34,763 nucleotides of DNA from Candidatus Pseudothioglobus aerophilus (lineage in GTDB: Bacteria; Pseudomonadota; Gammaproteobacteria; PS1; Pseudothioglobaceae): NCBI GenBank assembly GCA_014384565.1, contig JACNFO010000034.1, positions 1-34,763 of the forward strand, read 5' to 3'. Every line of letters starts with the position of its first letter. Position 1 is the first letter of the stretch. The notes beneath the pieces are model-generated. The model did not search any database. It saw nothing but the letters and a program-made list of their open reading frames with translations, and had not been told where the DNA came from. Positions 1-34,763 of this stretch are shown here, one piece after another. A program made the position numbers and the translations under genes.

Positions 1-2
1 TA

Positions 3-383
3 ATGGACAAAGAATTATTCGAACTAGGCTTATCAAAGAGAAAAGCAACCCTTGGAAGTGACTATGTAGAAAAAAACCTAGAGGCCGCTGATGATTTTAA
101 CGAAGACTTTCAAAAACAAATGACTGAATGGTGCTGGGGCTTTGGATGGGGTGATGACACCATTAATGAAAAAACTAGGTCTATGATGAATCTAACAATG
201 ATTGCTGCCCTTGGAAAAATGGATGAATGGGAAATCCACCTCAAAGGAGCTTTAACGAATGGAGTAAGTAAGGATGAGATTAAATCAATACTCCATGTTA
301 TTGCAATCTATTGCGGAGTTCCTCAAGGAGTTGAGTGTTTTAAAATTGCAAGAAAAGTTTTAGAGGATGCTGGTGAGCTTTAA
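3..383 (+). CDS. carboxymuconolactone decarboxylase (CMD) family protein
   Basis: A 126-residue protein with the fold signature of the CMD/AhpD family: a Trp/Gly-rich segment (EWCWGFGWGDD, about residues 42-52), the helix NLTMIAALGKMDEWEIHLKGAL, and the closing segment IAIYCGVPQGVE at about 101-112. PcaC, the classic member, opens or decarboxylates gamma-carboxymuconolactone in the beta-ketoadipate pathway. The CxxC pair of AhpD-type peroxidase relatives is absent, so a PcaC-like role is the better reading. No other protocatechuate gene is in the window, so the substrate is unknown. The ATG at position 3 follows a TA that may complete the stop of an upstream gene (TAATG), suggesting coupling to a gene outside the window. 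It converges with the permease gene downstream. Confidence 0.8.
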   Translation: MDKELFELGLSKRKATLGSDYVEKNLEAADDFNEDFQKQMTEWCWGFGWGDDTINEKTRSMMNLTMIAALGKMDEWEIHLKGALTNGVSKDEIKSILHVIAIYCGVPQGVECFKIARKVLEDAGEL

Positions 384-414
384 ATAAACTTATTAATGTA
401 CTACTTTAGAATCT

Positions 415-1305
415 TTATTTTTTTGAGCTAGCTATTGCGACTGCAAATACTATTAATAAAACCCCAATTATTGAGATAAAGTTCATAGTTTCATCAAATA
501 AATACCAAGCTTGGATAGCAACAAGAGCTGGAACTAGATAAAAATAACTACCAACTCTTGCTAAAGCATCTTGCTTTATCATTGTCATTAATAATAGAAC
601 TGCACCGATTGATAGGCCAAAAACCTGCCAAGCTAGGGTAATCATGAATGCATTAGTCCAATGAATATCACCAGTCTCAAAACAAAGGGACATAATAATG
701 CATAGTATAAAAGCACCAAGGTATTGAATCAAAGTTCCACTAATTAAATCCATATCACTACAAAATCGCTTTTGATAAATAGTCCCTAGAGAGATACCAA
801 CTAGCGACCCAAAGACAGCTAAAACTGCCAGAAAAGAAAAACCAGTAAAAAATCCCTCAATAGCTAAATCAAACTTTTCAAATAAAACCAAATATAGCCC
901 TAAAAACCCTATTATTAAACCTATCCATTGTTTTCTTATAATCCTCTCATGGAGAATTATTCCTGCAATAAAGGCCATTCCTAGTGGCTGAAGTCCAATA
1001 ATCATAGCCGTAAGTCCAATAGGTATTTCCCACTTAATAGCTTGAAAAACACCACCAAGATAAACTCCATGAATTAATAAACCTGTTACCATCAAGTGAA
1101 TAAATGCCATGCCAGAACTTGGCCAAATGCTTTTCTTAACTTGCATAATTATAAATAGCACTATTAATGTAAGGCCATTACGGTAAGACAACAAAGTAAA
1201 AGGTTCTGCATATGGAAGGCCATATTTTGCAGCCACAAAGCCTGTACTCCATATCAAAACAAATAGCCATGGAATCAAACGGGGACTTAAAGTAAGATTT
1301 TTCAT
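415..1305 (-). CDS. EamA/DMT-superfamily permease
   Basis: A very hydrophobic protein of about 296 residues with roughly ten membrane segments in two repeated halves, as in the EamA (drug/metabolite transporter) family. The opening RLIPWLFVLIWSTGFVAAKYG is the typical first helix of the family, with the W-S-T/S-G-F motif. The second half begins near FSFLAVLAVFGSLVGISLGTIYQKRF. Members export amino acids, purines or other metabolites from the cytoplasm, and the substrate cannot be deduced here. I chose the ATG at 1305; the frame stays open to GTG and TTG codons 9-12 bases upstream, and no clear Shine-Dalgarno site decides between them. The gene is alone on the minus strand, divergent from dsbD and convergent with the CMD gene. 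Confidence 0.85.
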   Translation of the reverse strand: MKNLTLSPRLIPWLFVLIWSTGFVAAKYGLPYAEPFTLLSYRNGLTLIVLFIIMQVKKSIWPSSGMAFIHLMVTGLLIHGVYLGGVFQAIKWEIPIGLTAMIIGLQPLGMAFIAGIILHERIIRKQWIGLIIGFLGLYLVLFEKFDLAIEGFFTGFSFLAVLAVFGSLVGISLGTIYQKRFCSDMDLISGTLIQYLGAFILCIIMSLCFETGDIHWTNAFMITLAWQVFGLSIGAVLLLMTMIKQDALARVGSYFYLVPALVAIQAWYLFDETMNFISIIGVLLIVFAVAIASSKK

Positions 1306-1524
1306 AAAAAACACCAAAAATTCATTTACTTAATAAATCACTAATTAAAATGACTTAAATAATTAATCAAGAATCGATTTTAAACAAAATAGCTCTATGG
1401 CAACCAAGAAACGTCACTCGAGCAAAACTTTGATTAGACTATAATATATACTGTAATTCTTTCAGAAACCCGTCAGATTTTGACTATTTCTTTTGAATAA
1501 AGTTACCCAATTTTAAATAATTTT

Positions 1525-3366
1525 ATGAAGCAATTTTTTTCTATCATTCTGCTTTTGATCCTTGTCCCTCTCTCAACAAGCTGGGCTGAAATCCTTTCAG
1601 TTGATAAAGAACCTGCTCTAAGTGAAAGCAATCAATCATCAATTTTATTGCAGTCTGAAAATAATCTCGGTTTTGAAAAAAGCCCAGTAAAAGTTAATGA
1701 GGCTTTCAAGTTAAGCGCTATTTCGGTTGATGAAAATACAATTGCTGTGAGATGGATTGTTAAAGAAAACTATTATCTCTATAAAGATAAAATTTCTTTT
1801 TCAATCAAAGGGGCAACAATTGAAGATGCCCTGTTTCCAAAGGCAAAGTTAAAAGTTGATGAGTTTTTTGGTGAGGTCAATATTTACAATTCATCCGTGG
1901 AGGTTATTCTTTCACTTACCGACATTGTTAGCAACAAAGTTATATTAACAGTAGAACACCAAGGCTGCTGGGAGGGTGGAGTTTGTTACCCCCCTCAGAG
2001 CGATACCATTCAAGTTGATTTTAATGGAACTCAAGCATTTTCTTCTCAAGATAATAGTCAAATAACAAAGTCAGAAAAAAGTGCCAATGAAAAGTTTCAA
2101 CAAGGTGGTTTAACTTTATTAATTGCAGCGTTTTTGGCTGGGTTGGCTCTTTCTTGGACACCTTGTGTGTACCCAATGGTCCCAATACTGTCTGGAATTA
2201 TTATTGGACAAAAGAAAGCTCCAAGCACTCCAAGAGCTATCTTGATGTCGGTTGTCTTCGTTTTTTCAATGTCTCTCGCTTATGCTTTGATTGGAGCGAC
2301 AGCAGGCTACTTTGGAGCTGGCATAAATATTCAGGCAATAATGCAAACTCCCTGGGTCTTAATTGTTTTCAGTTTAATCTTTCTATTCTTAGCATTTTCA
2401 ATGTTTGGATACTATGACATTCAACTACCCTCTAAATTGCAGGTCAAGATTACAAACCTAAGTAACAGGCAAACGAGTGGGGATTTCATTGGTGTTAGCA
2501 TCATGGGGTTCCTTTCTGCCCTAATTGTTGGTCCATGTGTTACGCCATTCCTTGCAACTGCCTTAAGTTATGTTATTGCCGGAGGAAGTGCTGCTAAAGG
2601 AGCTGCTAGTCTTTTTGCAATGGGGCTGGGAATGGGCATCCCTTTAATAATAATTTGTGGCTGGGGTGTCAATGCACTGCCAAAAGCTGGACTATGGATG
2701 GAAAACGTCAAGAAAATTTTTGGTCTTTCGATGATTGCTGTTTCTCTGTATTTACTGGATCGAATTCTGAGTCCACTTTTATCTCTAATTCTATGGTCAC
2801 TCCTATTCACTCTAGGGCCAATTATGCTTGGTGTTTTTAACAAAATCACTAAACCTATTAGCTTCTGGAGTTTGCTATTTAGAGTAACATGTTTGATTTT
2901 CTTAGCTTATGGCGTCTTGCTATGGCTATTGGTGGCAAAAGGTGGTGGTGATATTCAGAAACCTCTTGACTCAATCATTTATGGGGACAGCATAGATTCA
3001 TCAAATAGTGTCGACTTTCAGGTAATTACAGATGAAGATGAATTTAATAAATTATTAGCTATAACTTCAAACAATAACAGCCTACTGGTTATTAAGTTTT
3101 ATGCAGAATGGTGTATTTCTTGCAACAAGCTAGAGAGGGTTGTATTCTCAAACAGACAAGTCAATGAGGCTCTTGCAGATTCTCTTAAACACACATTAGA
3201 CGTTACTGAGAATAATCGCTTTAACCAGTCGATGCTTGCAAGATTCTCACTTGTTGGACCGCCCGCCATATTATTTTTTAAAAATGGCATCGAGCTTAGA
3301 GACCAAAGAATTATTGGTGAATTTAGCGCTAAAGAGTTTGTAGCCCACATAAATAATCTGCAATAA
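1525..3366 (+). CDS. dsbD: thiol:disulfide interchange protein DsbD
   Basis: Inner-membrane transporter that carries reducing power from cytoplasmic thioredoxin to periplasmic disulfide isomerase and cytochrome c maturation proteins. All three modules and all six redox cysteines are visible. A signal peptide covers residues 1-21 (cleavage near SWA-E). The periplasmic alpha domain has C148 and C154 in HQGCWEGGVCYPP. The membrane domain (about 195-470) has C214 in SWTPCVYPMVP and C338 in VGPCVTPFLA. The C-terminal thioredoxin-like gamma domain has C530-x-x-C533 in FYAEWCISCNK. At 613 residues it is slightly longer than the roughly 565 of E. coli. It stands alone, with 207 bases upstream and 229 downstream before accB. 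A TATAAT-like hexamer lies at 1440-1445, but I saw no matching -35 element. Confidence 0.97.
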   Translation: MKQFFSIILLLILVPLSTSWAEILSVDKEPALSESNQSSILLQSENNLGFEKSPVKVNEAFKLSAISVDENTIAVRWIVKENYYLYKDKISFSIKGATIEDALFPKAKLKVDEFFGEVNIYNSSVEVILSLTDIVSNKVILTVEHQGCWEGGVCYPPQSDTIQVDFNGTQAFSSQDNSQITKSEKSANEKFQQGGLTLLIAAFLAGLALSWTPCVYPMVPILSGIIIGQKKAPSTPRAILMSVVFVFSMSLAYALIGATAGYFGAGINIQAIMQTPWVLIVFSLIFLFLAFSMFGYYDIQLPSKLQVKITNLSNRQTSGDFIGVSIMGFLSALIVGPCVTPFLATALSYVIAGGSAAKGAASLFAMGLGMGIPLIIICGWGVNALPKAGLWMENVKKIFGLSMIAVSLYLLDRILSPLLSLILWSLLFTLGPIMLGVFNKITKPISFWSLLFRVTCLIFLAYGVLLWLLVAKGGGDIQKPLDSIIYGDSIDSSNSVDFQVITDEDEFNKLLAITSNNNSLLVIKFYAEWCISCNKLERVVFSNRQVNEALADSLKHTLDVTENNRFNQSMLARFSLVGPPAILFFKNGIELRDQRIIGEFSAKEFVAHINNLQ

Positions 3367-3468
3367 ATATTTATTAATTTCCTCTAAAAGCTTCGAATTG
3401 TAGCTATATTTGATTAAAAAGATGTTAAAATACTTCTTAGTTACTTACAGTTAAAATCTAGTCTTAAA

Positions 3469-3540
3469 GGCTTATTTATTATATTTTTAAGCCAAAACAT
3501 GAACTTGCAATCATTGCCTGCCTTAATGGCCGCAATGTGA
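3469..3540 (+). promoter_or_regulatory. structured leader upstream of accB, with possible short leader ORF
   Basis: The 229-base spacer before accB has several inverted repeats. GGCTTA (3469-3474) pairs with TAAGCC (3488-3493). CATTGC (3512-3517) pairs with GCAATG (3532-3537), and inside that stem GCC (3520-3522) pairs with GGC (3528-3530), giving a composite hairpin. A further GCAAT at 3507-3511 directly precedes the first arm, so ATTGC has two possible partners. The ATG at 3499 opens a 13-codon frame (MNLQSLPALMAAM, stop 3538-3540) that spans the hairpin, but it lacks an obvious ribosome-binding site. Long accB leaders with autoregulation by BCCP are known in E. coli; a regulatory role here is inferred. 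Confidence 0.4.
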
Positions 3541-3595
3541 ATTTGTATTTAGATTCAAAAAAACTAATTGCAAAGAATAATAAAGGGGAACGTAA

Positions 3596-4039
3596 ATGGA
3601 TATTCGAAAAGTTAAAAAGCTAATGGAGCTTCTAGAGGAATCTGGAATGTCAGAAATTGAAATTAAAGAAGGCGAAGAGTCAGTAAAAATTTCTAGATAT
3701 GGAAATTCGCCTGCACCAAGCCACTCTTTTGTTCAGCAACAAGCACCTACCTCCTTACCTCAAGTGATTGCGGCTCCAGTAATTGCGGATGAACCCTCAA
3801 CTGTTGGTCAGTCTTTAACATCTCCCATGGTAGGAACTTACTATTCAGCCCCGTCTCCAACTGCAAAGCCTTTTATTACAATTGGCCAACACGTAAAACA
3901 GGGCGACACCATTGGCATTGTTGAAGCAATGAAGATAATGAACCAAATTGAAGCTGAACAGTCTGGAACAGTCCTTCAAATTCTTGTTAAAGATGGTGAA
4001 GCTGTAGAATTTGGACAACCGCTAATCATAGTCGAATGA
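3596..4039 (+). CDS. accB: biotin carboxyl carrier protein of acetyl-CoA carboxylase
   Basis: Carries the biotin that AccC carboxylates and AccA/AccD then use to make malonyl-CoA, the first committed step of fatty acid synthesis. The protein has 147 residues. An N-terminal docking segment ([17 protein letters not shown]) is followed by a Pro/Ala-rich linker (about 38-75) and a C-terminal biotinyl domain starting at SPMVGTYY. The biotin-accepting lysine is K113 in [13 protein letters not shown]. The PSPTAKPF segment corresponds to the protruding thumb of bacterial BCCPs. A strong Shine-Dalgarno sequence (AAGGGGAA, about 3582-3589) supports the ATG at 3596. The end overlaps accC by four bases (ATGA), so the two are translationally coupled. 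Confidence 0.97.
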
Positions 4040-5388
4040 GCTCAATAAAAAAAGTTTTAATTGCTAACCGGGGTGAAATTGCACTTCGAATTCTTAGAGC
4101 TTGTAAAGAACTTGGAATCCAAACTGTGGCAGTATATTCAACAGCAGATAAGGACTTAAAGCACGTTCGTTTAGCTGACGAAGCCGTTTGTATTGGGCCC
4201 CACTCATCTATCAAAAGCTATCTAAATATTCCCGCTATTATAAGTGCAGCCGAGGTAACGCATTCTGATGCAATACATCCAGGATATGGATTTCTTTCTG
4301 AAAGCGCCGATTTTGCTGATCAAGTTGAGCAAAGTGGCTTTATTTTTATTGGTCCACACGCAGAAAATATAAGGGTTATGGGGGACAAGGTAGCCGCCAT
4401 TGAAGCAATGCAAAGCTCGGGTGTGCCTTGTGTTCCAGGATCAAATGGAGCATTAGATGACAACGAACAAAGAAGCATTAAAATTGCCAGAGAAATTGGT
4501 TTACCAATAATTATTAAAGCTTCTGGTGGTGGTGGTGGCCGAGGAATGCGAGTTGTTGACTCTGAAGATGACTTAGCTGACTCAATAAGGCTCACCCAAT
4601 CTGAGGCGCTAAGCTTTTTTGGTAATGGTGAAGTTTATATGGAAAAATTCTTAACGACCCCTCGCCATGTTGAGATTCAAATTCTAGCGGACCAGCATGG
4701 AAATGCAGTTCACCTTGGTGAAAGAGACTGCTCAATGCAAAGACGTCATCAAAAAGTTGTAGAGGAGGCTCCTGCACCAGGAATCTCTCCAAAATTACGA
4801 AATAAAATTGGCAATATTTGTGCTGAAGCTTGTAAAAAAATCAACTACCGTGGAGCTGGGACCTTTGAATTTCTTTTCGATAATGATGAGTTTTACTTTA
4901 TTGAAATGAACACTAGAGTTCAGGTTGAGCATCCAGTAACTGAAATGATTACTGGTGTTGATATTGTCCGTGAACAAATCTTAATTGCGGGTGGCGATAA
5001 GCTATCAATAACTCAAGATCAAGTTGAAATTAAAGGTCATGCTATTGAATGCAGGATTAATGCTGAAGATCCTGAAACTTTTATGCCTTCACCAGGAAAA
5101 ATTACACAGTACCATGCTGCTGGCGGTCTTGGAGTTAGAATAGACTCTCACATTTATAACGGCTATAATGTCCCGCCATACTATGACTCTATGATTGGAA
5201 AAGTGATTACTTTTGGCGACAATCGAAATAACGCAATTATTAAGATGCAAAATGCTCTTGATGAAATGGTTATTGATGGGATAAAAACAAATATTCCACT
5301 TCAAAGAAAAATTATGACCGATAAAGTGTTTAGAAAAGGTGGTATGAATATTCACTACCTAGAAAAGATGCTAGGTGACGAAGAGTAA
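4036..5388 (+). CDS. accC: biotin carboxylase subunit of acetyl-CoA carboxylase
   Basis: ATP-grasp enzyme of 450 residues that carboxylates biotin on AccB using bicarbonate and ATP. The family signatures are all present: [12 protein letters not shown] at the N-terminus; K118 and K161 for ATP binding; the glycine-rich loop [11 protein letters not shown] (162-172); [15 protein letters not shown] with C232 and K240; the metal and catalytic segment [16 protein letters not shown] with E290 and R294; and R340 in [10 protein letters not shown]. The length matches E. coli AccC (449). Its start overlaps accB by four bases, and its stop overlaps the argC start by one base (TAATG). Translational coupling to argC is unusual. 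Confidence 0.98.
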
Positions 5389-6422
5389 TGAAAATTAAAG
5401 TTGGAATAATTGGTGGCTCAGGATATACCGGTATTGAACTATTGCGTATCATCCATCAACATCGACTTGCAGAAGTTACCTCGATTACATCAAGGGCTCT
5501 TCAAGGTAAAAAAATATCAGACGTTTTCCCCAACATGCATGGTCTCTCGGAGTTGGTATATTCACTTCCCGATGATAAAGCCTTATTTGAATGTGATATT
5601 GTTTTCTTTGCAACGCCTCATGGAGTTGCCATGGAAAATGCTGAATCTTTTCTTGAAAAAGGTGTCAAAGTTGTTGATTTGGGTGCTGACTTTAGGATTA
5701 ATGATGCTGACCTATGGTCAGATTGGTACAAAATGGAACACTCACAGCCTTCACTTCTTGAGGAGGCAGTATATGGTCAGCCTGAAATTAGAAGGGCTGC
5801 TATAAAAAATGCGCGTCTAGTTGCAAATCCTGGATGTTACCCAACTGCCGTTCTTCTGGCCTTAAAGCCTCTTCTTGAGAATGGCCTAATTGATGCCTCA
5901 AACATAATTGCAGACTGCAAATCTGGAGCTAGCGGTGCGGGAAGAATTGCCAACCAAGCAACCCTTCTTTGTGAGATAACTGAAAGCTTTAAACCATATG
6001 CAGTAGGTGGTCACAGACACTTTCCTGAAATAAAGCAAGAACTAGAACTTATTGCTGGAAAGCCAGTTGGGCTGACTTTTGTCCCCCACCTGCTTCCTAT
6101 GATTCGAGGCATAGAGGCTACTATTTATGTGGATCTTGTTGACCCAGCTGTCAATGTTAGGCCTTATTTCGAAAATGCCTACAAAAATGAAGAATTTGTT
6201 AAAATACTCCCTGAAGGTACTTATCCTGAAACGCGTTCAGTTAAATCATCGAACTATTGCCAGATTTCAATTCAGTATATTGAACACAGCAATAAACTAG
6301 TAATTATGTCGGTTATTGACAACTTAGTTAAGGGCGCTGCGGGACAAGCAATCCAAAATATGAACTTAATGTTTGGACTTGCAGAGCAGGAAGGCCTTTC
6401 ACAAATTGGTTTACTGCCTTAA
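5388..6422 (+). CDS. argC: N-acetyl-gamma-glutamyl-phosphate reductase
   Basis: NADPH-dependent reductase of arginine biosynthesis, converting N-acetylglutamyl phosphate to the semialdehyde. Its 344 residues open with the nucleotide-binding motif GIIGGSGYTGIELLR (7-20). The catalytic cysteine is C150 in VANPGCYPTA. GGHRHFPEI (207-215) supplies the conserved histidines, and VPHLLPMIRGI is the usual dimerisation and substrate segment. No other arginine gene lies in the window. The ATG shares its first base with the last base of the accC stop codon. erpA follows after 34 bases, an argC-erpA adjacency also seen in other Gammaproteobacteria such as Pseudomonas. Confidence 0.96.
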   Translation: MKIKVGIIGGSGYTGIELLRIIHQHRLAEVTSITSRALQGKKISDVFPNMHGLSELVYSLPDDKALFECDIVFFATPHGVAMENAESFLEKGVKVVDLGADFRINDADLWSDWYKMEHSQPSLLEEAVYGQPEIRRAAIKNARLVANPGCYPTAVLLALKPLLENGLIDASNIIADCKSGASGAGRIANQATLLCEITESFKPYAVGGHRHFPEIKQELELIAGKPVGLTFVPHLLPMIRGIEATIYVDLVDPAVNVRPYFENAYKNEEFVKILPEGTYPETRSVKSSNYCQISIQYIEHSNKLVIMSVIDNLVKGAAGQAIQNMNLMFGLAEQEGLSQIGLLP

Positions 6423-6440
6423 AAGCAGTCTATATATAAT
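6411..6440 (+). promoter_or_regulatory. possible internal promoter ahead of erpA
   Basis: A perfect TATAAT lies at 6435-6440 in the argC-erpA gap, with a poor -35 match (TTACTG, 6411-6416) at 18-bp spacing. A small hairpin (ACTGC 6413-6417 with GCAGT 6425-6429) spans the argC stop. The -10 may allow erpA and the genes after it to be transcribed without accBC. The evidence is weak because AT-rich gaps often produce such hexamers. Confidence 0.3.
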
Positions 6441-6456
6441 AATTTGGAGATAACCT

Positions 6457-6810
6457 ATGGTTACCGCTGAAATTCAAGATGAGGCTGATATAGTCTTTAG
6501 TGATAGCGCTGCAAGCAGAGTGGCGCAACTCATCAAGGAAGAAAAAAACCCAGCCTTAAGGCTTCGAGTTTATATTACTGGTGGCGGATGTTCAGGCTTC
6601 TCCTATGGCTTTGCTTTTGATGAAAATCTTAAAGAGGGTGATAGTGGGGTTAATAAACAGGGTGTTGAGTTAGTTATCGACCCAATGAGTTATCAGTATC
6701 TAATGGGTTCAACAGTTGACTATCTTGAAGATCTCCAAGGAGCAAGATTTATTGTAACTAACCCTAATGCCAAAACCACTTGTGGTTGCGGCTCTTCTTT
6801 TTCAATTTAA
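6457..6810 (+). CDS. erpA: iron-sulfur cluster insertion protein ErpA
   Basis: A-type carrier that delivers Fe-S clusters to target enzymes, including the isoprenoid enzymes IspG and IspH in E. coli. The 117-residue protein has the three conserved cysteines of the family: C45 in [11 protein letters not shown], and C109 and C111 in [11 protein letters not shown]. The ending [15 protein letters not shown] is the ErpA rather than the IscA version. The start is supported by GGAG at about 6445, 8-12 bases before the ATG. It lies between argC and citrate synthase, and all genes from accB to ubiB run in the same direction with short gaps. Confidence 0.95.
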
Positions 6811-6820
6811 TAATAATATT

Positions 6821-7957
6821 ATGACCGAATATATTCCAGGGCTAGCAGGCGTACCAGCAACTAAATCATCAATTTCTTCAATTGATGGAGAAAAAGGAAT
6901 ACTTGCTTATAGGGGCTACTCCATTCAAGATCTCGTCGAGCACTCCTCGTTTGAAGAAACCGCTTTATTGTTGATGAATGGTGAGCTGCCATCATCTAAA
7001 GAGCTGTCAAACTTTAAAAATATTTTACAAAAAAGAAATGAAGTAAAACGAAAAATCCGTCATTTACTTTGGTCACTTCCATCAACTGGACACTCTATGG
7101 ATGTGCTTCAAACTGCAATGGCCGCAATGGCTACTTTCTACCCAGATGCTGGCGCATCTGAACCAGACTCAGCCTATACTCAAAATGCGCTTATTAAAAT
7201 AATCTCAAATATGAGCACTCTGGTCGCAATGTGGACTCGCATTAGTAGAGGGTATGATCCGATTCCTCCAAGCAACAAAATGTCTTATGCTGAAAATTTT
7301 ATGTACATGTGTTTTGGCGAGGAGTCTGAACCAGAAATTGTTAATCTTTTAGATGCCTCCTTAATCTTGCATGCCGAGCATACAATCAATGCCTCCACTT
7401 TTTCTACCATGGTAACAGCGTCTACTCTTGCCAATCCTTTTTCTTCAATAGCATCTGGAGTTGGAACTCTCGCAGGACCCTTGCACGGTAATGCAAATGA
7501 AAATGTGCTTCTTATGCTTGATGAAATTGGTTCTGCAAAAAATGCCCGCCCTTGGATTGAAAATAGACTCAAAAACAAACAAGTTATCTGGGGAATGGGT
7601 CATCGTGAATATAAAACTAAAGACCCTAGAGCCACAATTCTTGAGAAAATGATTAAAACTTATATTAAGAAAAATGGCCTAAACCTATCTAACAGATTCG
7701 AAACAGCTCTTGAAGTTGAAAGCATCTGTGATGAGTTATTGTCTCAAAAAGGCGTCTATCCCAATGTTGACTTTTATTCTGGCATCCTTTACTCAGAAAT
7801 ATTTAACTTTACAAAAGAACACTTTACGCCTATTTTTGCCATGGCTCGTTCAGCTGGATGGGTAGCTCATTGGCATGAGCAGGTTAGTCACAATAGAATC
7901 TTTAGGCCGACACAAATATATACTGGTGCTGACTTTAGGGACTACCCGTCTAGTTAA
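6821..7957 (+). CDS. citrate synthase (short, 378-residue type)
   Basis: Condenses acetyl-CoA and oxaloacetate to citrate. The catalytic triad is visible: H222 in [12 protein letters not shown]261 in [13 protein letters not shown], and D317 in [19 protein letters not shown] (184-193) is the usual substrate-binding segment. The frame is open to an ATG at 6767 inside erpA, but the ATG at 6821 gives the standard start [19 protein letters not shown], 10 bases after the erpA stop, and I use it. At 378 residues it is clearly shorter than E. coli GltA (427), resembling the cyanobacterial and Gram-positive citrate or 2-methylcitrate synthase group. No prpB or prpD genes are nearby, so citrate synthase is more likely than methylcitrate synthase, though this is not settled. 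Confidence 0.9.
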
Positions 7958-7959
7958 TA

Positions 7960-8700
7960 ATGGACAAGACTACGCACTTTGGCTTTAAACAGGTCGACGT
8001 TGAAAAAAAACAAGGCCTAGTTAAGGGTGTATTTGACTCTGTTGCAGGCAAATATGACCTCATGAATGATGTCATGTCAATGGGAACCCACCGACTCTGG
8101 AAAAACTACACAATCTCTAGTAGCAATGTATCAGAAGGAGATCATGTTCTTGATATTGCTGGAGGAACTGGTGATCTGGCTATAAAGTTTAGAAAAAAAG
8201 TTGGTGAATCTGGAAAGGTTATCTTATCTGACATCAATGGCTCAATGCTTAATGAGGGTAGAAAAAATCTTTTGAATCATGGCATTATTGATGTGGACTT
8301 CGTTCAGGCCAATGCTGAATCTCTTCCATTTGAAGACAACACATTTGATTGCGTAAGTATTGCGTTTGGCTTAAGGAATGTAACAAATAAAGATGTTGCC
8401 CTTCAGCAAATGTACCGTGTTTTAAAAAAAGGTGGCACATTACTGATTTTGGAGTTTTCTAAAGTTGAAAATGAGATGCTTAAAAAAATATACGATTTAT
8501 ACTCTTTCAACGTTATACCAAAATTTGGTGAATTCTTTGCAAATGATGAGGATAGTTATCAATACCTTGCGGAATCAATTCGCAAACATCCTGATCAAGA
8601 AACACTAAAGTCTATGGCGCTTGATGCTGGGTTTGGTTTTTGTGAGTATCACAATCTTACTGGTGGCATAGTCGCACTTCATAAAGCAATCAAAACTTAA
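7960..8700 (+). CDS. ubiE: ubiquinone/menaquinone C-methyltransferase
   Basis: SAM-dependent C-methyltransferase of ubiquinone (and menaquinone) synthesis, 246 residues. The signature [21 protein letters not shown] occupies about 24-44. The SAM-binding motif I is [12 protein letters not shown] (63-74). Motif II/III is found in [22 protein letters not shown] and [15 protein letters not shown]. It begins two bases after the citrate synthase stop and is followed five bases later by ubiJ, reproducing the ubiE-ubiJ-ubiB order of E. coli. Whether menaquinone is also made cannot be told from this window. Confidence 0.96.
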
Positions 8701-8705
8701 TTACT

Positions 8706-9227
8706 ATGTTTCGCCTCGCTATTGAAAAAGCTCTTAACCACATGATAAATGTTAATGGCATTAACATAACTCGACTAGATAGCAGTCTAGTTAGTGTGTA
8801 TGTTGATGATATCGATTTAAGACTTTTTTTTCTGTGTCTAAATTCTCGCATTTTCGTCATAGAAAATAGTGAGCAAAAAAATACTAATGTTGATATCACG
8901 CTCAATAAAAAAGCTTTTTTAGCTTTATTTAAAGGCGTATCTTTTGAGGATTTAATTGAAAGCGAAGATATTGAAATTAATGGAAGCATCAAAACAGCAC
9001 AGCAGTTGGCTGACTTATTTGCATTATCATCTATTGACATAGAAGAGCTTATTTCTCAATATACTGGGGACATTATTGCGCATCAGCTTGGACAAACAAT
9101 AGACAGAATTAAAGGATCACCATCTCAGGAAAAGGATTCATTTGTTGAAAACTTAAAAAATGAATTTACCACTCTTTTGATTGCCCCTAGTCGGTCTAAA
9201 CTGTTTAAAAAAGGACGTTCTAGATGA
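8706..9227 (+). CDS. ubiJ: ubiquinone biosynthesis accessory factor UbiJ (SCP2 domain)
   Basis: UbiJ has an SCP2-type lipid-binding domain and helps organise the Ubi enzyme complex around polyprenylated intermediates. The 173-residue protein has an SCP2-like N-terminal half (about 15-105, including DIEINGSIKTAQQLADLF) and a helical C-terminal half containing YTGDIIAHQLGQTIDRIKG, a segment characteristic of UbiJ. It is somewhat shorter than E. coli UbiJ (about 200). Primary sequence conservation is low in this family, so position between ubiE and ubiB is strong supporting evidence. Its stop overlaps the ubiB start by four bases (ATGA). Confidence 0.88.
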   Translation: MFRLAIEKALNHMINVNGINITRLDSSLVSVYVDDIDLRLFFLCLNSRIFVIENSEQKNTNVDITLNKKAFLALFKGVSFEDLIESEDIEINGSIKTAQQLADLFALSSIDIEELISQYTGDIIAHQLGQTIDRIKGSPSQEKDSFVENLKNEFTTLLIAPSRSKLFKKGRSR

Positions 9228-10828
9228 GAAGCTTTTTTCGCTTCCTTAGTATATCAAGGACTCTAATTCGGTATCGATTAGATCATCTTATATTATCTAC
9301 TTCGCTCTTAAAAAGCCTCAAGCCACTAATTTATTTGACGCCATGGCATTACTTTCCGAGCAAAAAATTTACTAGGGGTGAAAGAATTCGCCTTGCACTC
9401 GAAGAACTAGGCCCAATATTTATAAAATTTGGCCAAACGCTCTCAACTCGAAGGGACCTTCTTCCAGAAGATATAGGCAATGAATTAGCAAAACTTCAAG
9501 ATAAATGCCCCCCTTTTCCTGCTAAAGACTCTAAGTCGATTATTGAAAAAGCGCTGGATGAAAGCGTCTCAACCCTATTTGCATCTTTTGATGATGAACC
9601 CTTAGCCTCGGCATCTATAGCACAGGTTCACAGTGCGATTACTCATAATGATGAGGAAATTATTATTAAGGTTGTTCGCCCTGGAATAGAAAAACAAATT
9701 AAAAGAGATATTCGCCTACTTTATGCATTTGCAGGCTTAGCTGAAAAGCATCCTGATGCTAAAAGACTGAGGCCACGAGAAGCGGTGGCTGAATTTGAAA
9801 CTATCATTTACAACGAACTTAACATGATGGTTGAAGCCGCCAATGCATCTTTACTTAGGAAGAACTTTAGTGACTCTAGCCTTCTTTATGTTCCAAAAGT
9901 TCATTGGGATTATTGCCGCTCTAACATACTAGTAACTGAGCGCATTTATGGAACTCCAGTAACCAATATTCAGGCCTTAAAGAGTACTGATACAAACCTT
10001 CAAACTCTTGCTGAAAATGGTGTGGTGATTTTCTTCACCCAGGTGTTTGATCATAATTTTTTCCATGCTGATATGCATCCAGGAAACATTTTTGTTGGTG
10101 AAAATGATCAATATATTGGTGTTGATTTTGGAATTATGGGTACCTTAACAGAGGCCGACCAATACTATCTTGCTCAAAACTTTTTAGCGTTTTTCAATCA
10201 GGACTACAAAAAAGTCGCTCAAGTCCATCTTGAGTCAGGGTGGATACCAGAAGGAACAAACGTCTTAGAATTTGAAAACGCCATTCGAAGTGTTTGTGAA
10301 CCGATATTCGAAAAACCTTTAAGTGAAATTTCTTTTGGCCAAGTTTTATTAAGCTTACTAAAAGAGGCCAAACGTTTTGATATGGAAGTTCAGCCTCAAC
10401 TTCTGTTACTCTATAAAACGTTACTAAACATTGAAGGGTTAGGTCGAACCCTATACCCTGAGCTGGACCTTTGGGCAACTGCAAAACCTTACCTTGAAAA
10501 GCTTGCCAAAGACAAATACAGCTTAAAAAACACTGTTAAAAAAATCTCTGATCAACTCCCTGAGCTTATTTTAGAATTACCCGAGATCCCTATGTTGGTT
10601 ATTAATGCTTTAAAACAAATTGAAAAAGGCTCGCTTAAAAAAGAAAATTCAAAAAAACAAACAGAAGCGATTCTCTCTCAACTTCGAGAAAATTCTCTAA
10701 AGGAGCGTGCGACTATTATTGCACTATCGCTTCTTGCACTCACAGGGTTTCTTGCAACTCAATCGATCTGGACTTATGCAGCAGTAAGTGCATTTGCCAG
10801 CCTTATATTCTGGTTTAAATCTCGCTAA
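9224..10828 (+). CDS. ubiB: UbiB protein kinase-like ATPase of ubiquinone biosynthesis
   Basis: Atypical (ABC1/ADCK) kinase-like protein of 534 residues needed for aerobic ubiquinone synthesis. It shows the family hallmarks: KFGQ (68-71) in the N-terminal KxGQ extension; the Ala-rich nucleotide loop LASASIAQVHSA (127-138) that replaces the glycine-rich loop; the lysine in IIIKVVRPG (K149); HADMHPGNIF (281-290); and the DFG motif at 301-303. Two membrane helices close the protein (about 495-530). It starts inside the ubiJ stop. In E. coli tatABC follows ubiB; here a minus-strand accessory gene follows instead, so the operon ends here. Confidence 0.96.
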   Translation: MRSFFRFLSISRTLIRYRLDHLILSTSLLKSLKPLIYLTPWHYFPSKKFTRGERIRLALEELGPIFIKFGQTLSTRRDLLPEDIGNELAKLQDKCPPFPAKDSKSIIEKALDESVSTLFASFDDEPLASASIAQVHSAITHNDEEIIIKVVRPGIEKQIKRDIRLLYAFAGLAEKHPDAKRLRPREAVAEFETIIYNELNMMVEAANASLLRKNFSDSSLLYVPKVHWDYCRSNILVTERIYGTPVTNIQALKSTDTNLQTLAENGVVIFFTQVFDHNFFHADMHPGNIFVGENDQYIGVDFGIMGTLTEADQYYLAQNFLAFFNQDYKKVAQVHLESGWIPEGTNVLEFENAIRSVCEPIFEKPLSEISFGQVLLSLLKEAKRFDMEVQPQLLLLYKTLLNIEGLGRTLYPELDLWATAKPYLEKLAKDKYSLKNTVKKISDQLPELILELPEIPMLVINALKQIEKGSLKKENSKKQTEAILSQLRENSLKERATIIALSLLALTGFLATQSIWTYAAVSAFASLIFWFKSR

Positions 10829-10868
10829 GGAAACTCAACAAAGCCTGTAAATTGGAAGTTTTATGGGT

Positions 10869-11264
10869 TTAGTCATCTAGTAAAAAAGTTGGCATCTTAT
10901 AGTACATATCAACTGAGTTATCTATTATTTTTACTTTTTTTTCAGGGCCTTGCTCCCAACATTTAACTGATGTAATCATTGCGTTTTGAGATAAAACCAA
11001 AACCTTGCTAAGGGGAGGAGTGGCTATACCCTCTGAAACCTTTATAGGCTTATCATTTATATCATAAATGGCACACTTAATACTTGTAATTTCATTAATA
11101 CTGATGAAAATTGAAGTGCTATCGGTTAATTCTTTTTTCTCAAAATAAAAGCTTTCAACTTTAATTCCATTAGGCTCTCCATCAATTGTAGCCATCTTAT
11201 TAATTTCATCAGCAGAAATTGAATGGGGCATTAAAAAAAGTACGATTAGGAATAATTTTGTCAT
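10869..11264 (-). CDS. secreted protein of unknown function
   Basis: A 131-residue protein I do not recognise. Residues 1-18 look like a Sec signal peptide (MTKLFLIVLFLMPHSISA, cleavage before DE). The rest is predicted from composition to be beta-rich and soluble, with two cysteines (in IKCAIYD and VKCWEQG) that could form a disulfide in the periplasm. It lies 76 bases downstream of the MORN-repeat gene on the same strand, convergent with ubiB. An inverted repeat (GCCTAA 11274-11279 with TTAGGC 11283-11288) sits just upstream of its start codon. No Shine-Dalgarno site is apparent. The signal peptide, length and tidy gap support a real gene; the function is open. Confidence 0.7.
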   Translation of the reverse strand: MTKLFLIVLFLMPHSISADEINKMATIDGEPNGIKVESFYFEKKELTDSTSIFISINEITSIKCAIYDINDKPIKVSEGIATPPLSKVLVLSQNAMITSVKCWEQGPEKKVKIIDNSVDMYYKMPTFLLDD

Positions 11265-11340
11265 AACAAATGAGCCTAACTCTTAGGCAAAAAGTTAAGC
11301 ATTGATTAGGAGCTCTCTATGCTCAGACTATATAAGCGAA

Positions 11341-11730
11341 TCAACCGTTAATATTGTCTGATATTTCTCCATTATTCAAAATGTACTCTGCCGCTCTTAC
11401 GCCATCTTCGTAGAAAATAGATTTACCATTAAGAATACCATTTTTATACTCTTGCTCTGACTCTAAAAGACCGTCTTCATTCCAAGCAGTTAGAACTCCT
11501 TCAAGTTTATTATCTTCATAAAAACCTGCTGAAGCTTTTTTCCCATTCTCATACCAATAAGTCAGCGTACCTTCAAGCTCATTATTTTCATAGAATCCCT
11601 CTGAAGCTTTTTTCCCACTTTCATACCAATAGGTTTCCCTGCCATATTTAATGCCATCTTTATAAGTTGTCTCTAGCCTCATACCATTATCTAAATGCTC
11701 AGTATGTAGTCCGTGTGTATTTTTATTCAT
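11341..11730 (-). CDS. MORN-repeat (YwqK-like) protein
   Basis: A 129-residue soluble protein made almost entirely of MORN_2-type repeats, the Y-x-N/D-G-x-x-x-G-x-x-x-x-W/F-Y pattern also found in proteins annotated as YwqK-family antitoxins. Three consecutive 24-residue units can be aligned: 33-56 (TYWYESGKKASEGFY...), 57-80 (TYWYENGKKASAGFY...) and a more divergent 81-104 (TAWNEDGLLESEQEY...). No signal peptide is seen. Such repeats mediate protein or membrane contact; the specific role is unknown, and no YwqJ-like toxin neighbour is present. A good promoter lies directly before the ATG. It may form a two-gene unit with the secreted protein downstream. Confidence 0.8.
   Translation of the reverse strand: MNKNTHGLHTEHLDNGMRLETTYKDGIKYGRETYWYESGKKASEGFYENNELEGTLTYWYENGKKASAGFYEDNKLEGVLTAWNEDGLLESEQEYKNGILNGKSIFYEDGVRAAEYILNNGEISDNING
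11419..11634 (-). repeat. three in-frame 72-bp MORN repeat units
   Basis: Within the MORN gene, units at 11634-11563, 11562-11491 and 11490-11419 encode 24 residues each. The first two differ at only about five of 24 residues and are also close at the DNA level, sharing for example the GAAGCTTTTTTCCCA stretch. This points to fairly recent tandem duplication. The third unit is older and more diverged. Confidence 0.75.
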
Positions 11731-11736
11731 AGTAAG

Positions 11737-11765
11737 ATTATATTGGATTTTGCCTTAAAGTCCAA
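11737..11765 (-). promoter_or_regulatory. sigma-70-type promoter of the MORN-repeat gene
   Basis: On the minus strand, TTGGAC (11765-11760), a 17-bp spacer and a perfect TATAAT (11742-11737) precede the ATG at 11730-11728. Only six bases separate the -10 from the start codon, so transcription would begin at or next to the ATG and the mRNA would be leaderless. That agrees with the lack of a Shine-Dalgarno site. Confidence 0.6.
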
Positions 11766-11821
11766 ATTTCATTTGAGGCATGAGTGCGACCCAATGATGA
11801 CTATAGCAAAAGAAATTCGGG

Positions 11822-11894
11822 TAAAATAATGCTCCAGCCTGTTTGGTCGCAAGACGGGCAATATTGGTTACACCACTCAATGTGGTGTTTTTTT
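11822..11894 (+). terminator. rplY leader with terminator-like attenuator
   Basis: A TAAAAT -10 candidate at 11822-11827 would start a leader of about 80 bases. An imperfect 8-bp hairpin follows (GCCTGTTT 11837-11844 with AGACGGGC 11852-11859, including G-T pairs). Next comes a classical intrinsic-terminator shape: ACACCAC (11870-11876), loop TCAAT, GTGGTGT (11882-11888), then a run of T to about 11894. The rplY Shine-Dalgarno (TGGAG, 11901-11905) lies just beyond. Because no gene on this strand ends nearby (ubiB ends about 1 kb upstream), the terminator most likely controls rplY itself. The ligand, perhaps L25, is inferred. Confidence 0.6.
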
Positions 11895-11913
11895 ATTTAT
11901 TGGAGAACTCAAA

Positions 11914-12606
11914 ATGAGTATTACTGTAAACGCATTAGAGCGTAAAGATCAGGGGAAAGGTGCGAGCCGCCGCTTGAGAAAAGAAGAAAGAGTGCCAGGT
12001 ATCGTCTATGGTGGAACTAAAGCGCCACAGATGGTAACACTAAACATTCATGAAATCACACACTTACTAGAAGATGAAAATACATTCACTTCTGTATTAG
12101 ACTTGATGGTAGAGAAATCAAAAGAATCTGTCGTTTTAAAAGACATTCAGCGCCACCCTGCAAAAAATACTGTTCAACATATGGATTTTTTGCGAGTAGA
12201 CGCAAAGCATGCTCTTATTACAACTACTCCGTTACACTTTATTGGAATGGATGAAAATCAGTCATTACGCCTTGGAAATATGCTGAATCAGTTTGTTGTT
12301 TCGGTTGAAATTTCATGTCTACCTCAAGATCTTCCGCACGGTATTAATGTAGACGTTACCAACCTTGAGGTCGGTGATCATCTAACACTAACTGATCTTG
12401 TCTTACCTAAAGGCGTTGTAATTACTTCACTTCAACATGAAGATGTTGAGGCACATGATCAAACTGTATGTTCTGTCTCAGAGCCTAAAGTTATCGTAGA
12501 GGAAGAGGAAGAGAGCTTGGAATCTGGTGATTCTGAAGCAGAAGGCGAAGAGGGGCAATCTGATGAAGGCTCTGAAGACTCAAAAGATGGTGACACTAAA
12601 GAATAA
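11914..12606 (+). CDS. rplY: 50S ribosomal protein L25, Ctc-type long form
   Basis: Binds 5S rRNA in the large ribosomal subunit. The 230-residue protein has the N-terminal L25 domain (about 1-95, with KGASRRLRKEERVPGIVYGG) and the C-terminal TL5/CTC domain (about 100-190, with GNMLNQFVVSVEISCLPQDLPHGINVDVTNLEVGDHL). It ends in an acidic Glu/Asp/Ser tail (about 194-230). The long form is standard outside enteric bacteria, where L25 is only about 94 residues. TGGAG at 11901-11905 supports the start. The leader holds a probable attenuator. pth follows after 49 bases, as in many bacteria. Confidence 0.95.
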   Translation: MSITVNALERKDQGKGASRRLRKEERVPGIVYGGTKAPQMVTLNIHEITHLLEDENTFTSVLDLMVEKSKESVVLKDIQRHPAKNTVQHMDFLRVDAKHALITTTPLHFIGMDENQSLRLGNMLNQFVVSVEISCLPQDLPHGINVDVTNLEVGDHLTLTDLVLPKGVVITSLQHEDVEAHDQTVCSVSEPKVIVEEEEESLESGDSEAEGEEGQSDEGSEDSKDGDTKE

Positions 12607-12618
12607 AACGTTGCCAGC

Positions 12619-12635
12619 CTTATTGACTCAATAAG
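12619..12635 (+). promoter_or_regulatory. stem-loop between rplY and pth
   Basis: CTTATTG (12619-12625), loop ACT, CAATAAG (12629-12635) form a perfect 7-bp hairpin. No T-run follows, so it is not a standard intrinsic terminator. It may be an mRNA processing or stability element between rplY and pth. Confidence 0.35.
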
Positions 12636-12655
12636 CACTTAAATGAAGCGTTGTA

Positions 12656-13225
12656 ATGATTAAATTAATTGTTGGACTGGGAAACCCAGGAAAAGAATAT
12701 CAAGAAAATCGTCACAACGCTGGCTTTTGGTTTGTTGAGTCATTAGCTAGCGTATTAGGCTCCAAATTTAATGGTCAATCTAAGTTTCTAGGAGAAACTT
12801 CAACAGTTAACTTTGGCTCTAAAAAAGTTTACCTTCTCAAGCCTCAGACCTTTATGAATAATTCTGGTGGCTCTATTAAAAGCTTTTTGAGTTATTACAA
12901 CATCAAACCTGAAGAGACTCTTGTGATTCATGATGAGCTTGATTTGCCTGTTGGCTCGGTCAAGGTAAAACTAGGTGGAGGGCACGGCGGGCATAATGGC
13001 CTAAGAGACACAATTAAAGCGCTTGGTACAAATAACTTTTATCGCCTGAGAATGGGAATAGGTCATCCAGGAACAAAAAATGATGTTGTGGGTTTTGTTT
13101 TAAGCCCTCCAGGTAGTTCTGAATTAAAACTAATTGAACAAGGGATGACTAATGCATCAGGCATTATTGAAATGCTAGTCAATGGTGACTTTGAAGGGGC
13201 TATGAACCTCCTTCATTCCTTATAA
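12656..13225 (+). CDS. pth: peptidyl-tRNA hydrolase
   Basis: Releases tRNA from peptidyl-tRNA that has dropped off the ribosome. The 189-residue protein begins KLIVGLGNPGKEYQENRHNAGFW, with N10 and the catalytic H20 in their E. coli positions. N68 is in FMNNSGGS, D93 in VIHDELDLPVG, and GGGHGGHNGLRD supplies the further substrate-contact residues. The C-terminal half carries YRLRMGIGHPG and DFVL-like (VVGFVL) segments. There is no strong Shine-Dalgarno before the ATG at 12656. ychF follows after 12 bases, the usual pth-ychF pair. Confidence 0.97.
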   Translation: MIKLIVGLGNPGKEYQENRHNAGFWFVESLASVLGSKFNGQSKFLGETSTVNFGSKKVYLLKPQTFMNNSGGSIKSFLSYYNIKPEETLVIHDELDLPVGSVKVKLGGGHGGHNGLRDTIKALGTNNFYRLRMGIGHPGTKNDVVGFVLSPPGSSELKLIEQGMTNASGIIEMLVNGDFEGAMNLLHSL

Positions 13226-13237
13226 TGGAGCTAGAAG

Positions 13238-14329
13238 ATGGGATTTAAATGTGGCATTGTTGGACTTCCAAATGTAGGCAAGTCAACACTATTCAATGCG
13301 CTAACGATGGCGGGCATTGATTCAGAAAATTACCCTTTTTGTACGATTGAGCCAAATATTGGCATTGTGCCTATTAATGACCCTCGATTACAGGACTTAG
13401 CAAGCATCGTTACTCCAGAAAAAATCTTACCAACCACAATGGAATTTGTAGATATTGCTGGGTTGGTTGAAGGGGCCTCAAAAGGTGAGGGACTGGGTAA
13501 TCAATTTCTTTCAAATATTCGTGAAACAGATGCAATTCTTCACGTTGTTCGATGCTTTGAAAATGATGACATCATTCATGTTTCAAACAAAGTTGATCCG
13601 CTTGATGACATAGATACAATAAATACGGAGCTCGCCTTATCTGATCTTTCTAGCGCCGAAAAAGCTTACCAAAAAGCAATAAAAAACTCCAAATCAGGGC
13701 AAAAAGAAGGCTTGCCTTTAAAAAACTTACTTGAAAAAATCCTACCAACCCTTGAAGAGGGCCATGCAGTTAGATCTCTTGTTTTTACTGAAGAAGAGAA
13801 AAAGCTAGTTAAAGGCCTGCAATTGCTTACTTCAAAGCCAGTTCTTTATGTTGCCAATGTAAGCGAGAATGGCTTTACAGATAATCCTCACTTATCTGCA
13901 TTAATAAACTATGCAGATAATGAAAATAGTCAAGTTGTTGCTGTATGTGCTGATATTGAGTCTGAAATTGCTGAGCTTGATAACGAAGATAAGCAAGGTT
14001 TTTTAGATGAGATGGGGCAATCTGAATCTGGTCTTGATCGCTTAATTAAAGCCGGATATAGTTTACTAGGTCTTCAAACATATTTTACTGCAGGTGTTAA
14101 AGAGGTTAGAGCCTGGACAATAAACATTGGAGATTCGGCTCCAATGGCCGCGGGTAAAATACATGGTGACTTTGAAAAAGGTTTTATTAGAGCTGAAACA
14201 ATTTCATATGAAGACTTTATTCAATATAAAGGCGAAAAGGGGTCAAAAGACGCAGGCAAGTTGCGCTCTGAAGGAAAGGAGTATATTGTTAAAGATGGGG
14301 ATGTAGTTCACTTTTTATTTAATGTATAA
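13238..14329 (+). CDS. ychF: OBG-family nucleotide-binding protein YchF
   Basis: Translation-associated P-loop ATPase (EngD) of 363 residues. G1 is GLPNVGKST (9-17). The switch region is [21 protein letters not shown] (about 66-86). The NKxD motif is replaced by NVSE in YVANVSENG, which explains the ATP preference of this family. A coiled helical insertion follows the G3 region. The C-terminal TGS domain spans about 280-363 and contains [15 protein letters not shown] and the ending [12 protein letters not shown]. The ATG is preceded by TGGAG 10-14 bases upstream. The length equals E. coli YchF (363). Confidence 0.97.
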
Positions 14330-14343
14330 CTGTTAATTTTTCA

Positions 14344-15870
14344 ATGCAAAATACAAAACTACTTTTAATTTTAGATGGCTGGGGCTATTCTCAAAACTCT
14401 GAGAATAACGCAATAGCAATGGCTAATACCCCTAACTGGAATCATCTTATTGATACCTATCCTAATACGTTAATAGGAACCTCTGGAGAAAGTGTTGGAC
14501 TGCCGAAAGGCCAAATGGGCAATTCAGAAGTAGGCCACTTAACAATTGGTGCGGGAAGAATTGTTGAGCAAGATTTCACCAGAATAGGTAATGACATTAA
14601 AAGTGGTACCTTCTTCAGCAATAAAAATTTGTGCAAAGCACTTGACTCTGCTAAGGCTAATAATAAAGCGGTGCATATTCTTGGACTCTTATCTGATGGA
14701 GGAGTTCACTCGCACCAAGAACACATTTATGCGGCTCTTGAGCTGGCAAAACAAAAAGGCTGCAAAGAGGTTTATTTTCATGTCTTTACAGATGGGCGTG
14801 ATACGCCGCCAAACAGTGCCTCAAAATTTATTGAACTGCTGGAGTTAAAAATCTCTGAGCTAAATTTAGGTAAAATTGTCTCAGTAGTAGGAAGGTTCTA
14901 TGCAATGGATCGAGACAATCGCTGGGAGAGGGTTTCAAAAGCTTATGAATTAATATCTTCTGGAAAAGGTGATCGTAAAGCAGATTCTGCAAAAAATGCA
15001 ATCCAAATGGCGTATGAAGAAGGCGAAAATGATGAGTTTATTGCCCCTACAATTATTGGCGAGCCTGTAAGTATTAATAATGGCGATACAGTAATCTTTA
15101 TGAATTATCGTGCAGATCGTGCAAGAGAAATAACTCAAGCTCTAACTTCAGAAATATTTGATGGATTTGATAGGCATGCATTCAAAAAATGCAATTTTAT
15201 TTGCCTTACAGAGTTCAAGAAAGACTTTAATCTTGAGTGCGCTTATCCTCCAATATCTGTCTTTAACACTCTGGGTTACTATATTTCAAGCCTTGGTTTT
15301 AGTCAGCTTAGAATTGCTGAAACTGAAAAATATGCACACGTTACCTTTTTCTTTAATGGGGGCGTTGAGACAATACTTGCTGGAGAAAAAAGAAAGCTTA
15401 TTCAATCTCCTAATGTAAAAACTTATGATTTAAAGCCGGAAATGAGTGCATACGAGTTAACTGAAAATCTTATTTCAGCACTTAAATCTAGAATACATAA
15501 ACTGGTTGTTTGTAATTTTGCCAACACAGATATGGTTGGGCACACTGGAAACCTTGAGGCAGCGATTAAAGCTGTTGAAGCAGTCGATAGCTGTTTAGGA
15601 AAAATTCATCAGGCATGTCTAGAGTCTGAAACGGAAGCCCTAATTACTGCGGACCATGGAAATGCAGAACAAATGTTAGACCCTGAAACGCAAAAAAATC
15701 ATACTGCACATACAACTAATCCAGTCCCTTTAATATATGTTGGGAAAAGGAAAAGCTTACTTTTAGGTCCACATGTTGGTACACTTGCAGACCTAGCGCC
15801 TTCGCTTTTGGAACTTATGGAAATTGAACAGCCAAAAGAAATGACAGGCCAAAGCCTTTTTATAGAATAA
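14344..15870 (+). CDS. gpmI: 2,3-bisphosphoglycerate-independent phosphoglycerate mutase
   Basis: Interconverts 3- and 2-phosphoglycerate in glycolysis or gluconeogenesis using two Mn ions. The 508-residue protein shows every family block: LILDGWGYS with metal ligand D11; the phosphorylated serine S61 in GQMGNSEVGHLTIGAGR; FTDGRDTPP; GRFYAMDRDNRWER; NYRADRARE; EKYAHVTFFFNGG; NTDMVGHTGNLEAA; and TADHGNAEQM. Sequence and length fit E. coli GpmM (514). It starts 14 bases after ychF, and rpe follows 12 bases after its stop. Confidence 0.97.
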   Translation: MQNTKLLLILDGWGYSQNSENNAIAMANTPNWNHLIDTYPNTLIGTSGESVGLPKGQMGNSEVGHLTIGAGRIVEQDFTRIGNDIKSGTFFSNKNLCKALDSAKANNKAVHILGLLSDGGVHSHQEHIYAALELAKQKGCKEVYFHVFTDGRDTPPNSASKFIELLELKISELNLGKIVSVVGRFYAMDRDNRWERVSKAYELISSGKGDRKADSAKNAIQMAYEEGENDEFIAPTIIGEPVSINNGDTVIFMNYRADRAREITQALTSEIFDGFDRHAFKKCNFICLTEFKKDFNLECAYPPISVFNTLGYYISSLGFSQLRIAETEKYAHVTFFFNGGVETILAGEKRKLIQSPNVKTYDLKPEMSAYELTENLISALKSRIHKLVVCNFANTDMVGHTGNLEAAIKAVEAVDSCLGKIHQACLESETEALITADHGNAEQMLDPETQKNHTAHTTNPVPLIYVGKRKSLLLGPHVGTLADLAPSLLELMEIEQPKEMTGQSLFIE

Positions 15871-15882
15871 ACGGAGACTAAA

Positions 15883-16557
15883 ATGAAGCAACCAAACTTT
15901 ATCGCCCCCTCAATACTTTCAGCAGATTTTGCTAAGCTTGGGGAAGAGGTTGACAATGTTATAGTTGCTGGTGCAGACATTGTTCATTTTGATGTCATGG
16001 ATAATCACTATGTACCAAACCTTACAATTGGGCCTTTAGTTTGTGAAGCGCTGAGAAATCATGGTGTTACTGCACCAATCGATGTCCACTTAATGATCAA
16101 GCCAGTCGACAGAATTATTCCTGACTTTGCAAAAGCGGGGGCTTCTTTCATCACATTTCACCCCGAAGCCTCTGAACATATAGACCGCACAATAGGGCTT
16201 ATAAAAGAAAATGGCTGCAAAGCAGGTTTAGTTTTTAACCCAGCAACTTCACTTCACCATTTAGAGTATGTAATTGACCAACTTGATATGATACTCCTGA
16301 TGTCAGTTAATCCAGGGTTTGGAGGCCAGTCTTTCATAGCCTCATCTTTAGAAAAATTGAGAATTGTAAGAAAATTAATTGATAAAAAAGGCCTTAGCAC
16401 AAGACTTGAGGTTGATGGTGGCGTTAAAGTAGACAACATTCGAGAAATCGCAGCAGCTGGTGCTGATACATTTGTCGCCGGGTCAGCAATTTTTAATACT
16501 GAAAATTACAAATTAACGATTGACAAAATGCGCAAAGAGCTTGCTCTAGCTAAATAA
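15883..16557 (+). CDS. rpe: ribulose-phosphate 3-epimerase
   Basis: Interconverts ribulose 5-phosphate and xylulose 5-phosphate in the pentose phosphate pathway. The 224-residue TIM barrel begins [15 protein letters not shown]. It has the metal ligands H36 and D38 ([17 protein letters not shown]), H69 (DVHLMI) and D178 (LEVDGGV). The phosphate loops [12 protein letters not shown] and VAGSAIF are intact. CGGAG at about 15872-15876 supports the start. It ends the plus-strand run from rplY; a 76-base gap separates it from metY. Confidence 0.96.
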
Positions 16558-16580
16558 CCTTTAAACTAAATTTAAACCCC

Positions 16581-16628
16581 CTCAGTAGCCAGTTGTGAGA
16601 AAATATTCTCTTTGTTTTTTAAACTGAG
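16581..16628 (+). promoter_or_regulatory. stem-loop region between rpe and metY
   Basis: In the 76-base gap, GAGAA (16597-16601) and TTCTC (16606-16610) form a short hairpin followed by a T-rich stretch (16611-16620), a weak terminator shape for rpe. The hairpin is enclosed by a second pair, CTCAGT (16581-16586) and ACTGAG (16623-16628), ending five bases before the metY ATG. The nested pairing could be a metY attenuator, or simply the rpe terminator. I did not recognise a known SAM riboswitch core. Confidence 0.35.
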
Positions 16629-16633
16629 CATTT

Positions 16634-17935
16634 ATGGGAAAGTCATCCTTTTTTGGTCCTGAAACAATATCTCTGCATTCTGGTTATCAGCCAGAACCGT
16701 CTTTTGGAAGCAGAGCAGTTCCTATATACCAAACCACCTCTTATGTTTTCGAAACAGTTGACGATGCTGCAGCTCTTTTTAATATTGAAAAAGGTGGTCA
16801 TATATATAGCCGCATAACCAATCCAACGGTTGCGGTTTTAGAGCAGAGAATCGCTGCACTAGAAGGTGGTGTTGGAGCTATTTGTACTGCTTCGGGCATG
16901 AGTGCACTTTTTGTTACTTTTATTAGCCTGTGTTCTGCAGGAGATCATATTGTAAGTGCGTCACAAATTTATGGCTCAACAGGAACACTTCTAAAACACA
17001 CTCTTAAAAGGTTTAACATAGAGTGTACCTTTATTTCTATAAATGATGAAAAAGCGCTAAAAGACGCAATACAAGAAAACACTAAGCTTGTGTTTTGTGA
17101 GTCAATAGGAAATCCAGGGCTCGAAGTTTCTGACCTTCCTAAAATTGCTGAAATCGCCCACCAAAATAACTTGCCGCTTGTTGTGGATGCTACTTTTTCT
17201 ACGCCTGTATTATGCAAACCTTTTGAGCATGGCGTTGATGTTGTTGTTCACTCAGTCACAAAATGGATTGGTGGACATGGCGTTGCTGTTGGAGGGGTAA
17301 TTGTTGATGGCGGTTCTTTTGACTGGGGCTCTAGCAACAAACACCCAACCCTAACAACGCCTTATGAGCCATTTCATGGTATAAATTTTTGGGAAGAATT
17401 TGGTCCATCTGCCCTATCAATGAAAATTAGAGCAGAATCAATGCGTGATTTTGGTCCAGCAATGAGCCCTCATAGTGCATTTTTGATTCTTCAAGGAATA
17501 GAAACTCTCACTCTTAGAATGAATCAACATGTAAAAAATGCAATTAAACTTGCAAAGTGGCTCCTAGAACAATCCGCTGTTATGTGGGTTAACCATCCAG
17601 ATTTACCCGAAAACCCAACTTATGAAATTGCTCAAAAGCTATTTCCAAATGGTGCTGGCTCTATGCTTTGCTTTGGAGTCAAAGGGGGCAGAGAAGGTGG
17701 CGCAGCATTTATCAATGCACTAAATTTATCATCTAATTTAGCAAATGTTGGTGATTCAAGGACCTTAGTTCTTCATCCAGCTAGTACAACTCACTCGCGC
17801 CTTGATGAAGAAGCAATGAAAGCAGCTGGAAGTAGTGTTGACTTAATACGTGTATCTGTTGGAATAGAGTCTGTATCAGATATTATTAGTGACTTCAAAT
17901 CCGGGCTTAAAGCAGTAGAAAAGGCAATTTCATAA
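16634..17935 (+). CDS. metY: O-acetylhomoserine sulfhydrylase (MetY type)
   Basis: PLP enzyme of the Cys/Met metabolism family that joins O-acetylhomoserine to sulfide, giving homocysteine, or to methanethiol, giving methionine directly. The pyridoxal lysine is K210 in HSVTKWIGGHGVAVGG. ETISLHSGYQPEPSFGSRAVPIYQTTSY at the N-terminus, GHIYSRITNPTVAVLEQRIAALEGG, and HPASTTHSRL near the C-terminus are typical. At 433 residues it matches MetY (about 430) better than the shorter O-succinylhomoserine enzyme MetZ (about 390-400). There is no clear Shine-Dalgarno site. Its stop overlaps the next start by one base (TAATG), making it the first gene of a tightly coupled run of lipid-type acyl-CoA genes. 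Confidence 0.92.
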   Translation: MGKSSFFGPETISLHSGYQPEPSFGSRAVPIYQTTSYVFETVDDAAALFNIEKGGHIYSRITNPTVAVLEQRIAALEGGVGAICTASGMSALFVTFISLCSAGDHIVSASQIYGSTGTLLKHTLKRFNIECTFISINDEKALKDAIQENTKLVFCESIGNPGLEVSDLPKIAEIAHQNNLPLVVDATFSTPVLCKPFEHGVDVVVHSVTKWIGGHGVAVGGVIVDGGSFDWGSSNKHPTLTTPYEPFHGINFWEEFGPSALSMKIRAESMRDFGPAMSPHSAFLILQGIETLTLRMNQHVKNAIKLAKWLLEQSAVMWVNHPDLPENPTYEIAQKLFPNGAGSMLCFGVKGGREGGAAFINALNLSSNLANVGDSRTLVLHPASTTHSRLDEEAMKAAGSSVDLIRVSVGIESVSDIISDFKSGLKAVEKAIS

Positions 17936-18726
17936 TGAATGTTGTTGTTGATGGAGAAAATATTTTTGTAGCCACTGGTGGCTGTGCATTTGATCCTAAG
18001 AAGCCTACTGTAGTGTTTATTCATGGAAGTGGTCTAGACCATAGGTCTTGGGCCCTTCAGGCTAGATGGTTTGCTTTTCATGGTTTTTCAGTATTCGCAC
18101 CTGACCTACCAGGTCATAGCCTTTCCGAAGGCAAGCCTTTAAAAACAATTGAAGAGATGGGCAAATGGCTTGGGAAAACTCTTAAACTAGCGGGCTGTGA
18201 ATCAATACATCTTGTTGGCCATTCTCAAGGATTTCTTGTTGCTTTAGAGACAGTCAGCTCTTTAGGAGCAAAACTAAAAACACTAACTGCTGTTGCAACA
18301 GCTGCCTCAATACCTGTTAACGAAGCCCTGGTTGACGCAGCCAAAAAGACACCTATTGATGCAGCTGATATGTTGCTCAAGTGGGGGTTTGGCTCTCAAT
18401 CACAATCAGGTAGTAGTGCTGTTCCAGGAATGCAGCCTATTGGAATTGGTCGACAAATAATGGCTAATAATCCGCTAGCAGAAGATCTTACTGCTTGCAC
18501 TGAATATAAAAATGGCATAAATTGTGCTAAAAATATCAACATTCCCTCTAATGTTATTCTCGCAACAGAAGACAAAAATACACCTCTTCGATTCGGCATA
18601 GAATTAGCTGAGCTGCTGAATGCTGAGACTACGACTATTTCTAATGCAGGTCATATGCTTCCAATAGAGTCTCCAAAAGATACTCTTGACGCCATTAAAT
18701 CATTCATCTTAAAAAACTCTTCATGA
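17935..18726 (+). CDS. alpha/beta hydrolase
   Basis: A 263-residue serine hydrolase of the alpha/beta fold. The oxyanion segment is VVFIHGSGLDHRSW (27-39), the nucleophile S97 sits in LVGHSQGF, the acid is probably the Asp in ATEDKNTPLRFG, and the histidine is in SNAGHMLPIESP. There is no signal peptide, so it is cytoplasmic. It is too short and lacks the lid to be homoserine acetyltransferase MetX. It is wedged between metY (one-base overlap) and the hydroxyacyl-CoA dehydrogenase gene (four-base overlap), so an ester, lactone or thioester hydrolysis feeding the acyl-CoA steps is a reasonable guess. The substrate is unknown. Confidence 0.85.
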   Translation: MNVVVDGENIFVATGGCAFDPKKPTVVFIHGSGLDHRSWALQARWFAFHGFSVFAPDLPGHSLSEGKPLKTIEEMGKWLGKTLKLAGCESIHLVGHSQGFLVALETVSSLGAKLKTLTAVATAASIPVNEALVDAAKKTPIDAADMLLKWGFGSQSQSGSSAVPGMQPIGIGRQIMANNPLAEDLTACTEYKNGINCAKNINIPSNVILATEDKNTPLRFGIELAELLNAETTTISNAGHMLPIESPKDTLDAIKSFILKNSS

Positions 18727-21020
18727 AAAATCAAATTAAAAAAGTTGGCGTTATTGGCGCCGGAACAATGGGGGCTGGAATTGCTGGTCAAGTAGCAAAC
18801 GCTGGGGTAGAAGTTTGGCTTCTTGACCTTCCTAGTGAGGGTGAGAACGTAAACAGCTTAGCGGCTAAAGGCCTTGAAAGGCTTAAAGATCCAGATATGC
18901 CTGGCCTTATGAGTAAAGAAGCGGAAAGCCTTATAAGAATTGGAAACACTCGCGATCACTTCCATGAGCTTGCGGATTGCGACTGGATTGCTGAAGCGGT
19001 TGTAGAGAGGCTTGATGTTAAGCAAGCCCTTTATCAAAAATTAAATGAAAGCTGTAAAGAGTCAACCATTATTACCTCTAATACATCAACGATTCCTATT
19101 AGTCTTCTGACAAAAGGAATGCCAAAAAAGTTTTGTGAGCGCTTTGCAATAACTCATTTTTTCAACCCAGTTAGATTCATGAGATTACTTGAATTGGTGC
19201 GTGGTGAATTTACTAGAGATGAAGTAATTGATACTCTTGATTTATTTAGTGAAAAAATACTTGGAAAAGGTGTTGTCTCCTGCCTAGATACGCCTGGCTT
19301 TCTTGCTAATAGAGTTGGTGTTTTTGCTATCCAGTGTGCCCTTCATAAAGCCTTTGAATATAAACTATCGCCAACAGAAGCGGATGCTTTTTTTGGCAGA
19401 CCTCTAGGTCTTCCAAAGACAGGAGTTTTTGGGCTATATGATTTAATAGGCATTGACCTTATGGCTGATGTTGTCAAAAGCCTCGTAAGTATACTGCCAG
19501 AAAATGATGCTTTTCATAATTACTCGTCTCAAATTAAGTTTATGACCAAAATGATTGCAAATGGCCAAACTGGAAATAAAAATGAAAAAGGTTTTTATAA
19601 ACAAATTGGTGATGAAAGACAAGTAATTGATTTGTCGAATGGGAGTTATGGTCCTCATGAGCGCTTAAAAACCCCTCTTCTTGAAGAGGCAGAAAAAATT
19701 GGGATCTCTTTTATTATTAAAAACACAAGCCCGTATGGTCTTTATGTATGGGATGTTATTTCAGAAACGCTCTGCTATGCTGCTTCTCTGGTCCCAGAGG
19801 TCACTGATGATTTAACGCAGATAGATGATGCTATGAAGCTTGGCTATAACTGGGTTCAGGGGCCATTTGAGCTGTTAGATGAAATTGGAATTGAGTACTT
19901 TGTTGACAGACTACAAGCTGATGGTAGAGACGTTCCAGAGTTTCTTCTTAAGGGTATTAACAATAAATTTTATATCAATTCAAAATCTGGATTAAGCTCC
20001 CTTTCGCCTAGTGGCAATCTAAAACCAATTATCAGGCCAGATGGTGTGCTTAGATTTTCTGAAGTACGACAAACCCTCAAAGCAATCAATTCAAATGAGT
20101 CTGCTAGCTGGTTTGAATACGAAGGTGCGGCAATTGTTGAGTTTCACTCAAAAGCTAATGCTCTTGATAGTGGGTCTTTAGATATGATTTCTGATGCAAT
20201 ATCTGAGTCTGAAAAAAAGGGCTTACGAGGCGTGGTAATTCACAATGACTTCCAGCATTTCTCATGTGGGGTTAGTCTTTGGAGTGTTAGAAATTGCTTT
20301 GAAAAAAATGACTTTGATGCTCTTGATGCATTTCTTATTTACTTTCAAAACACAATGCTACAAATGAGAAATTCAAAACTACCTGTAATTGCTGCCCCTG
20401 TTGGCATGTCAATTGGTGGTGGCTTTGAAGTTGTCCTTCATGCTGATCATGTTGTTGGTCATGCTAACTCTGTCATGGGCCTTGTTGAGTCATTTATGGG
20501 GGTTGTTCCAGCTGGTGGTGGATGTAAAGAAACACTATATAGGTGGTCTGAAAGTCTAGGAGACGGTCGGAAAGGTGCCTGGAAATCATTTATGAATATT
20601 GGACTTGGTAGAAAAGCCAACTCTCCACAAGAGGCTGATGCTCTATCAATGAGAAGAGCTAATGATGTCTTTCATATGAATAGAGACCGCATACTGACTG
20701 GTGCGCTTTCATCGATTGAGACAACCTCAAAAGCAAAAACTCGAAATCCCCTCGCACTTTCTGGCGTAGACCACTTTGAAGAAATGCTGGAATGGCTTAC
20801 AAAAAATCATAAAAATGGCATGCTTACGCCACATGATGTGACTGTTGGAACTGAGATTGGAAGAATTATGACTGGTGGAAATTGTGCTTCTGGTACTATT
20901 TTTACTGAACAAGATATTTTAGATGCTGAGCGCTCTTCATTCCTCACTCTTGCTCAAACGCAAGAAACGCAAGCAAGAATTGTATCTATGTTAGATAATG
21001 GAATTACGCTTAGAAATTAA
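18723..21020 (+). CDS. bifunctional 3-hydroxyacyl-CoA dehydrogenase / enoyl-CoA hydratase, FadN-type order
   Basis: Catalyses the middle two steps of beta-oxidation. The 765-residue protein has the NAD-dependent dehydrogenase first: GxGxxG at 11-16 (GAGTMGAG), catalytic H145 and E157 in THFFNPVRFMRLLELVRG, and DTPGFLANRVG. The crotonase domain follows (about 460-660). Its catalytic glutamates are E569 in IGGGFEVVLHAD and E589 in GLVESFMGVVPAGGG, 20 residues apart as in rat crotonase. This order is the reverse of E. coli FadB and matches Bacillus FadN (about 790 residues). No thiolase partner lies nearby. It overlaps the hydrolase by four bases (ATGA). Confidence 0.93.
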   Translation: MKNQIKKVGVIGAGTMGAGIAGQVANAGVEVWLLDLPSEGENVNSLAAKGLERLKDPDMPGLMSKEAESLIRIGNTRDHFHELADCDWIAEAVVERLDVKQALYQKLNESCKESTIITSNTSTIPISLLTKGMPKKFCERFAITHFFNPVRFMRLLELVRGEFTRDEVIDTLDLFSEKILGKGVVSCLDTPGFLANRVGVFAIQCALHKAFEYKLSPTEADAFFGRPLGLPKTGVFGLYDLIGIDLMADVVKSLVSILPENDAFHNYSSQIKFMTKMIANGQTGNKNEKGFYKQIGDERQVIDLSNGSYGPHERLKTPLLEEAEKIGISFIIKNTSPYGLYVWDVISETLCYAASLVPEVTDDLTQIDDAMKLGYNWVQGPFELLDEIGIEYFVDRLQADGRDVPEFLLKGINNKFYINSKSGLSSLSPSGNLKPIIRPDGVLRFSEVRQTLKAINSNESASWFEYEGAAIVEFHSKANALDSGSLDMISDAISESEKKGLRGVVIHNDFQHFSCGVSLWSVRNCFEKNDFDALDAFLIYFQNTMLQMRNSKLPVIAAPVGMSIGGGFEVVLHADHVVGHANSVMGLVESFMGVVPAGGGCKETLYRWSESLGDGRKGAWKSFMNIGLGRKANSPQEADALSMRRANDVFHMNRDRILTGALSSIETTSKAKTRNPLALSGVDHFEEMLEWLTKNHKNGMLTPHDVTVGTEIGRIMTGGNCASGTIFTEQDILDAERSSFLTLAQTQETQARIVSMLDNGITLRN

Positions 21021-21031
21021 CCGTTAATGCT

Positions 21032-22645
21032 ATGAAAAAAAATCCTGCAAATTTTATACCTCTTTCACCGCTTTCGTTCTTACATAGAACAGCGGATGTT
21101 TATGGTCAGCATACTTCTGTAATTTATGAAAATAGAACTTACACTTGGAGTGAGTCAAGAGAAAGATGCGTTCGAATTGCCTCAAGTCTAAAAAGTTATG
21201 GCATAAAGCCAGGTGATACTGTCTCAGTATTGGCATTTAACACCCCAGAAATGTTTGAATCACATTTTTCAATTCCAATGGCTGGCGCAGTCCTAAACAC
21301 TATAAATATTAGACTTGATGCCGCAACAATTGCATACATTTTTGACGACAGTAATGCAAAGATGCTCTTTGTTGACAGAGAGCTTTTTGCAGTTGCATCT
21401 GAGGCCCTCTCTATGACTTCAGTTAGTCCAAAAATAGTAGTAATAAACGATTCTTTTGCTGAATCACAGCCTGATATTTCTTCAGATATAACTGATTATG
21501 AATCTCTAGTTGTAAATGGAGATCCTCTATATAACTGGCAAATGCCTGATGATGAGTGGAGCCCACTTTCACTCAGCTACACCTCTGGAACAACTGGAAA
21601 ACCTAAAGGCGTCGTCTATCATCATCGTGGCTCTTATTTAATGAGTATGGGTACTGTAATTGGCTGGAGCCTTCCCAACCACCCGGTTTATCTGTACTCA
21701 GTTCCATTATTTCACTGCAATGGCTGGGGCCATGCTTGGACAATGGCTGCGATCGCTGGAACTATAGTTTGCCTTAGGGCTTTTGCCCCTGAAAAAGTAT
21801 TTAACCTCCTTGAACAGCATAATGTAACTCACTTTGGTGGAGCTCCTATAATGCTCAATATGCTTGCCAACGCGCCTAAAGAAACGCAAAAATATTTTGA
21901 GAGAGAAATTAAAGTAATGACTGCTGGCGCACCTCCTCCTGCAAAGGTTTTAGAGAGCATGATGAAACTAGGATTTAATGTTATGCATGTATATGGATTG
22001 ACTGAAACGTATGGACATATCCTTCAAGCCGCACCTCAAGCATCTTGGCTTAATGAGAGTCCAGCCGAGCTTGCTAAATTAAGCTCAAGGCAGGGAGTAA
22101 GATTCCCAATGACCGAGGATGTTAGTGTCATTGATCAAGAGACTGGGCAGCGAGTTCCGCATGACGGAGAGGCGATTGGTGAAATTGTAATTCGCTGTAA
22201 CACTTGTATGATGGGCTATTGGAACAGCCCCAAGGCAACAGAAGAGGCATTTGCAGGTGGCTGGTTTCATAGTGGCGACCTAGCAGTAATTCATAGTGAT
22301 GGCTATATTCAAATTAAAGACAGATCAAAAGACATCATCATATCGGGTGGTGAGAATATTTCTTCCGTGGAGGTTGAAAATGTACTTTATCAACATCCTG
22401 CAGTCGGAGAAGCAGCAGTTGTAGCAATGCCAAATGAGACTTGGGGAGAAGTGCCGTGTGCATTTGTAGAACTCAAGTCTAACCAAGAGGCTTCTGAAGA
22501 TGAGCTTATAGCCTTTTGCAAAAACAATATGGCTAAATTTAAAAGGCCAAAAAAAGTTGTCTTTGGGCCGCTGCCAAAAACCGCAACTGGGAAAATACAA
22601 AAACACGAGCTTAGAGCGTCAGTTAAAAACCTAGGAGAAGAATAA
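21032..22645 (+). CDS. AMP-forming acyl-CoA ligase
   Basis: Activates a carboxylic acid to its CoA thioester with ATP. The 537-residue ANL-superfamily enzyme has the P-loop SYTSGTTGKPKGVVYHH (about 183-199), the VYGLTETYG motif, HSGDLAVIHSDGYIQIKDRSKD, the hinge region GGENISSVEVE, and the catalytic lysine in PKTATGKIQKHELR near the C-terminus. The opening PANFIPLSPLSFLHRTADVYG is typical of the short/medium-chain (butyrate-CoA ligase-like) group that includes plant AAE proteins. DmdB, the methylmercaptopropionate-CoA ligase, is a related family, and the acid used here cannot be assigned by eye. It starts 11 bases after the FadN-type gene, and its stop overlaps the dehydrogenase start by one base. 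Confidence 0.93.
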   Translation: MKKNPANFIPLSPLSFLHRTADVYGQHTSVIYENRTYTWSESRERCVRIASSLKSYGIKPGDTVSVLAFNTPEMFESHFSIPMAGAVLNTINIRLDAATIAYIFDDSNAKMLFVDRELFAVASEALSMTSVSPKIVVINDSFAESQPDISSDITDYESLVVNGDPLYNWQMPDDEWSPLSLSYTSGTTGKPKGVVYHHRGSYLMSMGTVIGWSLPNHPVYLYSVPLFHCNGWGHAWTMAAIAGTIVCLRAFAPEKVFNLLEQHNVTHFGGAPIMLNMLANAPKETQKYFEREIKVMTAGAPPPAKVLESMMKLGFNVMHVYGLTETYGHILQAAPQASWLNESPAELAKLSSRQGVRFPMTEDVSVIDQETGQRVPHDGEAIGEIVIRCNTCMMGYWNSPKATEEAFAGGWFHSGDLAVIHSDGYIQIKDRSKDIIISGGENISSVEVENVLYQHPAVGEAAVVAMPNETWGEVPCAFVELKSNQEASEDELIAFCKNNMAKFKRPKKVVFGPLPKTATGKIQKHELRASVKNLGEE

Positions 22646-24399
22646 TGTCATACTATACTGCGCCTGTAGAAGATATGAGTTTTGTATTAAAAGAAGTTGT
22701 TGAAATTGAAAAACTTTGTAATGAGATAGGCCTTGATGCTTCAACAGTTGACATAATTGATACGGTTTTAGATGCTGCAGGAAAGCTTGCAAAAGAAGAG
22801 ATAGAACCAATTAACAAAACTGGTGACTCAGAGGGTTTAAAAATTGACAGCTCTGGCAAAATCACTACTGCAACTGGTTTTAAAGAGGCGTACCAGCACT
22901 TTGTTGAAGGAGGATGGGGCTCGTTACAATTCTCACCTAATTATGGAGGACAAGGCGTCCCTTTTGTCGTTGCTGCAAGCGTTCAAGAAATGTGGCATTC
23001 GGCAAACATGTCATGGGGTCTGTGCCCTCTCCTTACCCAGGGAGCAGTGGAAGCAATAACTCTAAATGCAAATGAGGAACTCAAACAGCGCTACCTTCCA
23101 AAGCTTATATCTGGTGAGTGGAGCGGCACGATGAATCTTACTGAAGGTGATGCAGGTACAGATGTTGGTTCGCTTAAAACGCGAGCAACTCCAAACGGTG
23201 ATCATTATTTAATCTGTGGTCAAAAAATTTATATCACTTGGGGCGAGCACGATATGTCTGAGAATATCATTCATTTAGTGTTGGCCCGACTGCCAAACTC
23301 TCCTCAGGGTGTTAAAGGCATATCTTTGTTTTTAGTGCCAAAGATTCTTGTCAATGATGATGGCTCCCTTGGAGATTCTAACGACTTAAAAGCATTATCA
23401 ATTGAGCACAAAATTGGAATTCATGCTTGCCCGACGTGCGTCATGAGCTATGGGGAAGAAGATGGGGCAATTGGCTACTTAGTTGGCGAGGAAAATAGAG
23501 GTATTCAATGTATGTTCACAATGATGAATAATGCAAGACTCACAGTTGGACTCCAGGGAGTATCAGTTTCAGAACGTGCGTACCAACAAGCACTTAGTTT
23601 TTGTAATGAACGTGTTCAAGGAATTGCTCCAGGATTTCAAGAGCCTGGTCCAATCGCTAGGCATCCTGATGTGCAAAGAATGTTAGCAAACATGAAATCT
23701 ATTACCGAAGCAGCGAGAGCTTTAGCCTATTCCGCTTGTGCAGAAGTTGACTATTCTGGAAGCGACTTGCCAGCAGAATTATTAGAAAAACATAAAAGGA
23801 AACTTGGAGTCTTAACGCCGGTTGTAAAGGGCTGGTGCACTGAAACCGCACAAGAAGTTGCCTCTGTAAGCCTTCAGTGTCACGGAGGAATGGGCTATGT
23901 TGAAGAGACTGGAATTGCTCAGATTTTAAGGGATGCACGCATACTTCCAATCTATGAAGGGACCAATGGAATTCAAGCAATGGACCTCATTGGTAGAAAA
24001 ATCATTAGCGATGATGGGCTTGGAGTTAGGGAGCTTATTTTAGAAATGCAAGAATGTGTCGAAGCCCCATCATTATCAAAGCTGATTTCCATGTCGCAGA
24101 TTGATCGGTTTAAAAAGTCTCTTGATGATCTTGAAGAAACTGTTTCGATTATTACTAAAAACTCTGATGACAAAGAATTTACTGGAAAAATTGCCTTTGA
24201 TACACTCATGATGATTGGAACTATTTCAGCAGCTTGGCAAATGCTTTTAAGCGTTGAAAGGGCATCATCTGCTTTTAAAAACAACACATCATCTTCTGAA
24301 TTTTTAAAAGAAAAAACTGAAACTGCAAAACACTATCTAGACTTTATAATGCCAAGATATCTATCAAATTTTTCAACAATATCTGCGTGTACGAATTAA
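22645..24399 (+). CDS. acyl-CoA dehydrogenase, large DmdC-like type
   Basis: FAD enzyme that introduces the alpha-beta double bond into an acyl-CoA. At 584 residues it is much longer than classic acyl-CoA dehydrogenases (about 380-400). It has an N-terminal extension with LKEVVEIEKLCNEIG and a C-terminal domain after residue 450, the layout of the DmdC and related long-chain families. The FAD and substrate motifs are MNLTEGDAGTDVGSLKT (163-179) and CHGGMGYVEETGIAQILRDARI (412-433). The probable catalytic base is E438 in IYEGTNGIQ, near the position reported for DmdC (E435). Annotation pipelines often call this group methylthiopropionyl-CoA dehydrogenase without proof. It ends the metY operon; no strong terminator follows. 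Confidence 0.92.
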   Translation: MSYYTAPVEDMSFVLKEVVEIEKLCNEIGLDASTVDIIDTVLDAAGKLAKEEIEPINKTGDSEGLKIDSSGKITTATGFKEAYQHFVEGGWGSLQFSPNYGGQGVPFVVAASVQEMWHSANMSWGLCPLLTQGAVEAITLNANEELKQRYLPKLISGEWSGTMNLTEGDAGTDVGSLKTRATPNGDHYLICGQKIYITWGEHDMSENIIHLVLARLPNSPQGVKGISLFLVPKILVNDDGSLGDSNDLKALSIEHKIGIHACPTCVMSYGEEDGAIGYLVGEENRGIQCMFTMMNNARLTVGLQGVSVSERAYQQALSFCNERVQGIAPGFQEPGPIARHPDVQRMLANMKSITEAARALAYSACAEVDYSGSDLPAELLEKHKRKLGVLTPVVKGWCTETAQEVASVSLQCHGGMGYVEETGIAQILRDARILPIYEGTNGIQAMDLIGRKIISDDGLGVRELILEMQECVEAPSLSKLISMSQIDRFKKSLDDLEETVSIITKNSDDKEFTGKIAFDTLMMIGTISAAWQMLLSVERASSAFKNNTSSSEFLKEKTETAKHYLDFIMPRYLSNFSTISACTN

Positions 24400-24413
24400 T
24401 TACATTTACCCTA

Positions 24414-24442
24414 TTGCAATAATATTGCATTTAGGATATATT
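24414..24442 (+). promoter_or_regulatory. promoter of the zinc operon with Zur-box-like palindrome
   Basis: TTGCAA (24414-24419), a 17-bp spacer and TATATT (24437-24442) form a plausible sigma-70 promoter. A perfect 15-bp palindrome, TGCAATAATATTGCA (24415-24429), covers the -35 element. It follows the same TGnnATA-A-TATnnCA pattern as the core of enterobacterial Zur boxes (TGTTATAATATAACA). A Fur-family regulator with zinc-type ligands is encoded in the operon, so repression by Zur plus zinc is the natural reading. Confidence 0.65.
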
Positions 24443-24443
24443 A

Positions 24444-24464
24444 TCCTGTTTTAATTAAACAGGA
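24444..24464 (+). promoter_or_regulatory. inverted repeat covering the first ribosome-binding site of the zinc operon
   Basis: TCCTGTTT (24444-24451) and AAACAGGA (24457-24464) are perfect 8-bp arms around TAATT. The right arm contains AGGA, the likely Shine-Dalgarno site of the DUF2796 gene (ATG at 24472). It could be a second operator half or an RNA hairpin that hides the ribosome-binding site. If transcription starts near 24449, the full hairpin would be cut short, which favours a DNA site. Confidence 0.45.
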
Positions 24465-24471
24465 CTCAAAA

Positions 24472-25032
24472 ATGTTAAAACTTAGCTTTCTTTCGTTGCT
24501 ATTAATTTCTTCTTTTGCAAGCGCAGAGGAAGAAAGGCGTGCAGATGCACATGCCCACGGACTAAACAATTTTTCAATGGTAATCAGTCAAAATCAAGTT
24601 GCTATTACTTATGAAATGCCAATAGTTCAACTACTTAATGAACATGATGAACATGACGAGCATGACGAGCATGACGAGCATGACGAGCATGAGGAGCATG
24701 AGGAGCATGACGAGCATGATAAGTTAAGCGTATCAGGTGAATCATTAGCTGAATTTCAAAATTATTCACAATTATTTTCATTTCCTAAAGGTGCTAATTG
24801 TGACTTAGTTTCATTTAAATCTGAACTTCACAGTGTCTCAACAGAAGGAGATCACAAAGATGTCGAATTATCATATGAGTTTTCTTGCAATGAGCCAAGC
24901 CAATTAAAGAGCATTACCATTAATGCATTCAATCGCTTCAGCGAACTAGAAAATTTATACTTCGAGGCAGTAATAAACAATAAAGCGCTAACAAAAAGCC
25001 TAAAATCTGACGTCGATAAAGTAATATTTTAA
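24472..25032 (+). CDS. DUF2796 (ZrgA-like) His-rich periplasmic zinc-binding protein
   Basis: A 186-residue secreted protein. Residues 1-18 are a Sec signal peptide ending SFASA. The mature start RADAHAHGLNNFSMVI matches the HxHG opening of the DUF2796 family. Residues 57-83 form a His/Asp/Glu run in which nine histidines (58, 61, 64 ... 82) fall every third residue, a likely zinc-collecting loop. A Cys pair (C110, C139) may form a disulfide. DUF2796 proteins head zinc-regulated ABC operons such as ZrgABCDE of Vibrio cholerae. The role proposed is periplasmic zinc capture for the ABC transporter encoded next. Confidence 0.88.
   Translation: MLKLSFLSLLLISSFASAEEERRADAHAHGLNNFSMVISQNQVAITYEMPIVQLLNEHDEHDEHDEHDEHDEHEEHEEHDEHDKLSVSGESLAEFQNYSQLFSFPKGANCDLVSFKSELHSVSTEGDHKDVELSYEFSCNEPSQLKSITINAFNRFSELENLYFEAVINNKALTKSLKSDVDKVIF
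24640..24720 (+). repeat. nine tandem 9-bp units encoding the His-rich loop
   Basis: Nine consecutive 9-base units of the form GAGCATGAC run in frame, with single-base variation (GAACATGAT, GAGCATGAG). Each unit encodes Glu-His-Asp or Glu-His-Glu. Such short in-frame arrays change copy number readily, so the length of the metal-binding loop probably varies among strains. Confidence 0.9.
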
Positions 25033-25043
25033 ATGAGAATCTG

Positions 25044-25703
25044 ATGTTAGAAACACTAGGACTGGAATACCATTATCAGCACGGTAAAAAAATTGTTTTT
25101 CCAGAAATAGAGGTTAAAAGGGGACAGCGATTATTGATTAGTGGCTTTTCAGGCTGTGGTAAAACTACTCTACTCAGCCTGATTGCTGGCGCCTTAAAAC
25201 TTCAAGCTGGTGATATTAAGTTTGATGGCATTAATTACTCTTCAATGTCCTCCCTGCTTTTGGATAAATTTAGAGCAGATCACATCGGCTATATTTTTCA
25301 AACACTTAACCTTATTCCATTTTTAAGTGTTTCAGAAAATATAGCATTGGGTATTAGATTCTCTCAATCTAGAAAATCTAAAGTCAATGATCTAAATCAA
25401 GAAATCACTAGACTGGTCAAATCACTAGGGCTAGGAAAAGAGGTTTTAACAACTCCAGTAAACCGCCTAAGTGTTGGTCAGCAACAAAGAGTTGCAGTTG
25501 CTAGAGCTCTGCTTGGCAAGCCAGATTTAATTTTAGCTGATGAGCCAACCTCTGCTCTTGATGCTGAAACGACTAAAAAATTTTTAAATGAGGTGATGGA
25601 CGCCTTTGACTCAACCAAACAGGCAATAATTATGGTGAGTCATGACGCCTCTATTACACATTACTTTGACACTGTCATAGATTTGAATAAACAGCATGCT
25701 TAG
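25044..25703 (+). CDS. ABC transporter ATP-binding protein (LolD/MacB-like)
   Basis: A 219-residue ATPase with Walker A GFSGCGKT (34-41), Q-loop Q87 in IFQTLNL, the signature LSVGQQQRVAVARAL (143-157) and Walker B LILADEPTSALD (163-174). The short length and the IFQTLNLIPFLSVSENI segment place it with LolD/MacB/FtsE-type ATPases that pair with FtsX-like permeases. It lies 11 bases after the DUF2796 gene and overlaps the permease gene by eight bases. In this context it probably powers a zinc-related transporter of the Zrg type, not lipoprotein sorting. Confidence 0.92.
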   Translation: MLETLGLEYHYQHGKKIVFPEIEVKRGQRLLISGFSGCGKTTLLSLIAGALKLQAGDIKFDGINYSSMSSLLLDKFRADHIGYIFQTLNLIPFLSVSENIALGIRFSQSRKSKVNDLNQEITRLVKSLGLGKEVLTTPVNRLSVGQQQRVAVARALLGKPDLILADEPTSALDAETTKKFLNEVMDAFDSTKQAIIMVSHDASITHYFDTVIDLNKQHA

Positions 25704-26943
25704 TCTTTTGCTTAAATCAATGCGCTCAAGGATTATTCCGACATCGCTTGTGACGATATCTTTGATGGCTTCAATGGTTCTACTATTAAGTATAGAGAGA
25801 ATTCAACAAGGCACAGAGGAAGGCTTTAATCAAAGTATTTCAGGTGTTGATGCAATTATTGGACCAAGGTCGAGCTCTCTTGAATTGGTTTTATACACAG
25901 TTTTTCATCTTGGTAGACCCACAAACAACATCACAACGAAGACTGTCAATGATATTAAGCAGAGAAGTGATATAAGTTGGCTGGTTCCAATTGCACTAGG
26001 TGATAGTCATAGAGGGTTTAGGGTTGTAGCGACTCAATCAAATTACTTTGAGCATATTAAATACGGCAACAATCAATCATTGATTTTTTTGAACGGAGTA
26101 GCATTTTCTGAACTATCGGAGGCAGTCTTGGGGTCTGATGTTGCTGAAAGACTTAATTACAATGTTGGTTCAGAAATTCAAATCACCCATGGCTCAGTTG
26201 AGTCAATAGGTAGCAAGCATGATGACTTTTCATTTAAGGTTACAGGAATTCTTAAGAAAACAGGAACCCCAATTGATCAAGCTATTTTTTTGGACCTAAA
26301 GGGCTATGAGCTGCTTCACCTTGGATGGATGAGTGGGAAAAAAGTATTCAGCCTTGATGATATTGACTTGTCGTCTCTGCCAGCTGGAGCTTTAGACCCA
26401 AAAACAGTTACAGCTGCTTTTGTGGGCCTTAAATCAAAGATAACTTTATTTAAATTTACCAAGAGTATTAGAGAATACTCGAAGGAGGCTATATCTGCTG
26501 TAATACCGGGCATAGCATTGTCAGAGCTTTGGTCAATTGTTGGGTTAGTTGATAAAGGATTTCAGCTTCTAAGCTGGATTATTATTGCAATCAGCCTCAT
26601 AGCAATGGTAACTTTAATTATTGCCAGTTTGGATAACCGTAAACAGGAAATGACAATTTACAGAGCCAATGGGGCCTCGCCAAAATTTTTAGCCATAATG
26701 GTAATATGTGAGTCTCTTGTAATTGGATTGGTTGCAATTATTGGTGCAATTATTCTGGTGACAATTGTGACTTACTTTGCAACCAATCAGTTAAACTTGG
26801 CTTTAGGCATTTCACCTTCGTTTAAGTGGATCAGCTTGGAGGAAATTAAGGTTTTTGGCTTGATCTTATTTGCTGGAGTATTAAGTAGTTTGGTTCCAGC
26901 AGTCATGGTTTTTAGAAAAAATTTACATCAAACATTAAGCTAG
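25696..26943 (+). CDS. FtsX-like ABC transporter permease
   Basis: A 415-residue membrane protein with the four-helix FtsX/MacB layout: one helix near the N-terminus (about 12-30), a large periplasmic region (about 35-275), and three C-terminal helices (about 283-306, 328-355 and 380-405). The segment ASLDNRKQEMTIYRANGASPKFL after the second helix is the conserved cytoplasmic loop that contacts the ATPase (E-x-x-x-x-R-x-x-G-A motif). It overlaps the ATPase gene by eight bases. In the Zrg-type operon it would be the membrane partner. Whether it moves zinc or remodels the envelope is not shown by sequence. Confidence 0.9.
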   Translation: MLSLLLKSMRSRIIPTSLVTISLMASMVLLLSIERIQQGTEEGFNQSISGVDAIIGPRSSSLELVLYTVFHLGRPTNNITTKTVNDIKQRSDISWLVPIALGDSHRGFRVVATQSNYFEHIKYGNNQSLIFLNGVAFSELSEAVLGSDVAERLNYNVGSEIQITHGSVESIGSKHDDFSFKVTGILKKTGTPIDQAIFLDLKGYELLHLGWMSGKKVFSLDDIDLSSLPAGALDPKTVTAAFVGLKSKITLFKFTKSIREYSKEAISAVIPGIALSELWSIVGLVDKGFQLLSWIIIAISLIAMVTLIIASLDNRKQEMTIYRANGASPKFLAIMVICESLVIGLVAIIGAIILVTIVTYFATNQLNLALGISPSFKWISLEEIKVFGLILFAGVLSSLVPAVMVFRKNLHQTLS

Positions 26944-26948
26944 TCTGC

Positions 26949-27503
26949 ATGTTAAAAAAAATATCCCTCTCCATTTTAATTTTTTTCTCGTTAAACTCTC
27001 TTGCCATTGTAGTTACTGATGAGTATTTATCCACAATAGAAGAAAACTGGCTAAGCCTTGAGCCAACTGATGCATATGATTTTATTCCAGAAGATCTGAC
27101 CTATGAAATCTATAATAGCCCAGAGTTTCAAGCAAAAATAGAAGAGGCTGGAACAAAACTAAATAAATTGCTAGAAGGAGAAGATATTGCACTTGCTGGA
27201 TTCATGGTTCCAATTGAATATGTAGGATCTGACATTAGCAAGTTTTTGCTTGTCCCTGAAGCTGGTCAGTGCATCCATGTTCCGCCCCCACCTCTAAACC
27301 AAACACTGATTGTCGATGTGTCAAACAATCCAATAAAGTTTCGCGATTTATACGTACCAATAATTGTTTATGGGAGAATATCAGTAGGATCGCAAAGTTT
27401 TGATATTGCTGATAGCGGATATGCCATTACTGATGCAGTTGTTGAGACGCTGCATTTTAGTGACGAGGAGTATAGAAAAAACGAAGAGGAAAGTGATGAT
27501 TAA
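26949..27503 (+). CDS. DUF3299 secreted protein of the zinc operon
   Basis: A 184-residue protein with an N-terminal signal peptide (about 1-20). Its DUF3299 core contains IALAGFMVPIEYVGSDISKF followed by FLLVPEAGQCIHVPPPP, where C108 and H110 are strongly conserved in the family and could bind metal. DUF3299 proteins recur beside DUF2796 and FtsX-like genes in zinc-regulated operons. The molecular function is not established. It begins five bases after the permease stop, and its end overlaps the Fur-family gene by eight bases. Confidence 0.85.
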   Translation: MLKKISLSILIFFSLNSLAIVVTDEYLSTIEENWLSLEPTDAYDFIPEDLTYEIYNSPEFQAKIEEAGTKLNKLLEGEDIALAGFMVPIEYVGSDISKFLLVPEAGQCIHVPPPPLNQTLIVDVSNNPIKFRDLYVPIIVYGRISVGSQSFDIADSGYAITDAVVETLHFSDEEYRKNEEESDD

Positions 27504-27912
27504 TAACGCAAAATTAATGTCTAAATGTTTAGAGTCTGGAAAAAGTGCTACGCCTCAAAGAATGTCAATTATTAATGAACTAGACTCTGCAAGAAAAAAT
27601 CTTTCTGCCTATGATCTGAGGGACTCTTTAAAAGATAAAGGCCATTCATTTAATATTAGTACAATTTATAGGGTCTTAAGCTTTTGGATTGATGTGGGCG
27701 TTGTTCATAAAATGGACTCAAGCAATACTTATCTAGTTTGCAATGATAGCCACACAAACCACTTTCATGTCTTGCTTAACTGTACTAGTTGTAAATCTGT
27801 GGAAGAGTCTTGTCAGCTTTCAGCTCAACTTTCTTTACCTAAAAGCAACAAGTTTTCAGTTAATAACTCTCAAGCTGTAGAGCTTAGTGGGCTCTGTAAG
27901 ATGTGCCAGTAG
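27496..27912 (+). CDS. Fur-family transcriptional regulator, probably Zur
   Basis: A 138-residue metalloregulator with a winged helix (about 15-80, with TPQRMSIINEL and NISTIYRVLSFWIDVGVVHK) followed by the dimer domain. Metal-site residues are H86, H89 and H91 in HTNHFHV, and C96-x-x-C99; a second CxxC at the C-terminus (C134, C137) completes a structural zinc site. The frame is open upstream to 27400, but the ATG at 27496, preceded by GAGGAAAG (27485-27491), gives a normal N-terminus. Position as last gene of a zinc-type operon whose promoter carries a Zur-box-like palindrome points to Zur and autoregulation. Other Fur-family types remain possible. Confidence 0.85.
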   Translation: MINNAKLMSKCLESGKSATPQRMSIINELDSARKNLSAYDLRDSLKDKGHSFNISTIYRVLSFWIDVGVVHKMDSSNTYLVCNDSHTNHFHVLLNCTSCKSVEESCQLSAQLSLPKSNKFSVNNSQAVELSGLCKMCQ

Positions 27913-27924
27913 ATAAAAAACTAT

Positions 27925-28446
27925 TTAACTGCTTATTCTCACCATAAGTTCATTTTTACGAAACATTGGCAGCGTCCATGGTGAATTAAATTGAGCAACC
28001 ATAAAGCCTCCTTTTATTTCAATCTTGTTTTTTAAAAGCAACTCTGAAAGTTTTTTTTGATAGTTTATGCTTCTAGATTCAGTAGCCCAGCCCCCAAAAG
28101 ATAGAACAGCGACCTTACCAAGACTCTCTTTCTGAATTGAAACTTCACTTATGTTGGCTTTGGGGAGGTCGCTCATAGAGTGTTCTTTGGGCATTATAAA
28201 AGAAATGTTATAAGACTTAAGCCCCTCAGAAGGGCAATCAGCAATAACAGGTGCAGTCATGGCAATTTTCATTTCTTTATCGTTGCCACCAAAAATATAA
28301 CTTGCAATTCTTCTGAATCCAGAAGATGTTGAGGCTTTGTAGTCGGCCTGAACTTTTGTTGTAGCAATAACCATGTCACTATAACGACGAACTTCAAAGC
28401 CTTCACACTTGGATATTATTTTATATTCAGGGGTTTCAATTGCCAT
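27925..28446 (-). CDS. SOUL/heme-binding-like protein
   Basis: A 173-residue protein of the SOUL family. The opening IETPEYKIISKCEGFEVRRYSDMVIATT and the segment GFRRIASYIFGGNDKEMKIAMTAPVI are the family signatures. No signal peptide is apparent. Animal members bind heme or porphyrins; bacterial roles are poorly known. It is the last gene of the minus-strand lipid operon, 15 bases after the DUF1295 gene, and converges with the Fur-family gene. No strong Shine-Dalgarno is visible. Confidence 0.88.
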   Translation of the reverse strand: MAIETPEYKIISKCEGFEVRRYSDMVIATTKVQADYKASTSSGFRRIASYIFGGNDKEMKIAMTAPVIADCPSEGLKSYNISFIMPKEHSMSDLPKANISEVSIQKESLGKVAVLSFGGWATESRSINYQKKLSELLLKNKIEIKGGFMVAQFNSPWTLPMFRKNELMVRISS

Positions 28447-28461
28447 TTTTTTTAGTTTGAG

Positions 28462-29343
28462 TTATTTTTTTCCAAAATAAGGAATCAATATGGGTGTGTT
28501 GCTCTTGTATTCAAGATACTCCTTGTCATTGCCCCATTTTTTTTCAGCTTTTTCTTCTAAAAAAGGCAGTCCACTTATTTTAGTTAAGAGAAGATAGACA
28601 AAAACTGGCGACACAAGGGTTAAAAACTGCCAGCCTGAGAGAAGTGGGAGCGATATAATTGCAATGCCCGTCCAAAGAATAATCTCCCCAAAATAGTTTG
28701 GGTGGCGTGATATAGACCATAATCCAAGTGTTATAAATTTATCCTTATTTTCAGGGATTTCACTAAAGCTCTTTTTTTGTTTATCTGCGACAGCCTCGAA
28801 AGCAAACCCTAAAACCCAGAGGGAAAATCCTGCTATAAAAAATAAGTCAAGAGCTGCATGCTGGTTTAAAACAATAATGGTAACAGCATTTGCTGTCGTT
28901 AGGAAAACCCATAGGGCTGAAAGAGTCCATGTCATTAAAAATTTTGGCAACGATTTTTTGATCTCCCTAAACCTTTTGTCTTCTCCACTTTTAACAATTC
29001 TTATATAGAGAAATGTCCCAAGTCTTAGCGTCCAAATAGATACAAAAATAGCCACAGTAGTTGAGCGGATAGAAACTTGCATTCCTTGGCCTAAAAGTGC
29101 AAATATAGAAGTAGCAACTAGAAGTAGAGTTGCGATCATTCCTGTAAAGTCAAAATATTTTTCTGAGCTTGTTACAAGCGAAGGGATTGCAACAATCCAG
29201 TGCACAATAAAGCTAACAGCGGCACATAAAAGTATGGCTGGCACGCCGTAAAGTACAGCGCCCTCAACTGTTGCAGCATTTGCAACAAAATAGGCTGTCA
29301 AAATACATAAAATAATAGCAACAAGGTCCTTGATATTATCCAT
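28462..29343 (-). CDS. DUF1295 membrane protein (steroid 5-alpha-reductase-like)
   Basis: A 293-residue integral membrane protein with about seven to eight helices. The C-terminal half carries LWSISRHPNYFGEIILWTG, the NADPH-associated signature of DUF1295 and related 5-alpha-reductase/isoprenylcysteine methyltransferase folds, then LPFLEEKAEKKWGNDKEYLEY. Members are thought to reduce double bonds in lipids. It shares one base with the stop of the preceding methyltransferase gene (TAATG), so the two products are probably made together. Reduction of a methylated or unsaturated fatty acyl intermediate is a reasonable inference. Confidence 0.88.
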   Translation of the reverse strand: MDNIKDLVAIILCILTAYFVANAATVEGAVLYGVPAILLCAAVSFIVHWIVAIPSLVTSSEKYFDFTGMIATLLLVATSIFALLGQGMQVSIRSTTVAIFVSIWTLRLGTFLYIRIVKSGEDKRFREIKKSLPKFLMTWTLSALWVFLTTANAVTIIVLNQHAALDLFFIAGFSLWVLGFAFEAVADKQKKSFSEIPENKDKFITLGLWSISRHPNYFGEIILWTGIAIISLPLLSGWQFLTLVSPVFVYLLLTKISGLPFLEEKAEKKWGNDKEYLEYKSNTPILIPYFGKK

Positions 29344-30377
29344 TATGGCCTCTCAAAAAGATAGTGGGAAACGCCCCATTCAGAGCCGTTTTTAAAACCA
29401 AAAAGAACCTCGCATGACATGAAAAAAATGCGCCACCTTTGAAACCAAATGCCTGCTTCATCTTTGCCATAAGTTTTTTCGAATAATTTAAGCACTTCAG
29501 CCTTATTTTTATCCATCTTGTTAAGCCATGCGAGTGAGGTTTTTTCATAGTGAGTTCCATCTACCCTCCAATCTTTCTCAATTTTCATCCGACTTGGAAA
29601 ACAGGTTAGGAGCCTATGAGAAGGCATCTGACCGCCACTAAAAAACTCTCTAGCCATCCAGTCTCCCTCATCTTGGTCTTCAAAGGGATAGGCAATTTCT
29701 TTATGAGAAAAAATATGAACAAAAAGTTTTCCATCTTTTTTTAACCAGCCACTTACTCTTTTTAGAAGCTCACCATAGTTGCGCATATGTTCAAACATTT
29801 CGATTGAAACAACACGATCAAAGCTTTTATCAATTGAAAAGTCGTTCATGTCTGCTGTTATAACCTTGATATTTTCTATCTTTAATTTCTTACATTTGTT
29901 CTCAATAAACTGCCTCTGGTCCTTTGAATTACTAACAGCAGTAATTTTGCTATTAGGGAAATTTTGTGCCATATAAAGAGTCAAGGAGCCCCAACCACAT
30001 CCTAATTCTAAAACCTCTTGGCCATCTGAAAGGGATGCCCTTTCACAAGAAAGCTTTAACATCTCCAGCTCTGATTCGTCTAGTGACGAAGCACCCTTTG
30101 GCCAATAACCAGAACTGTATTTTAAGTTCGAGCCCAGGACCAATTCAAAAAGCCTTGGTGGAACCTCATAGTGCTGTTCATTTGCTTTTTCTGGAACCAG
30201 AGCAATTGGGCTTTCATTTAAAAAGTCAATCCAAGATGAGTGTCTTTTTTCCATTTCAAGCTTGCCAATGCTCGTTGCCTCTAAAAGCCTTTGAGCACAT
30301 AAACGCCTTATTCCAAGCCTAATAAGCATATCTGGTAATAAACCATTTTCTGCAAGTTTTATTAATAATTTAATCAT
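29343..30377 (-). CDS. SAM-dependent methyltransferase, cyclopropane-synthase / coclaurine N-methyltransferase-like
   Basis: A 344-residue methyltransferase. SAM motif I is VLELGCGWGSL (122-132). Other conserved blocks are RVVSIEMFEHMRNYGELL and LFVHIFSHKEIAYPFED followed by DWMAREFFSGGQMPSH, closest in appearance to the coclaurine N-methyltransferase-like branch of the cyclopropane synthase superfamily. The E. coli active-site cysteine (C139, in YSCAYW) is serine here (S89 in KYSSGYW), while the EH pair (E196, H197) and the H in VHIF are kept. The frame is open to 30443, but that would overlap the previous gene by 62 bases; the ATG at 30377 lies four bases after that gene's stop and gives the normal start MIKLLIKLAENGLLPD. 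Confidence 0.88.
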   Translation of the reverse strand: MIKLLIKLAENGLLPDMLIRLGIRRLCAQRLLEATSIGKLEMEKRHSSWIDFLNESPIALVPEKANEQHYEVPPRLFELVLGSNLKYSSGYWPKGASSLDESELEMLKLSCERASLSDGQEVLELGCGWGSLTLYMAQNFPNSKITAVSNSKDQRQFIENKCKKLKIENIKVITADMNDFSIDKSFDRVVSIEMFEHMRNYGELLKRVSGWLKKDGKLFVHIFSHKEIAYPFEDQDEGDWMAREFFSGGQMPSHRLLTCFPSRMKIEKDWRVDGTHYEKTSLAWLNKMDKNKAEVLKLFEKTYGKDEAGIWFQRWRIFFMSCEVLFGFKNGSEWGVSHYLFERP

Positions 30378-30381
30378 TTTT

Positions 30382-31671
30382 TTAGTGTGTAATTTTAATG
30401 TTTTTGGAGTCAGGTTTAGCAAATATAAACTGAAAATCACCAATTAGGTTTTCAAGAAATCCCGCTTCACAGTAGACTAGGTAAAAAACCCAAATCCTTA
30501 TAAAAGGGTCAGAAAAACCAAGCTCTCTCACTTGCGGCAATACATTTTCAAAGTCTTTACGCCATATCTCGAGTGTCCTTGCATAGTGAAGAGTTATATC
30601 TTCAGAGTCAACCATAATTAAATCCGTTTTATCTTTGATGGCTTTCTCAACTTGTGACAATGAGATAAGACATGAGCCAGGAAAAATATATTTTCTGATA
30701 AAATCTACCGAACTTTTATAGGCATTAAAGTCTGGGTCGTTATATGTTATTCCTTGAAGAGCCATTAAACCATTTTTCTTCAGCAATGAAGAGGCCTTTT
30801 CAAAGAAGCCAGGCACAAAGTCAGACCCAACAGCCTCTATCATTTCAATTGAAACAATCTTATCAAAAACACCCTCAAGCTCTCTATAATCTTTGTTTAG
30901 TAAAGTTATTTTATTATCTAAATTCTCCTTACTAATCAGCTCAGCAACATAATTAAACTGATTGTCTGATATAGTCGTAGTGGTAACTTTACAGCCATAA
31001 TTTTTGGCTGCATGTGTTGCAAAGCTTCCCCATCCCGTTCCTATTTCAAGAACATGGTCACTACTATTAAGGTTTAGTTTTCGACATAGCCTATCCAGCT
31101 TTTCTACCGAGGCATCAAGCATACTTGACTTCTTGTTTAGAAAAATGCCGCTTGAGTAAGTCATGGTTGAGTCGAGCCATAGCTTATAAAAATCATTACT
31201 CAAATCGTAGTGTGCCAAGATATTACTCTTGCTTCCTTTTAAGGTGTTTTGTCTAAGCCTATGGATTATTTTAGTGATTGGATTTGTTAATCTTGCAAGT
31301 CCAGATTCAAGCCCCTCCATGGTTTTTTTATTTCTAATAATGATCTGAATTAATTCAACCAAATTATCTGCAGACCAATAACCAGCAGTGAAGGCCTCTG
31401 CTGCGCCATTGGTGCCACCACTCCCTAAAAAAACATAAAACTCTTGAGATGAAACAGTTAAGGTTGCCTTAAACTCTGATTTTAGAATGCCAAATACGTG
31501 AATTTCAGAACCATCAATTATTGTCAGCTCACCAGTTTTTAAGCCTTTCAGTTTTTTAAATAAAATCCTTTTAAAGAAAGAAGTCATTCTGGTGCTTCTT
31601 TGTATTTCTTGAATATTATTTGCTAAGCCATCAACTGAAAGTCTATCTTTAGTTTGAATTTCTCGAGTCAT
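30382..31671 (-). CDS. cyclopropane-fatty-acid-synthase-like methyltransferase with altered active site
   Basis: A 429-residue SAM-dependent methyltransferase of the CFA synthase family, with a full N-terminal lipid-binding part (about 30-150) and a catalytic part beginning ILAHYDLSNDFYKLWLDSTMTYSSG. SAM motif I is VLEIGTGWGSF (207-217). Compared with E. coli CfaS, the bicarbonate-site cysteine C139 is S174 and H266 is Q306, while E239 is kept as E279 in MIEAVG. The YIFPGSCL block is intact. Such changes are shared by the DUF1365-linked branch and argue against simple cyclopropanation. It overlaps the DUF1365 gene by four bases, forming the usual FAD protein-DUF1365-CFA trio. Confidence 0.92.
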   Translation of the reverse strand: MTREIQTKDRLSVDGLANNIQEIQRSTRMTSFFKRILFKKLKGLKTGELTIIDGSEIHVFGILKSEFKATLTVSSQEFYVFLGSGGTNGAAEAFTAGYWSADNLVELIQIIIRNKKTMEGLESGLARLTNPITKIIHRLRQNTLKGSKSNILAHYDLSNDFYKLWLDSTMTYSSGIFLNKKSSMLDASVEKLDRLCRKLNLNSSDHVLEIGTGWGSFATHAAKNYGCKVTTTTISDNQFNYVAELISKENLDNKITLLNKDYRELEGVFDKIVSIEMIEAVGSDFVPGFFEKASSLLKKNGLMALQGITYNDPDFNAYKSSVDFIRKYIFPGSCLISLSQVEKAIKDKTDLIMVDSEDITLHYARTLEIWRKDFENVLPQVRELGFSDPFIRIWVFYLVYCEAGFLENLIGDFQFIFAKPDSKNIKITH

Positions 31672-32432
31672 AGTTTGTCAGGATGTGTAAAAAATGGAGC
31701 TCTTTTTATATAGAGCATAAATGCTTGCCAATGGATTCTATATACAACCATCAGGGTGATAAATGGAAACCTGGAAATTGCTTTAACAAGACCTGCGTTT
31801 GAAAATGCACGCCTCTTTAAGTCAAGAGAAACATTAAAAACCTTTTCACCATCTTTAAAGTTTTTCATTTTTACATTTAGAGAGTCTTCAGGTTGTGAGA
31901 AAAACCACTCATAATCATGGTCCATCCCCCAAAAAGGACTTACATGTAGTTGTTTTTTTGGAGAGGCGATAAACCCCGTCCTAGTATTATTTTCTGTTTG
32001 CTCTTCAATAATGTAGGCATGCCTTTCTTTCCATGGTGTGTTTGTTACTTCAGCCATTATGGCCTCAACCTTTTGGTCTAAATCATCAAAACAGTAATAA
32101 AAACTTACTGGATTAAAACAATGCCCAAAGTACCTCAAGTGCGTCAGGAGTCTAATTGGCCCATTAAAAACTTTACCAGTTTTTTCATGAAGTGTTTTTC
32201 GAACCGCGCTATCTAATTCTAAGCCTGGGTCTCCATGGTAGTCCTTCCTTTTAAATGAAACAAGCGCAGGCTTATTAATGTTCCAAAGAAGTGATGGCTT
32301 CATCGTGGATGCTAAAGACGAGATATCAATATAGGCCATAAAAATTGGGTATGAAAAAAACCGCTTAAACGGGGTGTTTCGCTGATGACTAATGGTACCC
32401 CAATATAGTTGGTGATTTTTAGAGAGCATCAT
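31668..32432 (-). CDS. DUF1365 protein
   Basis: A 254-residue protein of the DUF1365 family. The diagnostic parts are YWGTISHQRNTPFKRFFSYPIFMAYIDI at the N-terminus and RLLTHLRYFGHCFNPVSFYYCF (about 94-115), with conserved H and C residues, then AEVTNTPWKERHAY and HVSPFWGMDHDYEW. No signal peptide; a C-terminal hydrophobic stretch may touch the membrane. The function is unknown, but the family almost always lies between an FAD amine oxidase-like gene and a CFA-like methyltransferase, exactly as here, with four-base overlaps on both sides. Confidence 0.92.
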   Translation of the reverse strand: MMLSKNHQLYWGTISHQRNTPFKRFFSYPIFMAYIDISSLASTMKPSLLWNINKPALVSFKRKDYHGDPGLELDSAVRKTLHEKTGKVFNGPIRLLTHLRYFGHCFNPVSFYYCFDDLDQKVEAIMAEVTNTPWKERHAYIIEEQTENNTRTGFIASPKKQLHVSPFWGMDHDYEWFFSQPEDSLNVKMKNFKDGEKVFNVSLDLKRRAFSNAGLVKAISRFPFITLMVVYRIHWQAFMLYIKRAPFFTHPDKL

Positions 32433-33676
32433 AAGGCCTTATCAAAAAAACTATAAACATCAAGGGCGCTGTTAACGCCATCCTCATGAAAACCATTACC
32501 CCAATATGCTCCACAATAAAAAGTGTTATTTACACCACTTATTTTATTCTTTTCTTTTTGTGCTTTAACGCCCTTGACCGTGAAAAGAGGATGATGGTAG
32601 ACTAAAGTCTTAATTATTTTGCTTTTATCAACATCCCCATTACTATTTAGGGTTACTAAAAAATTAGTCTTCGACTTTAATGATTGCAAAATATTCATGT
32701 TATAGGTTAGCGTCACCGGCTTACTTTGATCACCGCTCAAAAGGTAGTTCCAACTAGACCATGTTATTTTCTTTTTAGGCAATATAGAAGAGTCTGTGTG
32801 CAGCAATGCCACATTTTTTTGATAAGGCAGGGAGCCTAAAATTTCAACCTCTTCTTCACTAGGATCCTCTAATAATGCCAATGCTTGATCACTGTGTGTT
32901 GCAAATATAACCTTATCAAACTGATGAGAGGCCTCATCCTTTCCATAAAAAACTTCAACACTATTTTTGCCCCTTATTACCTTGGAAACTGGGGTTGAAA
33001 GCAAAATTTTATTTTTAAATCCTGCAATTATTTTTGGTATGTATGCTTTTGAGCCGCCCTTAATTACGAACCATTGGGGACGATTAAATATTTGAAGTAG
33101 TCCATGGTTTTTGAAAAATCTAATATAAAAAACTGCTGGCATTTCTGTTGTTTTTTTCGCAGCTGTTGACCATATGGCAGCACCCATTGGAATTATATAG
33201 TTCTCAATAAAATTCTTATTAAATTTATGGTTAATCAAAAATTCATAGATTGTTGTTGACTCGTTTAAATTACTTAGTTTTGCCACTGAGATTCGATTAA
33301 ATCTTAAAATGTCTTTGAGCATCATCAAGAAAGAAGGTCGAAATAGGTTGAGGCGTTGAGCAAATAAAGAATTTAGAGAGCCTCCAGAGTACTCTAGTTT
33401 TTGTCCTGGTGCCTTAACACTAAAACCCATAGAAGTTTTTTGCGTGTCAACTTTAAGTTTTTGAAGAAGCTTTATAAAGTTTGGATATGTGTTTTCATTG
33501 TAAACAATAAAGCCAGAATCAATCAGCCACTTCTTTTTATCTACCTCGATTTGATGGGTGTGGGTATGGCCGCCTATATAGTCATTAGCTTCCAAAATGG
33601 TAATATCGTGTTGTTTGTGAAGAAGATGAGCAGCTGTTAAGCCAGATATTCCGCTTCCAATAATAGCAATTTTCAT
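32429..33676 (-). CDS. FAD-dependent amine oxidase-like oxidoreductase
   Basis: A 415-residue flavoprotein. The N-terminal Rossmann motif is IAIIGSGISGLTAAHLL (3-19) with E29 for ribose binding, followed by IGGHTHTHQIE. The GFIVYNENTYPNFIKLL segment and the C-terminal YCGAYWGNGFHEDGVNSAL close the FAD site, as in amine oxidase/phytoene desaturase-like proteins linked to DUF1365 and CFA-like genes. In Rhodobacter sphaeroides, genes of this kind are implicated in making methylated furan fatty acids. A role in desaturating or oxidising a methylated acyl chain is inferred. It is the first gene of the minus-strand operon; the stop codon four codons upstream in frame confirms the ATG at 33676. Confidence 0.9.
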   Translation of the reverse strand: MKIAIIGSGISGLTAAHLLHKQHDITILEANDYIGGHTHTHQIEVDKKKWLIDSGFIVYNENTYPNFIKLLQKLKVDTQKTSMGFSVKAPGQKLEYSGGSLNSLFAQRLNLFRPSFLMMLKDILRFNRISVAKLSNLNESTTIYEFLINHKFNKNFIENYIIPMGAAIWSTAAKKTTEMPAVFYIRFFKNHGLLQIFNRPQWFVIKGGSKAYIPKIIAGFKNKILLSTPVSKVIRGKNSVEVFYGKDEASHQFDKVIFATHSDQALALLEDPSEEEVEILGSLPYQKNVALLHTDSSILPKKKITWSSWNYLLSGDQSKPVTLTYNMNILQSLKSKTNFLVTLNSNGDVDKSKIIKTLVYHHPLFTVKGVKAQKEKNKISGVNNTFYCGAYWGNGFHEDGVNSALDVYSFFDKAL

Positions 33677-33859
33677 AGTATAGAATCAATTATGTATTAT
33701 AGAGCCCTCCTTATTAGGCTAGATACATATCATAACCAACATTTGGTCACAATTATTTTAAAAAAGCATAATTATAAAGGGTGTTTTTTTGAGTTGTATG
33801 TTTTTTTAGTGAATAGGGTGTAGATGCCTACCTATATAGGTAACTAGAGAAAATATGCT
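33677..33859. promoter_or_regulatory. divergent intergenic region of the lipid operon and rpsB
   Basis: On the minus strand, TATAAT-type -10 candidates lie at 33701-33696 and 33776-33771, neither with a convincing -35 sequence. A, T-rich tracts fill 33755-33810. A perfect 14-bp palindrome, TACCTATATAGGTA, lies at 33829-33842, about 18 bases upstream of the rpsB -35 element. AGGAGG occurs on the minus strand at about 33711-33706, but no start codon follows at proper distance. No gene is seen in this stretch. Confidence 0.45.
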
Positions 33860-33888
33860 TTGCTTAATTCAAAAAAATATGGGATAAT
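33860..33888 (+). promoter_or_regulatory. rpsB promoter with extended -10
   Basis: TTGCTT (33860-33865), a 17-bp spacer and GATAAT (33883-33888) preceded by TGG, forming an extended -10 (TGnGATAAT). Conserved extended -10 promoters are known ahead of rpsB in Gammaproteobacteria. Transcription should begin near 33895, giving a leader of about 150 bases. Confidence 0.75.
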
Positions 33889-33894
33889 CGTCGC

Positions 33895-34046
33895 CTTTCA
33901 GCCAACATGAGCTGTAAGAAGGGCTAACTAAATCTTTATAAAGTTAGTATTTTAATGTATCACACAGAGCCCCAATATTAACCAGGGTGCCTTTTTAATA
34001 AGGTTGGTTAATAGGCAATGTGGAAGTCTTAACCCAGGAGAAAAAT
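33895..34046 (+). promoter_or_regulatory. structured rpsB leader, probable S2 autoregulatory element
   Basis: The leader holds CTAACT (33924-33929) paired with AGTTAG (33942-33947), and a perfect 8-bp long-range pair, TATTAACC (33976-33983) with GGTTAATA (34006-34013). An alternative TGCC (33988-33991) to GGCA (34014-34017) pairing competes with the latter. The Shine-Dalgarno CAGGAG (34035-34040) follows. In E. coli the rpsB-tsf leader is folded and S2 represses through it; the same is inferred here. Confidence 0.6.
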
Positions 34047-34763
34047 ATGGCGAAAGCGTCAATGAAAAAAATGTTAGAGGCAGGTGTTCATTTTGGTCAC
34101 AGGTCTCGTTTTTGGCATCCAAAAATGGAGCCTTTTATCTACGGGACACGAAATGGTGTTCACATAATTAATCTAGAAAAAACTCTACCACAATTCAATG
34201 ATGTGCTCAACTTTGCAAGCAAAACTGCTGCTGCTGGAGGATCAATCCTTTTTGTTGGCACAAAGAGAGCTGCAAGCAACATTATTAAAGAAGAGGCAAT
34301 TCGCTGTGGAATGCCTTATGTCAACCATCGCTGGCTAGGCGGCATGATGACAAATTATAAAACTATTAAGGCCTCTATTAAGCGCCTTAAGGACCTAGAG
34401 TTTCTTGCTGAAGAAAATTTTTCTCAGTTTACAAAAAAAGAAGCACTCATTATGACTAGAGAGCAAGAAAAGCTTGAACGAAGCCTTGGTGGAATTAAAG
34501 ACTTAGGAAGCATTCCTGATGTTATTTTCGTAGTTGATATTGGCCATGAAAAGAACGCGGTTCGTGAAGCACATACTTTACAACTTCCAATTATCGGCGT
34601 TGTTGACACAAATCACAGTCCTGAAGGAATCGATTATGTTATAGCGGGAAATGATGACTCAATAAGAGCAATTGGTTATTATGCGAGAGAAATTGCTAAT
34701 GCAATACTAGAGGCTAAAGCCTCAATTGTAGAAACCAAAGCTGCAGTTAAGAAATCTGCGCCT
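34047..34763 (+). CDS. rpsB: 30S ribosomal protein S2 (3' end beyond window)
   Basis: The frame opens at ATG 34047 ([19 protein letters not shown]) and stays open for 239 codons to the window edge, so it is cut at the right. The conserved S2 blocks are [72 protein letters not shown] and [25 protein letters not shown]. It is nearly complete: E. coli S2 has 241 residues. CAGGAG seven bases before the ATG supports the start. tsf usually follows rpsB and is expected just outside the window. Confidence 0.97.

Follow-up and report, generated by a model that had tools for sequence, protein, structure and literature searches.

The five-gene operon headed by metY in our window (the whole 34,763-nucleotide stretch of DNA analysed) is probably, with a chance of about three in four, a DMSP-demethylation module that degrades methylmercaptopropionate (MMPA), is coupled to methionine synthesis and represents a variant of a known cluster. 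This reading draws on the gene order and its conservation, the protein families, the motif residues, the linkage to dmdA and AcuR-type genes in relatives and the clade to which the ligase belongs. The features are:

16596-16604, + strand: TGAGAAAAT, element in the rpe-metY interval that does not vary in the upstream-region alignment and lies 29 bases ahead of the metY start
16634-17935, + strand: metY, ORF with ATG start, O-acetylhomoserine sulfhydrylase family (PLP), TIGR01326
17935-18726, + strand: alpha/beta hydrolase of 263 aa, ORF with ATG start, Abhydrolase_6 and Abhydrolase_1
18723-21020, + strand: FadN-type 3-hydroxyacyl-CoA dehydrogenase/enoyl-CoA hydratase of 765 aa, ATG start, domains 3HCDH_N, 3HCDH and ECH_1
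21032-22645, + strand: AMP-forming acyl-CoA ligase, DmdB-like, ATG start, PRK08162 subfamily
22645-24399, + strand: acyl-CoA dehydrogenase of the DmdC/PF12806 family, ATG start, Acyl-CoA_dh_C domain PF12806

In the proposed scheme, DmdA, encoded on contig C33 of the same genome, would convert DMSP to MMPA, the ligase would activate MMPA to MMPA-CoA and the DmdC-family dehydrogenase would convert this to methylthioacryloyl-CoA. Hydration of this intermediate by the hydratase domain of the FadN-type protein would follow, with elimination of methanethiol (MeSH), and because these steps would leave malonate semialdehyde-CoA, a thiolase would be unneeded. Malonate semialdehyde-CoA may be processed by the dehydrogenase domain of the FadN-type protein or by the hydrolase, while MetY made from the same mRNA would capture the methanethiol and condense it with O-acetylhomoserine to form methionine. 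We infer all of the substrates, how hydration and elimination proceed, what the hydrolase does and that MetY takes MeSH.

Organization and conservation of the operon

The five genes lie head to tail, with overlaps of 1 base (metY/hydrolase) and 4 bases (hydrolase/FadN-type), a gap of 11 bases (FadN-type/ligase) and an overlap of 1 base (ligase/dehydrogenase); the ORF coordinates confirm to the base the layout given in the preliminary description. All 13 loci returned by a GTDB genome search with the FadN-type protein share one order of rpe and the five operon genes, with FadN identities of 80-98% (L042 has only part of rpe, and the contig end cuts the dehydrogenase gene in L049). These loci carry SUP05 cluster, Thioglobus or gammaproteobacterial labels, and one is labelled PS1 clade; we place the host in the SUP05/Thioglobus cluster, and an initial assignment to SAR86 was abandoned on the basis of these labels. 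Locus L237, from a genome of another class, has metY, hydrolase, FadN-type and ligase genes with overlaps of 4 and 4 and again a gap of 11. Given the conserved order in relatives, the arrangement exceeds chance, and the five genes are predicted to be co-transcribed.

Every one of the 15 upstream regions aligned from the genus carries TGAGAAAAT unchanged; some of these regions are near-copies of one another, and 11 of the 13 loci from the FadN-type search were included in this alignment. The element is possibly an extended -10 promoter element, and it is absent from the output of a sigma-70 scan. No Rfam match to a SAM riboswitch was found before metY or elsewhere in the window, and no palindromic operator upstream of metY is common to the aligned regions.

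Linkage to dmdA and genome context

Although dmdA is absent from the window, the genome search for it proposed in the preliminary description located a copy on contig C33 that scores 418.8, above the NCBI DMSP-demethylase cut-off of 410. Orthologues of the C33 gene (69-74% identity) lie divergent from metY, about 150 bp away, in four relatives (G001, G019, G026 and G032). Among the 24 family genomes having both genes, the own genome included, dmdA is beside metY in four and elsewhere in 20. Three of the metY-adjacent copies were scanned, and all are above the cut-off (422, 425 and 417). At this locus the complete operon follows in G001 and G019; in G026 the contig stops inside FadN, and in G032 the ligase and dehydrogenase genes are on another contig. 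The same linkage is present in another class, where G259 carries a dmdA (477 against 410) divergent from metY, hydrolase, FadN-type and ligase genes whose products are 36-58% identical to those of the window. Around the DmdA-like genes of 18 genomes outside the family, the metY set was found in just one of 20 regions. In G001 the dehydrogenase gene is followed by that of a TetR protein scoring 264.5 against the AcuR cut-off of 247, and the G019 equivalent is 77% identical; no AcuR match turned up in the window.

A cluster on contig C9 (M24 peptidase, DmdA-like protein, OsmC, crotonase and PRK08162 ligase) was considered as the true dmd cluster and set aside as having a different function. Its DmdA-like protein scores 364.5 against 410, an alignment of six rows shows both catalytic glutamates to be missing from its crotonase, and its ligase falls outside the dmdA-linked clade. 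This rejection is not proof, because the DmdA-like protein beside dmdD in Marivivens is also below the cut-off. Other enzymes could perform some of the steps, since C9 encodes a second PRK08162 ligase and a FadB-like protein on contig C10 retains both glutamates.

Strong matches (>90 bits) to PF01507, the PAPS/APS reductase-type family, occur in five of 29 genus genomes (G001, G016, G017, G019 and G026). The own genome (G000) and G028 have only sub-cut-off matches, and G005 has a partial match of 24 bits. By this search, which covered PF01507, a lack of PAPS reductase fits the own lineage. The earlier suggestion that the operon is of value to cells unable to reduce sulfate agrees with this, but relatives with a PAPS reductase carry metY and the operon too.

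Protein families and phylogeny

The metY product scores 588 bits against the TIGR01326 cut-off of 495 and falls slightly below the narrower NF006004 (PRK08134; 624.7 bits, cut-off 636), which the G259 MetY passes with 663. Its best three matching solved chains are O-acetylhomoserine sulfhydrylases. For the hydrolase, the nearest solved chain is carboxylesterase Est-2 (5frd, 61.5 bits), a Ser-Asp-His triad was identified by eye, and a plasmid search returned 13 weak records; we propose a putative thioesterase or esterase. It was rejected as MetX, its best models being PRK14875 and PcaD-type hydrolases, all under cut-off. A MetX-like protein of 340 aa was likewise rejected, being under cut-off and assigned to PRK07581. 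MetX over cut-off was found in none of the 29 genus genomes, and the controls gave none either.

The FadN-type protein scores 478.6 bits with its top NCBIfam model, under the cut-off of 999, and alignment reveals that it retains the NAD motif, the HFFNP motif and both crotonase glutamates. Although not a stand-alone DmdD, the protein is a candidate methylthioacryloyl-CoA hydratase replacing DmdD. Together with the FadN of L237 it forms its own clade (100/99), separate from eight thiolase-linked rows, and the thiolase-linked clade has different residues around the catalytic glutamates. We examined seven plasmid loci of FadN-type genes, of 635 records matched; a thiolase gene is directly upstream in six and within the same cluster in the seventh. 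In the window metY and the hydrolase gene occupy this position, and profile searches found no 3-ketoacyl-CoA thiolase among the five operon genes. The genome has two strong thiolase matches, on C10 and C44.

The ligase scores 818 bits against the cut-off of 677 of the broad PRK08162 subfamily, and 314 bits against the 822 of NCBIfam NF005426, 3-(methylthio)propionyl-CoA ligase. NF005426 is also missed by the dmdA-adjacent ligases of G259 (309), Phaeobacter (314), Marivivens (311) and Marinovum (299); as ligases inside three roseobacter dmd clusters fail it too, this failure is not evidence against a DmdB role. Nine ligases of dmdA-linked or metY operons split from 18 others (branch 100/99), and none of 500 shuffles was as clustered; the rows of this unrooted tree were hand-chosen, and five of the nine grouped rows come from one family. 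The window ligase groups there with ligases beside dmdA on roseobacter plasmids (100/99). All nine have the pocket-side residues H234 and H329, whereas the other ligases have F or Y and P there; the window ligase carries the signature FHCNGWGH. Its designation as DmdB is favoured by the grouping with dmdA-linked ligases and weakened by an identity of only 33% to the solved DmdB (6ihk). In the tree 6ihk does not fall within the PRK08162 group, and it gives no better match (257) than an acyl-ACP synthetase (259 bits).

The dehydrogenase is a long acyl-CoA dehydrogenase scoring 46.7 bits with PF12806 (cut-off 30.3). It keeps the glutamate of YEGTNGIQ, presumably the catalytic base, which aligns with that of 6ijc (DmdC). 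It is the sole PF12806 match found in each of G000 (own), G001, G005, G028 and G032. In a tree whose deep branches are weak, the sister of its clade is a Stutzerimonas enzyme (99/98), and the clade groups neither with 6ijc, which sits with 8png, 8pns and FadN-linked enzymes, nor with dehydrogenases from the dmd clusters of roseobacters. Family and YEG glutamate fit DmdC, but phylogeny places the enzyme outside the solved DmdC lineage.

The earlier proposal of a route from a methylthio-acid to methionine is now the best-supported reading, through the dmdA linkage in four relatives and another class, AcuR in two relatives, the ligase clade and the single PF12806 protein. That this route is self-contained does not hold here, dmdA being on another contig and MetX over cut-off not being found.

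Rival readings, known systems and significance

It is possible, though unlikely, that the ligase, dehydrogenase and FadN-type protein oxidize ordinary short- or medium-chain acids and that metY and the hydrolase gene are an unrelated methionine pair heading the operon. A broad substrate range is described for DmdB and DmdC enzymes, some of which favour butyrate-like substrates (PMC5395565). The position of our dehydrogenase outside the solved DmdC lineage points the same way, and G053 and G050 have metY followed by the hydrolase gene with none of the other three. Similar sets also exist on Caballeronia, Thioclava and Azospirillum plasmids, where PRK08162-subfamily ligases adjoin PF12806 dehydrogenases and ETF genes and no dmdA is present in the stretches read. 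However, the thiolase found directly upstream in six of seven FadN-type loci is missing from the operon, a separate beta-oxidation-like cluster (FadE-FadB-thiolase-FadD-like) is present on C10, and the dmdA linkage in two classes together with the ligase clade argues for MMPA. Oxidation of acrylate or propionate is quite improbable. The ligase would then make acryloyl-CoA (or the dehydrogenase would, from propionyl-CoA), the FadN-type protein would hydrate it and oxidize it to malonate semialdehyde-CoA, and MetY would act independently. In G001 and G019 the operon is followed by a regulator of the AcuR type, which takes its name from acrylate use; a hydratase and 3-hydroxyacyl-CoA dehydrogenase without thiolase would also suit 3-hydroxypropionyl-CoA. 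But the linked gene, dmdA, yields MMPA and not acrylate, acrylate would not require both ligase and dehydrogenase, metY is left unexplained, and the window yielded no AcuR match.

There is a small but real chance, overlapping with that of the main reading, that the MMPA module is right but MetY uses sulfide to form homocysteine, methanethiol being oxidized or lost. MetY-family enzymes accept sulfide, and a sulfite/nitrite reductase-type protein (PF01077) occurs in 22 of the 29 genus genomes, the own included. Homocysteine S-methyltransferase-type proteins (PF02574), present in 26 of 29, could complete methionine synthesis, and metY expression in Ruegeria dropped on DMSP (PMC9769926). Against this stand the conservation of metY at the head of putative methanethiol-releasing genes in two classes and the published model of MetY acting on methanethiol in SAR11 (PMC5069961) and Ruegeria (PMC9769926).

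The chemistry of the MMPA-to-methionine reading is largely known in other marine bacteria, and the gene set, with its candidate for the missing step, looks new. Conversion of DMSP via MeSH to methionine by MetY has already been described in SAR11 (PMC5069961). In the pathway account of that paper, Candidatus Pelagibacter ubique (SAR11) resembles our scheme in running through DmdA, DmdB and DmdC, in lacking a DmdD orthologue, in joining MeSH to O-acetylhomoserine by MetY and in not reducing sulfate. Unlike in our window, a SAM-V riboswitch controls metY there, and the MeSH-releasing enzyme is unnamed and only hypothesized (PMC5069961); here metY heads an acid-activating operon, the FadN-type protein is the candidate hydratase, and the window gave no riboswitch match. 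The plasmid dmd clusters of Phaeobacter inhibens DSM 17395 (acyl-CoA dehydrogenase, dmdD, AMP-binding protein, dmdA) and Marivivens sp. LCG002 (DmdA-like protein at 360.5 against 410, AMP-binding protein, acyl-CoA dehydrogenase, dmdD) share a PRK08162-subfamily ligase of the window ligase's clade and a PF12806 dehydrogenase. They differ in a stand-alone DmdD, in dehydrogenases of another branch and in having no metY or hydrolase gene in the annotated stretch. SAR92 strains with another gammaproteobacterial demethylation cluster, dmdA-acuH-dmdB-dmdC, grew on DMSP as sole sulfur source (PMC10746254); AcuH stands where the window has the FadN-type protein, and "metY" is absent from the main text of that paper. 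Thiolase-fadN-acyl-CoA dehydrogenase cassettes on Methylocella, Martelella, Alloyangia and Roseomonas plasmids likewise have a FadN-type gene directly followed by an acyl-CoA dehydrogenase gene of the same long type, but with thiolase directly upstream instead of metY and hydrolase, and with FadN of another clade. Work at a coastal station names Pseudothioglobus as a predicted degrader of DMSP (PMC13310141).

A bolder and tentative reading, to which we give slightly less than even odds, is that the operon is a thiolase-free offshoot of the FadN cassette turned into a dedicated DMSP-sulfur machine. The FadN-type protein, aided by the hydrolase, would be the missing methylthioacryloyl-CoA hydratase of oligotrophs without DmdD, MetY would be co-translated so that toxic, volatile methanethiol goes directly to methionine, and the module would have passed from one class to another in the form of dmdA opposite metY-hydrolase-fadN-ligase. 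The signature FHCNGWGH with H329 may separate MMPA-type from general PRK08162 ligases in metagenomes, where NF005426 misses them. If the FadN-type protein releases MeSH here, the question of the releasing enzyme would be reducible to one purified protein. Physical coupling to metY would mean that sulfur is retained in the cell and not lost as methanethiol.

Operon structure, conservation and neighbouring genes

The genome to which the window (contig C20) belongs is 1.47 Mb in length, 91% complete and distributed over 62 contigs. An ORF check reproduces exactly the five-gene set and spacing given in the preliminary description, and profile matches of the five proteins are consistent with the gene families named there. 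The following features of the window are considered here.

16634-24399, + strand: metY, alpha/beta hydrolase, FadN-type protein, AMP-forming ligase and acyl-CoA dehydrogenase genes
24472-25032: zinc protein of the ZrgA type, with a repeat rich in histidine and acidic residues, preceding an ABC ATPase gene
27925-33676, - strand: consecutive genes for a SOUL heme protein, DUF1295, two methyltransferases of the CMAS type, DUF1365 and an FAD amine oxidoreductase
33941-34033, + strand: t44 RNA, scoring above the Rfam gathering threshold

The gene row at 27925-33676 is reminiscent of clusters for the synthesis of furan or cyclopropane fatty acids. In two family relatives (G001 and G019), rpsB- and tsf-like ORFs, named by eye, are located near the operon.

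A protein search of GTDB genomes yielded 13 related loci, assigned to the SUP05 cluster, Candidatus Thioglobus, uncultured gammaproteobacteria and, once, the PS1 clade; Pseudothioglobus, a genus listed in the NCBI taxonomy, is the present name for the heterotrophic branch of the SUP05/Thioglobus cluster. The order rpe-metY-hydrolase-FadN-ligase-dehydrogenase is retained in all 13. Nine bases, TGAGAAAAT, located 29 bases upstream of the metY start, do not vary among the 15 rpe-metY gaps that were aligned (those of the window, of 11 of the 13 loci and of three others, with near-copies among them) and may form part of a promoter; the consensus promoter scan did not report them. In loci L139 (G053) and L140 (G050), metY is followed by the hydrolase gene (~54% and ~38% identity, respectively) without FadN or ligase genes. 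The metY-hydrolase pair may predate the operon. The gene that follows the dehydrogenase in G001 passes the AcuR cut-off (264.5 against 247) and G019 carries a regulator 77% identical to it; no AcuR-type regulator was found in the window or the remaining loci retrieved.

Occurrence of dmdA and its linkage to metY

The preliminary description proposed a route from a methylthio-acid via methanethiol to methionine and suggested looking in the genome for dmdA, the DMSP demethylase gene. Three GcvT-family proteins of ~380 aa each are present, on contigs C25, C33 and C9. The C25 protein is GcvT, adjoining ORFs judged by eye to be gcvH- and gcvP-like. The C33 protein passes the NCBI DMSP-demethylase cut-off (418.8 against 410), and the C9 protein falls under it (364.5). 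The best solved-structure match of both is the GcvT-like 3tfh, presumably Pelagibacter DmdA. The window itself lacks dmdA, the C33 gene and metY being on separate contigs. The 1.47-Mb genome has 12 GCV_T_C matches, which may point to extensive use of methylated compounds.

Some relatives differ in this respect. When metY positions were combined with those of C33-type dmdA across the family genomes, own included, both genes were present in 24. They are divergent neighbours, ~150 bp apart, in four of these (G001, G019, G026 and G032, the last from a different genus) and lie apart in 20, own included. All three metY-adjoining DmdA proteins tested exceed the cut-off (422, 425 and 417). The complete operon is next to dmdA in G001 and G019; in G026 the contig stops within FadN, and in G032 the ligase and dehydrogenase genes are on a separate contig. 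In a wider survey of 398 genomes sampled across the phylum, 26, own included, gave a DmdA-like match. Among 20 regions read outside the family, from 18 genomes (17 of the 25 other DmdA-like genomes plus G053), a single one, in G259 from another class, has the metY set beside a DmdA-like gene. There, dmdA (477 on the demethylase model) is divergent from metY-hydrolase-FadN-ligase, in which two overlaps of 4 bases are followed by a gap of 11; a dehydrogenase of the DmdC-type family was not found within the 19.5-kb stretch.

In the ligase tree, G032, G001 and G019 fall together, separate from the window and G017, with G259 outside both. On this topology, a dmdA next to metY would most simply be the ancestral arrangement, which the window's branch has since lost; horizontal transfer is a possible alternative.

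A second DmdA-like cluster is found elsewhere in the genome.

40-5001 of locus L054 (own contig C9; also L134, L135 and L137): sub-cut-off DmdA-like protein, OsmC, crotonase and PRK08162 ligase

This cluster is conserved in the window's genome, G001, G005, G028 and Phaeobacter inhibens P88, with an M24 peptidase upstream in own genome, G005 and G028.

Ligase, dehydrogenase and FadN-type protein

The window ligase matches the broad PRK08162 subfamily and is under the cut-off of the NCBI methylmercaptopropionate (MMPA)-CoA ligase model. Because this model is also missed by dmdA-adjoining ligases of G259 and of the Phaeobacter, Marivivens and Marinovum clusters, it is not decisive here. The ligase is 33% identical to the solved DmdB, 6ihk. 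When 27 ligases picked by us were placed in a tree that had no outgroup, nine metY-operon or dmdA-adjoining rows, five of them from one family, were located on one side of a branch (100/99), and 0 of 500 label shuffles were as clustered. Adding three outgroup rows gave 90/98 for the 14-row set on the other side. Two of the three roseobacter DmdA neighbours of these ligases exceed the demethylase cut-off (600 and 681); that of Marivivens is under it (360.5), yet adjoins an annotated dmdD. Eight alignment positions almost fully distinguish the nine linked ligases from the 18 others. Right behind the HxxxW motif, which we take to line the acyl pocket in DmdB, residue 233 is G in 8/9 linked rows against C in 18/18 others and residue 234 is H in 9/9 against F in 17/18; residue 329 is H in 9/9 against P in 18/18.

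The dehydrogenase is the only PF12806 match in the genome, and each of four relatives likewise has one alone. The genome has two PF00441 matches in all; the second lies in an 818-aa ORF on contig C10, adjoining a FadB-like ORF, a thiolase and a FadD-like ligase. In the dehydrogenase tree, the window clade (100/100) has a Stutzerimonas enzyme as its sister; neither the solved DmdC (6ijc) nor two roseobacter dmd-cluster dehydrogenases join it. The DmdC-like label given earlier therefore does not extend to membership of the solved-DmdC lineage; nor does the tree unite these three references in one clade. DmdB and DmdC enzymes have a broad substrate range, according to PMC5395565.

Both crotonase glutamates are intact in the FadN-type protein, as are its NAD and HFFNP motifs. 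The protein shares a clade (100/99) with G259 and four family rows, away from eight thiolase-linked rows of FadN or FadB type. Members of this clade carry F or Y ahead of the first glutamate, where the eight have C, and GGG at a site that is WGG in seven of them and GCG in one. Among seven plasmid FadN-type loci read from 635 matching records, thiolase is directly upstream in six and in the same cluster in the seventh, a position occupied in the window by metY and the hydrolase. This fits an end product that would be released by elimination rather than thiolysis. Since the C9 crotonase has neither of the two catalytic glutamates, the FadN-type protein is, judged by sequence, the better hydratase candidate; the C10 FadB-like protein has both as well.

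Methionine setting and the proposed route

Strong PF01507 matches are present in 5 of 29 genus genomes and were not found in own genome, G005 or G028. PF01077 proteins occur in 22/29 and were not found in G028 (99% complete); that of the window's genome could be either a nitrite or a sulfite reductase, every model being under cut-off. PF02574 matches occur in 26/29, and MetH-sized ORFs (1227-1229 aa) in three. The MetX model passes in 0/29, which is weak evidence of absence because none of 14 controls passes either. A 340-aa MetX candidate was rejected as PRK07581.

SAR11 has DmdA, DmdB and DmdC without DmdD and uses MetY with methanethiol (PMC5069961); in Ruegeria MetY is a direct methanethiol route, metY expression nonetheless being down on DMSP (PMC9769926); and SAR92 has dmdA-acuH-dmdB-dmdC (PMC10746254). 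Pseudothioglobus has been predicted to degrade DMSP (PMC13310141), the DMSP transporter DmpX is described from Candidatus Thioglobus (PMC10030565), and a cultured chemosynthetic SUP05 relative did not grow on DMSP (PMC6509183). Marinovum pMaD9 (L248) has ligase-dmdA-alcohol dehydrogenase-SBP56 with a MetE-like gene close by; SBP56 belongs to the methanethiol oxidase family (PMC5739008), and the set would deal with methanethiol oxidatively, in contrast to the metY of the window operon. No description of a metY-containing dmd operon was found in the literature searched. However, Antarctic gammaproteobacterial MMPA genes adjoining dmdA are drawn in supplementary Figure S8 of PMC6383258, and its single O-acetylhomoserine mention is outside the main text; a metY-linked dmdA cluster may therefore already be pictured there.

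We give a probability of about three in four to the operon working as follows: the ligase would activate MMPA, the dehydrogenase would then oxidise it, hydration would be accompanied by methanethiol release, and MetY would capture the methanethiol. The lack of dmdA in the window, the position outside the DmdC clade, the distance from the solved DmdB and the score under the NCBI MMPA-ligase cut-off weaken claims of membership, not of how the module operates. With the FadN-type protein as hydratase candidate, the question of the missing DmdD, the methylthioacryloyl-CoA hydratase, becomes testable.
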